From Opitutales bacterium (lineage in GTDB: Bacteria > Verrucomicrobiota > Verrucomicrobiia > Opitutales > UBA953), in the NCBI GenBank assembly GCA_017440935.1, contig JAFSAO010000018.1, positions 1 to 64,000 on the forward strand: a stretch of 64,000 nucleotides of DNA, given 5' to 3'. Shown here piece by piece: positions 1 to 64,000 of this stretch. Within the stretch, counting starts at the first letter, position 1; every line of letters starts with the position of its first letter. Both the position numbers and the translations under genes were made by a program. The notes under the pieces were generated by a model, which was not told the DNA's origin, made no database searches, and saw only the letters and a program-made list of their open reading frames with translations.

Positions 1-1
1 A

Positions 2-598
2 TGGTCGTCGGAGTTTTACGACTCCGAACTCGACCTCGTTTACTACAACTTCCGCCACTACTCACCCGCACTCGGCCGCTTCCTCTCCCGCGACCCCATC
101 GCCGAACAAGGCGGCAGAAACCTCTACGCATTCGTCCAAAATACTCCTACAACCCACACAGATTCTCTTGGATTAAGATTAAAGACTGTTGTTCTCAAAG
201 GCGGATTAGGAGTTTGGGCAGGAGAGCTTTCATACGAGGAAATGACGGACACCTGTAAACCATCAATTTCGAATTTGACCGTCTTGAAAAGCAACGTTGA
301 TAACCCATTCACCTATGTTTCTTTGCTGGTTATAGACTTGGTAGAAGTAAGTATTGAACAAGTCATAAACAAAGAGCTTCGACCTATCAAGAAAGAGCTT
401 TGTTTTTTGCCTCCATCGTTTGTTTGCAGGGGTTCACGGCAAACAGTTTCTTATGAAGTCGGAATAAAATACAGTATAAGGTGGTTTTCTATTCCGTTAG
501 AAATTCCAATGCTTGATATTTCAATCGGAATCCCGGAAGAAGCAACTTATACCAAAATTATTTCGGTCACGGGGAGGTGTTGTCGTGATTCTATTTAA
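2..598 (+). CDS. Rhs core C-terminal end with variable toxin-like tail (5' partial)
   Basis: The gene is cut by the window edge; the reading frame is open from base 2 for 198 residues. The first 48 residues are the end of an Rhs core: YDSELDLVYYNFRHYSP followed by LGRFLSRDPI and the NLYAFVQN end marker, after which Rhs proteins switch to a variable C-terminal effector. The tail of about 140 residues has no motif I recognise; it is rich in hydrophobic beta-like segments and ends in GRCCRDSI. The next gene starts inside its last codons, the usual toxin-immunity arrangement. It could be the tip of a full-length rhs lying to the left or another displaced tip. The Rhs part is certain; the toxin role is inferred from position. 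Confidence 0.8.
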   Translation, partial: WSSEFYDSELDLVYYNFRHYSPALGRFLSRDPIAEQGGRNLYAFVQNTPTTHTDSLGLRLKTVVLKGGLGVWAGELSYEEMTDTCKPSISNLTVLKSNVDNPFTYVSLLVIDLVEVSIEQVINKELRPIKKELCFLPPSFVCRGSRQTVSYEVGIKYSIRWFSIPLEIPMLDISIGIPEEATYTKIISVTGRCCRDSI

Positions 599-860
599 AT
601 CCTTTGTAATGATGTACTTGTCCGCATGGAAAGAAGTATTTCCTTTTATAATGATTTATTTTTGTGGTCGAATGATTATCCGTTTGTCGGAATTAATAGA
701 ACTTTTCTTTAACAACACTCTTAGCATCGAATCATCTTGGGCGATGGCTATTCTCATCGCTATTGTTTTTCCGATATTAGGAAAAGGGATACAGACACTA
801 AAAAAGAATTATCCGGAAATGATTTCGTTTTTATTAGGGGGCGGTATAAGGAAAAAATGA
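585..860 (+). CDS. Small membrane protein, putative immunity protein for the preceding Rhs tail
   Basis: A 91-residue protein with a proposed GTG start at 585, chosen because GGGGAGG lies 8 bases upstream at 571-577 and because the gene then overlaps the Rhs stop by 14 bases, as expected for translational coupling. It has two hydrophobic stretches (about residues 12-28 and 45-65) separated by a charged loop and a basic tail ending GIRKK. No family is recognised. Its place directly behind an Rhs C-terminus suggests an inner-membrane immunity protein, which would fit a toxin acting at the membrane or in the periplasm. The longer frame beginning at 513 lacks a ribosome site. Confidence 0.55.
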   Translation: MILFKSFVMMYLSAWKEVFPFIMIYFCGRMIIRLSELIELFFNNTLSIESSWAMAILIAIVFPILGKGIQTLKKNYPEMISFLLGGGIRKK

Positions 861-878
861 AAAAACTTTTTAGAAGAA

Positions 879-1284
879 ATGCCGCATAAATTCACGCTAT
901 CATATGAATTTTGCACGAATAATTTGATTCATTTTCGTGTAAAAAGGGGGGGGGGCATGATTCTTACGAAACGACAGTTGTTGTTTCCCATTTTGATATT
1001 GAATCGTTTTTTAAAAAGCTGTGTAACATCAAGGTGTGCAATGAGAACAACGCTCTTAAACAAAAAGATTTCTTTACAAGATTTTTTTTTTACGTCTTAG
1101 GAGGATTATTTTTATTTGTGAAGTTGCAAAATTTACGCATCCCTCTCTTGAAGAATCGCTTACGATTTACCTGGCAAAAGAAAAATCCGGAAAAAATCTT
1201 TTTTACGTCGAAACAAAATGGTTTACCCGTGAAAAAATATTTTTTGTGGATTATTTTTCTACAAAAAAATATTTGAAGATTTAA
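879..1284 (+). pseudogene. Hypothetical gene broken at G10 and T10 homopolymer tracts
   Basis: Three consecutive frames each read like protein but are separated by two homopolymers: ten G at 946-955 and ten T at 1082-1091. The first piece starts at ATG 879. The second reads HDSYETTVVVSHFDIESFF. The third reads IFICEVAKFTHPSLEESL and ends at TAA 1282-1284. By my reading eight G and eleven T would restore one frame of roughly 135 residues. The region may be a decayed immunity gene, a phase-variable gene, or a sequencing error at long runs. No family recognised. No other gene is visible between 861 and 1297. Confidence 0.5.
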
Positions 1285-1297
1285 TGGCTCTAGTAAA

Positions 1298-2434
1298 ATG
1301 AAAACTCAGGGAAATACAGCTGAGAATTTTACTGAAGCGGGAACGCAAACCGTTGTGGAATGTGGCTACGATTCGCAGGGGCGACGGTTTGAGAAGAAAG
1401 TAACGGTCGCGGGAACGACGACCCTGCATCACCGCTACATTTATCGCGGATACCTGCAAATTGCGGCGTTGGATTTAACGCGCGCGGCGCATCCGGCGTT
1501 GTGGCTGGTTACCTGGGATCCGACGCAGCCGACGGCGACGCGTCCGCTCGCGATTCAAAAAGACGGCACGTGGTTCACCTACGGCTACGACATCACGAAA
1601 AACATCTGCGAAGTCTTCGGTCAACACGGCTACATCCGCACGTCTTACAGCTACGCTCCGTTCGGGAACGTATCCGCTTCCGGCGACGTCTCCCAACCCT
1701 TCCAATGGTCCTCGGAGCACTACGACTCCGAACTCGACCTCGTTTACTACAACTACCGCCACTACTCCCCCTCGCTCGGTCGCTTCCTCTCCCGCGACCC
1801 CATCGCCGAACAAGGCGGCAGAAACCTCTACGCCTTCGTCCAAAACAACCCTATTCTTTTAACTGACGAAAAAGGAGAGTCGTGGAGTTCCTTAGCTCCA
1901 CCCGGTTTGTGTGCATATGCGGCAACTAAAATGCCAGATATGACGTTGCCATGTTGCAACGGAGAGGTGTACGACCCGAGTAAGTATTGTTGTCGTACCG
2001 TTAAAGGGAAAGAGATTTTAACACTAAAAAGTGAAAAGAAAACAGAAACTATTCTTTCTTACATTGAGTTGCGAGGGCGAATGGGGATTCCTGGACTACT
2101 TAAGCATGGCTGGATTGAAGGAGATTTCATTCCTGGAGGAACTGCTGGATTTTATCCTCAAAGTGGCTTTATTTCTTTTCCCGGAGTTGTAAAAAGTCCA
2201 GATCCTGCGGCAAAAGATGACTATCCCAACTGGTTGGAACAGCCGTTTTTTCGTAAAATTGTAGTACAACCAATTACGATTACGGGAAGTATATGTGATT
2301 TAGATCGTATTAAATCATGTATCCTTTACGAGATAACCATGGGAAATCGCTTGAATTATATAATCCTCGTTTATCGAGACTGCGAAATATGGGCTACCAA
2401 TGTAATAAAAAAGTGTACGGGGATATCAATTTAG
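1298..2434 (+). CDS. Displaced Rhs core tip with Cys-rich toxin-like C-terminus
   Basis: 378 residues. Residues about 10-190 are an Rhs core almost identical to the copy at 3947: CGYDSQGRRFEKKVTVAGT, LHHRYIYRG, then LGRFLSRDPIAEQGG and NLYAFVQNNP. The tail (about residues 195-378) is different: it opens with paired cysteines (PCCNGEVYDP, SKYCCRT) and continues with LLKHGWIEGD and GGTAGFYPQSG. A Cys/His arrangement of this kind recalls papain-like folds, but I cannot prove the fold. There is no good ribosome site before ATG 1298 and no signal peptide or upstream Rhs repeats, so this is an orphan tip that would need recombination into a full rhs to be delivered. An immunity candidate follows after 4 bases. 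Confidence 0.75.
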   Translation: MKTQGNTAENFTEAGTQTVVECGYDSQGRRFEKKVTVAGTTTLHHRYIYRGYLQIAALDLTRAAHPALWLVTWDPTQPTATRPLAIQKDGTWFTYGYDITKNICEVFGQHGYIRTSYSYAPFGNVSASGDVSQPFQWSSEHYDSELDLVYYNYRHYSPSLGRFLSRDPIAEQGGRNLYAFVQNNPILLTDEKGESWSSLAPPGLCAYAATKMPDMTLPCCNGEVYDPSKYCCRTVKGKEILTLKSEKKTETILSYIELRGRMGIPGLLKHGWIEGDFIPGGTAGFYPQSGFISFPGVVKSPDPAAKDDYPNWLEQPFFRKIVVQPITITGSICDLDRIKSCILYEITMGNRLNYIILVYRDCEIWATNVIKKCTGISI

Positions 2435-2438
2435 TAAA

Positions 2439-2945
2439 ATGCGAGTATTGATTTTTGTGTTGTCAACAGTCGTGGGTGGAATCGTTTTACTCAATTTCTT
2501 ATTCTCCAAAACACTCCCGAAAATCGGTGATTTTCGTTTGGCAACTACAGAGAAACAATTTGTTTACATCAAAGAATATAAAGACTTTGGTGGAGTAATA
2601 CTCGCATATGATCGAAGCGCTTGGAGAATACACCCGTGGCCAGAGAAATTTCACCTAACAATTATTTCTGTAGATGGGCGAACTCTACTTGATGATACGA
2701 TAGATTTATATGCAGATAGAGGAGTACTCGGAAAAAGTGTCCCTGGACATAAAAAGCTGTGTGAAACAAATTGGGTTCGCACACTACATTGCTCGGATAA
2801 TACACATTTGAAAGAAGAACAATCAATAAGATCATTTTACATGCCTACAAAGGATTATGGAGAATGCTTTGTTTCGGTAGAAATACTTACTTCCCATCCG
2901 AAAGTAAAATTATACTGGGCTCCTTATTTTAAGAATTCATGGTAA
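2439..2945 (+). CDS. Membrane-anchored putative immunity protein
   Basis: 168 residues starting 4 bases after the preceding Rhs tip stops, so probably co-translated with it. Residues 1-22 form one hydrophobic segment without a lipobox or clear cleavage site, so I read it as a signal anchor with the rest outside the cytoplasm. The globular part is of mixed composition, with two Cys at about 107 and 117, and no family is recognised. The position behind a Cys-rich Rhs tail makes it the cognate immunity candidate, with action in the periplasm. The DNA is AT-richer than the Rhs core and has no copy of the CGGGAACG motif. Confidence 0.6.
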   Translation: MRVLIFVLSTVVGGIVLLNFLFSKTLPKIGDFRLATTEKQFVYIKEYKDFGGVILAYDRSAWRIHPWPEKFHLTIISVDGRTLLDDTIDLYADRGVLGKSVPGHKKLCETNWVRTLHCSDNTHLKEEQSIRSFYMPTKDYGECFVSVEILTSHPKVKLYWAPYFKNSW

Positions 2946-2962
2946 TAAAGAGGTTGTACTGC

Positions 2963-3229
2963 ATGAATCGCTACTATCGAAACGTTTACGCCTTCGACGG
3001 GAACGCGACGCTGATTCAAACGTCCACGGGAACGTGGTCGATCAGCTACAACGGCGCGAATCGTCCGGTGCGTTTCCGTAATGAAGAAACGGATACAACG
3101 GTTGACTGCGGCTACGACTCGCAAGGTCGTCGCTACTTCAAAAAAGTAACGGTCGCGGGAACGGCAAATACGTTCGGATGTACTATGAGGTTCGCCCGAG
3201 TTGGTAGAGAGGTATTTTCGTCATGTTGA
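2963..3229 (+). pseudogene. Rhs core fragment lacking its toxin
   Basis: About 62 residues are clearly Rhs: VYAFDGNATLIQTSTGTW, then YNGANRPVRF, CGYDSQGRRYFKKVTVAGT. This segment lies just upstream of the part present in the 1298 and 3947 copies. The match stops right after a CGGGAACG motif at 3156-3163; from there the frame runs on into 21 unrelated residues ending VFSSC. The piece is too short to be a toxin carrier and is followed immediately (overlap 7 bases) by a membrane protein gene. I read it as the scar of a lost core-plus-toxin module that left its immunity gene behind. Confidence 0.7.
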
Positions 3230-3939
3230 AAGAGGGGGGGATATTCCTTTTATGGGCGATTGCACTGTTCTTTGGGCTTTGCCTTTTGGGTGGGGCGATT
3301 GAGTCCCCAATCGTTTTCATTTTAGTGTCTGTTTTGTTGCTTGGAATATGGAAGTCCAGATGGCAGGCAACAATTCATAACGAACTCCTTCTTTTATTGG
3401 GAGGAGGGTTTCTTATGTTCGTGTTATCCAATGATTGCTTGTGGATTTTAGGAGGAGCGAATGTGTGGTGTGCAGGGATTTCTCTGATTCTTATCTTTTA
3501 TAATGGTGTATTTTTATTAGACAGGAAAATTGTAATTCCTAAAAACTTTGCTTATTGGCTGATGTGGGGTGTGTCGTTGGCGTTTTTCGGATATTCGTAT
3601 TTTGTTGCGGACGCTTCTTTTGCAACGTTTTTCCTTTATGCGCTTCCGTGTGCATTGGTTGAGCGTCGTCGTTCTATAATTTATTTTTCGAATATCTGGA
3701 CTCTCGTAATTTTGGTTGTTGCTCCGATTATCCTTTGGAAAACGAGCGGGCTGATCCACGATTCGTTTTATTTTGACAGACACAACGAAATATTTTTCGG
3801 AGCCCTTGGAGATGTGTTAAATAGGAATCTTTGGCTTCGTTCTCTGTTTTTGCTTCCATGGCTTCTGATGATTTGGGTTCATACGAAAAACACGATTTTA
3901 AACAAAAATATTCTCCATGGTAGGAAGTTGCAGAAGTAA
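3223..3939 (+). CDS. Polytopic membrane protein, possible orphan immunity protein
   Basis: 238 residues with about six hydrophobic segments (roughly 5-25, 29-45, 54-72, 80-97, 110-150, 160-180 and near 215), short charged loops and a basic C-terminus ending RKLQK. No family recognised. It begins inside the end of an Rhs fragment and its last codons overlap the frame that opens the next Rhs tip, so it sits where immunity genes sit in this array although no intact toxin precedes it. Its DNA lacks the CGGGAACG motif, as do the other cargo genes. Function is not shown by the sequence. Confidence 0.55.
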   Translation: MLKEGGIFLLWAIALFFGLCLLGGAIESPIVFILVSVLLLGIWKSRWQATIHNELLLLLGGGFLMFVLSNDCLWILGGANVWCAGISLILIFYNGVFLLDRKIVIPKNFAYWLMWGVSLAFFGYSYFVADASFATFFLYALPCALVERRRSIIYFSNIWTLVILVVAPIILWKTSGLIHDSFYFDRHNEIFFGALGDVLNRNLWLRSLFLLPWLLMIWVHTKNTILNKNILHGRKLQK

Positions 3940-3946
3940 AAGATTT

Positions 3947-5026
3947 ATGAGGCGTTGCGCGAATCGCCCGGTGCGTTTTGAAAACGCGGCTACGCAAACC
4001 GTCATCGACTGCGGCTACGACTCGCAGGGTCGCCGTTACTTCAAAAAAGTAACGGTCGCGGGAACGGTAACACTTCATCATCGCTACATCTATCGGGGAT
4101 ATTTGCAAATTGCCTGCGTGGATTGCACGCGTTCCGGGCATCCGGCGTTGTGGTTCGTCACCTGGGATCCGTCGCAAGCGACGGCGACGCGTCCGCTCGC
4201 GATCCAAAAAGACGGCACGTGGTTCACCTACGGCTACGACATCACCAAAAATGTCTGCGAAGTCTTCGGTCCCGCCGGCTACATCCGCACGGCGTATTCC
4301 TACGCGCCCTTCGGGAACGTAACCGCTTCCGGCGACGTTACGCAACCCTTCCAATGGTCTTCGGAACACTACGACTCCGAACTCGACCTCGTCTACTACA
4401 ACTTCCGCCACTACTCCCCCTCGCTCGGTCGCTTCCTCTCCCGCGACCCCATCGCCGAACAAGGCGGCCTCAACCTCTACGCATTCGTGAAAAACGCTCC
4501 GGCTTTACGAGTGGATTATAATGGCTTATTCGCTTGGTCGTGGGAAGATGTTGAGGACCGGGTTGCCACGACATTTGTTCTCGATGGTTCGCTCGGGATT
4601 GGTATTCTTGGGAAAACGGTTGTTAGTGTCTCTGTTGAAGGTGTTAAGTGTACGTGTTCATGCTCCTCTGTTTCTTGTGAGCAAGAGTGGAGATATGATT
4701 CAGCAAAAGTTGTGCTGAATATAAATGTGCTTTTGTATAAAGATTCTTTCTATTTGCGTAATGAAATTGAACTGGGATGGGCTGCAAGAGCGGAACAAGA
4801 CCATGTGAACGATTTTCAACGGTGGTCGGAGACGGTAGGCGATGATATCGTCGAAGATTTTAAGAATAATTTTGTTTATAATTCTGAGAACGAGTGTGTT
4901 TCTGATAGCGCTGACTTGCTTTGGACGGCGCTTGATGTATCTCTTGGAAAAGCGAATGATGAAAGTAGGAAAAAATGGGATTCATCAGGCAAACATACTT
5001 ACGGACATTGGAATCAACGGCCCTAA
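3947..5026 (+). CDS. Displaced Rhs core tip with toxin-like C-terminus
   Basis: 359 residues from ATG 3947; an alternative ATG at 3917 lies inside the previous gene. Residues 1-195 are Rhs core (RPVRFENAATQTV, CGYDSQGRRYFKKVTVAGT, LGRFLSRDPIAEQGG, NLYAFVKN). The tail of about 160 residues has a CTCSCSSVSC cysteine cluster, AEQDHVNDF, ENECVSDSAD and a C-terminal KWDSSGKHTYGH. The HxxxF and HTYGH patches could be catalytic or metal-binding, but no family is recognised. There is no signal sequence and few Rhs repeats, so it is another orphan tip. A lipoprotein gene follows after 2 bases. Confidence 0.75.
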   Translation: MRRCANRPVRFENAATQTVIDCGYDSQGRRYFKKVTVAGTVTLHHRYIYRGYLQIACVDCTRSGHPALWFVTWDPSQATATRPLAIQKDGTWFTYGYDITKNVCEVFGPAGYIRTAYSYAPFGNVTASGDVTQPFQWSSEHYDSELDLVYYNFRHYSPSLGRFLSRDPIAEQGGLNLYAFVKNAPALRVDYNGLFAWSWEDVEDRVATTFVLDGSLGIGILGKTVVSVSVEGVKCTCSCSSVSCEQEWRYDSAKVVLNINVLLYKDSFYLRNEIELGWAARAEQDHVNDFQRWSETVGDDIVEDFKNNFVYNSENECVSDSADLLWTALDVSLGKANDESRKKWDSSGKHTYGHWNQRP

Positions 5027-5028
5027 TC

Positions 5029-5646
5029 ATGAAAATGAAATTTATCATCGCGTTCGGATGTTTTTGGGTGACGTTGTGTCTATCCTCATGCGTGGCGTTC
5101 ACACCCCGTCATACAGATACATTGCCTCCGGAAATTGTCATCACGCCTCCCTTGGCGGAAACGTTTAGTAATATCGGTAATCTTCGGGTTCATATTTCGA
5201 GGCTTGATTCGTCTATTAGCGCGAGTGGCTTATTAGAATTGAAAGGGATTCTTATAAATAACGGCGCTTCGGATATCGTCCTTCCGGAAGCATCTGCCGC
5301 CCGGAACGGTTTGTCGCTAACCTTGAATGGCTGTATTTATTCACCGGAGACAGAAGAGGTAAAGTTGAACTCTTTGTGGGCATCGCTAGTGTTTTTTCAA
5401 ACTCCGTCCGATCAAGGAAAGGTCTGGTGTAGAAAAAAGTATTTTCTTCAACCTGCCATTGATTTCGGATATTCGGTGATTCTTCCCCCGGAAGAGCCAA
5501 GACCGTTCCGGCTTTATGTTAAATTATTTGATAAATGCACTTCGCCACGTTGTGGACGTGTGAAAATTCGGTTAGGTGATGGTAAGATTCTTCCTTATTC
5601 CAATGAGGTAGAGTTGTTTTTTCATGGTGTTCTTCAAGAACGATAG
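5029..5646 (+). CDS. Lipoprotein, putative immunity protein
   Basis: 205 residues starting at ATG 5029, two bases after the stop of the preceding Rhs tip. The N-terminus is a lipoprotein signal: MKMKF, a hydrophobic run, then the lipobox LSSC with Cys at about residue 20. The mature part is predicted to be beta-rich (for example LLELKGILINNGASDIVLP and SLTLNGCIYSP). Close spacing to the toxin tail suggests the cognate immunity protein, held on the periplasmic side of a membrane, which would fit a toxin entering the periplasm. No named family recognised. Low GC and no CGGGAACG copy mark it as cargo. Confidence 0.6.
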   Translation: MKMKFIIAFGCFWVTLCLSSCVAFTPRHTDTLPPEIVITPPLAETFSNIGNLRVHISRLDSSISASGLLELKGILINNGASDIVLPEASAARNGLSLTLNGCIYSPETEEVKLNSLWASLVFFQTPSDQGKVWCRKKYFLQPAIDFGYSVILPPEEPRPFRLYVKLFDKCTSPRCGRVKIRLGDGKILPYSNEVELFFHGVLQER

Positions 5647-5659
5647 GCAAATGTAGCAA

Positions 5660-6202
5660 ATGTCAGTGGAAGCAATTCGAATTCTCGGGTCCAAGCAGTC
5701 GTTTGAGTCTACTTGGATAACCATTCGTTGGTCGCGGATAAAATATACTTACTTTTTCTACTGTGTTATAAGTGCGGTTGTTTTGTCTAGTGTAATTTTT
5801 TTTTGTGTGGAAGACGCTGAATTGTATTCTGGATTCGTTGTATTTTTCATAATACTTTTCGTGTTATGGAAAAGAATGCCGATTGTATCGAGGCGATGTG
5901 CTAGAATCGAAGTGCGAAGAGCTTGGGAAAAGTTTCCAAATGAAAAAATGTATGTAGAGCTTGACGAGCGAGTCGGATTAAAAAAAGGTTTTTTAAATTC
6001 GATGTCTTCTGATGAATCGAATGGACAAGCAATATTGACAAAAGTCGAAACTATTAACGGTCATACCGTGATATTCTGCAATGTAGGGAAACAAAAAAAT
6101 CAGGTTTGGTTTGTTGCAGACCACGATTTCACCGAATTTCTGAATTTGTGGCTGTCTGTTCGAGGATTTCTAAACCATGAACGTAAAAAAAGAAGAATCT
6201 AG
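5660..6202 (+). CDS. YcxB-like two-pass membrane protein, possible immunity protein
   Basis: 180 residues, 13 bases downstream of the lipoprotein gene. The order is a short cytoplasmic N-terminus with WITIRWSRIKY, two transmembrane helices (about 28-48 and 54-70), then a small beta domain with MYVELDERVGLKKG and VETINGHTVIFCNVGK. This two-helix-plus-beta layout is like YcxB/DUF-type membrane proteins that often follow polymorphic toxins, but the match is by architecture only. The end of the gene overlaps the start of the next Rhs fragment by 26 bases, which shows that the fragment was inserted or left at this point. Confidence 0.5.
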   Translation: MSVEAIRILGSKQSFESTWITIRWSRIKYTYFFYCVISAVVLSSVIFFCVEDAELYSGFVVFFIILFVLWKRMPIVSRRCARIEVRRAWEKFPNEKMYVELDERVGLKKGFLNSMSSDESNGQAILTKVETINGHTVIFCNVGKQKNQVWFVADHDFTEFLNLWLSVRGFLNHERKKRRI

Positions 6203-6578
6203 CGGTGTTCTCAGCAAGATTTATCCGGACGAAGGGCAGCTTGATTACGCCTACGACGCGCTCAACCGCTTGGCTTCGACGACTTGGACGCGGGAAGTCT
6301 CGGCGGGAACGCGTCTGAAAGCGACGCGCGCCTACGCCGAAAAAACGGGCGAACTCGTTTCCGTTTCCTACAACGACGGCACGCCCGGCGAAACGCATGT
6401 TTACAACCACCTCGGGCAACTCACGCAAAGCGTCGACGCCTCGGGAACGCGTGTGTATGTTTATAATAACATCCGAACCTCCACGGGAACGCGTCAATCA
6501 CCTGCAATGAATGGAGAGAATGCTTCTTCCTTTTGTCCGAAGGCACGGGAACATTCTTTTGCTTACTTTAATTTTTAA
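6177..6578 (+). pseudogene. Rhs YD-repeat fragment
   Basis: The first 95 residues carry YD repeats: QLDYAYDALNRLASTTWT, YNDGTPGETHVYNHLG, QLTQSVDASGTRVYVY. This comes from a more N-terminal part of an Rhs protein than the other pieces in the window. The homology ends at or just before a CGGGAACG copy at 6484-6491; after it come 29 residues of unrelated sequence ending AYFNF. It begins inside the previous gene and the following ankyrin gene begins at its stop. It is best read as debris of an rhs gene. Confidence 0.7.
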
Positions 6579-6589
6579 TGTGTTTATTT

Positions 6590-7810
6590 ATGAAAAAACA
6601 AAAACTTCTCATTGTTCTTAAAAAATTGTTACGAAATGCGATGAATATCGTTGTCTTCGTTTGCGCCGGAGCGGCGTGTCTTTCCGGAAATACGGAGGAT
6701 GTGCAGGAATTCGACGCGCTACAGAAACGGGTGCTTCGCAAAGGTGCATCTGCGGAGGAGATGCGCCGAATTGCGGAGTGTTTTGCCGACGGGCTCGGGA
6801 CGAAGAGGGATATTTATAGGGCTGCCGCATGGTATGCCAATGCTGCGGACGGAGGTGATCGACAGGCTCTTGAAAAACTCCGCCAATGGTCGCGTTCCCG
6901 AATGAAGCAAAAGCTCCCGAAACCGCTTTCCCGAAAGACCGGAATATCGGAAGAACGGGAACTGGAAGAGACGAAAAAACTGGTGGAATATTTGCTGTCT
7001 GCCAGAGAAAAAGGTTTGGGACGACCGTATAATCGTGCCAAAAAGAAAAAGCGATCCGCGTTACCGATAGTTTCCGATTTCTTGAAAAACGGAGCTAATC
7101 CGTTGCTGGTTGTTGATGCGGTAGAGGGTATAAATAATGAGGTGCGCAGGTCTCCGATGTTGGTGGCATTGGAAAATGCCGATTTCCCGACGTTACGGTT
7201 GTTGCTGGCGAACGGAGGAGATTTGAATTTGCCTTATCGACAACCGCTGAAACGTGCGATCGACAAGGCGAACTTTCGGTATGAGGCGCTTAAGAAAGCG
7301 GAGTCCGGAAAGGTATCCGGGAAGAAAGGAAAGATTAGTCCCGCGTTGGTTCTTAAACGATCGCAGGAGGATTTTGATGAGGCGATTGCCGTTCTGGAAT
7401 TTTTATTGCAACACGGATGTGATCCCCGAGTACGGGATAGTGTGGGAATGACGATGCTGTCTTACGCGCGGTGTTCTCTGGTCGTCTCTCTCTTGATAAA
7501 ATACGGGGCAGAGATTGATGCCCGCAATGAGCCGGACGATAACTGCTCCGGAGATTCCGGATGGGGGGACAAGCATCGCGGGACGGCACTTTTTCGGGTG
7601 GTGCTTCAGAACAGCCCGGATGGTGTCGCAGCGTTAATTGATGCGGGAGCAGATGTTAATTTTCGAGATGAATCCGGGGCGACTCCTCTTGATGTGGCGG
7701 AGAGGTATACTAAAGAACTGTCGTCCTCGTCGGGTAAACAATTTGAGGATGCGACCAAAATTGAGGCGATTTTAAAAAAATCCGGAGCGAAGCGCGGGCG
7801 TACACGCTGA
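6590..7810 (+). CDS. Sel1/ankyrin-repeat protein with signal sequence, possible orphan immunity protein
   Basis: 406 residues from ATG 6590; an in-frame ATG at 6578 is the alternative. After a basic N-terminus and a hydrophobic stretch (NIVVFVCAGAACLSG, near residues 20-35) comes one Sel1-type repeat with the signature GTKRDIYRAAAWYANAA. Ankyrin repeats follow: NADFPTLRLLLANGGDLN, FLLQHGCDPRVRDSVG, ALIDAGADVNFRDESGATP. Ankyrin and Sel1 proteins are known immunity proteins in polymorphic toxin loci, and this one follows an Rhs fragment with no toxin. It may be exported or anchored by the N-terminal segment. It contains a single CGTTCCCG copy. Confidence 0.65.
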   Translation: MKKQKLLIVLKKLLRNAMNIVVFVCAGAACLSGNTEDVQEFDALQKRVLRKGASAEEMRRIAECFADGLGTKRDIYRAAAWYANAADGGDRQALEKLRQWSRSRMKQKLPKPLSRKTGISEERELEETKKLVEYLLSAREKGLGRPYNRAKKKKRSALPIVSDFLKNGANPLLVVDAVEGINNEVRRSPMLVALENADFPTLRLLLANGGDLNLPYRQPLKRAIDKANFRYEALKKAESGKVSGKKGKISPALVLKRSQEDFDEAIAVLEFLLQHGCDPRVRDSVGMTMLSYARCSLVVSLLIKYGAEIDARNEPDDNCSGDSGWGDKHRGTALFRVVLQNSPDGVAALIDAGADVNFRDESGATPLDVAERYTKELSSSSGKQFEDATKIEAILKKSGAKRGRTR

Positions 7811-7836
7811 CGGGCTTTGTTTCTCTGAATTGATAG

Positions 7837-8202
7837 GAGTCTGTCGTCGATGAGGCGGATCAGTTGTCTTCGTCTTCGCGCAACGGCACGACGCAGAACG
7901 ACACGTTCGGCTACAATCCGCGTTCGGAGCTTGTTTCCGCGACTCTCGGGAACGCGAACTACGCCTACGCGTTTGACAACATCGGCAATCGGGCGACGGA
8001 AACCGTCGCGGGAACACAAAGCTCGTATTCCACGAATAATCTGAACCAATATACGGGTATTTCCTTGAGAGAAGCGGCTTGGCTCCACTCCGATGCCTTC
8101 CGGTTGCTTCGCGAAAACCCTGAGGAAAGTTACTTTGAAGAAGGTTGTTTCTTTCAGAAGTATATTTATTTCCGCTTGGGAATACTATTTCTGATTTATT
8201 GA
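7837..8202 (+). pseudogene. Rhs YD-repeat fragment with foreign tail
   Basis: Open from 7837 after an in-frame stop. The Rhs part reads DEADQLSSSSRNGTTQND, FGYNPRSELVSATLG, AYAFDNIGNRATETVAGT and ends at STNNLNQYT near 8056. The following 48 residues are unrelated and finish in FLIY. In an intact Rhs protein this stretch would directly precede the piece at 2963. It has no start codon with a ribosome site and marks the right end of the Rhs locus; the next gene is on the other strand. Confidence 0.65.
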
Positions 8203-8220
8203 AAACCCGTAATTCGGTTT

Positions 8221-9414
8221 TTACGCAGAGAGCACTTTTCGCAGAATCGCGACGGATTCGTTCAGTTCGTCAACGCTTGCGTTTAGCGGCGGAAGGAGGC
8301 GAATCACGTTGTTTCCAGCACCGACGGTGAGCAAGCCCGCTTCGCGGAATTTAGCGATCCAAGCGGAAGGCGCTTCACGGAATTTCAAGCCGCTCATGAA
8401 ACCGATTCCGCGAACTTCCTCAAGAACTGTCGGGAATTCTTCGACGAGTTTGGCGAGTTGTTCCCGCCACGCGGGAGCGGTTTCCTCGACGTGACGGATA
8501 AGGTTCTCCGCGTCCAGCGTTTCCAAAACCGCCAGCGCCGCCGCACACGCCATCGGGTTCCCGCCGAACGTTGTTCCGTGAGACCCGGCGTGAAACAGAT
8601 CCGCAAGTTCGTCGCGCATCCAGACGGCGCCAATCGGAAATCCGCCGCCGAGACCTTTTGCCATCGAAAAACAATCGGGAACGATACCCGCGTGTTCGAA
8701 GCCGAAAAGTTTTCCCGTGCGCCCGATTCCGCATTGAATTTCGTCACACATGAGCAAAACTTTTCGCTCGTCGCAAAGCGCGCGTAATGCCTTCAGAAAT
8801 TCCGGCGTCGCCGGAGTAAGCCCGCTTTCGCCCTGAACGGGTTCGAGCAGCACGGCGGAAGTTTGTTCGTCGATTGCCGCGCGGAAACTTTCGATATCGT
8901 TTAACTTCGCCACGGAAATTCCGGGAAGGAGCGGGCGAAAGCCGTTTTGGATTTTTTCCTGCGGCGTTGCCGCCATCGTTCCGAAAAGTCGTCCGTGAAA
9001 GGCATTTTCGCAAACGACAACCTTAAAAATTTTGCCTTCTTCGCCGCCGGCGCGGGAACGCCCCCAAAGTCGTGAAATTTTCAGTTGGCATTCGTTGGCT
9101 TCCGCGCCGCTGTTGCAGAAAAACATTTTTCCCCCGCCCATGTGGCGATTGATGCGCTCCGCAACGAGCGGTGCATTTTCGTTGGCGAAAAGGTTGCTGC
9201 AATGCGAAAGTTTTCCCGCCTGTTCGCAGACGCGTTTCAGCCAATGCGGATGCGCGTGCCCGAGAGAAAGCACCGCGATTCCCGACGCGAAATCCAGGTA
9301 TTCCGTGCCGGTTTCATCCCACACGCGCGAGCCGCTTCCGCGTGAAAAAGCCACGGGCGGAACGCCGTAATTGCCGAGCAGGTTTTTTTTCCAAAGTTCA
9401 ATCGATTGCGACAT
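8221..9414 (-). CDS. argD: Acetylornithine aminotransferase
   Basis: 397 residues, normal length for ArgD. It transfers an amino group from glutamate to N-acetylglutamate semialdehyde in arginine synthesis, in the cytoplasm with PLP. Visible are FCNSGAEANE (about 99-108, phosphate binding), LLMCDEIQCGIGRTG (about 220-234) and the PLP lysine in FSMAKGLGGGFP (K253). Class III aminotransferases are easily confused; related enzymes act on succinylornithine, ornithine or GABA. The presence of argB at 52.8 kb supports ArgD. It stands alone, downstream of the Rhs debris, with several CGGGAACG copies as in other resident genes. Confidence 0.9.
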   Translation of the reverse strand: MSQSIELWKKNLLGNYGVPPVAFSRGSGSRVWDETGTEYLDFASGIAVLSLGHAHPHWLKRVCEQAGKLSHCSNLFANENAPLVAERINRHMGGGKMFFCNSGAEANECQLKISRLWGRSRAGGEEGKIFKVVVCENAFHGRLFGTMAATPQEKIQNGFRPLLPGISVAKLNDIESFRAAIDEQTSAVLLEPVQGESGLTPATPEFLKALRALCDERKVLLMCDEIQCGIGRTGKLFGFEHAGIVPDCFSMAKGLGGGFPIGAVWMRDELADLFHAGSHGTTFGGNPMACAAALAVLETLDAENLIRHVEETAPAWREQLAKLVEEFPTVLEEVRGIGFMSGLKFREAPSAWIAKFREAGLLTVGAGNNVIRLLPPLNASVDELNESVAILRKVLSA

Positions 9415-9461
9415 AATAGCGCTTCATCAAACGCCGTTCCCGCCGGCTTTGCAAAAGAAAA

Positions 9462-9510
9462 AAAAACGAATCGCTCCGCGGCGGAGAACGCGTGCGGAGC
9501 GATTCGTATT
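9462..9510 (-). terminator. Rho-independent terminator of the DTG protease gene
   Basis: A 13-base stem (9467-9479 pairing with 9494-9506, built around GAATCGCTCCGC) with a 14-base loop. Read on the minus strand it is followed by a run of T, just after the stop of the gene at 9516. Confidence 0.8.
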
Positions 9511-9515
9511 AAGGT

Positions 9516-10418
9516 TTAGCGTATGATAAAAAATGCGCCGTGCGGAGATGTTTCCGAGGGCAAATGCACAAGCGCGGAACCTTCAAGCGCGTCCATACCG
9601 AGAATCGCGTGTTCCGTTTCATCGCAAATCAGCGGCGAAACTTCTTTTAGTTCGACGCCGGGCGCGATTTCGATTTTGCCGGGATTTCCCTCCGTCATTT
9701 TCTGCCGCGAAGCGGTGTCGACATCGCCGATATGCGCGGTGATTTCTCCGGCGACGCCGGGCTTCCAGTCTTTCTTAAAAACACGCGTTACGCTGCTTCC
9801 GGTGTCGAGCAATAGAGAAAAGTCGTTCCCGCCACATTTCAGTTTTGCAAAAAGGCGTCCGAATACGTCGCGTTCTCCGCTGATCGGGACGAGCGAACCT
9901 TTTCCCGGTGCGCCCCAGTAAAGTTCGTTGTTGCGCAAATCGAAAGTGAAGGGCAGGGAACCGAGCAAATCCATGCCGACGATACCGTCGATTTTTTCCG
10001 CCATCATGCTACGCACGGCGGCGAGGCTGACGACGATTACGGGATGTTGCGGCGAAACACCGGGACCGACTTCAAGCGCGGCGATGAGCATTTTCGGTCG
10101 TTGCGTCGAGTTGCCCTTGAACACTATGTGGCTCGTATCAATCCATGCTGCGTTTTTCAGTTTCGCTGCGCTTTCATCATGCAAAACGGTGTGCGAGGCT
10201 CCGGTGTCGAGCATCATGCGCATCGGTTGTCCGTTGACCATTGCGGTCACCAAAACCTGTTTGCAACGTGCGTCGCGCTCCATTTTCATCAGGTCGACTG
10301 TTGCCTTTTGTTCTGCGGCGGCGAGCTCGGGTTGCGCCAGAGGCAAAGCGCTTGCGGAGAGCGTAGTGCCCAAAAAGAGCGTTACTGCGGCAAAAATAAA
10401 TTTCACTTGTTTTTTCAT
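9516..10418 (-). CDS. Secreted retropepsin-like protease with two DTG motifs
   Basis: 300 residues. A signal peptide (KFIFAAVTLFLGTTLSASA) is followed by two clan-AA half-domains in one chain: MMLDTGASHTV with D71 and LLLDTGSSVTR with D205. Each is followed by a typical later signature (IVGMDLLG near 147-153 and AILGMDALEG near the end). Bacterial retropepsin-like proteins often have one motif and dimerise; a tandem pair in one chain resembles the pepsin layout. It would act in the periplasm on an unknown substrate. Single gene with its own terminator, divergent from the large activase gene. Confidence 0.8.
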   Translation of the reverse strand: MKKQVKFIFAAVTLFLGTTLSASALPLAQPELAAAEQKATVDLMKMERDARCKQVLVTAMVNGQPMRMMLDTGASHTVLHDESAAKLKNAAWIDTSHIVFKGNSTQRPKMLIAALEVGPGVSPQHPVIVVSLAAVRSMMAEKIDGIVGMDLLGSLPFTFDLRNNELYWGAPGKGSLVPISGERDVFGRLFAKLKCGGNDFSLLLDTGSSVTRVFKKDWKPGVAGEITAHIGDVDTASRQKMTEGNPGKIEIAPGVELKEVSPLICDETEHAILGMDALEGSALVHLPSETSPHGAFFIIR

Positions 10419-10553
10419 GCGTTCACGTTAGTGCCTCGTTTTGTGTCTGCCAATGTCTTTTGCACGGGGAATCGGTGTTCCCGCGAATTTACGTTTTCCG
10501 AAAAACTTTTTCTCCCCTGTCGCCGCTTTATAGAAAAATAAGACAAGGGAAAA

Positions 10554-13500
10554 ATGGAGAAAAAGATTTTTAATGTCGGGCTCGATGTGGGTTCGACGAC
10601 GCTGAAACTCGTTTTTGTCGACGGGAACGGCGATGTGATTTACTCCGATTACCGTCGCCACCATGCGGATATTTTCGGTGCGCTCAAAACCGGGTTTGAA
10701 ACCGCGCTGGCAGAGCTCGGAGACGGCGAAATGCGCTTGGCGGTAACGGGTTCGGCGGGCATGGGCATCGCAGAGCGCGGGAACTTGCCGTTTGTCCAGG
10801 AAGTGGTTGCGGCGGCGGAGGTGATTCGCGTGAAATATCCCGAAACGAAAACGTTTATCGATATCGGCGGCGAGGACGCGAAGATGATTTTCTTTGAAGC
10901 GGGAAAATTGCCGGATATGCGCATGAACGGAAGTTGCGCCGGCGGCACGGGCGCGTTTATCGACCAGATGGCGAGCTTGCTCGGGTGCGATGTTTCGGCG
11001 CTGTCGGGGCTCGCACTTTCCGCAAAAACGGTTTATCCGATTGCTTCGCGTTGCGGCGTTTTTTCAAAAACGGATATTCAGAATCTGCTTGCGCGCAATG
11101 TTTCCCGGGCGGATATCGCCGCATCAATTTTTCACGCCGTCGCGTTGCAATGTATCGGGACGCTTGCACGCGGGTTTGATATTTTGCCGAAAGTTTTTTT
11201 CTGCGGCGGTCCTTTTGCCTTTATTCCCGCGTTGCGAAAAGCGTTTCGAGAAGAGCTCAATCTGCGGGAGGAAGACTGCGTTTTTTGTGAAAATGCGGCG
11301 TTCGTTCCCGCGTGGGGCTGCGCTTTGGCGGCGTTGGATTCCGAGAAAAAAGATTCCGACAAAACTCGCGCGGGAACGGAAGAAACGTTGCCGAAACTTT
11401 CGGAAACGGCGGCAGCCTTGGCGGAGCAGAAGACAAGCGCCGGAAACGTTCCCCGCGCGGGTGCGCTTCCGCGTCTTTTTCGGGACGAGGCAGATTTTGA
11501 CGCGTGGTTTTCGGAAAAACAGGGCGGCGTAATCCCGAAAATTTCGCTCGCGGAACACGATAATTCTCCATGCTTTCTCGGTATCGACTCGGGTTCGACG
11601 ACGACCAAAATCGTTGTTGTCGACGCGCGGGAACGCGTGCTTTTCCGTTTTTATAAAAAATCTCAGGGCGACGCGCTTGGTGCAGCGGCGGAAGGCTTGC
11701 GGGAATTTTCCGAACAGGCGAAAGCGGCGGGACGCGAGATACGCATTGCCCGCAGTTGCGCTACCGGCTACGGGGAAGATTTGATTAAAGCCGCGTTCAA
11801 CCTCGACGAAGGCGTAGTGGAAACCATCGCGCATTATCGCGCGGCGCGAAAATTTATGCCGGACGTGTCGTTCATTCTCGATATCGGCGGACAGGATATG
11901 AAAGCGATTTTCGTCGAAAACGGTGCGATCAACCGCCTTGAAATCAACGAAGCGTGCTCGTCGGGTTGCGGTTCGTTTGTTGAAGCATTTGCGGCTTCGT
12001 TGAAATTTTCCGTGGAGGAGTTTGCGCGCTTGGCGTGTTTTTCCGAAGCTCCGTGCGACCTCGGCACGCGTTGCACGGTTTTCATGAATTCAAAAGTGAA
12101 ACAGGCTTTGCGCGAGGGTGCGGGCGTTCCCGATATTGCCGCCGGGCTGAGTTTTTCCATCGTCAAAAACTGTTTGCACAAAGTGCTGAAAATTCGCGAT
12201 GTGGCGGACCTCGGCGCAAACATCGTCGTGCAGGGCGGCACGTTTCGCAATCTTTCCGTCGTGCGTGCGTTTGAGCGGCTGACGGGAAAAAACGTGATTT
12301 TTACCGATATGCCCGAGTTGATGGGCGCTTATGGTTGCGCACTTATCGCGGCGGAAAATTTTTCAAAATCGGCGGAAAAATCCGCGGGAACACCGTTGTC
12401 GCGTTTCGTTGCACCCAATACATTTCGCGAGAAGAGGCTGACTTGTCCGGGTTGCACGAATCGGTGCCAAGTTTGCGAATTTCTTTTCGACAACGGGAAC
12501 GTTTATTACTCCGGAAACAAATGCGAAAAGATTTTTACCAACAAAGGCGGCGATTTTCGCAAGGGCGAAAATATGTATACGTTCAAGTATTCGCGTATTT
12601 TCCGGCGCGGGAACGTGCACGCCGACGCGGGAGCGACGGGTGGCGCCCGGCGGCGCATCGGAATCCCTCGCGCGCTCAACGCATTTGAGAATTTTCCGTT
12701 TTGGAACGCTTTGCTTTCCGCGTGCGGATTTGAAGTCGTCGTTTCCGGCGCGTCGACGATGCCGCTTTACGAAAAAGGTCTGCGCACCGTGATGTCGGAC
12801 AACATTTGCTTTCCCGCAAAACTTGTTCACGGACACGTTTCGGACCTCGTCGAGCGCGGTGTGGAGCGCATTTTTATGCCTTACGTTGTGCGGGAACGTT
12901 CCGAGGACGCGCAGGCTCACGGGAGCTTTAATTGTCCGATTGTTTCCGGCTACTCGCAGGTTATTTCCGCCGCAATGGAAACGCGGGAGAAATACGGAAT
13001 TCCGCTGGATTCGCCCGTCATTACGTTTTCTGATGAAAAATTGCTTCGGCGTGCCTGTCGTGAATTTTTAGATACGCTCGGTGTTCCGAAACCCGTTTTT
13101 GAGGCGGCGTTTCCCGTTGCGCTTGCCGCGCAGAAAAACTTCGCGCGGGAACTCTACGAAAAAGCGAAAAAGATTTTGGAAAACGCGCGCAAAAACGGGG
13201 GGACGGTGATTTTGCTTGCCGGGCGTCCGTATCATGCCGACCCGCTGATTCAGCATAAAATCTCGGATTTGGCGGCAGGCTTCGGCGCCGATATCATCAC
13301 CGAAGACATTGCGCGCTTTTCGGAAGAAAACGACACGAGCGACGGCGGGAACGCGCTCGACGGCATCGGCGGAGTTTTGCAGTGGACGTATGTTACGCGG
13401 ATTCTCAAAGCGGCGCGCTTTGTCGCCCGTGCGGAACCGTCCGTCCACTACGTTCAGCTGACTTCGTTCGGTTGCGGTCCCGACGCGTTTATCATCGACG

Positions 13501-14924
13501 AAGTTGCGGACATTTTAAAACGGGGCGGAAAAAACCTGACGCTTTTGAAAATCGACGATGTCGGCAACATCGGTTCGCTTAAATTGCGCCTGCGTTCGCT
13601 TGTCGAAAGCCTGAAATTCAAAAGCGAATTTGCGGATACGGGGACGCGTTCCCGTAAAACGCCGCCGCCGCGCCACACGGGAATTTTCGGGAACGGCGAT
13701 AACGCGCGCCGCACAATTCTTTATCCGTTCGTTTCCGAATATATTTCTCCGATTATTGCTCCCGCGCTTGAATCCTGCGGATACAAAGCAGTTATGCTTC
13801 CGCCGAGTGATGCGCAAACCGTCGAATACGGTTTAAAATATTCCAACAACGAAATTTGCTATCCGGCGACGCTCGTCGTGGGCGACATCGTCAAAGCGCT
13901 CGACTCCGGAAAATACGACCACCGCGAAATTGCCGTCGGCATTTCCCAGACGGGCGGACAATGCCGCGCGACGAATTATCTTTCGCTGATAAAAAAGGCG
14001 CTCGCCAATGCGGGCTACGGAGATGTTCCCGTGGTTGCTATCGGAATCGGGACTTCGCCCGTAAACGAACAGCTGGGCATGAATTTTTCGCTGACAAAAA
14101 TCGCCAAACGCGCCGTTTCCGCCATCGTTTTCGGGGATTGTATTGCGCAGATGTATTATTCGACAGTCGTGCGGGAGCGTGTTGCGGGAACGGCGGAAAA
14201 GTTGCGCGACGGCTATTTGGCGGCACTTTTGCCGTGCGTGCGCCACGGGCGCGTGAAGGAAATGTTTCGCCTTTTACGGCGCGCAGCGGAAGATTTTGAT
14301 GCCGTTCCCGTGAAGGAGGAGCGCGTTCCCGCAATCGGAATCGTCGGGGAAATTTTTGTGAAATACAACGCGTTTTCCCACAAAAACGTCGTGGCTTGGC
14401 TGGTTGAAAACGGAGTGGAGCCGATTTTGCCGAATGTTACGGATTTCATGATTCAAGACATCGTGAACAATCGTATTAACGTGAAGATGAACCTCGCCCG
14501 GCGCTCGTTGCAAACGTGGGGATTTACACTCGCATTTTCGCTTTTGGCAAAATCCGCCATCGCCAAGGCAGACAAGGCGTGTAGCGCGTTTCGGCGCTAT
14601 CGCCCGTTCGGCAGCATCGAAGAAAAAGCGGAAAAGGGTGCGAAAATCGTCAGTCTCGCCGCGCAGTTCGGTGAAGGCTGGCTGATTCCGGCGGAGTTCG
14701 CGATGCTTGCCGAGCATGGGATTTTTAACGCTGTTTCGCTTCAGCCGTTCGGGTGCATCGCCAATCACATTGTCGCCAAGGGTATAGAAAAGCGCGTCCG
14801 GCGACTGTATCCGCAAATGAATTTGCTCTTTCTTGATTTCGACGCGGGAACGTCCGAGGCGAACGTTTTAAATCGCCTCCATTTTATGGTCAAAAACGCG
14901 GAGCAAAGCTGTGCGTTCCCGTGA
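10554..14924 (+). CDS. Giant acyl-CoA dehydratase activase-related protein (BcrAD/BadFG x2, DUF2229, HgdB-like)
   Basis: 1456 residues. Two ASKHA ATPase domains of the BadF/BadG/BcrA/BcrD type: GLDVGSTTLKLVFVDG (9-24) with NGSCAGGTGAF (about 124), and GIDSGSTTTKIVVVD (about 342) with NEACSSGCGSF (about 465). The Cys-Gly elements match those that hold a bridging Fe-S cluster in HgdC-type activators. A CPGCTNRCQVC cluster near 630 follows, then a DUF2229-type region (from about 700), GCGPDAF near 973 and an HgdB-like end with QPFGCIANH near 1397. Family members are encoded by many anaerobes; the substrate is unknown. Motif-rich gene with around 20 CGGGAACG-type copies. The long leader to the next gene suggests a single-gene transcript. 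Confidence 0.85.
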   Translation: MEKKIFNVGLDVGSTTLKLVFVDGNGDVIYSDYRRHHADIFGALKTGFETALAELGDGEMRLAVTGSAGMGIAERGNLPFVQEVVAAAEVIRVKYPETKTFIDIGGEDAKMIFFEAGKLPDMRMNGSCAGGTGAFIDQMASLLGCDVSALSGLALSAKTVYPIASRCGVFSKTDIQNLLARNVSRADIAASIFHAVALQCIGTLARGFDILPKVFFCGGPFAFIPALRKAFREELNLREEDCVFCENAAFVPAWGCALAALDSEKKDSDKTRAGTEETLPKLSETAAALAEQKTSAGNVPRAGALPRLFRDEADFDAWFSEKQGGVIPKISLAEHDNSPCFLGIDSGSTTTKIVVVDARERVLFRFYKKSQGDALGAAAEGLREFSEQAKAAGREIRIARSCATGYGEDLIKAAFNLDEGVVETIAHYRAARKFMPDVSFILDIGGQDMKAIFVENGAINRLEINEACSSGCGSFVEAFAASLKFSVEEFARLACFSEAPCDLGTRCTVFMNSKVKQALREGAGVPDIAAGLSFSIVKNCLHKVLKIRDVADLGANIVVQGGTFRNLSVVRAFERLTGKNVIFTDMPELMGAYGCALIAAENFSKSAEKSAGTPLSRFVAPNTFREKRLTCPGCTNRCQVCEFLFDNGNVYYSGNKCEKIFTNKGGDFRKGENMYTFKYSRIFRRGNVHADAGATGGARRRIGIPRALNAFENFPFWNALLSACGFEVVVSGASTMPLYEKGLRTVMSDNICFPAKLVHGHVSDLVERGVERIFMPYVVRERSEDAQAHGSFNCPIVSGYSQVISAAMETREKYGIPLDSPVITFSDEKLLRRACREFLDTLGVPKPVFEAAFPVALAAQKNFARELYEKAKKILENARKNGGTVILLAGRPYHADPLIQHKISDLAAGFGADIITEDIARFSEENDTSDGGNALDGIGGVLQWTYVTRILKAARFVARAEPSVHYVQLTSFGCGPDAFIIDEVADILKRGGKNLTLLKIDDVGNIGSLKLRLRSLVESLKFKSEFADTGTRSRKTPPPRHTGIFGNGDNARRTILYPFVSEYISPIIAPALESCGYKAVMLPPSDAQTVEYGLKYSNNEICYPATLVVGDIVKALDSGKYDHREIAVGISQTGGQCRATNYLSLIKKALANAGYGDVPVVAIGIGTSPVNEQLGMNFSLTKIAKRAVSAIVFGDCIAQMYYSTVVRERVAGTAEKLRDGYLAALLPCVRHGRVKEMFRLLRRAAEDFDAVPVKEERVPAIGIVGEIFVKYNAFSHKNVVAWLVENGVEPILPNVTDFMIQDIVNNRINVKMNLARRSLQTWGFTLAFSLLAKSAIAKADKACSAFRRYRPFGSIEEKAEKGAKIVSLAAQFGEGWLIPAEFAMLAEHGIFNAVSLQPFGCIANHIVAKGIEKRVRRLYPQMNLLFLDFDAGTSEANVLNRLHFMVKNAEQSCAFP

Positions 14925-15154
14925 GGCGTTCGAGACTTTTTTTCGAGAATTTACCCGGATTTTTCCGAGCCTGAAAAACGTAAGGACGGAAATTCGTCCG
15001 TTCGTGCGGTGCGGTTCAACGGCAATTTCACGGGAACATATTGTAGCTTCTCTACGGGGAAAAACGTTTTTCTATCTTGCTTAGAAAAAGGGCGGAGCGC
15101 AAAATATTCCACAAAATAACCACCCCTCGTATAACCCCAAATAATCCTATTTTT

Positions 15155-17131
15155 ATGAAAGAACTGGTTCTTTTTGTGGACGGACAAACAGTGGGTCCGT
15201 TTCCGTTGGAAGATGTCGAAAAACGTCTTGCGGCAGGCGAATTTTCTGCGGAAACACCCTGCGCGGAACCCGGTGCGACGGAGTGGAAGCCGCTCGGCGA
15301 AGTCGTTCCCGCGACGGGATCGCGTCCGACTGTTGTGCGCCTTGCTCGGAAAACAAAGGAAGAAGCGGAGGAAATGAAGTCGGCGACGTCGGAAAAACTG
15401 GATCCGGACGTGCGCAAAAAACTTTTGCTCTACAATTTGGCGGATTCGATTTCCGTGGATAAATTTACGCCGGCGCAGGCGGATGCTGCGATTAAAATTC
15501 ACGAAGCGGCACTGAAAAAAGGGAAAAATCTCAAAATTGCGGCGGGCGTCGGCGGATTTTTGGTTTCGTTTGCGTTGGCATCGTTTTTGATTACGGGCGT
15601 GAATTTCGGCAAAGATCCGGGCGGAAAAGGACAGAAGCTCTTTGAAAAAATTTTTGAAGAACCGGCAAATCCCGAGCACAAAAATAAACGTCAGCGCATT
15701 GCGGCGGAAAGTGAGCGCTTGGCCCAGCTTCGAGAGGAAGTTGCCGCAGTGAATTTTGTTGCGCCGCGCAGTCAGGGCGACCCGCGTCAGACTTTTCTCG
15801 GGAACGTCGAAATAAAAAATGCCGATGTTTCCACGGTTACGGGAACGCTTGATGTTTCTGCGCTTCCGGCGAGTCTGACCCCCTCGACGAAATTTGAAGT
15901 GATTCAGCTGAAACGCCTGGACGGAACGACGGAAGATCGCATCAAAAAGCAGAACGAACTTTTCGCGATTCTTTCGACACCTGTTTGGACGGACGCGGAA
16001 TTACGCAAGGCGATTGCGGACGAATTGGCGGAAGATTTTCCGAAATCCGATGCGCCCGAAGCCGCAGAAATTGCAAATCGCCTGAAAATGTTCCGTCTCG
16101 ACGCTGTTGACGCGCAAGTGCAGTGGCTGGAAAAACGTATCGGAGAAGTCGCTCAGCTCAAAGAAATTCAGGGACGGGCGAAGGAAAAGAGCAATTCCCG
16201 CAAAAAAAATACGGCAAAGGACGAATCCGCCGAGCAACGCAAAGCGGCGAGCCGCGCGGTGCAAAGTTGGGCTTCGCGCGAAATGCCGAAATTTATCGAA
16301 AAATTGAAAAAATTCCTCGCGGAAAAAGAAATTTATTATTCCGCGGAAAAACGCGCGGAAGCGTGGCGCGAGTTTACCGAAAACGAATTGCCGGAAATTC
16401 AGAACAAGATTGCGGAAAACGAAACGCAGCGCACTCCGGTCGGCGGGAACGGCGAGTTTATTTTGGACGGGCGAAGCGACCGCAACCTCATCGCCGTGGC
16501 GCATTTTGAGCGAGCGGGCGATGTGTATTTCGTTCCCGCGAAGGACGAAAACGAACAAGGCTTGGTTCGTATGCAAAACGTTTCCGTAAACCGTCGAACC
16601 CTCAAGCCGGAAGACGTCCTCATGGACGAACGCTACATCGTTGCCGCTAAGGAAAAAATGGGCGGAAAGCCGTTGGTGACGAGCGGAAAAATCCTTTCGC
16701 AGGAAATTTTCATTGTTCGCACAAGCCCGGAATGGTGCTACATCACGGTGGAGAAGAAACCCGAGGAGGGCGAAACGGCTTCGCGTCGTCGTCCGAGTGT
16801 GGTTTTGGGCGTTCCCGCAGAGTTTTTTGAATCGGTATCCGTCGGTGATGAAGTCCCGATGGAAAAGCTACTCACGTTTGAGCGCTTCGGGAAAGCGGCG
16901 GAATCGCCGGCAACGGGACGTCTGATTCCGATTCCCGATGACAAACTTGAAATCGTGAAAGAACAGCAAACCGCCGCCGGAATCGCGTTCCCGCCGCCGC
17001 CGGAAAAATACGTGCCTCCGGCTCCGAAGAAGGAAGAACCCGCAAGCCCCGAAGCGGAAAGTGACGGAGGTGCCGCGACCGCTCCGGAAACCGAAAGCGA
17101 TGCGGGCGAATCCGAAGCCTCCGAAGAATAA
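15155..17131 (+). CDS. GYF_2-domain membrane protein with long charged region
   Basis: 658 residues from ATG 15155, where the protein opens with a GYF_2-like domain (LVLFVDGQTVGPFPLEDV, then CAEPGATEWKPLGEVV). A transmembrane helix follows at about 127-150 (IAAGVGGFLVSFALASFLIT). Downstream is a long, Lys/Glu-rich, probably coiled-coil region (about 165-440), a beta-like domain, and a low-complexity Pro/Glu tail. GYF_2 domains at an N-terminus usually point to a membrane-linked scaffold. The frame extends 26 codons further upstream but has no Met suited to translation. The next gene follows after 20 bases. Function unknown. Confidence 0.6.
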   Translation: MKELVLFVDGQTVGPFPLEDVEKRLAAGEFSAETPCAEPGATEWKPLGEVVPATGSRPTVVRLARKTKEEAEEMKSATSEKLDPDVRKKLLLYNLADSISVDKFTPAQADAAIKIHEAALKKGKNLKIAAGVGGFLVSFALASFLITGVNFGKDPGGKGQKLFEKIFEEPANPEHKNKRQRIAAESERLAQLREEVAAVNFVAPRSQGDPRQTFLGNVEIKNADVSTVTGTLDVSALPASLTPSTKFEVIQLKRLDGTTEDRIKKQNELFAILSTPVWTDAELRKAIADELAEDFPKSDAPEAAEIANRLKMFRLDAVDAQVQWLEKRIGEVAQLKEIQGRAKEKSNSRKKNTAKDESAEQRKAASRAVQSWASREMPKFIEKLKKFLAEKEIYYSAEKRAEAWREFTENELPEIQNKIAENETQRTPVGGNGEFILDGRSDRNLIAVAHFERAGDVYFVPAKDENEQGLVRMQNVSVNRRTLKPEDVLMDERYIVAAKEKMGGKPLVTSGKILSQEIFIVRTSPEWCYITVEKKPEEGETASRRRPSVVLGVPAEFFESVSVGDEVPMEKLLTFERFGKAAESPATGRLIPIPDDKLEIVKEQQTAAGIAFPPPPEKYVPPAPKKEEPASPEAESDGGAATAPETESDAGESEASEE

Positions 17132-17151
17132 TTTTTTGAGGAGGCGTTCCG

Positions 17152-17559
17152 ATGAAATCCGAAAAATTTACCCCAAATTCGGGTTCTGCGGACGGTTTTT
17201 TACTGCAGGAAACCTGTTATAAAATCACCGGTTGCGCGATTGATATTCTCAATGCACTCGGACCCGGGTTGAAAGAGAGTGTTTATTCCGCTTGCCTGAA
17301 AATCGAAATGGATAAGCGCGGGATCGCATATCAGAGTGATTGCGTGTGTCCGCTGATTTACGAAGATACTCAGGTGGGCGAAGTTTCCGTGCCGTTTGTG
17401 GTTGAGGGGAGGCTCGTCGTCGCGTGCGTCGTTTCCGAGCATTTCAACGAGACCGATTATTCCCGCTACATCAGTTGCCTGCGTGCGTTGGATTTGTCGA
17501 TGGCGTTGTTGCTGAATTTTCAGTTCGGCAAACTTCAGTGGCGCAAGATTCAGGCGTAG
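17152..17559 (+). CDS. GxxExxY family protein
   Basis: 135 residues, preceded by GAGGAGG 6-12 bases before ATG. The name-giving motif is present as GLKESVY (about 43-49) in the context ALGPGLKESVYSACLKIEM, followed by the family's conserved middle section YEDTQVGEVSVPFVVEGRLV. Members are common in PVC, Bacteroidota and environmental genomes, distantly related to PD-(D/E)XK nucleases; their role is unsettled. The C-terminal NFQFGKLQWRKI matches the usual ending. It lies 20 bases behind the GYF-domain gene and probably shares its transcript, ending at the terminator at 17602. Confidence 0.85.
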   Translation: MKSEKFTPNSGSADGFLLQETCYKITGCAIDILNALGPGLKESVYSACLKIEMDKRGIAYQSDCVCPLIYEDTQVGEVSVPFVVEGRLVVACVVSEHFNETDYSRYISCLRALDLSMALLLNFQFGKLQWRKIQA

Positions 17560-17601
17560 TAATCGAGTTTCGGCATTCCCTTTAAAAAGGGAGGAATTTC
17601 G

Positions 17602-17650
17602 GAAAAAAAAGCGTTCCCGCGAAAAAATCTTCGCGGGAACGCTTTTTCTT
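17602..17650. terminator. Bidirectional terminator built from a head-to-head CGGGAACG pair
   Basis: A perfect 13-base stem, AGCGTTCCCGCGA at 17610-17622 against 17631-17643, with an 8-base loop, a run of A before and a run of T after. It lies between two convergent genes. Each arm contains one copy of the dispersed motif, the same design as terminator-located uptake sequences in Neisseria and Pasteurellaceae. Confidence 0.9.
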
Positions 17651-17670
17651 TGTTTGGGAGCGGATTGCGC

Positions 17671-18903
17671 TTAGTGAGCGCCGCCGGTGTGCGCCGGACG
17701 CGGATCCGCCTGTCCGATTTCGCGGAGAAGATTGCGGAACCACGGGAGCGCGATATTGAAGGGTTTGCCGCCCTTGATACGTTCAAATTCGATCGGGCGC
17801 AGACGATCCTGGTGCGCTTCGTCGTGACCGATAACGCCGCTTTCACCGCGCATCGCCGCATCGACAGCGAGGTCGACGCAACCTTTGATGAGGGTGAGGT
17901 CTTCCGCGTTGGCGGGAGCCGAACGAGCGAAGTAGCCGGACTTTTGAACGAGCACTTTTTCTGCCCCGATCATTTCGGCAAACTGTTTACCGAACCACTT
18001 GCCCGGGTTGATGGCATCGAGCTTGACGTGTCCGAACGCGTCGCGCGGCACTTCTTCTCCCTTGGCTTCCATTTCCTTGACGATGGCATCTACTCCCGCG
18101 CCTTCGGAGATGAAGATATTCACGCAGTCGTAGAGGTCCATAACGGCATGGAGGCGCTTCGCTTCCTGCGCGATGTCGATCTCGATTTCGGGAATGTAAA
18201 TGCCGTGAACGTCGTATTTTTTCGGGTGGATGCCGACTTCGGGAACGAATTCGTTCGCATAGAGGCGGCGGCGGTATTCGCGTGCGGTCGCGGCGGTGAG
18301 CCAGCCGCAGTTGCGCCCCATGACTTCGTGCACGATGAGCATTCGCGGATTAGCGGAGTTTTCCGAGACGATGTTTTTGAAGAAAATCGCGCCTTGTTCC
18401 GCCGCCGTCCAAGCTCCGAGCGATTGGCGAATCGGATAAACGTCGTTGTCGATTGTTTTCGGCAAGCCGATGACGGTGAGGTCGTAGTTGTTCTGCTTGA
18501 GGAATGCGGCGAGGTCGGCAGCGGCCGTGTTCGTGTCGTCTCCGCCGATAGTGTGGAGCACTTGAACGCCGTCTTTGACGAGTTGGTCGGCAGCCACTTT
18601 TTGCGGGTCTTCACCTTCTTTGACGAGACCGCGTTTTACGCAGTCCTTGACGTTGGTCAGCTTGACGCGGGAGTTGCCGATGGGGCTACCGCCGTAGAGG
18701 AGGAACGTAAAGGCTTTTTCGCGGATTTCCGGCGTAACCTTGATGCTGTCGCCGAGGAGGAGACCTTTGTAACCGCCGCGATAGCAAATGATTTCAATTT
18801 CCGGATCAATTTCCGAATAGCGCATAATGAGCCCGCCGACAGCGGCAGAAAGGCAGGGCGCGAGTCCGCCTGCGGTGAGGATTGCAACTTTTTTCAGTTT
18901 CAT
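17671..18903 (-). CDS. pfp: Pyrophosphate--fructose 6-phosphate 1-phosphotransferase
   Basis: 410 residues. Reversible phosphorylation of fructose 6-phosphate using PPi, a glycolytic control step in the cytoplasm. GGDDTN at 120-125 carries the Asp that marks PPi-dependent rather than ATP-dependent enzymes (ATP forms have GGDGT). PKTIDND (148-154) with the catalytic Asp and the MGRNCGWL substrate motif are also present. Length and the LKKVAILTAGGLAPCLSA opening fit the short PFP clade. Monocistronic, with the motif-pair terminator 20 bases downstream. A PPi enzyme fits an anaerobic lifestyle. Confidence 0.92.
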   Translation of the reverse strand: MKLKKVAILTAGGLAPCLSAAVGGLIMRYSEIDPEIEIICYRGGYKGLLLGDSIKVTPEIREKAFTFLLYGGSPIGNSRVKLTNVKDCVKRGLVKEGEDPQKVAADQLVKDGVQVLHTIGGDDTNTAAADLAAFLKQNNYDLTVIGLPKTIDNDVYPIRQSLGAWTAAEQGAIFFKNIVSENSANPRMLIVHEVMGRNCGWLTAATAREYRRRLYANEFVPEVGIHPKKYDVHGIYIPEIEIDIAQEAKRLHAVMDLYDCVNIFISEGAGVDAIVKEMEAKGEEVPRDAFGHVKLDAINPGKWFGKQFAEMIGAEKVLVQKSGYFARSAPANAEDLTLIKGCVDLAVDAAMRGESGVIGHDEAHQDRLRPIEFERIKGGKPFNIALPWFRNLLREIGQADPRPAHTGGAH

Positions 18904-18999
18904 AATGTGTAAGGTTGTTTAGGTCAAAAAATTTAGGGGAAAATGATAACTTTCCCCTAAATCTTGGCAAGAACGCAGTTGTGTGTGTCGGCGATTTTC

Positions 19000-19046
19000 G
19001 AAAAAAAAAGCGTTCCCGCGAATTTTACGGGAACGCTTTGCTTTTT
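19000..19046 (-). terminator. Terminator of the glycosyltransferase gene, built from a CGGGAACG pair
   Basis: Stem AAAGCGTTCCCG (19007-19018) against 19028-19039 with a 9-base loop, flanked by A and T runs. It lies just past the stop of the minus-strand gene at 19055. Each arm is a copy of the dispersed 8-mer. Confidence 0.88.
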
Positions 19047-19054
19047 TCGGTATT

Positions 19055-20344
19055 TCAGGACTTTGCCGTAATATCGTCGAGCGTTCTCACTCGGTTGTGT
19101 GCGATCGGTGTCCATTCGACTTTCTTAAACATTGCCGTAATCGAAATCGGCAGGTATGTCAGCATGAACAGCGGGAACGTGAACACGTAGAAAATTTTCT
19201 TAAACCAGTGGCAATGGATTTTTTTCCATTGTGTGACGGTTGTAATTGCGCCGATCAGCCAAAGCGTGGAGTAGATACCCCAAAATGCGCCAAACAGGCT
19301 GAGCCCAATCCGACTGAGTTCCCACCCGAGAATGAGCCCGACAACGATGCAAATCAAGCAGTTGAGCAGAGTGAGCACGCTCAGAACGAGCGCCGGCATA
19401 ATCGTCATCGTCATGTCGTAGCACGACGTAAATTTTTCGGAAAAAATATTTTTGAGCAGGCTGAATCCGTATTTTCCCCAAACCTGAATGTAGCCTTTTG
19501 CCCAGCGCAGACGCTGGCGCCACGATTGGGCGAACGTAACGGGCTGTTCGTCGTAGAGCTCCGCGTCTTTCGCGTAGCCGATTTTTCGTCCGCGGACGAC
19601 GTTGTAAACCGTGAACTCGATGTCTTCCGTGAGCAGGAAAAACTTCCATCCGCCGACTTCGCGAATGATTTTCGAGGCGAACATAAAGCCCGTTCCCGAA
19701 ACCGCGCAACTCGTGCCGAGCAACATACGGGCGTGGTTCAGGTATTCGCTTTCGCGCAAAAACCAAAGCGCGTAACCGGCAGTAATCCAGTTGTCGCCGT
19801 AGTTTTTGGAATTACGATAGCTGGTGATGACTTCGTAGCCGTCGGAAAAGGTTTTGTTCATTTCCTCGAGATAGTGCGGGTCGAGGACGTTGTCCGCGTC
19901 AAATACCACATACGCGTCGAAGTGCGTATCACCGTAAGCGGCGACGATTTTTTCGTAGAGAAAATCCAGTGCGTAGCCTTTGCCGACTTGTTCTTTGTTG
20001 AACCGCTCGTAAACGACGGCGCCGTTTTCGCGGGCAACGGCGGCGGTTTTGTCCGTGCAGTTGTCCGCAATGACAAATACCGTAAAGTGTTCCCGCGCGT
20101 AGGTTTGCTTATTCAGGCTTTCCAACAAAAGCGGCAAAACATTTTCTTCGTTACGCGCGGAAATAAGCACGCCGAAGCGGTGCGGAACGGTCGGTTTGTG
20201 CGGTTTGTCTTTTACGAAAAACGGAACGGCAATGTAGAAAAACTGGTAAAGGTAACAAACCAGAAAAATGATGCCCAGCACCATGTTAATGGCGACAAAG
20301 ACAAGCTCTCCGGCATCGGAAAAGGGGTGGGCATTGGCAAACAT
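19055..20344 (-). CDS. Family 2 glycosyltransferase, membrane-bound, processive type
   Basis: 429 residues. One N-terminal transmembrane segment (about 14-45), then a GT-A domain with VLISARNEENVL, VFDADN (149-152), the acceptor-site TED (239-241) and QRLRW (277-281), the D,D,D,QxxRW pattern of cellulose/hyaluronan-synthase-like enzymes. At least four C-terminal hydrophobic helices follow. It would polymerise or transfer a nucleotide-sugar-derived residue at the inner membrane, perhaps for an exopolysaccharide. No partner genes are adjacent, so the product cannot be named. Single gene ending in the motif-pair terminator. Confidence 0.85.
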   Translation of the reverse strand: MFANAHPFSDAGELVFVAINMVLGIIFLVCYLYQFFYIAVPFFVKDKPHKPTVPHRFGVLISARNEENVLPLLLESLNKQTYAREHFTVFVIADNCTDKTAAVARENGAVVYERFNKEQVGKGYALDFLYEKIVAAYGDTHFDAYVVFDADNVLDPHYLEEMNKTFSDGYEVITSYRNSKNYGDNWITAGYALWFLRESEYLNHARMLLGTSCAVSGTGFMFASKIIREVGGWKFFLLTEDIEFTVYNVVRGRKIGYAKDAELYDEQPVTFAQSWRQRLRWAKGYIQVWGKYGFSLLKNIFSEKFTSCYDMTMTIMPALVLSVLTLLNCLICIVVGLILGWELSRIGLSLFGAFWGIYSTLWLIGAITTVTQWKKIHCHWFKKIFYVFTFPLFMLTYLPISITAMFKKVEWTPIAHNRVRTLDDITAKS

Positions 20345-20498
20345 AGGTTGAGAAAAAATCGTTCAGAGGGTGATTAAACGTAATAGCATAATTATACGCA
20401 CTTTCCCGGGGTTGCGACAATCCAATATTCGGGGGAATTCCGTTGTGCGCGGGAACGCATTTGCCTGTTTTTCTTAGGGGTATAGCGCGTTTTCCGTT

Positions 20499-21011
20499 TT
20501 AAATATTCGGGAAAAACCAATGCGCTACCCAGAGGCAAACGCAGGTGAGCACCGCCGCTGCGAAATCATCTGCAACAACACCCCAGCCGCCTTTGAGATT
20601 TTGCAGTTTTTTGATGAAAAGCGGTTTAAAAATGTCGAAGAGTCGAAACAGCACAAAACCCGCAAGTAGCCAGTAGAGCGTGTTCGCGCTGGCTGCAATG
20701 ACTTCACCGAGCCCGGCAAAGCAAATCGGCATTACGGCGAATTCGTCAAAATTGACTTCGCCCGGATCCGTTTTTCCCAAATACTTTTCTCCGGCTTCAC
20801 AGACGGGAACGGCGATGACAACGAGCAATGCCGCCCAAATCACAAAATTCAGCCACGTTCCCGGAGTGTTGATGCCTTGGAATGCCAACCAATAGAAAAC
20901 GATACCGGCGACCGAGCCCCACGTTCCCGGAGCGGGAAGCCGCGTTCCGATCGGACCCAGCGTGGAAAGCACACCGAGCAATTTCGTCTTCGTGTCGATT
21001 TTTTCGCTCAT
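20499..21011 (-). CDS. pgpA: Phosphatidylglycerophosphatase A
   Basis: 170 residues from ATG 21011, which overlaps the pgsA stop (ATGA). It dephosphorylates phosphatidylglycerol phosphate in the inner membrane. The N-terminal LGPIGTRLPAPGTWGSVAG, the DPGEVNFDEFAVMP segment and the LFDIFKP motif match the PgpA family, with several hydrophobic helices between. The gene directly follows pgsA, the enzyme making its substrate, in one operon. A further upstream start would run into pgsA and has no support. Confidence 0.9.
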   Translation of the reverse strand: MSEKIDTKTKLLGVLSTLGPIGTRLPAPGTWGSVAGIVFYWLAFQGINTPGTWLNFVIWAALLVVIAVPVCEAGEKYLGKTDPGEVNFDEFAVMPICFAGLGEVIAASANTLYWLLAGFVLFRLFDIFKPLFIKKLQNLKGGWGVVADDFAAAVLTCVCLWVAHWFFPNI

Positions 21012-21610
21012 TGCATCAAAATTTTTCGGTTGCGAATGATGTAGCCCGTTCCGGAATAAATCGTCAGCAAAACAGCTCCGTAGAACGCCCATAAGCCCGA
21101 TTCACGCGTCCAATACGCCCAGTCCGCGGGAACGTTCGTGTCCTGCAGAACGTGAGCGAACAGTAGCAACGAAACCGAAACCATCTGCAATGCCGTTTTC
21201 AGTTTGCCGGCGCGCTCTGCCGCAAGAACCAAGCCGTTGCTCGCGGCAACGAGGCGTAATCCCGTAATCAAAAATTCGCGACAAATGATGATAATGACAA
21301 AAAATACGCAGAACTGCGGCAAAATCGTTTCCGCCGTTCCCGCAGGCGCGTTGCACTTCAGCCCGAGCATCGCAACAAACAGCCCGACCATGATAATTTT
21401 GTCCGTCAGAGCATCCATCAGTTTCCCGAAGTTGGACACTGCCCCGACTTTGCGGGCAATGTAGCCGTCAAACCAATCTGACGCCGCCGCCAAAATAAAG
21501 AGAATAAACGCGGAGAGATCGGACTTAAAACCGTCGATGCAGAGCAACCCGACAATGATGAACAGGAGCGGAATTCGCGAGAGCGTGAGAATATTCGGAA
21601 GATGTTTCAT
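21008..21610 (-). CDS. pgsA: CDP-diacylglycerol--glycerol-3-phosphate 3-phosphatidyltransferase
   Basis: 200 residues from ATG 21610. Catalyses the committed step of phosphatidylglycerol synthesis in the membrane. The CDP-alcohol phosphatidyltransferase motif is complete: D-G-x2-A-R-x8-G-x3-D-x3-D in WFDGYIARK followed by GKLMDALTDK. The N-terminus MKHLPNILTLSRIPL is typical of PgsA, with about five hydrophobic helices. The stop overlaps the start of pgpA by the ATGA arrangement, so the two steps of the pathway are coupled. Divergent from coaD. Confidence 0.93.
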   Translation of the reverse strand: MKHLPNILTLSRIPLLFIIVGLLCIDGFKSDLSAFILFILAAASDWFDGYIARKVGAVSNFGKLMDALTDKIIMVGLFVAMLGLKCNAPAGTAETILPQFCVFFVIIIICREFLITGLRLVAASNGLVLAAERAGKLKTALQMVSVSLLLFAHVLQDTNVPADWAYWTRESGLWAFYGAVLLTIYSGTGYIIRNRKILMQ

Positions 21611-21697
21611 CTCGAAAAATTTTGTTAAAAATCTTGCCACAGATTGCGCACAAGTCGAGACTGTAAACACTTTTTAGAACGAAAATACGCAAAAAAA

Positions 21698-22213
21698 ATG
21701 GCACCTCTGGAAATTGCACCTTCGCGCGTCGCCCTCTATCCGGGAAGTTTCGATCCCGTCCACAACGGGCATATCCACATCATTCGCCGCGCCGCAAAAC
21801 TTTTCGATCGCGTAATCGTCGCCGTTGCCGCCAATCCCGACAAACAGCCGCTGTTTACGATTCCCGAGCGTGTTGAACTCCTGCGCGAAGCTCTTGCAGA
21901 TGCCGGAAACGTCGAAGTCATCACCTTCGGTGGACTCACCGTAGACAACGCCAAACGCCTCGGCGCCGGGGTCATTATTCGCGGCTTGCGCCTTGTTTCC
22001 GATTTTGAATCGGAGCTTTTGCTCGATATGCACAACCGCCGCCTTGAACCCGCCGTCGAAACGCTCTACATGATGCCGGAAAAAGAATTTATCTGCTTTA
22101 ATTCGTCTTTCGTGAAGCAAATCGTGAAACTCGATTCCTCCCGTCTTAGCGACTACGTTCCCGCGTGCGTCTTCAAGCGCCTCCGCGAAAAATACCCCAC
22201 GGAGCCGCACTGA
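21698..22213 (+). CDS. coaD: Phosphopantetheine adenylyltransferase
   Basis: 171 residues from ATG 21698. Adenylates 4'-phosphopantetheine to dephospho-CoA in coenzyme A synthesis. The nucleotidyltransferase signature is clear: ALYPGSFDPVHNGHIHI with the HxGH motif at 22-25. Also present are VIIRGLRLVSDFESELLLD and a C-terminal FICFNSSFVKQI, the family's ISSTxVR region in a slightly divergent form. The start was placed at the Met nearest the conserved beginning; the frame is open further upstream. Divergent from pgsA. Confidence 0.93.
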   Translation: MAPLEIAPSRVALYPGSFDPVHNGHIHIIRRAAKLFDRVIVAVAANPDKQPLFTIPERVELLREALADAGNVEVITFGGLTVDNAKRLGAGVIIRGLRLVSDFESELLLDMHNRRLEPAVETLYMMPEKEFICFNSSFVKQIVKLDSSRLSDYVPACVFKRLREKYPTEPH

Positions 22214-22320
22214 TAAATGCGGAATACCTTCGGATTTAAGACTCCCTTCGGGAGACACCGGAAAGAGCTATGGGCTTCTCCTCCCGGTCGGCCCCCTTTG
22301 TTTGTAGAGGCTCCCTTCAG

Positions 22321-22737
22321 TCACAGAGAAAGGTTTTTTACGAAAACTTCGATTTCGTCGCGCACACGGCGGTAAAACGTCAAAACGTCCGTTCCCGCAG
22401 GTGCATTTCCCGCTAGCGCGGGTGGGTCGTCAAACGGTGCGTGAATTTTTCGCTTCGCGGGAAAAGTCGGGCAGGATTTTTCCGCGTTTCCACAAACCGT
22501 TACGAGCAAATCCCACTCGACTTGCGGCAGGGCATCGAGCGTTTTGGAAAAATGTGCCTCCATTGAGAAACCGCGTTCCCGCATCACGGCAAGCATTTGC
22601 GGATTGAGCCCGTGGCGCTCGATTCCTGCGGAAAAAACCTCCGCGCCCGGAAAATATTTCCGCGCAAAAGCTTCCGCCATTTGCGAACGGCACGAATTGC
22701 CCGTACAAAGAAACAGGATTTTCGGAGATGTATTCAT
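22321..22737 (-). CDS. arsC: ArsC-type low-molecular-weight protein phosphatase / arsenate reductase
   Basis: 138 residues. The P-loop CTGNSCRS (C11 to R17) opens the protein, as in the thioredoxin-coupled arsenate reductases that share the low-molecular-weight phosphatase fold. The later VTVCGNAEKSCP supplies the second and third redox cysteines, and FDDPP matches the family. This set of cysteines favours arsenate reduction over tyrosine phosphatase activity. No ars operon partners are adjacent. The 107 bases to coaD hold nothing I recognise. Confidence 0.8.
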   Translation of the reverse strand: MNTSPKILFLCTGNSCRSQMAEAFARKYFPGAEVFSAGIERHGLNPQMLAVMRERGFSMEAHFSKTLDALPQVEWDLLVTVCGNAEKSCPTFPAKRKIHAPFDDPPALAGNAPAGTDVLTFYRRVRDEIEVFVKNLSL

Positions 22738-22823
22738 CGGTTTAATTACCTAAAAGATTGACGAAACGCGCTCCCGCAATCAGGAGCAAACATGAAAAAA
22801 TTTCGGTTCGTCCGTAAAAACAC

Positions 22824-22863
22824 AAAGAATCCCGCTTCAACAAAGGGTTGAGCGGGATTCTTT
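22824..22863 (-). terminator. Terminator of the tRNA-Leu transcript
   Basis: A 13-base perfect stem, AAAGAATCCCGCT paired with its complement ending at 22863, with a 14-base loop. It lies 5 bases past the tRNA 3' end on the minus strand and is followed by a T-rich stretch. Confidence 0.75.
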
Positions 22864-22867
22864 GAAT

Positions 22868-22952
22868 TGGTACCCGGAGTGGGGGTCGAACCCACACACC
22901 TCGCGGTATCAGATTTTGAGTCTGACGCGTCTGCCAATTTCGCCATCCGGGC
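22868..22952 (-). tRNA. tRNA-Leu (anticodon CAA)
   Basis: The minus strand from 22952 reads GCCCGGATGG for the acceptor and D region. The anticodon arm CAGACTCAAAATCTG has loop CTCAAAA, so the anticodon is CAA. A long variable arm with ACC/GGT pairing marks class II. The T arm is GTGGGTTCGACCCCCAC. The 3' end TCCGGGTACCA encodes CCA. The first acceptor pair is G-U, acceptable for a tRNA. Confidence 0.93.
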
Positions 22953-23120
22953 AAAAACGTGAAAATTAATGAAACTGATTTTTTCGAGATACGGCAAGAC
23001 TTTTTTGTTGGCAGAAGTTTTTTGCACAAAAGATTTCCAAGACGTTGTCAAAGCAGGCGTTCCCGCGTAGTCTAACGCGCAACCTCCGGTTTTCCTCCTT
23101 TAACAACTAAACTTATTTGT

Positions 23121-23855
23121 ATGAAAAATTTGTTCGCGGGCGCGTGTGCGTTCGTTTGTGCCTTTGTATTTGTTCCCGCCTCGGGCGCGAACGAAGTTTC
23201 CGGAAACGTTGTCGGCGTTTCCGATGGCGATACCATCACGGTTTTGGACGCGAAAAAGTCGACTCACAGAATCCGCCTTGCGGCGATTGACGCGCCGGAA
23301 AAAGGTCAGCCGTTTTCCAATGTGGCAAAAAATCGCCTTGCGGAGTTGGTTCAGAACCGTTCCGTAATTGTAAAAGTAGATACAAAAGACCGCTACGGTC
23401 GCGAAGTCGGTCGTGTGTTCGTTTTGGTCGACGTGAATGAGCTCCTCGTGCGCGAAGGTTTGGCGTTTCACTATTTGTATTACAATCCTGACGATGCGGC
23501 GATGGCGTCGGCGGAAGCATTTGCCCGACAAAACGGGTTGGGTGTTTGGTCATTGCCGAACGGCGGGCAGCGTCCGTGGGATTTTCGTCGCGGCAAAAAA
23601 AATCCGCGTTCCCGCGGGAATGCGGACGATTCGCCGATGCCGCCGCCGGTTTCGCAATCTGCGGGAAATCCGCCGCCGGTCGTTCCCGCAGAGAAATCCG
23701 AAGTTTCCGAGAAACTTTACTGGGTTACGCGAAGCAGCGGTAAGGTTCACAACGCTTCATGTAAAAATTTTAAAAATACAAACGGTTATCTGACGGATAA
23801 TCCGAGCGGACCGAACTGCAAAATTTGCGGCGGAACCGAGCCTGTCGAGCGTTGA
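23121..23855 (+). CDS. Secreted thermonuclease (SNase family) with C-terminal Cys motif domain
   Basis: 244 residues. A signal peptide (about 1-23) is followed by an SNase domain: VSDGDTITVLD, IRLAAIDAPEKGQPF and DRYGREVGRVFV, in which R52, E60 and R98 line up with the catalytic Arg-Glu-Arg set of staphylococcal nuclease. A Pro-rich linker (about 160-195) leads to a small domain with VHNASCKNF and GPNCKICGG, plausibly metal-binding. The enzyme would cut extracellular or periplasmic DNA or RNA to scavenge nucleotides, or act on incoming DNA. Single gene. Confidence 0.9.
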   Translation: MKNLFAGACAFVCAFVFVPASGANEVSGNVVGVSDGDTITVLDAKKSTHRIRLAAIDAPEKGQPFSNVAKNRLAELVQNRSVIVKVDTKDRYGREVGRVFVLVDVNELLVREGLAFHYLYYNPDDAAMASAEAFARQNGLGVWSLPNGGQRPWDFRRGKKNPRSRGNADDSPMPPPVSQSAGNPPPVVPAEKSEVSEKLYWVTRSSGKVHNASCKNFKNTNGYLTDNPSGPNCKICGGTEPVER

Positions 23856-23911
23856 GCTTTCGCGGGCACGAAAAAAAAGTTTGTCGTTTCCGGCGGGCGT
23901 TCCCGTAGCTG

Positions 23912-24796
23912 TTATTTGAGCCGAGACCAGCGCCCCCATAGTGAGAGCGGAAGCAAGCGTGCGGCATCGGACGTTTCGCGCGTGGCGAGTTCGCCGATTT
24001 CGATTTTCCCGCCGGACAAATGAGAGGTCGTTTCCGCAAGCAGGTTTCCGCAAAGCACGGACGAAGCGTCAATCGTATAAAGCGTAAGAATGAGCGCGCG
24101 CGCATCGGGAGAAAGCAAGTCTCGGCAAACGCGGAGCAGGTCGGGTAAATCGCGTTCCACTTTCCAAAGTTCGCCGTCGGGACCTCGCCCGAAGGCAGGC
24201 GGGTCGAGCAGAATTGCCTCGTAGGTGTTCCCGCGGCGCGCTTCGCGGCGGCAGAATTTTACGGCGTCTTCAAGAATCCAGCGAATCGGAGCTTTGCCGA
24301 GTCCGGAAAGTTCCTGATTGCGGCGTCCCCACGCGACGGCGGGTTTGGAGGCGTCAACGTGTGTTACGTGCCATCCGGCGCGCGCGGCGGCGAGCGATGC
24401 CGCTCCCGTATAGCCGAAAAGATTCAGCAGGCGCATCGGTTTTTTTTCGTCGACGGGATTTTTCAAAATCCAATCCCAATGCGGCGATTGCTCGGGAAAC
24501 ACGCCGATTTGCTTGGAGCGATCCATAAAGCGGAGTTGGAGGGCAAACGCGTCGCGGAAACGCAGTGTCCACGGCTCGGGAACGGCGTTCCCGCGAAATT
24601 TCCAGCGTCCTTCGCGCGAGTCGTCTTCGTGTGTCGCGACGGCTTTCGCCCATTCTTCGCGCGGGAGCGTCGGTGACCACCACGCTTTGGGCTCGCTACG
24701 GATAATGCGGATTCCGCCGAAACTTTCGAGTTTGCGGCGATTACCGGAATCAAGGAGCGCGTAGCCGGGAAAATCTGTCGTGAGCAGGGAAATCAT
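23912..24796 (-). CDS. Class I SAM-dependent methyltransferase, RlmI-like, without PUA domain
   Basis: 294 residues from ATG 24796. The SAM site is LLNLFGYTGAASLAAA, followed by THVDASKPAVAWGRRNQ, and the catalytic-loop region is AILLDPPAFGRGP, the arrangement seen in RlmI-type 23S rRNA cytosine methyltransferases. The PUA domain of RlmI is missing, so the RNA target is not certain. FGVFPEQSP-like wording (IGVFPEQSPHWDW) is typical of this short subgroup. The frame is open for 165 codons upstream of this start, but that part is antisense to the next gene and does not look like protein. Confidence 0.8.
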   Translation of the reverse strand: MISLLTTDFPGYALLDSGNRRKLESFGGIRIIRSEPKAWWSPTLPREEWAKAVATHEDDSREGRWKFRGNAVPEPWTLRFRDAFALQLRFMDRSKQIGVFPEQSPHWDWILKNPVDEKKPMRLLNLFGYTGAASLAAARAGWHVTHVDASKPAVAWGRRNQELSGLGKAPIRWILEDAVKFCRREARRGNTYEAILLDPPAFGRGPDGELWKVERDLPDLLRVCRDLLSPDARALILTLYTIDASSVLCGNLLAETTSHLSGGKIEIGELATRETSDAARLLPLSLWGRWSRLK

Positions 24797-24799
24797 TTT

Positions 24800-24840
24800 G
24801 GAGAAATGAGGAATTAGAAATGAGGAATTAGAAATTTCCG
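24800..24840. repeat. Tandem 14-base repeat of a text-like intergenic family
   Basis: ATGAGGAATTAGAA occurs twice in tandem at 24806-24819 and 24820-24833. The same wording returns at 28445-28470 and inverted at 28490-28516. It lies directly upstream of the methyltransferase start. Confidence 0.7.
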
Positions 24841-24870
24841 ATTTTCGGTTCTCTGCTTCCGATTCGTTTT

Positions 24871-26310
24871 TTAGGTTAATCCGTGGAGATTTGCCATAGA
24901 AATGCCGGAGAGCATTGCTCCCGTGATTCCGAGAAATCCTTGGTCCGTGCCGCAGAGGAAAAGGTTTTCGACATCGGTCGTTCCCGTGCGGTTTTTTTGT
25001 GTGGCACCGTAAATCGCACCGCCGAGTTTCCCCGTGAAGCGCTCCACCGTGAGCGGCGTAAACATATCGCGGGCGACGAGCTTGGCGCGGATTTTGTCCT
25101 CGGAGGTCGCGGGGAGATGCGAGAGGGCAACGTCGAGTAATTTTTCGTATGCGAGCGCTTTGGCCTGCGTGTAGGCTTCTTCTCCGTTCCCGCGCAGGAG
25201 TTTCCATTGAGCATGATTGGCGAGGCAGGTTACGCGCAAGCAACCTTCCTGCGGTGCGCGCGAAGGGTCGCGCCATTCGTAGTTGTTCGGAATACAAATG
25301 ACGCCGGAGCGCGGATCGATCAGTCCCTGCGGTGTGCGGTAGTTGAATTTTTCTGCGTCGTTGAAAAAGATGATGGTTTCATTCCAACCGAAATCTTTTT
25401 CGGGAACGGCATTGAGAACGGAAATGGTTTCGCAGAACGCGAGTTGCCCGATGTTGTCTGCGCCGAAATCTGCGGGAATGTGGGAGCAGAGGCGCATGGT
25501 TTCCGTGGAGCCGGCGGAGGAAAGAATTTTATCCGCGAAAACGCGTGTTCCGTCGTCGAGTTCTGCAAAAACGGCGCGTCTGTTTTCGACGCAAATATTT
25601 TTCACGCCGCAACGGAGTTTGCGAAGCCCGCCGGATTCCGCAAATTTTTTGTTCAGCAGGCGGAGAATTTGGCGAACGCCGATGTGCGGGCGGGCAAAAC
25701 CTTCCCGGAAAATGCTACGCCACATAATGGCAAACTGCGGGAGCGCCATATCGTCCGGCAGGGAGCTTCCGTAGAACGAAAGCGGAATGAAAAGGGTGTC
25801 AATGAGTTCGCGGGAGCGCAGAAATTCGCCGACGCATTTGCGGGCGGACGAATCTTCGGCGTCGAGCGCGGTTTCGTCGAAATTTTTCAAAAATTCGTCG
25901 AGTTTTCGGAAACCGTCGATTTCCTGCGGGAACGCGCGGGCGACTTCGCTTTCAAAGAGCGAAAAATCGTTGGAAAAACGGAGCTTGTTTCCGAAAGCAT
26001 GAATGGCGGATTCGCGCTGCGGGCAGAGGTCGAGCTCGTCGTAGCGGATGCGCAACTGCCGCAGGAGTTTGGTCAGCGGAGCATTTTTCGTTCCCGCGGG
26101 AACGTAGTTGGTCATGGCGTGCAAACCGACGTCATAGCCGCGTCCGTCAATCGTGTAAAAACCGTTCAACCCGCCGACGGAATAGTGGCGATCAACGAGA
26201 AGGACTTTTTTGCCGAAGTGCGCGAGGCGGATTCCGGCGGCGAGTCCGCTCATGCCTGCGCCGATAATGAGGACATCCGTCCGGATTTCCTTCTTGTTTT
26301 CCGTTTCCAT
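24871..26310 (-). CDS. CrtI/phytoene-desaturase-like FAD-dependent oxidoreductase
   Basis: 479 residues. The N-terminus is a dinucleotide-binding fold, VLIIGAGMSGLAAGIRLA, with the acidic second strand VLLVDRHYSVGGLNG and the GYDVGLHAMTNY region typical of carotenoid desaturase and RetSat-like flavoproteins. The C-terminus has NLFLCGTDQGFLGITGAMLSG, the second FAD signature. No other carotenoid genes are nearby and bacterial members include saturases and isomerases, so the substrate is unknown. The gene downstream of dgkA by 9 bases, it probably shares its transcript. Contains several CGGGAACG copies, one pair forming a 16-base palindrome at 26089-26104. Confidence 0.78.
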   Translation of the reverse strand: METENKKEIRTDVLIIGAGMSGLAAGIRLAHFGKKVLLVDRHYSVGGLNGFYTIDGRGYDVGLHAMTNYVPAGTKNAPLTKLLRQLRIRYDELDLCPQRESAIHAFGNKLRFSNDFSLFESEVARAFPQEIDGFRKLDEFLKNFDETALDAEDSSARKCVGEFLRSRELIDTLFIPLSFYGSSLPDDMALPQFAIMWRSIFREGFARPHIGVRQILRLLNKKFAESGGLRKLRCGVKNICVENRRAVFAELDDGTRVFADKILSSAGSTETMRLCSHIPADFGADNIGQLAFCETISVLNAVPEKDFGWNETIIFFNDAEKFNYRTPQGLIDPRSGVICIPNNYEWRDPSRAPQEGCLRVTCLANHAQWKLLRGNGEEAYTQAKALAYEKLLDVALSHLPATSEDKIRAKLVARDMFTPLTVERFTGKLGGAIYGATQKNRTGTTDVENLFLCGTDQGFLGITGAMLSGISMANLHGLT

Positions 26311-26319
26311 ACGGGGAAA

Positions 26320-26769
26320 CTATCTTGCGGCGACGGCGTTCCCGTAGGGGAACCACGCGTCAAATTGACCGGAGGAGTAGCAGTGCGCGATAACGGCGAC
26401 CCAAATGATAACCGCCGCGAGAATGGAGCAGAAAACAGCGGCAGAGCCGAAATCCTTTGCGCGCTTGGCGAGCTCGCGGTATGCGGGAGAAATATCGTCG
26501 ACAATCGCTTCAATCGCGGAGTTAACCAATTCTACGGCAAGAATCATCGCCAACGGGAACAGTAAGGCTGCCTTGAAAATCCATCCGATCGGCGAAACGA
26601 GCACGAGAATCGTCGCAGGAACGAAAACAAAAATCTCCTGACGAAATGCCTGCTCATTGCGAAACGCCGCCGCGAACCCGGCACAGGTGTAAAGAAATGC
26701 ACGCCAAATGCGGGAAAGCCCGCCTTTGGATTTTTTCTTTTCGGCAAAATGTTGGTCGTCCATCGGCAT
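26320..26769 (-). CDS. dgkA: Diacylglycerol kinase (DgkA family)
   Basis: 149 residues from ATG 26769 (ATG 26763 is an equal alternative). An integral-membrane kinase phosphorylating diacylglycerol or undecaprenol in the inner membrane. The conserved ELVNSAIEAIVDDIS and KRAKDFGSAAVF match the active-site region of DgkA, with three or four hydrophobic helices. The N-terminal KSKGGLSRIWRAF and the conserved E in FRNEQAFRQE also fit. Upstream of the CrtI-like gene by 9 bases, so the pair is likely one transcript. Confidence 0.9.
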   Translation of the reverse strand: MPMDDQHFAEKKKSKGGLSRIWRAFLYTCAGFAAAFRNEQAFRQEIFVFVPATILVLVSPIGWIFKAALLFPLAMILAVELVNSAIEAIVDDISPAYRELAKRAKDFGSAAVFCSILAAVIIWVAVIAHCYSSGQFDAWFPYGNAVAAR

Positions 26770-26969
26770 TTTTGCGGAAATTAAAACGCAAAAAAAACGC
26801 TTTGGCAAAAAAGATTTTTCTGCGCAGAGCCGAAAACACGGATAAACACGAATTTAGCGCGCCGACTTTGTCGGCGCAGTGACAGGAGACCGTTTAATAC
26901 TTCAAAGTTTTTGCCGGAAGCAAAAACCTTAGCACTTAACTAATCACTCGTCTCCGTTCACCATTCACC

Positions 26970-27002
26970 AAATTGAAATTTGCCGACGGCAAATTTCAAT
27001 TT
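26970..27002. repeat. Intergenic hairpin of the AAATTGAAATTTGCCG family
   Basis: A perfect 16-base inverted repeat with a single unpaired base between the arms, AAATTGAAATTTGCCG and its complement. Similar hairpins occur at 45645-45676, 45682-45714 and 59647-59695. Next to it at 26834-26945 are text-like stretches (ACACGGATAAACACGAATTT and ACAGGAGACCG), the last recurring at 58421. The hairpin could be a terminator or a mobile-element remnant. Confidence 0.6.
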
Positions 27003-27037
27003 GCGGGAACGGTCGCGGGAACGTAGCCTTGTGCGGC

Positions 27038-27709
27038 ATGAAAATTGAACGCACGGCTATCGGACCTTTCGGCACGAACTGTTACCTTTTGAGCGCAGAC
27101 GGGAACGCGGATTGCGCGGTCGTGGACGCACCGCCGGGCGCGGCATCGCTTTTGCTTCCTGTTTTGAAAAAACGCGGGTTGCGCCTCGCCGCCATTCTCC
27201 TTACGCACGGGCATTGGGACCACAACGGCGGTGTCGCCGGGCTTCTCGCGGGAACGCGCGATACGCAGGATTCCCCGCCGGAAGTTTTTGCTCACGTCGC
27301 AGACCTCGATTGCCACGAGCACCCGGAAAAATTCATGGCTTGGTATAAGGCGGCAGTTCCGGATTTGGGCGACGACGATTTCCCCGCTTTTAAGGTTTCG
27401 CGCTGGCTCGCCGACGGCGAAACGTTCCCGCTTCTCGGAAAAACGTGGACGGCATTTCACGTTCCCGGGCATTGTCCCGGAAGTTTGGTCTACTACTGTG
27501 AGGACGAGAAAAAAGCGTGGACGGGCGACGCTGTTTTTGCGGGAAGTATCGGACGGACGGATTTGCCGGGCGGCGATTTTTCCACCCTCGAAAGAGCGAT
27601 TCGCGAAAAAGTTTACACGTTGCCCGAAGATGTGGCGCTTTTCCCGGGACACGGTCCCGCGACGAGCGTCGGCGAAGAAAAATCTTCCAATCCGTTTGTT
27701 CGTCCCTAA
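27038..27709 (+). CDS. Metallo-beta-lactamase-fold hydrolase, glyoxalase II-like
   Basis: 223 residues from ATG 27038. The metal motif is THGHWDHNGG at 56-65, with later HVPGHCPGS and a conserved Asp in TGDAVFAGSIGRTDLPGG, and a final FPGHGPATSVG. This is the YcbL/glyoxalase-II-like subgroup of the superfamily, with two metals expected. The substrate may be a thioester such as S-lactoylglutathione or bacillithiol, but the short length favours a YcbL-type enzyme of unknown physiological target. The pseudopilin gene follows after 52 bases. Confidence 0.88.
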   Translation: MKIERTAIGPFGTNCYLLSADGNADCAVVDAPPGAASLLLPVLKKRGLRLAAILLTHGHWDHNGGVAGLLAGTRDTQDSPPEVFAHVADLDCHEHPEKFMAWYKAAVPDLGDDDFPAFKVSRWLADGETFPLLGKTWTAFHVPGHCPGSLVYYCEDEKKAWTGDAVFAGSIGRTDLPGGDFSTLERAIREKVYTLPEDVALFPGHGPATSVGEEKSSNPFVRP

Positions 27710-27761
27710 AATCTCCTTTTTCAAAAAAAAAAAATCCATCCCCAACCTCCAACCCGACATC

Positions 27762-28430
27762 ATGCGCAATATTCTTTTCAAAAATCGTCGCGCGTTCACG
27801 CTCGTTGAAATTCTCGTCGTGATCGCATTGCTTATCGTCCTCGCGTCTATCACGTTTGCCCTCGCCGGACCGGTTAAAAATTCGATTCTGACGACGAAGG
27901 CGAAATCTCAAATCCAGAAAATTTCCCTCGCGCTCAACGAGTTTAAAAACAAATACGGCGAATATCCGATGACGGACGGCGGCGAAAGCGACGAAGATTG
28001 GGCGGAATTGCTGATTGATTCCGTGCGCGGCGACAGAATCCTTGTGCGCCGCGGCGGGAAACTCAAAATGGCGAAATATAACGAAGGACGCTCGGGTGCG
28101 GAGCCGCTCCCGTTCCTCGCCCTCGGAGAATACGCGCTCGACGACGATTCCGATGTCGAAAACGCGAAAATGATTCTCGACCCGTGGGAAAATCCCTATC
28201 AATACCGCTATAATAAAATTACCGGCGGGAAACCCGGAACGCAGTGGGACGCGCCGACGTTCCTCCTTATTTCCGCCGCCGCCGATTACGAAGAACCGCC
28301 CTCGGACGACGATTACTTCTGCGGCGATATGGAGCGCTCCGGGCTTTTTGAAACGGACGCTTCTCAGGAAAATTATTACTACGAAGATCGCCGCGCCGAC
28401 AATCTCGTCAACATCGACATGGCGCAGTAG
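27762..28430 (+). CDS. Type II secretion GspG-like pseudopilin
   Basis: 222 residues from ATG 27762. The prepilin signature is RRAFTLVEILVVIALLIVLASI: a short basic leader, the cleavage site before FTLVE (Ala replacing the usual Gly before the cut), the +5 Glu and a hydrophobic helix. The globular part has LNEFKNKYGEYPMTDGGE and DPWENPYQYRY, both characteristic of major pseudopilins of the GspG type; the long acidic tail is unusual. No secretion machinery is adjacent, as is common in PVC genomes, where many solitary pseudopilin genes occur. A prepilin peptidase elsewhere would be needed. Confidence 0.85.
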   Translation: MRNILFKNRRAFTLVEILVVIALLIVLASITFALAGPVKNSILTTKAKSQIQKISLALNEFKNKYGEYPMTDGGESDEDWAELLIDSVRGDRILVRRGGKLKMAKYNEGRSGAEPLPFLALGEYALDDDSDVENAKMILDPWENPYQYRYNKITGGKPGTQWDAPTFLLISAAADYEEPPSDDDYFCGDMERSGLFETDASQENYYYEDRRADNLVNIDMAQ

Positions 28431-28444
28431 TTTTTTTTGTAAAA

Positions 28445-28516
28445 ATGAGGAATTAGAAGTTAGAAATGAGAAAGAAAACCTTTTTGACTCCTCATTCTTA
28501 ATTTCTAATTCCTAAT
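28445..28516. repeat. Inverted copies of the AGGAATTAGAAATTA-type repeat
   Basis: Two imperfect inverted arms at 28445-28470 and 28490-28516 repeat the wording of 24806-24833. The hairpin lies between the pseudopilin and the next gene, upstream of its start at 28525. Confidence 0.6.
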
Positions 28517-28524
28517 TCTTCCGA

Positions 28525-30030
28525 ATGTATATTCTCCACAGACGCATCTACGCGAGCAACGATGTCATTCTCCGCATGTGGCTTATCGCGGCGGCGATTA
28601 TTCTTGCCGTGACGGTGTTTATGATGTGGAGCGACCGTTTCCGCGAAAATGTCGACACGAGCATCGCGCGCGTTTCCGTTTTCGGCGTGGAGGCGAAAGG
28701 GCGGGAAGCCGCTAATTTCACGGGAGCGCGCGGTTTTTTCAAAAAAATGAACAAACTCGGCTTGCCGGCAACTACGCGCAACGCCGAATTGAAAGCCCTT
28801 TTTGAGCAGTTGGAGGAAACGGGAACGCTCGTCGCGCTTCCGAATCCGCCCGTCCTCTGGGTTTACGCGGAAGGTTTGACCAAGGAAGCCCGCGACCGTT
28901 GCGTGCAAACCTACGGAAAAGTTTTTTTTGAAAAATCGAAATTCTGTTTTTCCGTTATTGATGCACGCGGTTTCGCAATCCAGCTCGACCCCGATACGTT
29001 CCGAGTGCTTTGGGCGAAAGACGGCGGCGCTGTTTGTGCGCTTCCCTTGCTTTTACTGCCGGACGACACGGGAACGCACGGTTTTACGTTCCGCGTGGAA
29101 GAACGTTTGCCCGACGGCATTTCGTGGAAAAATTGCGGTGAAATCAAAATTCCCGCGTTCCCGTTGCCGTCTATGGACGAAGCCGCCGTCGCCGCGCTCG
29201 AAGCTCCGGTCGAAAATTATTCCGCTGTCGCAGAAATTTCTCCGGAAAACGAAATCGACCCGCCGAGCGTCGCGATAGAATCGCTCGTCGTGCCGCGCGA
29301 CTGCCGCTTTTTCTCGTCGTCGCCTGCCGACCGTGCGGCGTTTGGCACGCTGAGCGTGCGTATCGGGGAAAATAAATCCGGAAAAGTTCCGTCCGTGGCG
29401 TGGAGCCTCGAAAACTTCGGGCTTTTCTCGCCTGCCGATGCTCCCACGCAGGAATTCCCGATTACGCGTGCCGACGCATTGCACAAAAACGTGCGCTTCC
29501 TCGAAAACGAAATTTTTGAAAACAACGCAGACGGCGTTTTGCGTGTTCCCGTGGCGAAAACTTTGTTCCCGTCGGCAGATGCGCGCGGAGCCATGCGCCC
29601 GTGGCTCGTCCAGATGCGCTTCGTGCGCAACGTGTTTTTCGCGGATGATTTTCACGCGTTCCCGCCGTTGCGTATCGGAAAAAATGATTCCGTTTTGGCG
29701 GAACCGATTTCGACGGAAAACGCGACGGCAAAAGTGCGCGCGTTTCGCGTTCCCGACTATTTCCGCGTCCGTAACGAAAAAATTCCCGCAATCGTTCTCG
29801 AAATTTCGCAGGAACTCGGTGTCGGGGACGATTTTTACTGGGCGCCGTATCGCGTTAAGACGGATGCGGGCGAAGAGCTTTTTCCGGAAAGCACGGTCAA
29901 CGTGAAGCCGGGAGTGAAGCAATACTGGTTTTTGCCGCGCCGTAGCGCTCCCGCGAAAATCGAAGTGGTTTATGCCGTGACGCGGACGCTTTTCTGCGAA
30001 GCTGAAATCGCGCCGACCGTTGCCGAGTAG
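28525..30030 (+). CDS. Hypothetical membrane-anchored protein, pseudopilin-associated
   Basis: 501 residues. A single transmembrane helix (about 16-35, MWLIAAAIILAVTVFMMW) follows a short cytoplasmic N-terminus; the rest is predicted outside the cytoplasm and beta-rich, with a possible second helix-poor region of Pro-Ala-Glu. I recognise no family. It lies 94 bases downstream of the pseudopilin and may be an accessory protein of the same pseudopilus. The gene has several CGGGAACG copies and so looks resident. Membership of a named family cannot be claimed. Confidence 0.45.
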   Translation: MYILHRRIYASNDVILRMWLIAAAIILAVTVFMMWSDRFRENVDTSIARVSVFGVEAKGREAANFTGARGFFKKMNKLGLPATTRNAELKALFEQLEETGTLVALPNPPVLWVYAEGLTKEARDRCVQTYGKVFFEKSKFCFSVIDARGFAIQLDPDTFRVLWAKDGGAVCALPLLLLPDDTGTHGFTFRVEERLPDGISWKNCGEIKIPAFPLPSMDEAAVAALEAPVENYSAVAEISPENEIDPPSVAIESLVVPRDCRFFSSSPADRAAFGTLSVRIGENKSGKVPSVAWSLENFGLFSPADAPTQEFPITRADALHKNVRFLENEIFENNADGVLRVPVAKTLFPSADARGAMRPWLVQMRFVRNVFFADDFHAFPPLRIGKNDSVLAEPISTENATAKVRAFRVPDYFRVRNEKIPAIVLEISQELGVGDDFYWAPYRVKTDAGEELFPESTVNVKPGVKQYWFLPRRSAPAKIEVVYAVTRTLFCEAEIAPTVAE

Positions 30031-30152
30031 TGTGCTCGCGATACGGAATTTTCCTTTCTCTTTTCGGTTCAACGTCATTTTTATAATCTTTAATCCGTCT
30101 CAATTTTTCGTTAAGTTTCACGAACACACATTTCGAACTTTCTATATAAGCC

Positions 30153-31688
30153 ATGGCACTCATTTCTTTTTGCAGCCAACTCATTGCAGACACCGGAATC
30201 AGCACCGGAGACGAAGGCAAGGGACGCCTCATTCCCGAAGTCATCCGCGAGCTCCAAGCCGAAACCGGCAAGCGCGGGATCGTTTCCGTCGTTATGAAAG
30301 TGAACGGCGGCGCCAATTCCGGGCACACCGTCGGCGGGCTCAAGCTCAATCTGCTTCCCGCGGGCGTGATTGAAAAGGATGTTGCCGTGCTTGCCATCGG
30401 TGCCGGTGTCGTTGCCGATCCGCGCAAATTCCACTGGGAAGCGCGCCCGCTCGAAAAGATGGACATCCCGATTTATTCGCGCCTGCGTATCGACGAGCGC
30501 ACGATGCTCAGCGACGTTTCGCACCGGATGCTCGACCTTGCGTTTGAGGATTACCGCGTGAACGTCTTGAAGCACCTGCCGCGCGGCTCCACGGGGCGCG
30601 GAATCACGCCCGCGTATTGCGACGAAGTAGGGCAGTGGCAAATCACCTACGCGGATTTCCTCGGTCCGAAGGAAGTTTTTGAAGAAAAAATGAACGCGCG
30701 CATGGACCGTGCCGAACGCACGATTGAGCACGTTTGCCGCGTGGCACCGGAGCTTTGGAGCGAATTTTTCAAAAAACTCACCGCCGCCGAAGTGCGCGGG
30801 AACGCGCCCGCCATTAAAGACGGCATTTTCACCGAAGCCGATTTCGACTTCACGCAATTCGACGCGGGAACGCCGTTTAAGTTTAACCGCGAAAAAGTCA
30901 TCGAAGTTTACTGGAACGCCGGGCAGGAGCTCGTTCCCGCGATTTGCGATGTGCGCGATCTCGTGCTCGACACGATGAAGCGCGGTGAATACATCATCGG
31001 CGAATTCGGGCAGGCTTATTGGCTCGACAAACGCCACGGCTTCCCGCCGAACGTTACTGCCTCGCACACCTTTACGCCGGAATTTTTCCAATCCGCCGGC
31101 ATTCCCGCGCAGCCCGTGCACACGATGGGTTGCTGCAAGGCTTACGATACCAAGGTCGGCACGCACGTTTTCCTCACGCAAATGGACGACGAGCATCCGC
31201 TTTGTAAACGCCTGAAAAAACTCGAATTCGGCGTCGTTTCCGGGCGTCAGCGCATGGTCGGCTGGTGCGACTGTGTGGAAAAAGCCGACGCGCTCCGTTA
31301 CGGCGGTTATCAGGATTTGGTCATCAACAAGCTCGATGCGCTTTCGCCCGCCGACGAATGGCAGGGCGGCGACTTGCTCGTATGCGTCGCCTACAAAGGG
31401 CCGGACGGAAAAATTTACAAACACGTGCCGCGCAACGACGCGCTGCGCCAGACGCTCGTTCCCGTCTACGAAACGCTTCCGGGCTGGACGGAAGACATTT
31501 CCGGCGTGCGCTCGTTTAACGACCTTCCCGAGAACGCCAAACGCTACATCGCGTTCGTGATGAAAACCATCGTCGAACTCGCCGACGCTCCCGCGCTCCC
31601 GAACCTCCGCTACATCGGCGTCGGTCCGCTCCCCTCCCAAATCATCAAAGACATCCCCCCCACCGAAGAGCTGGTGAAGTTGGGGTAG
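30153..31688 (+). CDS. purA: Adenylosuccinate synthetase-like protein (divergent, long)
   Basis: 511 residues against about 430 for the usual enzyme. GTP-dependent condensation of IMP with aspartate is the expected reaction. GDEGKG (20-25) is the IMP/GTP P-loop, but the common QWGDEGKG reads [10 protein letters not shown]. The GHNAGHT site appears as NGGANSGHT, and [16 protein letters not shown] keeps the STGRGI-type core. The C-terminal half has [14 protein letters not shown], which fits the family's PGW element. The gene is alone with its own terminator. A paralogue with another substrate is possible if a standard purA exists elsewhere. Confidence 0.75.
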
Positions 31689-31726
31689 CCGGGATTTTGG
31701 AAATACAGAGGTCATAAGGCTTTCCT

Positions 31727-31757
31727 ACGCGGCGTTTTATACGCCGCGTTTGTATTT
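31727..31757 (+). terminator. Terminator of the purA-like gene
   Basis: Stem ACGCGGCGT at 31727-31735 and ACGCCGCGT at 31741-31749 with a 5-base loop, followed by a T-rich run. It lies 38 bases after the stop. Confidence 0.75.
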
Positions 31758-31842
31758 TATTGGGAGATTTTAGTCTGAAGCCCTTGACTATTTTTGCTTT
31801 TGAAAAGAAAATCGAGCCTAAGAGTTAGCCGCGAATACAACT

Positions 31843-34335
31843 ATGAATTCTCCATCCTTCAACTATGCATTACAAAAACTTCAAGCACTCGTTGCGGAAG
31901 TTTCTCCATGCGGGAACCTAAATGAAGCGGGAACAAGGTTTAAAATAATTGATTCTTTAATAGAGATTCTCGGCTGGAACAAAAAAATCACGAATGTTGA
32001 AGTCTATGAGAAAGAGAACGGCTTTACTGATTATGAACTAGGTTGCCCGAGAAAAGTCATCGTCGAGGCAAAAAGGCAAGGTGTAGTGTTTGATTTGCCC
32101 GTAGGATTAGAGGCTTCTGGTAAAGCTGAAATTTCTCTTTTGCAACGACATTCCCAGTCGTTGAAAGATGCCATTAATCAAGCCCAAGAATATTGCGCTA
32201 GTCGAGGTGTTGCTATTGCTTGTATTTGTAATGGTCATCAGCTTGTTATTTTTATTGCTGTGAAGACTAATGGATCTTCTCCGTTGGAGGGAGAGGCGCT
32301 GGTTTTTTCATCGCTTAAGGATATCGTTGATAGGTTTAGTGTGCTTTGGAATGTGTTGTCTGTTCCTGGAGTGGACGAAGGAAGAATATTCGATGTTTTA
32401 GAGGAAAAAAAACATGGGATTCCCATAAAGTGGTCTACGCAGGTACGGAAGAACTTACGTTATCCTAGTGATCTTCAGGCTTCTTTGAAAGCTGTTGCAG
32501 ATTTGCTTATTTTGGATATTCCTGAAAATAGAGAGCTGCAAGGAATGTTTTATGAACAATGTTATTGCGAGAGCGGGGCATTATCGAAATATGCACTATC
32601 TAGTAAAGAGTTGATCAAGGCTCGGTATAACGCACTATTTAGTGATATAGATTCAGATTCAACAATTGTAGTTCCAGTAAAAAAGAAAAAAAGCAAGCAT
32701 GCTTTGGACAGTAGTGTTATCCTGGAGAGTTTGTCGAAAAGACCTATAATTTTAATAGGAGATGTTGGTGTCGGTAAAACTACATTTGTAAAGAATTTAT
32801 TCTTATCAAATGATACGCCAGAATTTAAAAATGCACTGTACCTTTATGTTGATTTGGGGTCTGAGGCGGCGTTATCCGATTTGAGGTTGAGTGAATATGT
32901 AAAAGATCGAATAGTTAATCTTCTCACGGAAAATTATGGAGTTGATATTTACGAAAGGCATTTCCTGAACGGAGTCTATTCGTCGGAGATTGTGAGATTT
33001 TCTAAGGGATTGTATGCGCCTTTAAAGGAGACTGACCCAGTTTCATATGAAAAGGAAAAGATTAGAATGCTTGAAGAGCTCATGAAAAACAAATCAGAGC
33101 ATCTAAAGCGATCGTTAAGTCACTATGCCAAAGCAGCTAAAAAGCAGATAATTATATTCTTGGATAATGCAGATCAGAGAGATTTTGAATTTCAGCAGCA
33201 AGCATTTTTAATCTCACAAGAATTAGCTGTGGGATGGAATTCTTTAGTTTTTATATCCGTTCGCCCTTTGACTTTTTATAAATCTAAGAGTGCGGGAATT
33301 TTGACTGCATATCCCCACAAGATTTATACAATCGCGCCTCCTCGAATAGAGGATGTGGTTCGGAAGAGATTGATATTTGCAGAGAAAATATCCAAAAGAG
33401 AAATTCCTCTTCCACTTGACAAGATGCGAGGAGCAAATTGGCTCCAAATACCTTCTTTTACAGCGTTCGCTACGGTTTTGATTCGTTCTTTGGAGAAAAA
33501 TAAAGACCTGAATGAGTTTTTGGAGAATGTTACAGGGGGGAATGTCCGACTTTCTTTGACGTTTATTCGAGATTTTATAGGAAGCTCCAATGTCGATACT
33601 GAGAAAATAATAGGGGAAGAAAATAGCAGTTATCTGATTCCAATACATGAGTTCTCAAAGCAGGCTCTTCTTGGAGATTATTCCTATTTTGATTCAAATT
33701 CTTCGATTGCTCTTAATTTGTTCGATGTGTCAGAGTCGGACAAAAGGGAACATTTTATCACTCCTATTCTCTTGGCATTTTTAAATCAAAAAACATTCCA
33801 GAATGCAGATGGTTTTGTTTTGTCTGACTCTGTTTTTAAGGAACTTCAACGCTTGGGATTTAAGGTGTCTCAAATAGAATGGACCCTCAAGAGATCGATT
33901 AATCGAAAACTGATAGAGCTGCCTTCTCGGTTCACATTTGATGAGGATGATGCGCGCTTACTTAACAATAAGCGCATAGATGGGCCTTTTAGGGTGACAT
34001 CTTTGGGACTGTACCACATCGCTCGTTGGATTGGGGAATTTGCCTATTTAGATGCCATATCTGTTGATACTCCGATTTTTGAAAAAGAAGCAGACGATCA
34101 GATAGGAAAAATGTTTCAATCTGGCTCGTTTAATATATCAATTAGATTAAGGCGCACTAAGCGGTTTCGTGATTATTTGCTTGCTGTGTGGCGAGATTTT
34201 GGGGAGCCGCCTTCTTATTTTGATTTTGCACAGAGCATTAAGGCTCAATCTGATAGTTTTGTACGGGTAGAGACTGCGGTTAATCAGATTTATTCCGCGA
34301 CTGAAACTTTAAAGTCAGAACCAAAATCTTTGTGA
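31843..34335 (+). CDS. Defence-type NTPase: HsdR-N-like nuclease domain fused to a P-loop ATPase
   Basis: 830 residues. The first 160 resemble the N-terminal domain of type I restriction subunit R: LIEILGWNKKITNVEVYE, DYELGCPRKVIVEAKRQG with the PD-(D/E)XK Asp and E-A-K near 62-76, and ACICNGHQLVIF. A P-loop domain follows: IGDVGVGKTTF (about 305) and the Walker B run IIIFLDNADQ (about 435). The last 350 residues are helical with no motif I know. The layout is that of stand-alone anti-phage NTPases (KAP/STAND-like effectors). The gene is AT-rich and holds only two near-variants of the CGGGAACG motif at its start. It precedes vsr by 24 bases. Confidence 0.7.
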   Translation: MNSPSFNYALQKLQALVAEVSPCGNLNEAGTRFKIIDSLIEILGWNKKITNVEVYEKENGFTDYELGCPRKVIVEAKRQGVVFDLPVGLEASGKAEISLLQRHSQSLKDAINQAQEYCASRGVAIACICNGHQLVIFIAVKTNGSSPLEGEALVFSSLKDIVDRFSVLWNVLSVPGVDEGRIFDVLEEKKHGIPIKWSTQVRKNLRYPSDLQASLKAVADLLILDIPENRELQGMFYEQCYCESGALSKYALSSKELIKARYNALFSDIDSDSTIVVPVKKKKSKHALDSSVILESLSKRPIILIGDVGVGKTTFVKNLFLSNDTPEFKNALYLYVDLGSEAALSDLRLSEYVKDRIVNLLTENYGVDIYERHFLNGVYSSEIVRFSKGLYAPLKETDPVSYEKEKIRMLEELMKNKSEHLKRSLSHYAKAAKKQIIIFLDNADQRDFEFQQQAFLISQELAVGWNSLVFISVRPLTFYKSKSAGILTAYPHKIYTIAPPRIEDVVRKRLIFAEKISKREIPLPLDKMRGANWLQIPSFTAFATVLIRSLEKNKDLNEFLENVTGGNVRLSLTFIRDFIGSSNVDTEKIIGEENSSYLIPIHEFSKQALLGDYSYFDSNSSIALNLFDVSESDKREHFITPILLAFLNQKTFQNADGFVLSDSVFKELQRLGFKVSQIEWTLKRSINRKLIELPSRFTFDEDDARLLNNKRIDGPFRVTSLGLYHIARWIGEFAYLDAISVDTPIFEKEADDQIGKMFQSGSFNISIRLRRTKRFRDYLLAVWRDFGEPPSYFDFAQSIKAQSDSFVRVETAVNQIYSATETLKSEPKSL

Positions 34336-34359
34336 ATTTGAAGTCTCATACAAATCAAG

Positions 34360-34782
34360 ATGGATAGAGTTTCCAATGCGGTGCGTTCCCGCAATATGGC
34401 TGCGGTGCGTAGTCGGGATACGAAGCCAGAAGTGAAAATTCGTTCGCTTTTGCATCGGTTGGGATTTCGGTTTCGTCTGTGCGACAAATCACTTCCCGGA
34501 AAACCGGATATTGTTTTGAAGAAATACAAAACGGTGATTTTTGTGAACGGATGTTTTTGGCATCGCCACGAAAATTGTCTGAGGTCGAAACTGCCGGAAA
34601 CGAACAAAGAGTTTTGGGAAAAGAAGATTCGCTCGAATGTAGAACGCGACAGAAAGAATAAACAAGAACTCGCCGAGCAAGGTTGGCGAGTTCTTGTTAT
34701 TTGGGAATGCGAAGTGAAGAAAATTATCGATAATCCTCAGATGTTAAAATCCCTATTATTTGAATCGAATTTGGAGATTTAA
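34360..34782 (+). CDS. vsr: Very short patch repair endonuclease
   Basis: 140 residues, the normal length. It nicks the DNA 5' of the T in T-G mismatches left by deamination of 5-methylcytosine. The signature NMAAVRSRDTKPEVKIRS opens the protein, followed by DKSLPGKPDIVLKKYKTV with catalytic Asp about 50 and VNGCFWHRHENC (65-72), equivalent to the family's HGCFWH. Vsr genes usually sit beside cytosine-5 methyltransferases, as here. Its 3' end overlaps the HpaII-like gene tail-to-tail by 27 bases. It has one CGTTCCCG copy near the start. Confidence 0.95.
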   Translation: MDRVSNAVRSRNMAAVRSRDTKPEVKIRSLLHRLGFRFRLCDKSLPGKPDIVLKKYKTVIFVNGCFWHRHENCLRSKLPETNKEFWEKKIRSNVERDRKNKQELAEQGWRVLVIWECEVKKIIDNPQMLKSLLFESNLEI

Positions 34783-35853
34783 TTTAAAAATAAGCTCTCC
34801 TGTCAGGAGCTTTTCAATTTGTCCGTATTTGTATCGACTTGAACTTGGCGTATCTAATTGTGTCGAGTTTAGGAGGTAGGCTTCGAATTGGTTTTTATAA
34901 AAAATGTGATAGCAAAGTACTTCTCCGTCTTCCCGTACGACGAGATAGCCTCCTGTCGCTTCAAATTTTCCGTCCCACTCTGTTTTGGGTTTCAGTCCGA
35001 GTGCGATATCAGAGAGAAGGCGTTTAATCTTATGGGAATAAAAATTTTTCGAGCTATTACATGGAAAGTTTAGCGAGTTTTCTTTGTCCATGCGTGAGGA
35101 GATGTCCGAAAGAGAGCTATTCCCTTTTGTATAATGTTCCAAAAGAGCGTAGGCTAAAATTGGGGGGAGCCACCCGTCGACCATCAATAAGTTCTGCTCG
35201 AAAATCGGCGATTCAAGTCTCAGAAACTCCAAAGATCCTCCTTTTTCGCCTATTTTATCAAGTCGGTCTTTGATTTTTCGGGTTCCGTTTATTGCGTTAA
35301 TCGTGGCAATTTCTTCTTCGGAAAACGTGCATCCTTTTACGAGAAAAATAAAATTTGTTGCCGAGCTTGGATTTAATAAAGTTGGGCGAGATCCGAGTTC
35401 TGACTTGATACTGAATCCGAGAAGCGGTGTCAGCCCTGTAAAGACATCGTGAACGATAATTTTAATGTCAGTTTTATCTTTGGAAGATGCTTTGATGGTG
35501 GAGCAATGAATTTTGCCCATGAAGTCTTCCGTTTCTGGGATAGGGAATGCGGATTTATTTTTAGGCGATTTTAGCTCATTGAGCAGAAATTCAGCTTGAG
35601 ATTTGAACGTTGAAAATGGGATTCTACACAGAAGTTCGTTGCTCCCGTTATAAATACAGACGTTTTGAGAATCTTTTATTGAGTTGTATTTATATTTTTT
35701 TTCTTTTTCTTCTCTTAGGATTTCTATAATCGGCAAAAATACTTTTGCGATTTGATCGGGATTTTCATCCCCGATCGGGAGGCGTTTTTCGCTCAGAAGT
35801 TTAAATAGGGTGTAGATCTCACTCCATTCACCCTTATTGGCTGTTAGTGACAT
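34756..35853 (-). CDS. HpaII-family type II restriction endonuclease
   Basis: 365 residues from ATG 35853, where the protein begins MSLTANKGEWSEIYTLF, the family's starting motif. The core GFSIKSELGSRPTLLNPSS is a hallmark of HpaII-like enzymes, and SIKSELG carries the PD-(D/E)XK-type S-x-K. The expected target is CCGG, cut within or next to the site; this is inferred from family membership. It is the last gene of a minus-strand operon with the 217-residue nuclease (20-base overlap) and the methyltransferase. The DNA is AT-rich with no CGGGAACG copy, pointing to recent arrival. Confidence 0.88.
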   Translation of the reverse strand: MSLTANKGEWSEIYTLFKLLSEKRLPIGDENPDQIAKVFLPIIEILREEKEKKYKYNSIKDSQNVCIYNGSNELLCRIPFSTFKSQAEFLLNELKSPKNKSAFPIPETEDFMGKIHCSTIKASSKDKTDIKIIVHDVFTGLTPLLGFSIKSELGSRPTLLNPSSATNFIFLVKGCTFSEEEIATINAINGTRKIKDRLDKIGEKGGSLEFLRLESPIFEQNLLMVDGWLPPILAYALLEHYTKGNSSLSDISSRMDKENSLNFPCNSSKNFYSHKIKRLLSDIALGLKPKTEWDGKFEATGGYLVVREDGEVLCYHIFYKNQFEAYLLNSTQLDTPSSSRYKYGQIEKLLTGELIFKLNLQIRFK

Positions 35854-36487
35854 GTCTATTAATTCTCTCTGAGGTGATATGGGTGCCGGAGACGATTTCA
35901 ACTTGTTCTGAAAGTGCGTATGTGCGCTGCTTCAAGTCGAAGATTAATTGATTCATCTCGGGTGACGTGCAGAGTATTACTTTGTCTAGACCGATGATGT
36001 CTCCATCCGCTATTTTTTTCTTCGTGGTAGCGTATTCTTCTTCCGAAAGTGTTAGTAGAAAGCACCTCGCTTTTCTGTGCACATACTTAAGGGCAATTGC
36101 TTCCAAGTCCGCTTGTTTGTAGCGTTCACGAAGGCTTGTTTTCATAGAAAAAGCAATAGGTCCAATTTCTTTCGAGTACAAGATGCTGTCATACTCAACA
36201 TTGGGAACAAATGCGACCTTCGCTTGAATGTATAGAGGGAGTAAATTTTCTCGTATAAATAGAGTTTGGATAATGTACTCGAAGATTGTTCCGTTCAGAC
36301 TGTTCGTATTCTTTGTGTTCGCAAAAGCCGATTTTTTATATTGTTCCCAATACTTTGCGATGTATTCGCATGGATATTTATATTCAATATCGAAAAAGGA
36401 TTTTTCCCCAAATAGACTTTCAAAAATAGACGAAGCCTTTGCTTGCTTTTTAATGAGTCCTACTTCTTTCAATACACTTCTGCGCAT
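35834..36487 (-). CDS. Second restriction-type nuclease with K-x12-E active site
   Basis: 217 residues. The core is VEYDSILYSKEIG, then IAFSMKTSLRERYKQADLEA. D100, K116 and E129 give D-x15-K-x12-E, the rearranged PD-(D/E)XK site seen in the SsoII/Ecl18kI/EcoRII group, whose members bind CC-based sites. The TSLRERYKQ wording matches the TTCKDRWRQ stretch of those enzymes position by position. It overlaps the HpaII-like gene by 20 bases and follows the methyltransferase after 3 bases, so one transcript is likely. The nuclease call rests on the motif alone; the protein might instead help the HpaII-like enzyme. Confidence 0.6.
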   Translation of the reverse strand: MRRSVLKEVGLIKKQAKASSIFESLFGEKSFFDIEYKYPCEYIAKYWEQYKKSAFANTKNTNSLNGTIFEYIIQTLFIRENLLPLYIQAKVAFVPNVEYDSILYSKEIGPIAFSMKTSLRERYKQADLEAIALKYVHRKARCFLLTLSEEEYATTKKKIADGDIIGLDKVILCTSPEMNQLIFDLKQRTYALSEQVEIVSGTHITSERINRHVTNSQ

Positions 36488-36490
36488 ATT

Positions 36491-37795
36491 TTATTTCCCC
36501 AAATTAAGTCCTTTCAAGATTTGTTTTGCCGTCGCTTGGATTGCGGGAACGGCAACGGAGTTTCCGAATTGTTTGTAGGCAGAAGCATCGGCGACCTTGA
36601 TTCGGAAAGAATCAGGGAATCCTTGGAGCCGAGCCCATTCGCGCGGAGTCATGCGGCGAATTCCTTCGCGGTTCACTTCTCCTTTGATATTTGTCTTTGG
36701 AGTGAAATCCGTTAGGCGATTATCGATGACAAGATTGCGTTCCCGTCCCATACCGCCGACAACGATTGCATTGGAACATTTATTATCGCTGATGATTTCG
36801 TAGCCGAATCCGTTTCCTTTGTTTGCGTGACGTTCTTTGTGTGCGATAAGCGTTTTAAGGTACTGCGTTGAAAGGTAGTATTTTGAGCTAACAACGTCCT
36901 TTTCCTTAACATCTGCAAAACAAACTTTTTTTTCTACGGGTTTCGGATAGTCAAATTCGGCGATTCCAAGGTCGTTTCTGAAACCGACGATATAAATGCG
37001 TTCCCGATGTTGAGGTACACCGTAGTGCATGGCGTTTAGGATTTGCGGCGCGGGAACGTAGTATCCGAGATCGCGAAGCGTGTTCAAGATAACTTCGAGA
37101 GTTTTTCCTTTATCGTGGCAAACAAGACCTTTGACGTTTTCGAGGAAGAACGCTTTGGGTTGCTTGCGGCGGAGAATTTCGGCAACGTCGAAAAAGAGCG
37201 TACCGCGAGTTTCCTCAAATCCGCGTCGTTTCCCTGCGAGGGAGAATGCTTGGCAGGGGAATCCGGCGCAGAGGATGTCGAAATTGTCGGGAATGAATTG
37301 CTTGGTTTCTTCCTTGGTGATGTCTCCGAAGGGAATTTCGCCGTAGTTGGTTTCGTAGGTTTTGGAGGCTTGGGAGTCCCACTCGGAGGAGAAAACGCAT
37401 TTGCCGCCGAGGTTTTGCATGGCGATGCGGAAACCGCCGATTCCGGCGAAGAGGTCGATGAAGGTGAATTTTGCTTTTTTCGGCGGCGGGAACGGGACAT
37501 CGAAGAGTTCCGGAAAAAGGATTTGTGGCGGAGCTTCGGATACAGTTTCGTCGGTCGCTTTTTCCCCTTCGAGAATTTTGAGCGCGGCTGACTCAAACGG
37601 CTTTGCGAACGGTGTTCCGAGGGTTTGTGCCCAGTGGGAAAGGACGGCTTTTTGTTCTGCGGGAACGTTGAGGGAGTGCAGATTCAGTTTAGGGAGAAAG
37701 GATTTTGCCTTTGCGGAATTTGCGGGAATCCAGCGATCTTTGACGGCGGCGGGAACGCAGGCTTGTTTTTTGTAAGGATTTTTTCGGGGACTCAT
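36491..37795 (-). CDS. dcm: DNA (cytosine-5-)-methyltransferase
   Basis: 434 residues. Motif I FIDLFAGIGGF (112-122), motif IV AGFPCQAFS with the nucleophile C181, motif VI FFLENVKG (217-223), motif VIII QHRERIYIVG, motif IX/X RMTPREWARLQGFPDSF and FGNSVAVP are all present. The first 105 residues before motif I are an extra, Lys/Pro-rich extension. It is the first gene of the operon with two nucleases and probably protects the HpaII site CCGG. Unlike the nuclease genes it contains about seven CGGGAACG copies, so it may have been in this genome longer. Confidence 0.93.
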   Translation of the reverse strand: MSPRKNPYKKQACVPAAVKDRWIPANSAKAKSFLPKLNLHSLNVPAEQKAVLSHWAQTLGTPFAKPFESAALKILEGEKATDETVSEAPPQILFPELFDVPFPPPKKAKFTFIDLFAGIGGFRIAMQNLGGKCVFSSEWDSQASKTYETNYGEIPFGDITKEETKQFIPDNFDILCAGFPCQAFSLAGKRRGFEETRGTLFFDVAEILRRKQPKAFFLENVKGLVCHDKGKTLEVILNTLRDLGYYVPAPQILNAMHYGVPQHRERIYIVGFRNDLGIAEFDYPKPVEKKVCFADVKEKDVVSSKYYLSTQYLKTLIAHKERHANKGNGFGYEIISDNKCSNAIVVGGMGRERNLVIDNRLTDFTPKTNIKGEVNREGIRRMTPREWARLQGFPDSFRIKVADASAYKQFGNSVAVPAIQATAKQILKGLNLGK

Positions 37796-37951
37796 CGGAG
37801 GAAATTTTACCGACAGAGTATTCCGGGAAAGGCGTGAGTTGTCCGGGGGATTTTTTCATTCCCGCGGGAGCGGGATAAATCTCTCGCGCTTTTTGTTAGA
37901 TTATCCGCAATCGTTCGCAAAAACTTCTTTCTGTGCCGCTTATATTAAGAT

Positions 37952-38215
37952 ATGGAAAATTCAGAATCACAGATCGCGAAATTGGGATATTTTTTCGGAA
38001 AATTTTTGAGAGAACTTTCGGAAGGAAGTTCTGAAGCAGAGATTACCCGCGTCGAATTAGAGGCAGAGTCGTGGAAAGAAGTCATTAATCGATGTATTCC
38101 TTCTCCGGCGGTGCGAGAGGAGCTTAAGCATTCTATTCATGTTTTATGTGAACGCAGGAAAGCAGAAATCCGTGCGTTATTAGCAAGTCGGAACACGATG
38201 GGAGTGTTTTTCTGA
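37952..38215 (+). CDS. Small hypothetical protein
   Basis: 87 residues, mostly helical and acidic with a hydrophilic profile and no membrane segment: FGKFLRELSEGSSEAEI, then SPAVREELKHSIHVLCERR. No family recognised. It is transcribed away from the methyltransferase gene. The start has no obvious ribosome site beyond AAGATATG. Real but unassigned; its place beside the restriction-modification block might mean a linked regulator. Confidence 0.45.
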   Translation: MENSESQIAKLGYFFGKFLRELSEGSSEAEITRVELEAESWKEVINRCIPSPAVREELKHSIHVLCERRKAEIRALLASRNTMGVFF

Positions 38216-38664
38216 GGCGACAACAGCGCTTGATTTTTTGTCTCCGTTGCTGCGACCGTCAGCGTACCCATCTCCAATCCCTTTGTTGAAGCGGGAACGG
38301 ATGAAAATTCAGTTGTTAAGTATTTCTTTACAACTACAGCAGGCAGAATAAATCTCTCGCAGAGTGCGCGGAGAACGCAGAGTGGTTTTGGTTGGGCGAG
38401 TTTAATTTATCCGTGGGAATCGGTGTAATCCGTGGCTGAAAATTGCAGAATATTTCAATTTGTTTGACATTGTTTCGGGATAAAAGACGCTCCCGTCCAC
38501 ATCCCTCCATTGCCTCCGGCTTTGGACATACGGGCAACCTCTTTGGGCGTGCCCGTATTTTTTTATGTGCGAAAGGCGATTTTTCTTCTCAAAACGGGAA
38601 ATAAATAGACAGGTCCCGTGGATGGGGTTTATATTGAACTCACTCTGAACTGGCTTCCCAAAAG
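38216..38664. other. 449-base intergenic region with repeats and a terminator-like hairpin
   Basis: No gene seen. It holds one CGGGAACG copy (38292), two text-like repeats (GCAGAGTGCGCGGAGAACGC near 38358 and ATCCGTGGGAATCGGTGTAA near 38409) and a hairpin with T run at 38528-38564. The repeats resemble wordings at 48470 and 51340. A short non-coding RNA ending at the hairpin is possible but unproven. Confidence 0.5.
38528..38564 (+). terminator. Terminator-like hairpin in the intergenic region
   Basis: ATACGGGCA at 38528-38536 pairs with TGCCCGTAT at 38550-38558, followed by six T. There is no coding gene directly upstream; the last, at 37952-38215, ends 312 bases before. Confidence 0.55.
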
Positions 38665-39438
38665 ATGAATTGCTATTTCCTATTTTTATTAACCGCTAGT
38701 GTTTTTGCCATTTGCGGATGTGTCAGTAACCACTATGAGGAATATTATGTTGCGAATATTCCTGCGGGAACGGAGCGGGTAAAGAAAGAGGAGGTTCGTC
38801 TTCGCTTCTCGTCTTGCGAAGAAGAAGATTTGGAAGACGAGTTTGTTGCTCTGATTGAGGACGGGTATGAATTAGTTGGGGAAAGTGCGTTTTCAGCAGT
38901 ACATTGTCCTTGGGTTTGCGCAATTGATTTGGCAGAAGATATCGGTGCGACGCTTGTCGTTTTTAGGGAGAAGTTCTATAGAAGTAAAACCGTTCGGGGC
39001 GTTACATACGCTCCGTCGACTTCTTATTCGTACACAAGCGGGACGGTAAGCGAATATTCAGCGACCGGAGGTTATGTTAGCGGAAATTATAGCGGATACA
39101 CCCGAAATACAACGCTTCAGGCGATCCCGTACGTGGAAGAAGTGGATTACTACAATCAATACGGCTTCTTTTTCAGGAAGAGGAAAATGAGCAAGGATTT
39201 TTACGGTGTAATATTAGCGTTCCCGCAGTTTTTGCCGGGCGATAGTGATTCGGATGAAATTGAAGTACGGATCGCTGCCGTCGTAAAAGGGACTCTCGCA
39301 GAAGGTGCCGGGCTACGGCGGGGTATGCTTGTTGATAGGATAAACGGAGTTCCGATCAGGACAAAGGGGGATATAAAGCCGTTTGCGACAGGACGTGAAA
39401 ACATCGTTAGCGTTTCTGAAAGAAAGGAATCCGAATGA
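38665..39438 (+). CDS. Lipoprotein with PDZ-like C-terminus
   Basis: 257 residues. Lipoprotein signal with FAICGC (Cys about 19). A Ser/Tyr/Thr-rich stretch (about 105-160, TSYSYTSGTVSEYS) may be a flexible linker. The end has AEGAGLRRGMLVDRINGVPI and DIKPFA, the classical pattern of a PDZ loop and strand, so a PDZ-like peptide-binding domain is likely. No protease motif is seen. Its stop overlaps the next lipoprotein start by ATGA, so the two are coupled. Contains canonical CGGGAACG copies and looks resident. Confidence 0.65.
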   Translation: MNCYFLFLLTASVFAICGCVSNHYEEYYVANIPAGTERVKKEEVRLRFSSCEEEDLEDEFVALIEDGYELVGESAFSAVHCPWVCAIDLAEDIGATLVVFREKFYRSKTVRGVTYAPSTSYSYTSGTVSEYSATGGYVSGNYSGYTRNTTLQAIPYVEEVDYYNQYGFFFRKRKMSKDFYGVILAFPQFLPGDSDSDEIEVRIAAVVKGTLAEGAGLRRGMLVDRINGVPIRTKGDIKPFATGRENIVSVSERKESE

Positions 39439-40055
39439 AAAAGAACATTTTCACATTCGTGTTTTTATTCGGCATTGGAGCTTTGCTTTCCGGATGCTTG
39501 TCGTATTCTCGCGGATATTGCGACAGCACGGTTTTTCGGCGGAAAAATCTGAACGAAACGCAAAAATATCCAATCACTTTTTCCGTTGATTATATCCAAG
39601 CGGACTTTGTGGAGCGACCGTTGAACGGAGATAATGATATAGGTTTTAGAGATGCACTAAGAAAAGCGTTGGAGGAAACGGGTCTATTTTCTTCTGTCCA
39701 ATATGAGCGCACCGCATCGGATGATTCGTATCATATCGAATTTCGGGTTTGGCGATCGGGAACGGATCAGGCGACTTCAGCCGGAGCGGGGGCCGTATGT
39801 GGAGGTACTTTGTTCCTGATTCCTGCCGGAGTGGATGAAACATTGGACGCAAGTGCCAATATCGTCTTAAGAAACAAAACCCTAGCGAGTTTCGGGAAAG
39901 CCGAAAGCGTGCGCACGGTTTATTGGCTTCCGCTTTTGCCGTTTTGCATCAGTCCGATAATTACGCACAACTATGTCGATGGGAAGGTCGTGGATTCGTT
40001 GGTAAACGAAGTCGCGAAATTCCATTACGAACAATTCGTTTTAAAGGAGCAATAA
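39435..40055 (+). CDS. Lipoprotein of unknown function
   Basis: 206 residues. Signal with lipobox LLSGC (Cys about 21). The mature part has GFRDALRKALEETGLFSSV, a pattern seen in small outer-membrane lipoproteins such as those with a BON- or DUF-like alpha/beta fold, then IEFRVWRSGTDQATS. The later stretch AGAGAVCGGTLFLIPAGV is hydrophobic. I do not recognise the family. Translationally coupled to the PDZ-type lipoprotein, so the pair probably acts together at a membrane. Confidence 0.55.
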   Translation: MKKNIFTFVFLFGIGALLSGCLSYSRGYCDSTVFRRKNLNETQKYPITFSVDYIQADFVERPLNGDNDIGFRDALRKALEETGLFSSVQYERTASDDSYHIEFRVWRSGTDQATSAGAGAVCGGTLFLIPAGVDETLDASANIVLRNKTLASFGKAESVRTVYWLPLLPFCISPIITHNYVDGKVVDSLVNEVAKFHYEQFVLKEQ

Positions 40056-40459
40056 ATTCGCGGAAACGGCAAGTGGGGCGAGGGCGATTTTGTGGGAATC
40101 TACAAGTCACACAAGTTTCACGAATAGTTTCCGGACGAGGATATTCTTTTTTAGGTTTAATGGGCGGAGGGTTTAAATCTTCGGAAAATAGTATTGGGAA
40201 GATAAGATTTCTTACGGATTAGGTGTTGTCGGTGCACTAAATTTCAATTTGACAAAATTTCGGAGGCGTAAAAAATCTCTTCCCGTGATTTACGAATTTC
40301 AACGACTTAGTCGGACAACGCTTCTCCCCTGAGGGGAGTGGCAATTTTTTAGCGGGGCGGCGACCCGGTTTTGTTTTTCGCCGTTTTTCTTTTCTTTGCG
40401 GAAAAATTCCGCATTTTTCCTATACCCGAAATTTTTAATTATTTTATTTATTCTTTTTT
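40056..40459. other. 404-base leader region of leuA without recognised genes
   Basis: Nothing coding is convincing. It holds a half-copy of the AAATTTCAATTTG hairpin family (40236), a strong small stem CTCCCCTGAGGGGAG near 40325 and a T-rich stretch before leuA. An attenuator or promoter region of leuA may lie here, but no leader peptide with Leu codons or T-box was identified. Confidence 0.4.
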
Positions 40460-42136
40460 ATGCAACATAACGAAATCACGAAATATTCCGCGTTCCCGCA
40501 GGTCGATATCAAAAATCGCCGTTGGCCGGACAACCGTATCGAAAAAGCGCCCGTGTGGTGTAGCGTCGATTTGCGCGACGGGAATCAGGCGCTCGCCGTG
40601 CCGATGAACGTCGAAGAAAAAATCGAAATGTTCAAGATGCTTTGCGATATCGGTTTTAAGGAAATCGAAATCGGGTTCCCGTCGGCATCGGATACGGAAT
40701 TTGCATTCGCGCGTGCGCTCATCGAGAAAAATCTGATTCCGGACGACGTTACCGTGCAGGTGCTCGTTCAGTGCCGCGAGCATTTGATTCGCCGCACGTT
40801 TGAAGCTCTGCGCGGCGCGAAACAGGCAATCATTCACATTTACAACTCCACATCGCCGCTCCAGCGCCGTATCACTTTCGGGAACGCGTCGAAGGAACAG
40901 ATTAAACAAATTGCCGTCGACGGTGCGCAACTTGTCAAAACCCTTTTGCCGGAGGCGGGCGACACCAAAATCCGTCTCGAATACTCTCCGGAAAGTTTTT
41001 CCGACACCGAAGTCGACTACGCCGTCGAAGTTTGCGAAGCCGTCATGGATGTCTGGCAACCGACGCCGCAGAACCCGATCATTCTCAATCTGCCGGAAAC
41101 CGTTCAATGGACGACGCCGAACGTTTATGCCGATATGATTGAAAAATTCTGCGGAATGATCTCCCGCCGCGACAGCGTAATTATCTCCCTGCACACGCAC
41201 AACGACCGCGGCACGGGAACGGCAGCGACGGAGCTCGGGCTCATGGCGGGCGCGGATCGCGTCGAGGGAACGCTTTTCGGGAACGGCGAACGCACGGGTA
41301 ATTTGGACATCGTGAACGTTGCGCTCAATATGTATACACACGGGATTGAGACGGGACTGAAATTTGACGATCTTCCCGCGATTCGCGAAGTTTACGAACG
41401 TTGCACGCGCATGACGATTCCCGCGCGTCATCCTTACGCGGGCGACCTCGTTTATACGGCGTTCAGCGGTTCTCACCAAGACGCCATCAAAAAAGGTATG
41501 GATGCCCGCGGTAAACTCGGCGGCGACGCTCCGTGGCACGTTCCTTACCTGACGATTGACCCGACGGATGTCGGCGCAACCTACGAAGCTATCATCCGCA
41601 TCAATTCCCAAAGCGGAAAGGGCGGCATCGCCTACATTCTCGATCGCGACTTCGGTATTGATTTGCCGAAACTGATGCACCCGATTGTCGGGCAAGTCAT
41701 CGGCGGCGTGGCGGACAAGCTCGGTCGCGAGCTTTCCCCGAAGGAAATTCACGACGAATTCCAGGCGCGCTTTGTCAACGTTGCGGAACCGTTGAAACTT
41801 CGTTTTTTTGAATCCAATTCGGAAAACAAACCGATTGTTTCCTGCTCGGCGGAAGTTTTGTATCAGGGAAAAGAATACAAGATTTCCGGAAGCGGGAACG
41901 GGCCGATCAACGCATTCGTTAAAGCAATCCACGCTCAGGGATGGAAAAACTTTACGTTGCGCGATTATCGTTCGCACGCAATCGGAACGGGATCGGCAAC
42001 GGAATCCGCAGCGTATGTTTCGATTTCCCGCGACAGCGACGGAAAAGTCTTCTGGGGTTGTGGTATCGACACGAATATTGAACTTGCGGGCTTGCTCGCG
42101 CTCGTTTCCGCGTTCAATCTTTCGCGCCGTATTTAA
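40460..42136 (+). CDS. leuA: 2-isopropylmalate synthase
   Basis: 558 residues. Condenses acetyl-CoA with 2-oxoisovalerate, the first step of leucine synthesis. The LeuA/DRE-TIM signature is VWCSVDLRDGNQAL (33-45) with the metal-binding Asp in LRDG. Further on are LHTHNDRGTGTAATELG, GTLFGNGERTGNLDI and the C-terminal regulatory domain (from about 420) ending ISRDSDGKVFWGCGID. The length fits the long LeuA2 clade found in actinobacteria and PVC bacteria, which makes its identity secure. Ends at the terminator at 42164. Confidence 0.95.
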   Translation: MQHNEITKYSAFPQVDIKNRRWPDNRIEKAPVWCSVDLRDGNQALAVPMNVEEKIEMFKMLCDIGFKEIEIGFPSASDTEFAFARALIEKNLIPDDVTVQVLVQCREHLIRRTFEALRGAKQAIIHIYNSTSPLQRRITFGNASKEQIKQIAVDGAQLVKTLLPEAGDTKIRLEYSPESFSDTEVDYAVEVCEAVMDVWQPTPQNPIILNLPETVQWTTPNVYADMIEKFCGMISRRDSVIISLHTHNDRGTGTAATELGLMAGADRVEGTLFGNGERTGNLDIVNVALNMYTHGIETGLKFDDLPAIREVYERCTRMTIPARHPYAGDLVYTAFSGSHQDAIKKGMDARGKLGGDAPWHVPYLTIDPTDVGATYEAIIRINSQSGKGGIAYILDRDFGIDLPKLMHPIVGQVIGGVADKLGRELSPKEIHDEFQARFVNVAEPLKLRFFESNSENKPIVSCSAEVLYQGKEYKISGSGNGPINAFVKAIHAQGWKNFTLRDYRSHAIGTGSATESAAYVSISRDSDGKVFWGCGIDTNIELAGLLALVSAFNLSRRI

Positions 42137-42163
42137 GAATTCGATACTTATTTGTCGCAAAAA

Positions 42164-42199
42164 AACCTCGAAAGCTCATTCGGCTTTCGAGGTTTTTTT
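42164..42199. terminator. Bidirectional terminator between leuA and comEC
   Basis: Perfect 12-base stem AACCTCGAAAGC (42164-42175) and its complement at 42183-42194, 7-base loop, A run before and T run after. The flanking genes converge here. Confidence 0.92.
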
Positions 42200-42215
42200 A
42201 TGCCGGGGAAGGCAA

Positions 42216-43961
42216 TCAGTAGGCGAAAATCAGAAGAAAAACGGCGAGTGTGAGCGGCGGAAGCACAAATCGAAGAACCGGGCGTTCCCGCAGTTGCGGC
42301 AAAATTTCTCCGAAGAAGAAAAGCGCAAACAGAAGCAAACTTCCCGCAATACCGAATGCGTAGTGCGGGAACGAGAGTTCCGCTACACCGGGAATTTTTG
42401 AAAATATTTCCGTGCCGAAATCGATAACTGCCAGAGGAAACGCCGCGACGTTAAAAAGGAGTTTTCCGAGCATTTCGCCGCACCACGGGAAACAAGCAAG
42501 CACGAGCGCGCCTGCTCCGAGCCACGCCGCGAGCGAAACGAGAGGAATCAGCACGACGTTTGCCGCGAGCGAAACGAACGAGCAAATTCCGAACATCGCC
42601 GTGACAATCGGCGTCCCCGCAAGAAACGCCGCCATCGAAATGCACGTTCCGGAAACGACGCTGTCGCGAACTTTTGCAAACATTTTTTGCGGGAGCGAAA
42701 CAACTTGGCGCGGCAACCAGCGTTCCGTGTCAACTGCATTCCCCGCGACTTCCGCCAGAGGAATTCCGTAGAGCAAAATCGCCGCAACAACCAAATACGA
42801 AAGGCGAAATCCCGTGTCGTTCAGCACCGTCGGTTCCGCCAGCAACGCAAAAAATGCCGAACAAATCAGCCCGTGAAACGCCATGCGTCCGCGTCCGAAA
42901 ACCGTTCCGAGAAACAGGAAGACCAGCATTGCCCAAGCACGCATTGCGGACGGCGGCGCACCGACGATTTGTGTGTAGACCCAAAGTGCGCCGATCGCCA
43001 CAAGCCACGCGGGCAGGCGCGGCACGCGGAATGCGCGGAGCAGGGCGAGCGCTCCCGCCGCAAGAATGGAAACATGCAAGCCGCTGACGGCGAAAATGTG
43101 CATCGTTCCCGTGAGCAGAAAATTCGTTTTTTGTTCGGGCAAAAGCAGGGAGCGGTCGCCGAGCAACATCGCACCGAGAACGCGCCCGGCTCGCTCGTGC
43201 CACGCGCTTCCGGCGGAAATTGTGATCAGGTTCTGTCTCAAGTCGGCTTTCGCGTTTGTGCACCAACGGAAGAAAAAGCTGTCGCCGCGCGGGAGCAGTT
43301 TTGCGCTTTCCGTTCGGGAAAATATCGCACTTACGCGTTCCCGTTTCAGGTAGTCGAGAAATTCGCCTTTGAGAAATTCCGTTTCCTCCACGCCGCTGAT
43401 GACGCCGTATGCCCTCAAAACCGCCCCTTCTGCGGGAACGTCTTCCGTGTTTTCAAAAAGTTTTTTCGGAACGGAAAAACGGATGCGCGTTCCCGCGAGC
43501 ACGTCGACTCCTTCTCCGGAAATTTTTTCTGTGCGAGCGAGTCCGCCGAAATTTTTTCCTGCGGAGGCAAACATTTTTTCGATACGAAATTCGATTTCAA
43601 TTTCACGCGGAGATTTTCCCGTCCAATCTTCAAGCGGAGGCGCACGAAAATTCCACCACACGCAGAAGATGAAAAATGCCGCAATCGGAAAACAGATTTT
43701 CCATGCGCCGACAAAAAGCGGAGCTTTTTTCCCGTTTGAAAAAAGATGTTCGCCGGCACTCGCCGCGACGGAGAAAAACAGAAAAAGCGTTCCCGCGAAA
43801 AGCCAGCGTGAAACAGGAATTTCGGAAAACCACGGTGCATTTGCACAAAATGCAAACGCGAGGATTTGCGGAATCAGGAGCCAGAATAACGGAAAATGCG
43901 GGACGATGCGCGCGGCATTCGGCGGCGGCTTCGGGGCGTCGTCGTTCCCGTCAAATTCCAT
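42216..43961 (-). CDS. comEC: ComEC/Rec2-family DNA-uptake channel protein, short form
   Basis: 581 residues. ComEC forms the inner-membrane channel for single-stranded DNA during natural transformation. Present are an N-terminal helical region, an OB-like soluble loop (AVLRAYGVISGVEETEF), and the competence core TGTMHIFAVSGLHVSIL (about 286-297) with VGAPPSAMRAWAML and GFRLSYLVVAA. Eight or more helices follow. The usual C-terminal metallo-beta-lactamase-like domain of longer homologues is absent; the protein ends in a hydrophobic helix. This gene directly supports natural competence in the host, which matters for the dispersed-motif hypothesis. It overlaps no neighbour and is 9 bases downstream of the cyclo-ligase gene. 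Confidence 0.9.
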   Translation of the reverse strand: MEFDGNDDAPKPPPNAARIVPHFPLFWLLIPQILAFAFCANAPWFSEIPVSRWLFAGTLFLFFSVAASAGEHLFSNGKKAPLFVGAWKICFPIAAFFIFCVWWNFRAPPLEDWTGKSPREIEIEFRIEKMFASAGKNFGGLARTEKISGEGVDVLAGTRIRFSVPKKLFENTEDVPAEGAVLRAYGVISGVEETEFLKGEFLDYLKRERVSAIFSRTESAKLLPRGDSFFFRWCTNAKADLRQNLITISAGSAWHERAGRVLGAMLLGDRSLLLPEQKTNFLLTGTMHIFAVSGLHVSILAAGALALLRAFRVPRLPAWLVAIGALWVYTQIVGAPPSAMRAWAMLVFLFLGTVFGRGRMAFHGLICSAFFALLAEPTVLNDTGFRLSYLVVAAILLYGIPLAEVAGNAVDTERWLPRQVVSLPQKMFAKVRDSVVSGTCISMAAFLAGTPIVTAMFGICSFVSLAANVVLIPLVSLAAWLGAGALVLACFPWCGEMLGKLLFNVAAFPLAVIDFGTEIFSKIPGVAELSFPHYAFGIAGSLLLFALFFFGEILPQLRERPVLRFVLPPLTLAVFLLIFAY

Positions 43962-43970
43962 GCGCGGCGG

Positions 43971-44603
43971 TCAGCTGGCGGGAAAAATGCCGCGTTGCGG
44001 CGTAACGAGAAATTGCACGGGAACGTCTTCCGGCGAGTGTGGGATTTCGGGCAGGATTTGGCAATCGTAGGCGAGCCCGAGAGTCGGAATATTTTTCGGA
44101 AGCGTATTCAGAAAGCGGTCGTAGTAGCCTTTCCCGTAGCCGATGCGGTTGCCGTGTTCGTCGAAAGCAACGCCGGGAATCAGGCATGCGCCCGCCGTCG
44201 CGGGATCGACTTCTTCACAACGGTCGTTGGGCTCGAGCACGCCGAAAGTTCCGCGGTCCAAATCGTCCGTCAGGCTTTTGATTTTGAAAAAGCGAATGAT
44301 GTTGCCGTCGACTTTGGGCACGATAACGGTTTTTCCGCTTTCGAGTGCGCGGAGAATGATTCCCGGGGTCGGCATTTCGCTACGCACGGAAACGTAGCTG
44401 CAAATGCAGTCCGCATCGCGAAACGCCGCCCACGAGCGCACGTGTTCCCGCACCTGAAGCGCGTTCAGAAGCACGTCGGAGTAGGGAATGGCATCGCGCA
44501 TCGGCAAAATACGGTAACGCAGTTGCTTTTTGGCGGGTTGGGCTGAAATATCTTCCGGAAGTTCCGTGCGGATAATTTCGCGGCGAATAGGACAACGACT
44601 CAT
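43971..44603 (-). CDS. 5-formyltetrahydrofolate cyclo-ligase
   Basis: 210 residues. ATP-driven conversion of 5-formyl-THF to 5,10-methenyl-THF. The family signature GNRIGYGKGYYDRFLNTL (about 157-174) is complete, with LIPGVAFDEHG just before it. The N-terminal part (RREIIRTELPEDIS) is the usual helical start. It lies upstream of comEC by 9 bases and probably shares the transcript; the pairing has no clear functional logic. Similar fused or neighbouring genes occur beside rny or ssrS in other phyla. Confidence 0.9.
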   Translation of the reverse strand: MSRCPIRREIIRTELPEDISAQPAKKQLRYRILPMRDAIPYSDVLLNALQVREHVRSWAAFRDADCICSYVSVRSEMPTPGIILRALESGKTVIVPKVDGNIIRFFKIKSLTDDLDRGTFGVLEPNDRCEEVDPATAGACLIPGVAFDEHGNRIGYGKGYYDRFLNTLPKNIPTLGLAYDCQILPEIPHSPEDVPVQFLVTPQRGIFPAS

Positions 44604-44664
44604 GGATGAAAAAAAATCGGAATTGGAAACAAGGAACGGGAAATGCGTCTTCCCGGCTTCGTTT

Positions 44665-45069
44665 TTATTTGCTGAATGATTGCTCCAATTTTTCGAGGAA
44701 AAAGCTCGGCGGGCGGATGGCGACGCCTTCGCGGTTCATAAACGCGTGCACCGTGTAGCCGGTGGTGAGCAGTTCGTCGCCGCGCCGCACTTCGTAGTCG
44801 ATACGGATGCGCACGCGCGGGAACGTTTTCATCACGGCGTGCACGGCGATTTCGTCGTCGTATTTGGCGGAATTTTTGTAAGCGCACTGCGCTTCGAGCA
44901 CGGGCAACATATAGCCAGCATCTTGGAGTTCCCGATACGGCAAACCGACTTCCGCCATCAGCTTCGTGCGGGCAACCTCAAACCAGGGGAGATAATTCGC
45001 GTGATAAACGACGCCCATGGCATCGGTTTCCGAAAACCGGACACGGATATTGGCGATTGTCTGAATCAT
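44665..45069 (-). CDS. YbgC-like acyl-CoA thioesterase (4HBT hotdog fold)
   Basis: 134 residues, normal length. Hotdog-fold thioesterase that releases short acyl chains from CoA. The 4-hydroxybenzoyl-CoA thioesterase signature is VRFSETDAMGVVYHANYLPWFE (read as VRFSETDAMGVVYHA then NYLPWFEVART), with catalytic Asp at about 15. YbgC homologues often sit with tol-pal genes; here the neighbours are folate and clp genes. The substrate is not known. A gap of 61 bases separates it from the cyclo-ligase gene. Confidence 0.9.
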   Translation of the reverse strand: MIQTIANIRVRFSETDAMGVVYHANYLPWFEVARTKLMAEVGLPYRELQDAGYMLPVLEAQCAYKNSAKYDDEIAVHAVMKTFPRVRIRIDYEVRRGDELLTTGYTVHAFMNREGVAIRPPSFFLEKLEQSFSK

Positions 45070-45284
45070 CTTTTTCTGAAAAAAACTGTATTGTTGCAGC
45101 GGATTGCCCGTTTGATTGAGCGCAAGAAGTTAGATTTTTCCGTTTCGTGCCGCAATATTTTTTCCCGCGCGGGAACGGCTCGAGGATTTTTTCGCGCCGG
45201 CGGGAACGGTTCCGTTAATTCTCGCTTGAAATGTCGCGGGAACGTTTTAATTTTATCGCCGTTATGATTATGGAGAAAGCACAA

Positions 45285-45644
45285 ATGTCGAAGTTGGTTC
45301 CGGCGGTTCAGTATGAACGCGGAACGATTAAACTTTTCGCAAAATACCCCGCGAACAACAATTTTGTCTGCAGCTACGAAGTCTTTGTCGAAAGCGATAT
45401 TTTCAAGCCGGACAACGGACGCACGGCGTTTATCAATTTCGTGGACGGGCAGACGCTCGAAAAATCGTATTTTGACTACGGCCGCTTTTGCTTCTTTCTG
45501 CCGAAAGCGCTCCAGCCGGTGTTTGACGAAATGCTGACGAAAAACGCGGTCGCACTTTCCGTGCGCTTTTGCGTGGACGGCGGTCGCCCGACGCGCGATC
45601 AGGCCGAAGCGATGTTCGACATTGTTCTCAAAGACAAACTCTAA
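45285..45644 (+). CDS. Hypothetical small cytoplasmic protein
   Basis: 119 residues from ATG 45285, chosen because GGAGAAAG lies 9 bases upstream; ATG 45264 and 45270 are alternatives. A mixed alpha/beta composition with no signal or membrane segment: FVESDIFKPDNGRTAFINF, FCFFLPKALQPVFDEML. No family recognised. Two hairpins follow the stop before clpP, so it may be a separate short transcript. Contains no motif I can tie to function. Confidence 0.55.
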   Translation: MSKLVPAVQYERGTIKLFAKYPANNNFVCSYEVFVESDIFKPDNGRTAFINFVDGQTLEKSYFDYGRFCFFLPKALQPVFDEMLTKNAVALSVRFCVDGGRPTRDQAEAMFDIVLKDKL

Positions 45645-45714
45645 AATCGAACTTTGCCGATCGGCAAAATTCGATTGATTGAAATTTAGCGAACGGGTTC
45701 CGTTCGCTAAATTT
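45645..45714. repeat. Two adjacent hairpins upstream of clpP
   Basis: 45645-45660 pairs with 45661-45676 (one mismatch), and AAATTTAGCGAACGG at 45682-45696 pairs with 45700-45714 across a 3-base loop. They share the AATTT/AAATT wording of the hairpin at 26970. They may end the small upstream gene or lie in the clpP leader. Confidence 0.6.
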
Positions 45715-45787
45715 TGATTCTCGCATGGCACGAAGCCTGCACAGCTGTTCCCGCGAACTTTTTTGTAATATTTTATTAAGGAAAACG

Positions 45788-46429
45788 ATGAGCTACATTA
45801 TTCCCAGCGTTGTTGAGCGCGATGCCCGCGGTGAAAGATCGTGGGACATTTACAGTCGCCTTCTCAAAGACCGGATCATTTTCCTCGGCTCGCCGATTTA
45901 TGACGATGTCGCCAACGCCGTTATCGCACAAATGCTCTTCCTGCAAATGGAAGATCCGAAAAAGGATATTCACATCTACATCAACTCACCCGGAGGAAGC
46001 GTTACGGCGGGGATGGCGATTTACGACACGATGCAGTTCTTGAAATGCGACGTGGTCACGTATTGCGTCGGTATGGCGGCGTCGATGGGCACGGTTTTGC
46101 TCGCCGGCGGAACGAAGGGCAAACGCTACGCGCTCCCGAACTCCAGCGTGATGATTCATCAGCCGAGCGGAGGCGCGGGCGGGCAGGCGTCGGATATTTC
46201 CATCGCGGCAAAAGAAATTTTGCGCTGGCGCGAAACACTCAATCGCGTTCTTGCCAAACACACGGGAAAAACCGTTGAGCAAATCGCCAAGGACTCCGAC
46301 CGCGACCATTACATGACGGCGCAGGAAGCGCTCGCCTACGGGATTGTGGATACGGTGATCAACCCACCCCAAGACAAAAAGGAGATTTCTTCTCCTGAAC
46401 ATAAAAAAGCAGTAAAAGCTACGCTGTAA
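45788..46429 (+). CDS. clpP: ATP-dependent Clp protease proteolytic subunit
   Basis: 213 residues from ATG 45788. Serine peptidase chamber of the Clp machine in the cytoplasm. Catalytic Ser in GMAASMG (S99), His in MIHQPSGG (H124) and Asp in DSDRDHYM (D173). [14 protein letters not shown] and the oligomer handle are typical. clpX begins 2 bases after the stop, so the two partners are coupled. The upstream frame is open for another 21 codons, but the chosen start matches family length. Confidence 0.95.
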
Positions 46430-46431
46430 AA

Positions 46432-47778
46432 ATGGCGAAAGACGAACCTAAGTGCGCGTTTTGCGGGCGTTCCCGCAACGATGTCGGGATTTTGATTATC
46501 GGACCGGACGGCGCAAATATTTGCGACGAGTGTGCGAAGCTCTGCGTCGAAATGACAAATAGCCAAAGTGCACGGAAAAATCCCGCCGCCGAAGAAATGT
46601 CCCCGGCGAAAGTTGCCGACACCGTTTCGAAAATGCGCACGGAAAAAAAGCCGGACGCGGAGCCGCTGAAGCCGATTGCGCTCAAAAAACCGTCTGAAAT
46701 TCGCGCTACGCTCGACGATTATGTTATCGGGCAGGAACAGGCGAAAAAAGTGCTTTCCGTTGCCGTTTATAATCACTACAAGCGCTTAAACGACAAACTT
46801 TTCGGGGGCGCCGCCGCTACGGGAACGGCATCCGAAGTCGTTCCCGCCGCCGATTTGAAAAACGTCGAAGTCGAAAAAAGCAATATTCTCGTCATCGGTC
46901 CCACAGGTTGCGGGAAAACGCTTCTTGCACGAACGCTCGCGCGTGTGCTCGACGTTCCGTTTGCCATCGCGGATGCAACGACACTGACTCAAGCCGGCTA
47001 TGTCGGCGAAGACGTGGAAAACATTCTCGTCCGCCTCCTGCAGGCGGCGGACGGCGATGTGCAACGCGCCGAAACAGGAATTGTTTACGTCGACGAAATC
47101 GACAAAATCGGGCGTAAGAGCGATTCCGCCTCGGTCACGCGCGACGTTTCCGGAGAAGGCGTTCAACAGGCGCTTTTGAAGATTATCGAAGGTTCGGTTT
47201 GCAACGTTCCTCCGAACGGCGGGCGCAAGCATCCCGACCAGAAGTATGTTCAGATTGATACTTCAAATATTCTTTTCATCTGCGGCGGCGCTTTTGTCGG
47301 CTTGGAACGCATTATCGGATCGCGCATCGGCAATAAATTCCTCGGTTTTGACACTTCCGTCGAAACCGGAAAGGAACTCTCCGCCGAGCAAATTATGGCG
47401 GAACTTCAGCCGGAAGACCTTTTTGAGTTCGGTATGATTCCGGAGTTTGTCGGGCGCCTTCCGATTGTTTCTGCGCTTTCGCAACTTGGCAGAAAAGACC
47501 TTGAGCACATTCTGACGCAACCGAAAAACGCTTTGATCAAGCAATACCGCAAACTGCTGGCGCTGGAAGGTGTGGAACTTGTTTTTGAAGATGATGCCGT
47601 TTCCGCCATTGCCGAAAAAGCAATCAAACTCGGCACGGGCGCACGAGGGCTACGTTCCATTCTCGAAAAAATTATGCTCGAAACGATGTATGAACTGCCG
47701 AATCGCGGGAACGCCAAGCGCGTCGTGATTAACGCCGATGTCGTTTCCGGAAGCGCGCAACCGCAAATTTCGGGTTGA
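46432..47778 (+). CDS. clpX: ATP-dependent Clp protease ATP-binding subunit ClpX
   Basis: 448 residues. AAA+ unfoldase that delivers substrates to ClpP. The N-terminal zinc domain has C8, C11, C31 and C34 ([15 protein letters not shown]). Walker A GPTGCGKT lies near 155, with [15 protein letters not shown] as Walker B and the sensor region [15 protein letters not shown]. The family's ClpX-specific insertion with LPPEILRHRP-like regions is replaced by species-typical sequence and the protein ends without the usual acidic tail. Directly after clpP with a 2-base gap. Confidence 0.96.
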
Positions 47779-47810
47779 GGCTCTTTCCCCCGCGCAGGGT
47801 TTTCGCGTGT

Positions 47811-48431
47811 TCAGTTCGTGCCGTCGAATTTCGGCATTGTGATTTCCGTGCCGGGCGCGTCGGATTGGTTGATGCCTTCGCGTTTCACGACTTTGAGCGC
47901 CGTCAGAAAAAGAATTTTTACGTCGAGCGCAAACGAAACGTGGTCCACATACCAAACGTCCAACTCAAATTTCTTTTTCCACGAAATGGCGTTGCGTCCG
48001 TTGGTTTGTGCCCAGCCCGTGACGCCCGGACGAATCTCGTGGCGGCGCGCCTGCTCCGGCGAATAGAGCGGCAAATATTCCGGAAGAAGCGGACGCGGGC
48101 CGATAATCGACATATCTCCTCGGAGAATGTTGAAAAGTTGCGGTAATTCGTCGAGTGAGCTTTTCCGGAGAAATTTTCCGACACGCGTCATCCGCTGATG
48201 GTCGGGCAAGAGCGTTCCCGCAACGTCGCGTTCGTCCGTCATGGTTTTGAATTTAATAACGCGGAAAATTTTCCCGTTTTTCCCGGGGCGGGCTTGCGTG
48301 AAGAAAATTCCGGCGCCTTTGTTGGCGAAGTGCAGGGCGACGGAAACCGCGAGGAGAATCGGAGAAGTCGCAATCAGCACACAGAGCGCGAGAGTGAAAT
48401 CCAGAAAACGCTTGAAGAAGTTTTTATACAT
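47811..48431 (-). CDS. Bacterial sugar transferase (initiating undecaprenyl-phosphate transferase)
   Basis: 206 residues from ATG 48431. Transfers the first sugar phosphate to undecaprenyl phosphate in polysaccharide synthesis at the inner membrane. One N-terminal helix (FTLALCVLIATSPILLAVS) is followed by FRVIKFKTMTDERDVAG, KSSLDELPQLFNILRGDMS and IGPRPLLPEYLPLY, the WcaJ/PglC-like core with the DE pair (SSLDE) and the PRPLLPEY motif. The short length is that of the stand-alone PglC-like catalytic unit. No polysaccharide cluster adjoins it, so the pathway is open. It is convergent with clpX. Confidence 0.9.
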   Translation of the reverse strand: MYKNFFKRFLDFTLALCVLIATSPILLAVSVALHFANKGAGIFFTQARPGKNGKIFRVIKFKTMTDERDVAGTLLPDHQRMTRVGKFLRKSSLDELPQLFNILRGDMSIIGPRPLLPEYLPLYSPEQARRHEIRPGVTGWAQTNGRNAISWKKKFELDVWYVDHVSFALDVKILFLTALKVVKREGINQSDAPGTEITMPKFDGTN

Positions 48432-48449
48432 TTTAGTAGCGCGGCAGAA

Positions 48450-48550
48450 AAACAAAGGAACCGCAAATTAACACAAATGAACACGAATTTTATTTGGCGG
48501 ATTATTTACTGCCGGTTCATTCGTGTTAATTGGTGTTTATTCGCGGTTTC
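48450..48550. repeat. Text-like inverted repeat between the sugar transferase and proS
   Basis: AACACAAATGAACACGAAT and its near-complement ATTCGTGTTAATTGGTG are separated by about 30 bases and flanked by ACCGCAAATT and GCGGTTT. Wording like this also occurs at 26834 and 38402. Confidence 0.6.
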
Positions 48551-48559
48551 TGTTTATTA

Positions 48560-50089
48560 TTAATACGATTTCGCGAAGACGACGCGGCGCGGGGACGGCT
48601 CGCCGGAGAACGGGCAAATGCCGGGCTCGGGCGGGAACTCCGTGTCGTCGAGCGGCACGCAACGAATCGTCACGTTCAAATCCGCCTTGATTTGCGCTTC
48701 GACTTCCGCCGAGCCGTTCCAGTGGCAAAGCGCGAAGCCGCCGTGCACTTCCGGTTTGTTTTTGTTTTTCGGCGTGAAAAATTCGTAAAATTCTTCCTTC
48801 GTGTTGATTTCGCGCATGTTGTCGGCGCGGAATTTTTTCGCACGCGCAAGCAGATTGTCTTGAATTTCCTGAAGTTTCTGCGGGAGCGTGGCGACAAATT
48901 CGTCGCGCGGGAACGCCGCTTTTTCGCCCGTGTCGCGGCGACCGACAAAGACTTTGCCTTCGGCGATGTCGCGCGCGCCGACTTCGACTCGCAGCGGAAT
49001 GCCTTTTTTAATCCAGCCCCAAGTTTTTTCGCCGCCGCGCAAATCGCGATCGTCAATGGAAACGAGAATCGGGCGCCCGTCGTAGCGTTGCGCGAGAATG
49101 TCTTTTTTCAAGGCTTCGCAGTAGGCGAGCACGTCGCCGCGTTGCGCGGGATCGCGGTAAATCGGGAGAATGACGACGTGTTGCGGCGCGAGGCGCGGCG
49201 GGACGACCATGCCGTCGTCGTCCGCATGCGTCATAATCATGCCGCCGATGAGGCGCGTGGAAACGCCCCACGACGTCGTCCACGCGTGCTGGAGCGTTCC
49301 CGCTTCGTTTTGGAACTGAATGTTGCAGCTCTTGGCAAAATTTTGTCCGAGGAAGTGCGACGTTCCCGCCTGAAGTGCCTTGCGGTCCTGCATCATGGCT
49401 TCGATGCAAAGCGTATCGACGGCGCCCGGGAAGCGTTCCGAGGCGGTTTTGTGCCCGCGAATAACCGGCATTGCCATGTAGTTTTCGGCAAAATCCGCAT
49501 AAACGTCGAGCATTTTGCGGGTTTCTTCTTCGGCTTCTTCGGCGGTGGCGTGAACGGTGTGTCCTTCCTGCCAGAGAAATTCCGCCGTGCGCAGAAAGAG
49601 GCGCGTGCGCATTTCCCAGCGGACGACGTTTGCCCATTGATTGACGAGGATCGGCAAGTCGCGGTAGCTCTGCACCCACTTGGCGTAAGTCGCGCCGATG
49701 ATGGTTTCCGACGTCGGGCGCACGATGAGCGGCTCTTCGAGTTCACCCGCGGGAACGAGCTTGCCGCTTTCGTCGGCGGCGAGGCGCGAGTGCGTTACAA
49801 CGGCGCATTCCTTGGCGAAACCGTCCACGTGCTCGGCTTCTTTTTCAATGAAACTTTTCGGAATAAACAGCGGGAAATACGCGTTCACGTGGCCCGTCGC
49901 CTTAAAGAGCGCATCGAGGTCGCGCTGAATATTTTCCCAAAGCGAATAGCCCCAGGGTTTGATGACCATGCAGCCGCGCACCGGCGAATTTTCGGCGAGA
50001 TCGGCGGCCTTGACGACCTGTTGATACCACTCGGGATAATCTTCGTCCCGACGCGGAGAAATAGCGGTTTTTGCAGCTTTAGCGCACAT
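48560..50089 (-). CDS. proS: Prolyl-tRNA synthetase, archaeal/eukaryotic type
   Basis: 509 residues, the length of the ProS type without editing insertion. Class II motifs are visible: YFPLFIPKSFIEKEAEH, LIVRPTSETIIGATY (motif 2 area), RWEMRTRLFLRTAEFLWQEGH, and motif 3 GGMIMTHADDDG. The C-terminal zinc-like domain typical of archaeal ProRS ends KSY. This clade occurs in many bacterial lineages, including PVC members. Monocistronic; the 5' side is followed by a motif-pair hairpin at 50220-50250. Confidence 0.93.
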   Translation of the reverse strand: MCAKAAKTAISPRRDEDYPEWYQQVVKAADLAENSPVRGCMVIKPWGYSLWENIQRDLDALFKATGHVNAYFPLFIPKSFIEKEAEHVDGFAKECAVVTHSRLAADESGKLVPAGELEEPLIVRPTSETIIGATYAKWVQSYRDLPILVNQWANVVRWEMRTRLFLRTAEFLWQEGHTVHATAEEAEEETRKMLDVYADFAENYMAMPVIRGHKTASERFPGAVDTLCIEAMMQDRKALQAGTSHFLGQNFAKSCNIQFQNEAGTLQHAWTTSWGVSTRLIGGMIMTHADDDGMVVPPRLAPQHVVILPIYRDPAQRGDVLAYCEALKKDILAQRYDGRPILVSIDDRDLRGGEKTWGWIKKGIPLRVEVGARDIAEGKVFVGRRDTGEKAAFPRDEFVATLPQKLQEIQDNLLARAKKFRADNMREINTKEEFYEFFTPKNKNKPEVHGGFALCHWNGSAEVEAQIKADLNVTIRCVPLDDTEFPPEPGICPFSGEPSPRRVVFAKSY

Positions 50090-50219
50090 AATTTTTTGAA
50101 GAAAGTTTTTCGTGAATAAAGTTCGCTAATCTATCTGCGTTCCCGCGTAAACGCAAGCACGCCCGAACCGAAGACGGAGATTTGGCGCGATTTTGCGGGT
50201 CTTTCTTAAAATAAAAAAT

Positions 50220-50250
50220 GTTCCCGCAGACGGTTTCTCCATGCGGGAAC
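50220..50250. repeat. Head-to-head CGGGAACG-type pair in the proS/cysK intergenic region
   Basis: GTTCCCGCA at 50220-50228 pairs with TGCGGGAAC at 50242-50250 over a 13-base loop, with A-rich flanks. It resembles the two motif-built terminators but lacks a long T run, and it lies between the divergent starts of proS and cysK. Confidence 0.65.
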
Positions 50251-50332
50251 GGAAAAATGGATTGACCCGACGAAACGTCGAGTCTACAAAACCGGACGAA
50301 TTTAGTAGTTTTTAAAATAACGTTTTACGTCT

Positions 50333-51253
50333 ATGAAAATTGCAAACAACATTCTTGAACTTATTGGGAAAACACCGCTCGTGCGGCTGAACACGGTAAC
50401 GCCTCCGGGCGCAAATGTTTTGGCAAAATTGGAATTTTTGAATCCGTCCGGTTCCGTGAAAGATCGCGCCGCGCTCGCGATGGTTGAGGACGCGGAAGCG
50501 AAAGGCTTGCTGAAAAAAGGCGGCCTGATAATCGAACCGACCAGCGGGAATACGGGAATCGGACTTGCGCTCGTCGCCGCCGTGAAAGGCTACCGCCTGA
50601 TTTTGACGATGCCGGACACGATGAGCCTTGAACGGCGCAAATTCCTTGCGAGCTTCGGTGCGGAACTCGTTTTGACGGACGGCACCAAGGGCATGAAAGG
50701 CGCCATCGAAAAAGCGCTCGAGCTCAAGCGGCAGAATCCCGATGCGTTGCTCCCGCAGCAGTTTGAAAATCCGGCAAATGTCGACGCTCACTTGAAAACG
50801 ACGGCGGAGGAAATTTGGAAAGACACGGACGGGAGCGTGGACATCGTGGTCGCCGGTGTCGGGACGGGCGGAACGATTACGGGAATCGGGCGTGCTTTGA
50901 AAGCGCGAAAACCGGATGTGAAAATCTTTGCCGTCGAACCGGAAACCTCGCCCGTGCTTTCCGGCGGGAACGCCGGTCCGCACAAAATTCAGGGTATCGG
51001 TGCCGGATTTATTCCGAAAATTTATGACGCAGGTGTGGTCGACGGCGTAATTCGCGTTTCGGACGACGATGCGGGCACGACGGCACGACGGCTCGCCAAG
51101 GAAGAAGGTATTCACACGGGAATTTCGGCGGGCGCGGCAACGTTTGCAGCGCTTACGCTTGCGGCGAGGCCGGAGAATGTTGGCAAAACAATCGTCGTAA
51201 TTATTCCCGACACGGGAACGCGCTATTTATCCACTTGGCTTTACAGCGAATAA
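50333..51253 (+). CDS. cysK: Cysteine synthase A
   Basis: 306 residues. PLP enzyme forming cysteine from O-acetylserine and sulfide. [10 protein letters not shown] has the PLP lysine K43, [13 protein letters not shown] (68-80) the substrate loop, and [13 protein letters not shown] the phosphate site. Ends STWLYSE. Length and motifs are standard. It is convergent with an Rrf2 regulator, and Rrf2 proteins such as CymR control cysK in several bacteria, so a regulatory link is plausible. Confidence 0.95.
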
Positions 51254-51267
51254 GCGTTCCCGCGAAA

Positions 51268-51301
51268 AAAAATCGGCGATTAGAGGTTGCCGATTTTTTT
51301 T
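51268..51301. terminator. Terminator between cysK and the Rrf2 gene
   Basis: Stem AAATCGGC (51270-51277) with GCCGATTT (51289-51296), 11-base loop, seven or more T after and A before. A single CGTTCCCG copy precedes it. Confidence 0.82.
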
Positions 51302-51320
51302 CGCGTGCATTTTTAACAAC

Positions 51321-51755
51321 TTAGCGGAGGCACATTCCTTCGTGTTCTCCGTGGTGATTGATGATTTCCCGGAGCGTAATTTTGGAAAGGTCTTCGCGGA
51401 TTCTTTGATTGATGATGTCCCAGGTTTCGCGAGCCGTGCAGATTTTTTCCCGCTTACATTTACGGACACAAGCGAGGCAGGGCGCGACGGAAACTTTCCC
51501 CTCCATGACTTCAATAACTTCCAGAAGCGTAAGTTTGTCGGGATCGCAACGCATGAAATATCCGCCTTTCGCCCCGCGTTTCGATTCCACCCAACCCGCG
51601 CGGCACAGCGGAATAATGAGGCGACCGACGTATTTTCGGGAGAGCCCTTGAGATTTACAGATGTCGCTGATCATGCGCGGTTTCTCGTCTCCGATGAATT
51701 TTGCCAAATCCATCAAAATGCGTAGTGCGTATCTGCCTCGGGTCGAGATCTTCAT
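51321..51755 (-). CDS. Rrf2-family transcriptional regulator with IscR-like cysteines
   Basis: 144 residues. Winged helix start MKISTRGRYALRILMDLA, then ISDICKSQGLSRKYVGRLI and RGAKGGYFM, all typical of Rrf2. C93, C96, C100 and C106 lie where IscR carries its Fe-S cysteines (CLACVRKCKREKIC), so cluster-based sensing is possible. Convergent with cysK, a common Rrf2 target. Its last codons coincide with a text-like repeat (the CTTCGTGTTCTCCGTGGTGA wording near 51340), which may have replaced the original C-terminus. A good ribosome site, GGAGGACCC, precedes the start. Confidence 0.9.
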   Translation of the reverse strand: MKISTRGRYALRILMDLAKFIGDEKPRMISDICKSQGLSRKYVGRLIIPLCRAGWVESKRGAKGGYFMRCDPDKLTLLEVIEVMEGKVSVAPCLACVRKCKREKICTARETWDIINQRIREDLSKITLREIINHHGEHEGMCLR

Positions 51756-51987
51756 GGGTCCTCCAATAATATTAATTTACGGTTTGTTGCGGATAAATGA
51801 ATGATAGTTGCAAACTTCGGGAAAGATTATCGGGTCGAAATGTCTACCGAGTCAATAAGAAAAACCGTCGCAATGCGCATAAATACAGGCGAAGCGGAGG
51901 ATGCTCTAAAATTAGAACACTTCGCGGGAACGAAAACAAATCAGCGCGATACACTTCTGTATGTATACGGTAAAAATAAAACCGATG

Positions 51988-52033
51988 AAAAAGCCCGCAA
52001 ACGTTGCATTTATACGCGTTCGCGGGCTTTTAA
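51988..52033 (-). terminator. Terminator of the tRNA-Ser transcript
   Basis: AAAAAGCCCGC (51988-51998) pairs with GCGGGCTTTTA (52022-52032), loop of about 23 bases with some inner pairing. It begins 4 bases past the tRNA 3' end on the minus strand. Confidence 0.7.
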
Positions 52034-52036
52034 AAA

Positions 52037-52124
<88 letters not shown>

Positions 52125-52234
52125 GAGTGTTGAGGTTCAATCTAAAAGGCTCGGACTCGGGGAGGCAAGGATTTTGTTTTCTCCAAAATCGCGACTTGAA
52201 GCGGCGGGAACGCCTCGCATAATACTTCGCAATC

Positions 52235-52771
52235 ATGGACAATGCAAACCATTCACCTGAGGTTGCCGTTTTGCCGTTTAAAATTAGCGTGTTGATTTTT
52301 ATCCGCGACGGGAACGGAAAATTTTTGATGATTCAGCGGAGGAAAGCTCCGAACAAAGGTTGCTGGAGTCCGGTTGGCGGAAAGTTGGAGATGGCGCTGG
52401 GCGAGTCTCCGTTCGAGTGTGCTTGCCGCGAGGCGTCTGAGGAAACCGGAATGCGAATTTCCGCACCGGATCTTCATCTTTTCGGAATGGTTTCCGAACG
52501 TTCCTACGAGGGAAGCGGGCATTGGCTGATGTTCCTTTTTGAATGTTTGAAGCCGATAGGGGCGCTCCCGCCGGAAATTGACGAAGGGCAGTTTGCATTT
52601 TTTTCGCGGGAAGAAATTGATTCCGCCGCAATTCCGCCGAGCGACCGCACGCTCGTTTGGCCGGTTTACGATTCCCATCATCGGAGTTTTCTTGCGTATC
52701 GTGCCCAATGCGGAAACGGCGATGCGCAGAGGATTGACGAGGAATCAATGCGCTCGCCGAATTTTTTGTAA
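52235..52771 (+). CDS. NUDIX hydrolase
   Basis: 178 residues. The Nudix box G-x5-E-x7-R-E-U-x-E-E-x-G-U is complete ([20 protein letters not shown] and SEETGM). Upstream is [19 protein letters not shown]. Substrates could be nucleoside diphosphate derivatives such as oxidised dGTP; the [10 protein letters not shown] opening is shared with a subgroup acting on ADP-ribose-like or 8-oxo nucleotides, so the target is open. Single gene with a strong terminator shared with argB. Confidence 0.9.
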
Positions 52772-52777
52772 ATCCGG

Positions 52778-52817
52778 AAAAAAAAGGTGAAAGCTCAAAA
52801 GCTTTCACCTTTTTTTA
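52778..52817. terminator. Bidirectional terminator between NUDIX gene and argB
   Basis: AAAGGTGAAAGC (52783-52794) and GCTTTCACCTTT (52801-52812) form a 12-base stem with a 6-base loop, between an A run and a T run. The flanking genes converge. Confidence 0.92.
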
Positions 52818-52834
52818 TTTTTGAAATTCGGTTC

Positions 52835-53767
52835 TTACGCCTTTTGCTCCGGCGGAAGCACAACATCGGGATGGACGATTTCCGTGCCGACACCTTTGTC
52901 GGTGAAAATTTCCAACAACAACGAGTGCGGCGTGCGCCCGTCGATGAAGTGAACGCGGCGGACACCGCTTTGGAGCGCGCGCACGGCGGAATCTACTTTC
53001 GGAATCATGCCGGAGGAAATAACACCGGATTTTTTCAACTCGGGCACTTCGTGGACGCGAAGCGTGGAAATGAGCGTGTTCGGATCCTTCGGGTCGGCGA
53101 GCAATCCGGGAACGTCGGACATAAACACGAGGCGGCGCGCTTTCAACGCACTGGCGACGGCACTCGCCGCCGCGTCCGCATTCGTGTTGTAGGGGCGATC
53201 CTCATCATCGAGCGCAATCGGCGAAATGACCGGGATTTTTCCTTCGTTGAGCGCTTTTTTTATGATTTTGGTTTTGACGGATTTGATGTCACCGACGAAG
53301 CCCAGATCAATCGGCTCGCCGTTTTCGTCTTTTGTGCAAAGTTTTTCACAAACGTTGACGAGGTTGCCGGGCATTCCCACGGGAACGCCTTTGTGCTTTT
53401 CAATGAGACGGCAAATGTCGACGTTGATTTCGTTGTTGAGTGTGTCTTCGACGATTTTGATTGTGCGTTCGTCGGTTACGCGGATCCCGTTGCGCCACTG
53501 CGGCGTAATGTCGGTTTTTGCCATAGCGCGCGTGATGGCTTTCCCGCCGCCGTGAACGACGACCACTTTAATTCCGACGGAGTTGAGAAAGACGATGTCG
53601 GACGCGACGCGTTCCCGCGTGGCGGGATCATCGGAATCCATGAAACTTCCGCCGTATTTGACGACAAAAACGGAGTCGTGAAAACGCTGAATATACGGGA
53701 GCGCTTCCAAAAGGACGCTGGCTTTGGCAATGAGCTCGGCTTCGTTAATGGTTTTTTCTTTAATCAT
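52835..53767 (-). CDS. argB: Acetylglutamate kinase
   Basis: 310 residues from ATG 53767. Phosphorylates N-acetylglutamate in arginine synthesis; ArgD at 8.2 kb follows two steps later. Motifs: [22 protein letters not shown] (phosphate loops), [15 protein letters not shown], and the C-terminal GGV-like [24 protein letters not shown]. The extra N-terminal 25 residues with helix support the arginine-sensitive hexameric type. The gene follows tolC with a 112-base gap. Confidence 0.95.
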
Positions 53768-53879
53768 CGGAGAGGAATTTCCGCCCGATAATAAATGCTT
53801 TCCGTGCTTTCGCAAATTGAAATTTAGGCTACGGGAACGCAAAAAAATCTTATGAAAAAATCGGGGAGACGAACGCCGC

Positions 53880-55274
53880 TCAGTCGCCGACTTGCTCCTC
53901 GACGGGATCGGTGGCGATGAGGTAGGCGATGGCGGAAACGGCTTCGCGGAAATCGTATTCCGACGAAACGGTCGCAGCCCGTGCTTCCGTGAGAGAAACC
54001 TGCGCGTCCGTGCGGTCAAGCGCGGAGGCTTTCCCGACGTTGAATTGTGCCGTCACGATATCGAAGTTTTCCTTTGCGGCGCTTTCGGAAAGCAACGCGA
54101 CTTCGTATTGCTTGCGTGCGCGCGTAAGCGTAAGCACCGCCGTCGTCAGGCTCGCGTAAAGTTGCTGCTCGTAGGCGGCGACTTTGCTTCGCGCAACGCG
54201 GAGCTTTGCCACGGCATCTTCGATGGCGCGCAGATTGCGTCCGCCGTTGAACACGTTTTGCGAAATTTTCCCTACACCGAGAAGATTCCAAATTTTCGGC
54301 ATATCCAAATCTTCGCCTTCGAGTGTGGCGGAAAAATTCAATCCGACCGACGGGAACAAATCGGCGACGGTTTTGTCGATGTGCGCGGACGCGGCTTTTT
54401 CCAGCGCGACAAGCGAGGCGAGTCCCGGCTCGCGTTCTCGCGCGATATTCATCAGTGCATCAACATCCGGATCAAAAGAGCCCATCGCGTTCCCGCCGAG
54501 TTCGTAGTCCGGAGATTCTGCAAAACCGAGCGCGAGGTTTAAGTCCGCGCGCGCCGTTTTTACGTTGTTTGCAATGCTGATGCTCTGGAGCACGGCGTTG
54601 TTGTAGTCCACTTCCGCTTTTGTGCAATCGTATTTCGTGCCTTTGCCCGCGTCACGATACGCGCGCATCTGCGCAAGGTGTTCTTTGTATTGAGAAACCG
54701 ACTGTTCGGCGACCACGTCCAACTCGATGTTTCGGCGTAACTCGAAATACGCTTTGCGCACGTTGTAGCGGACGAGATTTTCCGCTGAGAGCAAATCTTT
54801 TTCCGCCGAAAGCAGACGCGCAACGGCTTGCTCGAGTTTCGCGTCAGTTTTCCCGAAATCCCAAAGCAACAAATCCAGCGAAAGCCCGATTTCGTTCCCG
54901 CCCGAACTATGGAAACTTTGCCCGCGTTCGGTCGAGTTGTGCGTCCCGCGCGAATAGGCGGCGGAAGCGTCAATCGTCGGCAGATAATCGGCGCGAATAT
55001 CTTTCACGGCGAGTTGTGCGGAAATCACGGCTTGGCGCGCCTGAAAAATCTTCGGATTGGCATCGAGTGCGATTTTTTCCAAATCTGCGAGCGAAAGCAC
55101 CGTTCCCGCCGGGAAATCGTATTCGGCAAACGAGACGGTGCGTTCGCCGCGCAAACGGTTTTCCGGTTTTTGCGCCTCACGCGCTTCGTCCACAGTCGAG
55201 CACGCTGTTCCTGCGAGCATCGTTCCCGCCGCCAGCGCGAGCCAAAGATTTTTTTTCATCAAAAAATTTTTCAT
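53880..55274 (-). CDS. TolC-family outer-membrane efflux lipoprotein
   Basis: 464 residues. Signal with lipobox TMLAGTAC (Cys about 25), then long helical segments with the family pattern ([35 protein letters not shown]). It is the outer-membrane channel of the tripartite RND pump. AAGGA at the end of the upstream gene serves as ribosome site for ATG 55274; a second Met at 55259 is possible. The acrB-like gene stops 3 bases before it, so the two are co-translated. Confidence 0.9.
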
Positions 55275-55277
55275 GGA

Positions 55278-58200
55278 TTAATTTCCTTTTTCGTTTTCCG
55301 GGGTGCCGTCGGGGAGATTTACGGTGCGGCGGCAACGCTCCCGCATACGCTGGAAGAGCGAATAAAGCGCAGGCGCGAAAATGATACCGACGAGTGTCGC
55401 CATGAGCATTCCGGTAAACGTCGTTACGCCGATTGCTCGACGCGAACCTGCGCCCGCGCCCGATGCGACGACGAGCGGGAACACGCCGAAAAGGAACGAC
55501 CACGCCGTCATCAACACTGCGCGGTAACGCAACGACGCACCGAGCAACGCCGCTTCCTTAATCGAATAACCCGCTTCGCGTGATTGTTTGGAAAACTCAA
55601 TCATCAGGATTGCATTTTTCGCAGAAAGCCCGATGAGCATGACCAAACCGAGCTGCGCGTAAATCCCGAGCGAAAGCCCCCACACGAGCAAACCGATGAG
55701 CGCTCCGAGTGTCGGAATCGCCACCGTGAGCATCACGGGAACGGGAATCGTCCAACTTTCATATTGCGCGACGAGGAAGAGGTAAGCGAAGAGCATAGCG
55801 AGCGTCATAATCAGCACGATTTGCCCCTGATTTTGCCGTTCCTGATAGCTTTGCCCTTTCCACTCGATGTGGTAACCGTCGGGCAATTTCATCTTTTCCA
55901 AAATTTCCATGACTTCGCCGCTCGTGTAGCCTTCGGCAACCTGCACGGTAACGTCGGCGGAAGTCAGTTTGTTGAAACGCTGAATTTCCGTCGGACCGAC
56001 CGTGAAGCGCAGTTTGGCAAACACGTTCAGCGGAACCATTTCGCCGGAATTGTTCGCGACGAGTAGCCCGCGGATGTCGTCTTGCGTCACGCGAAACGCT
56101 TTGTCCGCCTGCATTTTGACGTAAAATGCGTCTCCGGCGTAGTTGAAGTCGTTGATGTAAAATGACGCCAGCTGGCTTTGCAGTGTGGAGAAAATACGAT
56201 CCACGGGAACGCCGAGCGATTCCGCTTTTTCTCGGTCGATATCGAGGAATAATTGCGCGGTGTCCGCGTTGTAGGAAGAACTTGCGCGGCGCACCTGCGG
56301 GAGCGCGTTCAAGTCCGCGACGAGGTTTTTTACCACTTCGGAAAGTTCTTCCGGAGCGACATCGCCTTCGCCGCAAAGCACGGCGGAAACGCCCCCGACT
56401 GCGCCCAAGCCCATGATTGCCGGCGGCGTGAAGAACATGATGCGCGCTTCGGGAATGTCTGCCGTCGCTTTTTGCAAATTATCGACGATGGCGTCGAGTT
56501 GCGTTTCCGGCGTCGTGCGTTCGGACCAGTCTTTGAGTCGGACGTAGCCCATGGCAACGTGCTCGCCGTCGCTCCCGATACGGGAACGCCCGGGAATTGT
56601 CATCACGGCTTTTACGCCGGGAATATCGGAAATGCGTTCGCGCACTTTTTGAAGCGTCGCTTCCGTTCGCGCGATTGTCGCGCCCGGAGCGAGCTCAATG
56701 TTCATCGTAATTGAACCTTTGTCTTCTTCCGGCAGGAAGGAGCCGGGGATTTTTTCCGAAAAATACCAAATCCCGACGAAAAACAGCGCCATGAAGCCAA
56801 CCGTCAGAGACGCGCGGCGCACCAAGCGAAGCACGAAGCCCAAGTAGATTTTTTTCGTCCCGTCCAAAAGCGCATTAAACGGTTTAAAAATCGGAGAAAC
56901 ACGTTCTCGCGGCGGGCGCATAATCAGTGCGCAAAGTGCCGGGCTGAGCGTCAGTGCCACCACGGTGGAGAGCACGAGAGCGATACACATCGTCACCGAA
57001 AACTGCATATAAATGCGCCCGACCATTCCGCCGTAAAACGCGAGCGGAACGTAGCAGGCAATGGTTACGAGCGTCGTTGCGATAATCGCTCCCGTGATTT
57101 GCGTCATACTTTTGATCGCGGCATCTTTCGCCGAAAGGCGTTCCCGCGACATCAGCGACTGGCAGTTTTCGACGACGACAATCGCGTCGTCCACCAAAGA
57201 ACCGATAACCAAAATCAAACCGAACATCGTCAGCACGTTCACGCTGTAATCGAGCAGATACATGAACGTGAACGTTCCCATGAGCGAAACCGGAATCGCA
57301 ATTGCGGGAACGAGCGTTGCCCGCCAATCCTGCAAAAACACATATGTGACAAGCACCACGAGAAGGAGCGCGACGATGATGGTTTCGACGATTTCTTCGA
57401 GCGAAACAACGATGAATTGCGTCGGGTCATACGAAACGTCGTAGCTCACGCCGGGCGGGAACCGCTCTGCCATTTCGTCGAGCACGGCGCGCACTTTTTT
57501 TACCGTTGCGAGTGCGTTGGAATCGCTGTTGCGGAAAATTGCCATTCCGACGGATTCTTTCCCGTTAAAATTCCCGCGTCCGGCGTAGGTTTTTGCGCCG
57601 AGTTCAATGCGCGCCACGTCTTTGAGGCGAAGCACGCTCCCGTCTGCCGCCGTGCGCACGATGATGTTGCCGAACTCGTCCGCGTCTTTCAAACGCCCGT
57701 GAACGTTGATTTTAAATTGAAGAAATTCGTTCCCTTGTTCCGAACCGAGCGTTCCCGCGGCTGCCTGAATGTTTTGGGATTGGACGGCGGCGGAAATATC
57801 GTCCGTCGAAAGCCCGAGCCCGGCAAGGCGCACGGGATCGAGCCAGATGCGCATGGAATATACGTCGCCGCCCATTGCGTCCGCCGAGGAGACGCCGTCC
57901 ACGCGGGAAATCGCGTCCGCAACCGTAGTTGAAATATAATTACTCAGTTGCATCGTGTTCATCGACGTGCCGTCCGTCGTGAACGCAAACATAGCGAGGA
58001 TGTCGTTGCTTCGCTTGCGCACCTGCACGCCCGTGCGTTGGACTTCCGACGGCAATTTCCGCTCCGCCTGTTTAATGGCGTTTTGGACGTTGACCATCGC
58101 GATGTCGTCGTTTACGCCCGTTTTGAACGAAATCGAACACGAATATTGTCCGTCGTTGCTACACGTGGACGAGAAGTAAAGCATATCTTCGACGCCGTTG

Positions 58201-58409
58201 ATGACGGCATCGAGCGGCGTGGCGATAACGTCGCGCACCGTTTCCGCGCTCGCTCCCGTGTAGCTTGCAGAAACGCGAATGCTCGGCGGAGCGATTTCCG
58301 GATATTCCTCAACGGGAAGGCGCAACAGGCAAATTAGCCCGGCAAGGAAAATCACCAAGCTGACCACCGCCGAGAGTCGCGGACGTTCAATAAAAATTTT
58401 GGAAAACAT
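55278..58409 (-). CDS. RND efflux transporter, AcrB/HAE1 type
   Basis: 1043 residues, the standard length. Inner-membrane proton-drug antiporter. N-terminal MFSKIFIERPRLSAVVSLVI and the two repeats of helical domain plus large periplasmic loops are present; the proton relay region reads GLILVIGSLVDDAIVVVEN (two Asp in helix 4) and the partner helix 10 has VMLIGLSAKNAILMIEF (Lys). GSFLPEEDKG and ANNSGEMVPL also match HAE1. Part of one operon with the adaptor (103 bases upstream) and the outer-membrane lipoprotein (3 bases downstream). Confidence 0.95.
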   Translation of the reverse strand: MFSKIFIERPRLSAVVSLVIFLAGLICLLRLPVEEYPEIAPPSIRVSASYTGASAETVRDVIATPLDAVINGVEDMLYFSSTCSNDGQYSCSISFKTGVNDDIAMVNVQNAIKQAERKLPSEVQRTGVQVRKRSNDILAMFAFTTDGTSMNTMQLSNYISTTVADAISRVDGVSSADAMGGDVYSMRIWLDPVRLAGLGLSTDDISAAVQSQNIQAAAGTLGSEQGNEFLQFKINVHGRLKDADEFGNIIVRTAADGSVLRLKDVARIELGAKTYAGRGNFNGKESVGMAIFRNSDSNALATVKKVRAVLDEMAERFPPGVSYDVSYDPTQFIVVSLEEIVETIIVALLLVVLVTYVFLQDWRATLVPAIAIPVSLMGTFTFMYLLDYSVNVLTMFGLILVIGSLVDDAIVVVENCQSLMSRERLSAKDAAIKSMTQITGAIIATTLVTIACYVPLAFYGGMVGRIYMQFSVTMCIALVLSTVVALTLSPALCALIMRPPRERVSPIFKPFNALLDGTKKIYLGFVLRLVRRASLTVGFMALFFVGIWYFSEKIPGSFLPEEDKGSITMNIELAPGATIARTEATLQKVRERISDIPGVKAVMTIPGRSRIGSDGEHVAMGYVRLKDWSERTTPETQLDAIVDNLQKATADIPEARIMFFTPPAIMGLGAVGGVSAVLCGEGDVAPEELSEVVKNLVADLNALPQVRRASSSYNADTAQLFLDIDREKAESLGVPVDRIFSTLQSQLASFYINDFNYAGDAFYVKMQADKAFRVTQDDIRGLLVANNSGEMVPLNVFAKLRFTVGPTEIQRFNKLTSADVTVQVAEGYTSGEVMEILEKMKLPDGYHIEWKGQSYQERQNQGQIVLIMTLAMLFAYLFLVAQYESWTIPVPVMLTVAIPTLGALIGLLVWGLSLGIYAQLGLVMLIGLSAKNAILMIEFSKQSREAGYSIKEAALLGASLRYRAVLMTAWSFLFGVFPLVVASGAGAGSRRAIGVTTFTGMLMATLVGIIFAPALYSLFQRMRERCRRTVNLPDGTPENEKGN

Positions 58410-58512
58410 TTTTTTTGGTAACAGGAGACCGGTGGCAGGTAACAGGCAAATTCTTCAAAGTTTTTGCTTCGGCGAAAACCTTCGCCCTGAACTATCCACC
58501 ATCAATTATCCA
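58410..58512. repeat. Text-like repeat between adaptor and transporter genes
   Basis: 103 bases with ACAGGAGACCGGTGGCAGGTAA-like wording (first half as at 26881), a CAAAGTTTTTGC stretch and ATCCACCATCAATTATCC. The same order of words (ACAGGAGACCG, then CAAAGTTTTTGC) is found at 26881-26915. Confidence 0.55.
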
Positions 58513-59607
58513 TTATTCACTAACTTTGACTTTCCGTCCGGGAAGCGCTTTGTGCGTGCCGTCGGTGACGATACGTTCACCCGGCTTCAGCCCGCTTTTG
58601 ACGAATTGCAGTTTTTCCGTCGTTTGCGCGAGTTCGATGTTGCGGCGAATCACTTTGTTTTCCGCATCGAGCACGTAAACGTAGGCGCTTTTTGTGTCAT
58701 ACATCACGGCGGAGGGAATCACCGCAGGCATCTTCGTTCCCGCGCGGCGTTCGAGCAAAACGGAAACCGTGCTCCCGGGAACGAGCTTGGACGCGGCGTT
58801 CGGGAATTTTGCGTAAATCTGCACGGCGTCCGTTTGTTCATTCGCCGTGTTGTCGAGAAAATCAATTTCACCGTCGATTTCGTATTTTTTGCCGTCCGCC
58901 AACAAAAGCGAAACTTTGCTCTGCTCGCGCAAAGTTTTTTCGTCGCCGAAAATCGAAAGAAAATCGCGGTTGCTCAGCGCAAAGCGCACACGCACGGGGT
59001 CGAACTGCACGACGGTCGTCAGTGTTCCCGAGGACGGCGTGACATAACTTCCCGCGGGAACGGCGTTGACACCGATTCGCCCGTCTGCCGGCGCGTAAAT
59101 GCGCGTATTTTTCAAATCGTCCAGCGCGACGATCAAATCCGCTTCCGCCGCCGAATACAACGCTTTGTTCGCTTCGTATTCGCTACGCGCGCTTTCGAGT
59201 TCGTCCTGCGTTGAAACTTCCTTTTCAAAAAGCTGCTGCGTGCGCTCAAAATTTGCCTTGGAATACGCCACGCGAGCACGGTATTCCGCAATTTTAGCTT
59301 CTGCGCTCTTGCGCGCCGCGATGTAGCGGATGTCGTCCAAGCGGTAGAGCAGTTGTCCTTTTTTGACAAAATCGCCTTCCTTGAAAGCAACCTCGAGCAA
59401 ATCGCCGGAAACGCGCGAGGTCACGGCAACGCTCGCAGGAGAAATGACGCGTCCGGGATAACGCCGCGTCACGACGTTTTCCGCCTCTGTCACCGTTCCC
59501 GCCGCGACCAATTCCAATTTTTCTGCGGCGGCGTTTTGTGCCCACATTTGCGTTCCCGCGAAAAGCGCGGCAAGCAAGCTAAAAATCAAAGCCGATTTCG
59601 TTTTCAT
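58513..59607 (-). CDS. RND efflux periplasmic adaptor (AcrA/MFP)
   Basis: 364 residues. Signal peptide followed by the lipoyl/barrel-sandwich halves: VAVTSRVSGDLLEVAFKEGD and APADGRIGVNAVPAGSYV, an alpha-helical hairpin between them, then the beta-barrel and proximal domain to SGLKPGERIVTDGTHKALPG. It links transporter and outer-membrane channel. First gene of the efflux operon. About seven CGGGAACG copies, as in other resident genes. Confidence 0.93.
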   Translation of the reverse strand: MKTKSALIFSLLAALFAGTQMWAQNAAAEKLELVAAGTVTEAENVVTRRYPGRVISPASVAVTSRVSGDLLEVAFKEGDFVKKGQLLYRLDDIRYIAARKSAEAKIAEYRARVAYSKANFERTQQLFEKEVSTQDELESARSEYEANKALYSAAEADLIVALDDLKNTRIYAPADGRIGVNAVPAGSYVTPSSGTLTTVVQFDPVRVRFALSNRDFLSIFGDEKTLREQSKVSLLLADGKKYEIDGEIDFLDNTANEQTDAVQIYAKFPNAASKLVPGSTVSVLLERRAGTKMPAVIPSAVMYDTKSAYVYVLDAENKVIRRNIELAQTTEKLQFVKSGLKPGERIVTDGTHKALPGRKVKVSE

Positions 59608-59646
59608 AAATTTGAACGGGCATTAAAAAACAATCGCCCGATAAAC

Positions 59647-59695
59647 GCAAAATTGAAATTCGGCGAGGCGGGGTTTAGCCGAATTTCGATTTTGG
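59647..59695 (-). terminator. Hairpin after the oxidoreductase operon
   Basis: AAAATTGAAATTCGGC pairs with GCCGAATTTCGATTTT around a 13-base loop, between the oxidoreductase stop at 59732 and the adaptor gene. It belongs to the same family as 26970. Confidence 0.6.
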
Positions 59696-59731
59696 AGAAC
59701 CTGCGGGAACAGGCAGGCGTGGGAAGGTTTT

Positions 59732-61249
59732 TTACTCCGGGTTTTTGCCCGTATTTGCGCGGAAGGCTTTTTCTTTGCCGAGGCGGAAGGCTTCGAGATT
59801 CGGCGCGATGATTTTCGGTTTGTCTGCAAAACATTCCCGCAATGCGGCTTCGACGACAGCGGAAAAATCCTTCGTGTCTTCCGGTGTAAGAAAAAGTTCC
59901 TCCATCATTTTGGCAAGCGCACCGAGAATGAGCGAGTTCCCGTAGCGCGTGCTGCCGAGCCCGACGGCAAGCTGTGCCGCGGGAACGCCGTAAGCAACTT
60001 GCCTTTCGCTGATTTCCGGAAGCGTGATGCTCGACGAATCGTAGACGATAATTCCCGTAGGTTTGAGTTGCGGGAGATATTTGTCGAGCGACGGCTGGTT
60101 CAGGGCGATAAGCATGTTTGCATTGCTGTCCACAATCGGCGACGCGATTTCCCGGCGCGAAGCCACTACGGAGCAATCCGCCGTTCCGCCGCGCATTTCC
60201 GGACCGTATGTCGGCAAATACGTGACGTTGAAATTGCGTAGCCGTGCCATGTGCGCGATGATGTAGGCGAGCGAGAGCACGCCTTGTCCGCCGGCTCCGG
60301 CGACCTTGATGCGGCGTTCCTTTTCAAAAATTTCGGATTCGTTGTAGATGTCTTCGCGAAGTTTTTCTCCGAAAAATTCCTCCTTCTCCGCGCGGTTTTC
60401 CTGCGGGAACAACGCCGCGCGAACTTTTTCGCAGTCGTAAACGGGAACGGGATGTTCTGCGGGAACGCGCTCGGCGGCGACATCTTTGAGTTTTCCGAGC
60501 GGAAAAATTTTTGTCATTTCCTCGTCGATAAATTTAGAAATTCCCGCCGCATCTTTTTTCAAACCGATCGGGCAGGGCGAAAGCACTTCGACAAACGAAA
60601 GCCCCTTGCGTTCCATTGTGTTTTTAATCGCTTTACGGATCGCCGCCCGCGCTTTCATGATTTCTTTCGGCGAACTCAACGCAACGCGTTCGACGTAAAC
60701 CGGATTCGGTTGGGAGGCGACGATTTCCGCTACACGAAAAGGAATTCCGTCTTCAGTCGCGCAACGACCGTTCGGCGTTGTCGAGGTTTTTTGCCCGACA
60801 AGTGTTGTCGGTGCCATTTGCCCGCCCGTCATGCCGTAAATCGCGTTGTTGACGAAAATGTAGCAGAGGTTTTCACCGCGATTGACAGTGTGGATAAATT
60901 CGTTGAACCCGATTGCTGCGAGGTCTCCGTCGCCCTGATAGGAAATGACGACGCTGTCGCGGTGCGCGCGGGAAAGCCCGGTCGCCACGGCGGGAGCGCG
61001 TCCGTGCGGCGTGGAAATGCCGAAGCAATCCATGTAATAGTAGCCGAAAACAGCGCAACCGACGGGAGAGATGAATGTCGTGCGGTCTTTGATATCGAAA
61101 TCCGCGAGTGCTTCCGCGACGATTTTGTGCAACACACCGTGCCCGCAACCCGGGCAGTAATGCATATTGCGGCGGAGCGGAGCGGGGCGTTTTTCAAATT
61201 CGGGGAAAAATCCTGCCGGGCGGTCTTTGAGGACTCGAAATGTTTTCAT
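59732..61249 (-). CDS. 2-oxoacid:ferredoxin oxidoreductase, beta (TPP) and gamma subunits fused
   Basis: 505 residues. Residues 1-270 are a TPP-binding beta subunit: MHYCPGCGHG (29-38), VATGLSRAHR, SYQGDGDLAAIG (the GDGD that holds TPP-Mg) and YIFVNNAIYGMTGGQ. From about 315 a gamma-type domain follows: RIKVAGAGGQGVLSLAYI and YGPEMRGGTADCSVV. The usual separate genes are joined in one chain here. With the alpha and ferredoxin genes upstream it oxidises a 2-oxoacid with CoA and reduces ferredoxin. Substrate: 2-oxoisovalerate-type or 2-oxoglutarate. Confidence 0.9.
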   Translation of the reverse strand: MKTFRVLKDRPAGFFPEFEKRPAPLRRNMHYCPGCGHGVLHKIVAEALADFDIKDRTTFISPVGCAVFGYYYMDCFGISTPHGRAPAVATGLSRAHRDSVVISYQGDGDLAAIGFNEFIHTVNRGENLCYIFVNNAIYGMTGGQMAPTTLVGQKTSTTPNGRCATEDGIPFRVAEIVASQPNPVYVERVALSSPKEIMKARAAIRKAIKNTMERKGLSFVEVLSPCPIGLKKDAAGISKFIDEEMTKIFPLGKLKDVAAERVPAEHPVPVYDCEKVRAALFPQENRAEKEEFFGEKLREDIYNESEIFEKERRIKVAGAGGQGVLSLAYIIAHMARLRNFNVTYLPTYGPEMRGGTADCSVVASRREIASPIVDSNANMLIALNQPSLDKYLPQLKPTGIIVYDSSSITLPEISERQVAYGVPAAQLAVGLGSTRYGNSLILGALAKMMEELFLTPEDTKDFSAVVEAALRECFADKPKIIAPNLEAFRLGKEKAFRANTGKNPE

Positions 61250-61262
61250 AATATTTTCTCCT

Positions 61263-62309
61263 TTATGCGACGGCTTTGACTCCGGCGACGAGTTCGTCGA
61301 CGGAAATGAGTTTTCCGCCGACGCGGTGAATCAGCTCCACAGGGCGGCGACATTCGATTGCGAGCTTAACGTCTTCAATCATTTGCCCGCCGCTGAGCTC
61401 AATACAGACAAATTTTTTCGCACGGTCGACAAGCGCGTTGAGCGCATTTTTCGGGAACGGGAATAAAAGTTTCGGGCGAACGAGTCCGGCTTTGATGCCG
61501 CGTTCCCGCAGTTCGTCGACCGCATTTTTTGCGAGGCGCGACATAATTCCGTAGGCGACGAGAACGATTTCCGCATCGTCGGTTTTCCAAAGTTCGGCGT
61601 CTTGATCGTTTGCTTCCATTTCCCGATATTTTGCCAACAGTGCTTCGTTTTTCTTTTCAAGCTCTTCGGCTTCGAGATAAATCGAAGTAAAGTGATTTGT
61701 GCGGGCGTTCCCGGGCGTGAGTGAGTAGGGCGCGGGCGCGGATTTTTCGATCGGTTCGGGGAGCGTGACGGATTCCATCATTTGTCCGATCATGCCGTCG
61801 GTTAAAATATAAACCGGCGTGCGGTATTTTTCCGCCATATCGAAAGCACGAAATGCCATGTCGCACATTTCCTGTGCGCTCGCGGGAGCGAATACCGGGC
61901 AACGGTAGCCGCCGTGCCCGCCGCCTTTGACGATTTGAAAATAATCGCTTTGCTCGACGCTGATGTTGCCTATGCCGGGACCGCTACGCGTGATGTCCGC
62001 GATTACGCAGGGAATTTCCATCCCCGCAAGATAGGAAACAGACTCCTGCATGAGGCTGATGCCGAGACCGCTTGACGCCGTCATTGCGCGTTGCCCCGCA
62101 GCGGCGGCGCCCATCACCATATTTATCGAGCCGATTTCGCTTTCCGCCTGAATGAAAACTCGACCGAGTTCGGGGAATTTTTTTGCGGCGCATTCGATAA
62201 TTTCTCCCGCCGGGGTAATCGGATAGCCGAAATAGGCATCGCACCCGGCGAGCAACGCGCCGTAAACCAGCGCCTCGTTCCCGCACAACAAAAGACTCTT
62301 TGAACTCAT
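61263..62309 (-). CDS. vorB: 2-oxoacid:ferredoxin oxidoreductase alpha subunit, VorB-like
   Basis: 348 residues from ATG 62309. The opening LCGNEALVYGALLAGCDAYF, GYPITPAGEI (about 28-37), FIQAESEIGSINMVMGAAA and SGLGISLMQESVSYLAG match VorB-type alpha subunits closely. KGGGHGGYRCPVFAPAS also fits that clade. The frame extends upstream, but the start overlaps nothing and lies 3 bases after the ferredoxin stop. Substrate by similarity: branched-chain 2-oxoacids; 2-oxoglutarate cannot be excluded. Confidence 0.88.
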   Translation of the reverse strand: MSSKSLLLCGNEALVYGALLAGCDAYFGYPITPAGEIIECAAKKFPELGRVFIQAESEIGSINMVMGAAAAGQRAMTASSGLGISLMQESVSYLAGMEIPCVIADITRSGPGIGNISVEQSDYFQIVKGGGHGGYRCPVFAPASAQEMCDMAFRAFDMAEKYRTPVYILTDGMIGQMMESVTLPEPIEKSAPAPYSLTPGNARTNHFTSIYLEAEELEKKNEALLAKYREMEANDQDAELWKTDDAEIVLVAYGIMSRLAKNAVDELRERGIKAGLVRPKLLFPFPKNALNALVDRAKKFVCIELSGGQMIEDVKLAIECRRPVELIHRVGGKLISVDELVAGVKAVA

Positions 62310-62311
62310 TT

Positions 62312-62542
62312 TTAATCCTCCTCCTTTTCTTCTATGATGGAAATCGCACCCGGCTCGGGGCAGGTGTAAAAGCAGAGCGAACAACCGGTGCAGGCGGATT
62401 CGTCCGCAACGAAAACGTGCGGCAAGCCCATGACATTTAGTGTTGTTCCGAGCGCGAGCACGTTTTTCGGGCACGCGATTACGCAGCGCTCACAGCCCTT
62501 GCACTCATCGCTTCGAATTTTGGGGAAATAGCGCTTTTTCAT
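62312..62542 (-). CDS. 2x[4Fe-4S] ferredoxin-like delta subunit
   Basis: 76 residues. Two cluster motifs: CKGCERCVIACP (C14, 17, 20, 24) and CTGCSLCFYTCP (C51, 54, 57, 61). It passes electrons from the TPP enzyme to free ferredoxin and is the first structural gene of the oxidoreductase operon. Its stop is 2 bases from the alpha start. Confidence 0.93.
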   Translation of the reverse strand: MKKRYFPKIRSDECKGCERCVIACPKNVLALGTTLNVMGLPHVFVADESACTGCSLCFYTCPEPGAISIIEEKEED

Positions 62543-62564
62543 AACAAATTAAGCGGATACGGTG

Positions 62565-63197
62565 TTAGTTTTTTCGTGAAGCTCTTTTGACGGCGTTCAG
62601 CCCCGCCACGGAAAACCGGAAGACGTGTTCGATGCGCTTTTCCACGTCATACGGGAACGGCTCCGTTTTTTCGATACGCTGAATTTTTTTCTGCGGAGAA
62701 ATACACATCGCGACAATCGAATAAACCGACATTCGCAAATCTTCGTTCGAGATTCCGTCGCCGAGAAATTCGCTCACGACGCGGAGCAGGTTTTCCCGGA
62801 GGCTGAAAATCGTGTTCTCGTGAACATCGTCCAGCAAACCCGTCGGTGAGGCGATTTCCTGATTTAAAATACCGCCGTCGAAACAGTGCCGATGGTCGGA
62901 GTAGCGCCGCACCGTGGCAGAAATAATGCCGTAAAGCCGTTTGCGCGCCGGCGCCGTCGCGGGAACGCCGCCGTCGGGCGGATACTTCGCCAGCGATTCG
63001 CGTAGGCTGTGTTGCCACGCTTCGCGGTAAATCGTTTCCTTGTCTCCGAAATAGTAGCTGATAAGCGCGCTGTTGACACCGCTCGCTTTTGAAATATCGG
63101 CGTTAGACGTTTGCTTAAATCCGTTTTCCGAAAAAAGTTTTGCTGCCGCACCGAGGATTTTTTTCTTCGTTTCGATACCGTCGCTTCGTTTTGCCAT
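62565..63197 (-). CDS. TetR/AcrR-family transcriptional regulator, CerR-like
   Basis: 210 residues. DNA-binding start KKKILGAAAKLFSENGFKQT, SNADISKASGVNSALISYYF and GDKETIYREAW are typical of TetR; the C-terminal domain resembles the CerR/DUF1956 group (QEIASPTGLLDDV). It leads the oxidoreductase operon (22 bases before the ferredoxin gene), so it may control it. The RND operon downstream is an alternative target, since CerR-type TetR proteins often regulate efflux. Ligand unknown. Confidence 0.92.
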   Translation of the reverse strand: MAKRSDGIETKKKILGAAAKLFSENGFKQTSNADISKASGVNSALISYYFGDKETIYREAWQHSLRESLAKYPPDGGVPATAPARKRLYGIISATVRRYSDHRHCFDGGILNQEIASPTGLLDDVHENTIFSLRENLLRVVSEFLGDGISNEDLRMSVYSIVAMCISPQKKIQRIEKTEPFPYDVEKRIEHVFRFSVAGLNAVKRASRKN

Positions 63198-63211
63198 CTT
63201 AATCTCGTAAT

Positions 63212-63227
63212 TTAATTATATAGTTAA
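63212..63227. promoter_or_regulatory. AT-rich imperfect palindrome, possible TetR operator
   Basis: TTAATTATATAGTTAA, symmetrical except for the fifth position from each end, lies 15 bases before the tetR start and between divergent genes. Position and symmetry suggest an operator, nothing more. Confidence 0.25.
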
Positions 63228-63320
63228 AATTCTGAAACGAAAACTCGTTCTGTCAAATCAATTTCCTGCGTGTTGTGTTCGCGATTGACTGCACGTTCCC
63301 GCGCAACCATCTTGTTTCAC

Positions 63321-64000
63321 ATGGCGATTTCTCCGGAAATTCTTTGCGAAAGCTCTCCGCGCATTTTCTTTTCCCGCTTGGAAAAAATTTGCGGCGCGGC
63401 ACGTGATGTTTTTTTGATGAATCCGCAATGGACGGCGACGCAGCGCGAGGAAGCGGAAATTCTTATTCGGAAATATGCCGAAAATGCGACGAGTGAATCC
63501 GGAAAAATTTTCATAGCAAGCGGCGGTAGCGGCGGGAAAGTCCGCTTCGTGGCGCATACGTCGGAAACGCTTGAAGCAAGTGCGCGGGCTTTGAGTGTCG
63601 CGCTGAAACTTCCTGCGGGAACGCCGCTGAACTGTTTCGCGTGTTTGCCGCCGTGGCATATTAGCGGGCTGATGCCGTGGGTGCGTTCCCGTGTCTGCGG
63701 CGGGGCATTGTTTGTGGCGGAAAACGGAAGTTTTCGGGAAGCGGGAGCGCTTCCGGATTTTCGAAAAACTGCCGATGAATTTTGGATGAATTCGCTGGTG
63801 CCGACGCAGTTGCGTCGTTTGCTGGCGCGGCGCGACGGCGCGGCGTGGCTCGGGCAATTTGATTTTATATTACTCGGCGGAGCTCGCGTTCCCGCCGACT
63901 TAATTGCTCAGGCACGGGCGGAAAATCTTAATATCGGCATTGGCTACGGCATGACGGAAACCGCGTCGCTCGTTGCATTGTGGCGTCCGGAAAACGGAGA
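63321..64000 (+). CDS. MenE-like acyl-CoA ligase (AMP-binding), 3' partial
   Basis: Starts at ATG 63321 and runs off the window (226 codons). AMP-forming ligase of the MenE (o-succinylbenzoate-CoA ligase) type: FIASGGSGGKVRFVAHTSE is the phosphate loop (normally S-G-T/S-T-G-x-P-K), CLPPWHISGLMPWVRS and GGALFV match MenE, and GYGMTETASLVAL is the A5 motif. It is shorter at the N-terminus than typical members. Menaquinone synthesis would fit, but other menaquinone genes are outside the window. Divergent from tetR. Confidence 0.75.
   Translation, partial: MAISPEILCESSPRIFFSRLEKICGAARDVFLMNPQWTATQREEAEILIRKYAENATSESGKIFIASGGSGGKVRFVAHTSETLEASARALSVALKLPAGTPLNCFACLPPWHISGLMPWVRSRVCGGALFVAENGSFREAGALPDFRKTADEFWMNSLVPTQLRRLLARRDGAAWLGQFDFILLGGARVPADLIAQARAENLNIGIGYGMTETASLVALWRPENG

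Follow-up and report, generated by a model that had tools for sequence, protein, structure and literature searches.

The window, a 64,000-nucleotide stretch of an Opitutales bacterium assembly (G000; 1,835,357 bases in 22 contigs, 98.12% complete), carries a comEC gene that contains the sole match to PF03772 in the genome. The gene and the two domains of its product are placed as follows.

42216..43961, minus strand: comEC, two-domain form (OB fold and channel, without the MBL domain), open reading frame of 581 aa
43281..43634, minus strand: OB-fold region of ComEC, residues about 110–227 (model strands 119–223; VIA-align)
42315..43169, minus strand: channel domain PF03772, residues 265–549, with the metal motif H-x4-SG-x-H at 288–296

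An earlier note on this DNA had described a ComEC without the C-terminal metallo-β-lactamase-like (MBL) domain, and Pfam, NCBIfam and an AlphaFold2 model agree on this. PF03772 (Competence) covers residues 265–549 with an E value of 1.9e-46 (159 bits, against a cut-off of 23), no other Pfam family matches the protein at E ≤ 0.001, and the NCBIfam ComEC_Rec2 match spans only positions 131–337 of the 663 in the profile, leaving its C-terminal part unmatched. The model, for which 33 sequences were aligned and whose mean pLDDT is 86.5, consists of N-terminal helices, a five-strand barrel at residues 119–223 and membrane helices that run through the last residue, with no alpha–beta MBL domain. The Pfam search gave no match to PF13567, although an OB fold is supported by the model and by structure alignment: VIA-align places residues 110–227 on many OB folds, with a best Z of 8.2 over 93 residues, a value that can reflect a common arrangement. 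Foldseek of the whole model against the PDB returned no match at E ≤ 0.001; 9iew, a ComEC OB domain, came up with an E value of 0.54, and the full-length ComEC chains of the PDB, found by sequence, are absent among the Foldseek matches listed. The metal motif reads HIFAVSGLH, and H288, S293, G294 and H296 are invariant in the aligned relatives. The dN/dS ratios of comEC (0.171 for G000/G093 and 0.149 for G038/G111) and of DprA (0.206 and 0.201 for the same species pairs), all within 0.15–0.21, indicate that both are under purifying selection. The window open reading frame is an intact ComEC in which the MBL domain is the only one missing.

This form is widely shared. PF03772 is present in 91 of 103 sampled Opitutales genomes, and an HxHxDH-type MBL metal motif occurs in none of the 118 ComEC loci of the order, a set that includes some contigs fetched twice. 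Among the 111 loci with both stops inside the locus, the open frames range from 356 to 731 (median 565) and 110 contain HxxxxSGxH, which is followed by 242–386 residues, against 285 in the window protein. In one order genome, comEC is seemingly interrupted by stops, with PF03772 in two pieces (G048:C30:98836-99664). By these counts, the two-domain protein is the normal form of ComEC in the order Opitutales and the window protein is ordinary. ComEC proteins without the MBL domain have been published for Helicobacter pylori (PMC5031224) and for Chlamydia, as CT339 (PMC6686042), and variants that lack either domain are also in print (PMC12455585). Like H. pylori ComEC and C. trachomatis CT339, the Opitutales proteins have the N-terminal loop and the HxxxxSGxH channel with the C-terminal MBL absent (PMC5031224, PMC6686042); unlike them, the MBL-less form here spans a whole order, and its part in transformation is putative. 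A two-domain ComEC throughout an order raises the question of which nuclease removes the second strand.

The earlier note had pointed to a secreted nuclease and a pseudopilin in the window, both of which are there, together with an MBL hydrolase.

23121..23855, plus strand: SNase-domain nuclease with a signal-peptide-like N terminus (PF00565, E 2.7e-21)
27029..27709, plus strand: GloB-like MBL hydrolase, not of the ComEC MBL type (profile search and inspection)
27750..28430, plus strand: GspG-like pseudopilin, exact start uncertain (within 27231–28430)

The hydrolase directly precedes the pseudopilin (27029–28430). The genome matches PF00753 (MBL) in six places, and the search for a separate ComEC C-terminal domain that the note had suggested found no such partner among them. 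Two of the six proteins are presumably beta-CASP-like and two presumably other hydrolases, names that we gave from sequence alone. One ComEC-MBL-like protein (G000:C20:128497-129342) matches TIGR00361 at E 3.6e-9 and PDB ComEC chains at E 0.0008–0.008. By eye, a membrane protein and an HsdS-like (type I restriction specificity) open reading frame come immediately before it. Of 52 order genomes only G000 has this protein, which was judged accessory and rejected as a ComEC partner. Its locus (L178 54-2283) may hold a defence gene.

Other transformation and pilus genes are well represented. DprA is present in 59 of 61 family genomes and, like ComEC and a PilB–PilT–PilB cluster, in all eight genomes of the genus; a secretin is present in seven of the eight and was not found in G119. 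In G000, PilM and the secretin are present and PilC adjoins the PilB–PilT–PilB cluster (profile search, G000 only). The note had named a genome without further competence genes as the outcome that would refute it, and these genes show otherwise. Its proposal that the competence core is intact needs a qualification: the ComEC channel, DprA, PilB, PilT, PilC, PilM and the secretin are present, but no short PF12836 (HHH_3) protein that could be ComEA scores above the cut-off in any of the eight genus genomes. Each of these genomes has one strong PF12836 match, inside an open frame of 773–831 aa that we take to be Tex. The same search found no short ComEA in most genomes of the order, with short-frame matches in a few (for example, G022, G032, G040, G046 and G008), and a loss of ComEA as a trait of the genus was rejected on this ground.

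The description of the genome as motif-rich also held. A scan with no motif chosen beforehand put CGTTCCCG/CGGGAACG first among the 8-mers of the window, at 163 sites where an order-2 Markov model predicts 8.6.

1338..63894 (first to last), both strands: CGGGAACG copies, 163 (91 on plus, 72 on minus)
42283..42290, minus strand: CGGGAACG copy in comEC, one of eight

The copies in comEC start at 42283, 42366, 43104, 43336, 43433, 43488, 43788 and 43943. Direct inspection of CGGGAACG against CGTTCCCG shows that the motif is not palindromic. The whole G000 genome holds 5,274 copies in 1.84 Mb, on both strands, about 62 times the 85 copies of the reversed control, which gives a density of about 2,870 per Mb or roughly one per 350 bp. 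Five of the seven other genus genomes hold 5,192–6,550 copies (G119 6,161; G038 6,550; G093 5,434; G068 5,322; G111 5,192), and the motif is weak in the remaining two (G115 1,362; G123 546). Outside the genus, all 99 sampled order genomes have 4–639 copies, mostly near their reversed controls; the highest count is in G042 (639 against a control of 168). The enrichment is thus specific to the genus, and sampled stretches of sister genera showed no comparable 8-mer of their own. In the G123 stretches, the most over-represented words are CCACCAACC-type repeats.

The placement of the copies indicates what level they act at. In 193 kb of G000, 370 of 489 sites lie in called genes and 119 elsewhere, and the density is 2.45 per kb in genes against 2.81 per kb outside, by simple gene calls that overlook part of the genes. 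Enrichment is found in every one of the six strand-frame registers, at about 5–15 times (25–108 observed against 2.6–14.6 expected from synonymous-codon shuffles), which argues against codon usage; CGGGAACG acts at the DNA level. The gaps between copies fit an exponential (CV 0.97), as for random spacing, and pairs less than 60 bp apart are inverted in 32 cases and direct in 33. Chi and KOPS sites show an orientation bias relative to replication. Orientation of CGGGAACG is unbiased in 33 stretches of the six rich genomes (chi2 25.5, P 0.82) and between strands assigned by GC skew, a proxy for the leading strand (925 against 968 sites, P 0.33), which argues against Chi or KOPS.

The motif is also strongly conserved. 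Between G000 and G093 (105 kb, 89% identity), 470 of 574 instances are conserved (0.82, against 0.43 for GC-matched 8-mers), and between G038 and G111 (49 kb, 92% identity) 228 of 263 (0.87 against 0.55), each conserved site being counted once per species. Interspecies identity rises at the first base and falls after the eighth, giving a sharp 8-bp unit. In all eight genus genomes a purine usually precedes the motif, with G preferred at −1; this base is conserved no more than its neighbours. One-mismatch forms of the motif are in excess.

Part of the window is poor in the motif, around a restriction system.

31843-34335, plus strand: AT-rich AAA gene beside the HpaII-like system
34360-34782, plus strand: Vsr
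34756-35901, minus strand: HpaII-like restriction endonuclease
35834-36487, minus strand: open reading frame between the endonuclease and C5 methylase genes
36491-37795, minus strand: C5 cytosine methylase (HpaII methylase)

The region 31843–38664 has 9 sites against 18.4 expected, and six AT-rich window open reading frames (6,060 bp) have none. As a sign of recent transfer, this lack of sites was judged mixed evidence and not proof: the methylase gene carries seven copies and the endonuclease gene none. Avoidance of HpaII as the cause of the scarcity of C before CGGGAACG was rejected, given the G preference at −1 in all eight genomes; CCGG is only mildly rare in each of them. Elsewhere in the window (6177–7810), an RHS-repeat open reading frame is followed by one with ankyrin repeats.

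Within the genus, trees of the pilus proteins, ComEC and DprA group G000, G093, G038, G111 and G119 together, with G068, G115 and G123 on the other side; where a tree includes outgroups, these lie between the two. CGGGAACG is also the top 8-mer in G115 (O/E 5.9) and reaches an O/E of 44 in G068. The excess of one-mismatch forms compared with that of perfect sites is 202 against 86 in G115 and 129 against 32 in G123, versus 217 against 461 in G000. Copies that can be aligned to the first group are also the motif there in 13 of 24 cases for G115 and 8 of 14 for G123, counts in which one copy may be scored against several genomes. This reads as a motif that was present in the ancestor of the genus and relaxed in two lineages; alternatively, a weak drive may have arisen independently in G115 and G123. 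As a separate observation, G115 and G123 have T2SS-like pseudopilin clusters (L201 10292-12365; L206 5207-7864) and an extra GspE-like ATPase and secretin; none was seen in the six rich genomes, in a pseudopilin comparison that covered the fetched stretches. The window pseudopilin also occurs in G093 (L044 258-1373).

In our reading, CGGGAACG works at the level of DNA and owes its very high copy number in this genus to some driver, of which sequence-biased uptake is the likeliest. Three classes of such words have been named in print, Chi sites, uptake sequences and HIPs (PMC4390886); with Chi disfavoured by the unbiased orientation and HIPs by the lack of palindromy, uptake sequences or a new class are left. 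That CGGGAACG is a DNA-uptake-type sequence outside the Neisseriaceae and Pasteurellaceae is a tentative proposal, to which we give somewhat less than an even chance. The fuller version, which we hold more tentatively still, is that the genus carries a self-recognition uptake sequence, (R)CGGGAACG, whose origin is separate from that of the sequences in the two known families; it would function in the absence of ComEA and with a nuclease-less ComEC, and would now be decaying in two genus members. In the mechanism that we infer, cells would be competent and biased in their uptake: a type IV pilus component, the putative receptor, would bind DNA carrying (R)CGGGAACG, which would then be taken in with the help of PilT retraction and the secretin. 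The OB fold of ComEC would hold the DNA as the channel passes one strand, and the other strand, if degraded, would be cut by a nuclease other than ComEC. DprA and RecA would then recombine the incoming strand, by which copies of CGGGAACG would spread and be repaired.

Like the DUS of Neisseriaceae and the USS of Pasteurellaceae, CGGGAACG is short, non-palindromic, present in many copies in equal orientations and limited to a lineage, with an excess of one-mismatch forms and with genes for type IV pili and ComEC in the same genomes. Unlike them, it occurs in Verrucomicrobiota, measures 8 bp, recurs about every 350 bp, is randomly spaced with no clear non-coding preference, and is found without a detectable ComEA. 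Several of these points count against uptake. Known uptake sequences are reported to lie at even intervals and to be more frequent in non-coding DNA (PMC1939737), and the random spacing and hardly higher density outside genes, the absence of two reported though not strictly defining properties, weigh against this reading. So do the lack of a PF12836-detected ComEA in all eight genus genomes, the secretin not found in G119 and the lack of preference for closely spaced inverted pairs. Moreover, presence of the machinery and abundance of the motif do not go together: ComEC, DprA and the type IV pilus motors are equally present in G115 and G123, both poor in the motif, and most order genomes that lack it have ComEC.

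The density, at or above the upper end of that reported for HIP1 (300–2,700 per Mb, PMC4390886), was likewise counted against uptake and leads to an alternative that is live, though less likely than uptake: that some process within the cell, methylation-coupled mismatch repair for instance, generates and maintains CGGGAACG, with no connection to uptake or ComEC. Random spacing, about equal density inside and outside genes, the sharp 8-bp limit and machinery that does not follow the motif within the genus would all fit such a process, and CGGGAACG resembles cyanobacterial HIP1 in being an 8-mer of similar density that is weak in some relatives (PMC4390886). However, known HIPs are described as palindromes tied to cognate orphan methyltransferases (PMC4390886), whereas CGGGAACG is asymmetric.

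That CGGGAACG is a directly selected protein-binding site for chromosome organization, replication or recombination (for a nucleoid protein, or Chi-like or KOPS-like) is improbable: genome-wide spread and strong conservation would suit it, but the orientation bias of Chi or KOPS is missing, and copies that recur about every 350 bp, in every reading register, are packed much more tightly than such sites would be expected to be. Even less probable is that ComEC and the pilus genes are kept for a role other than transformation, such as twitching or the use of DNA as food, with the motif of other cause; the failure to find ComEA with PF12836 speaks for it, and the purifying selection on ComEC and DprA, and the presence of both in all eight genus genomes, against it. 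Finally, that the short ComEC and the motif belong together, as the earlier note had hinted, in a single adaptation that combines MBL loss with separate nucleases and sequence-specific uptake, is very improbable and largely refuted: the two co-occur in G000 and a secreted SNase lies in the window, but the short form is order-wide, the motif boom is absent from all 99 genomes outside the genus, and no conserved MBL partner was found. Because motif-free relatives have the same short ComEC, it does not account for CGGGAACG; the ComEC form and the motif are two separate things.

The interest of the locus lies in CGGGAACG and not in ComEC. Titles and opening lines of abstracts yielded no literature on this motif or on uptake sequences in Verrucomicrobia or Opitutales, and the Neisseriaceae and Pasteurellaceae are described as the only families known to discriminate by uptake sequence (PMC12616744). 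If CGGGAACG is not an uptake sequence, it would be a non-palindromic counterpart of HIP1, which is named in none of the literature titles or opening lines of abstracts searched. If it is one, the two proteobacterial families would be joined by an independent third lineage from a different phylum. Why uptake sequences evolve is debated, and the graded series within one genus (546, 1,362 and 5,192–6,550 copies) would then let the idea of molecular drive be tested comparatively.
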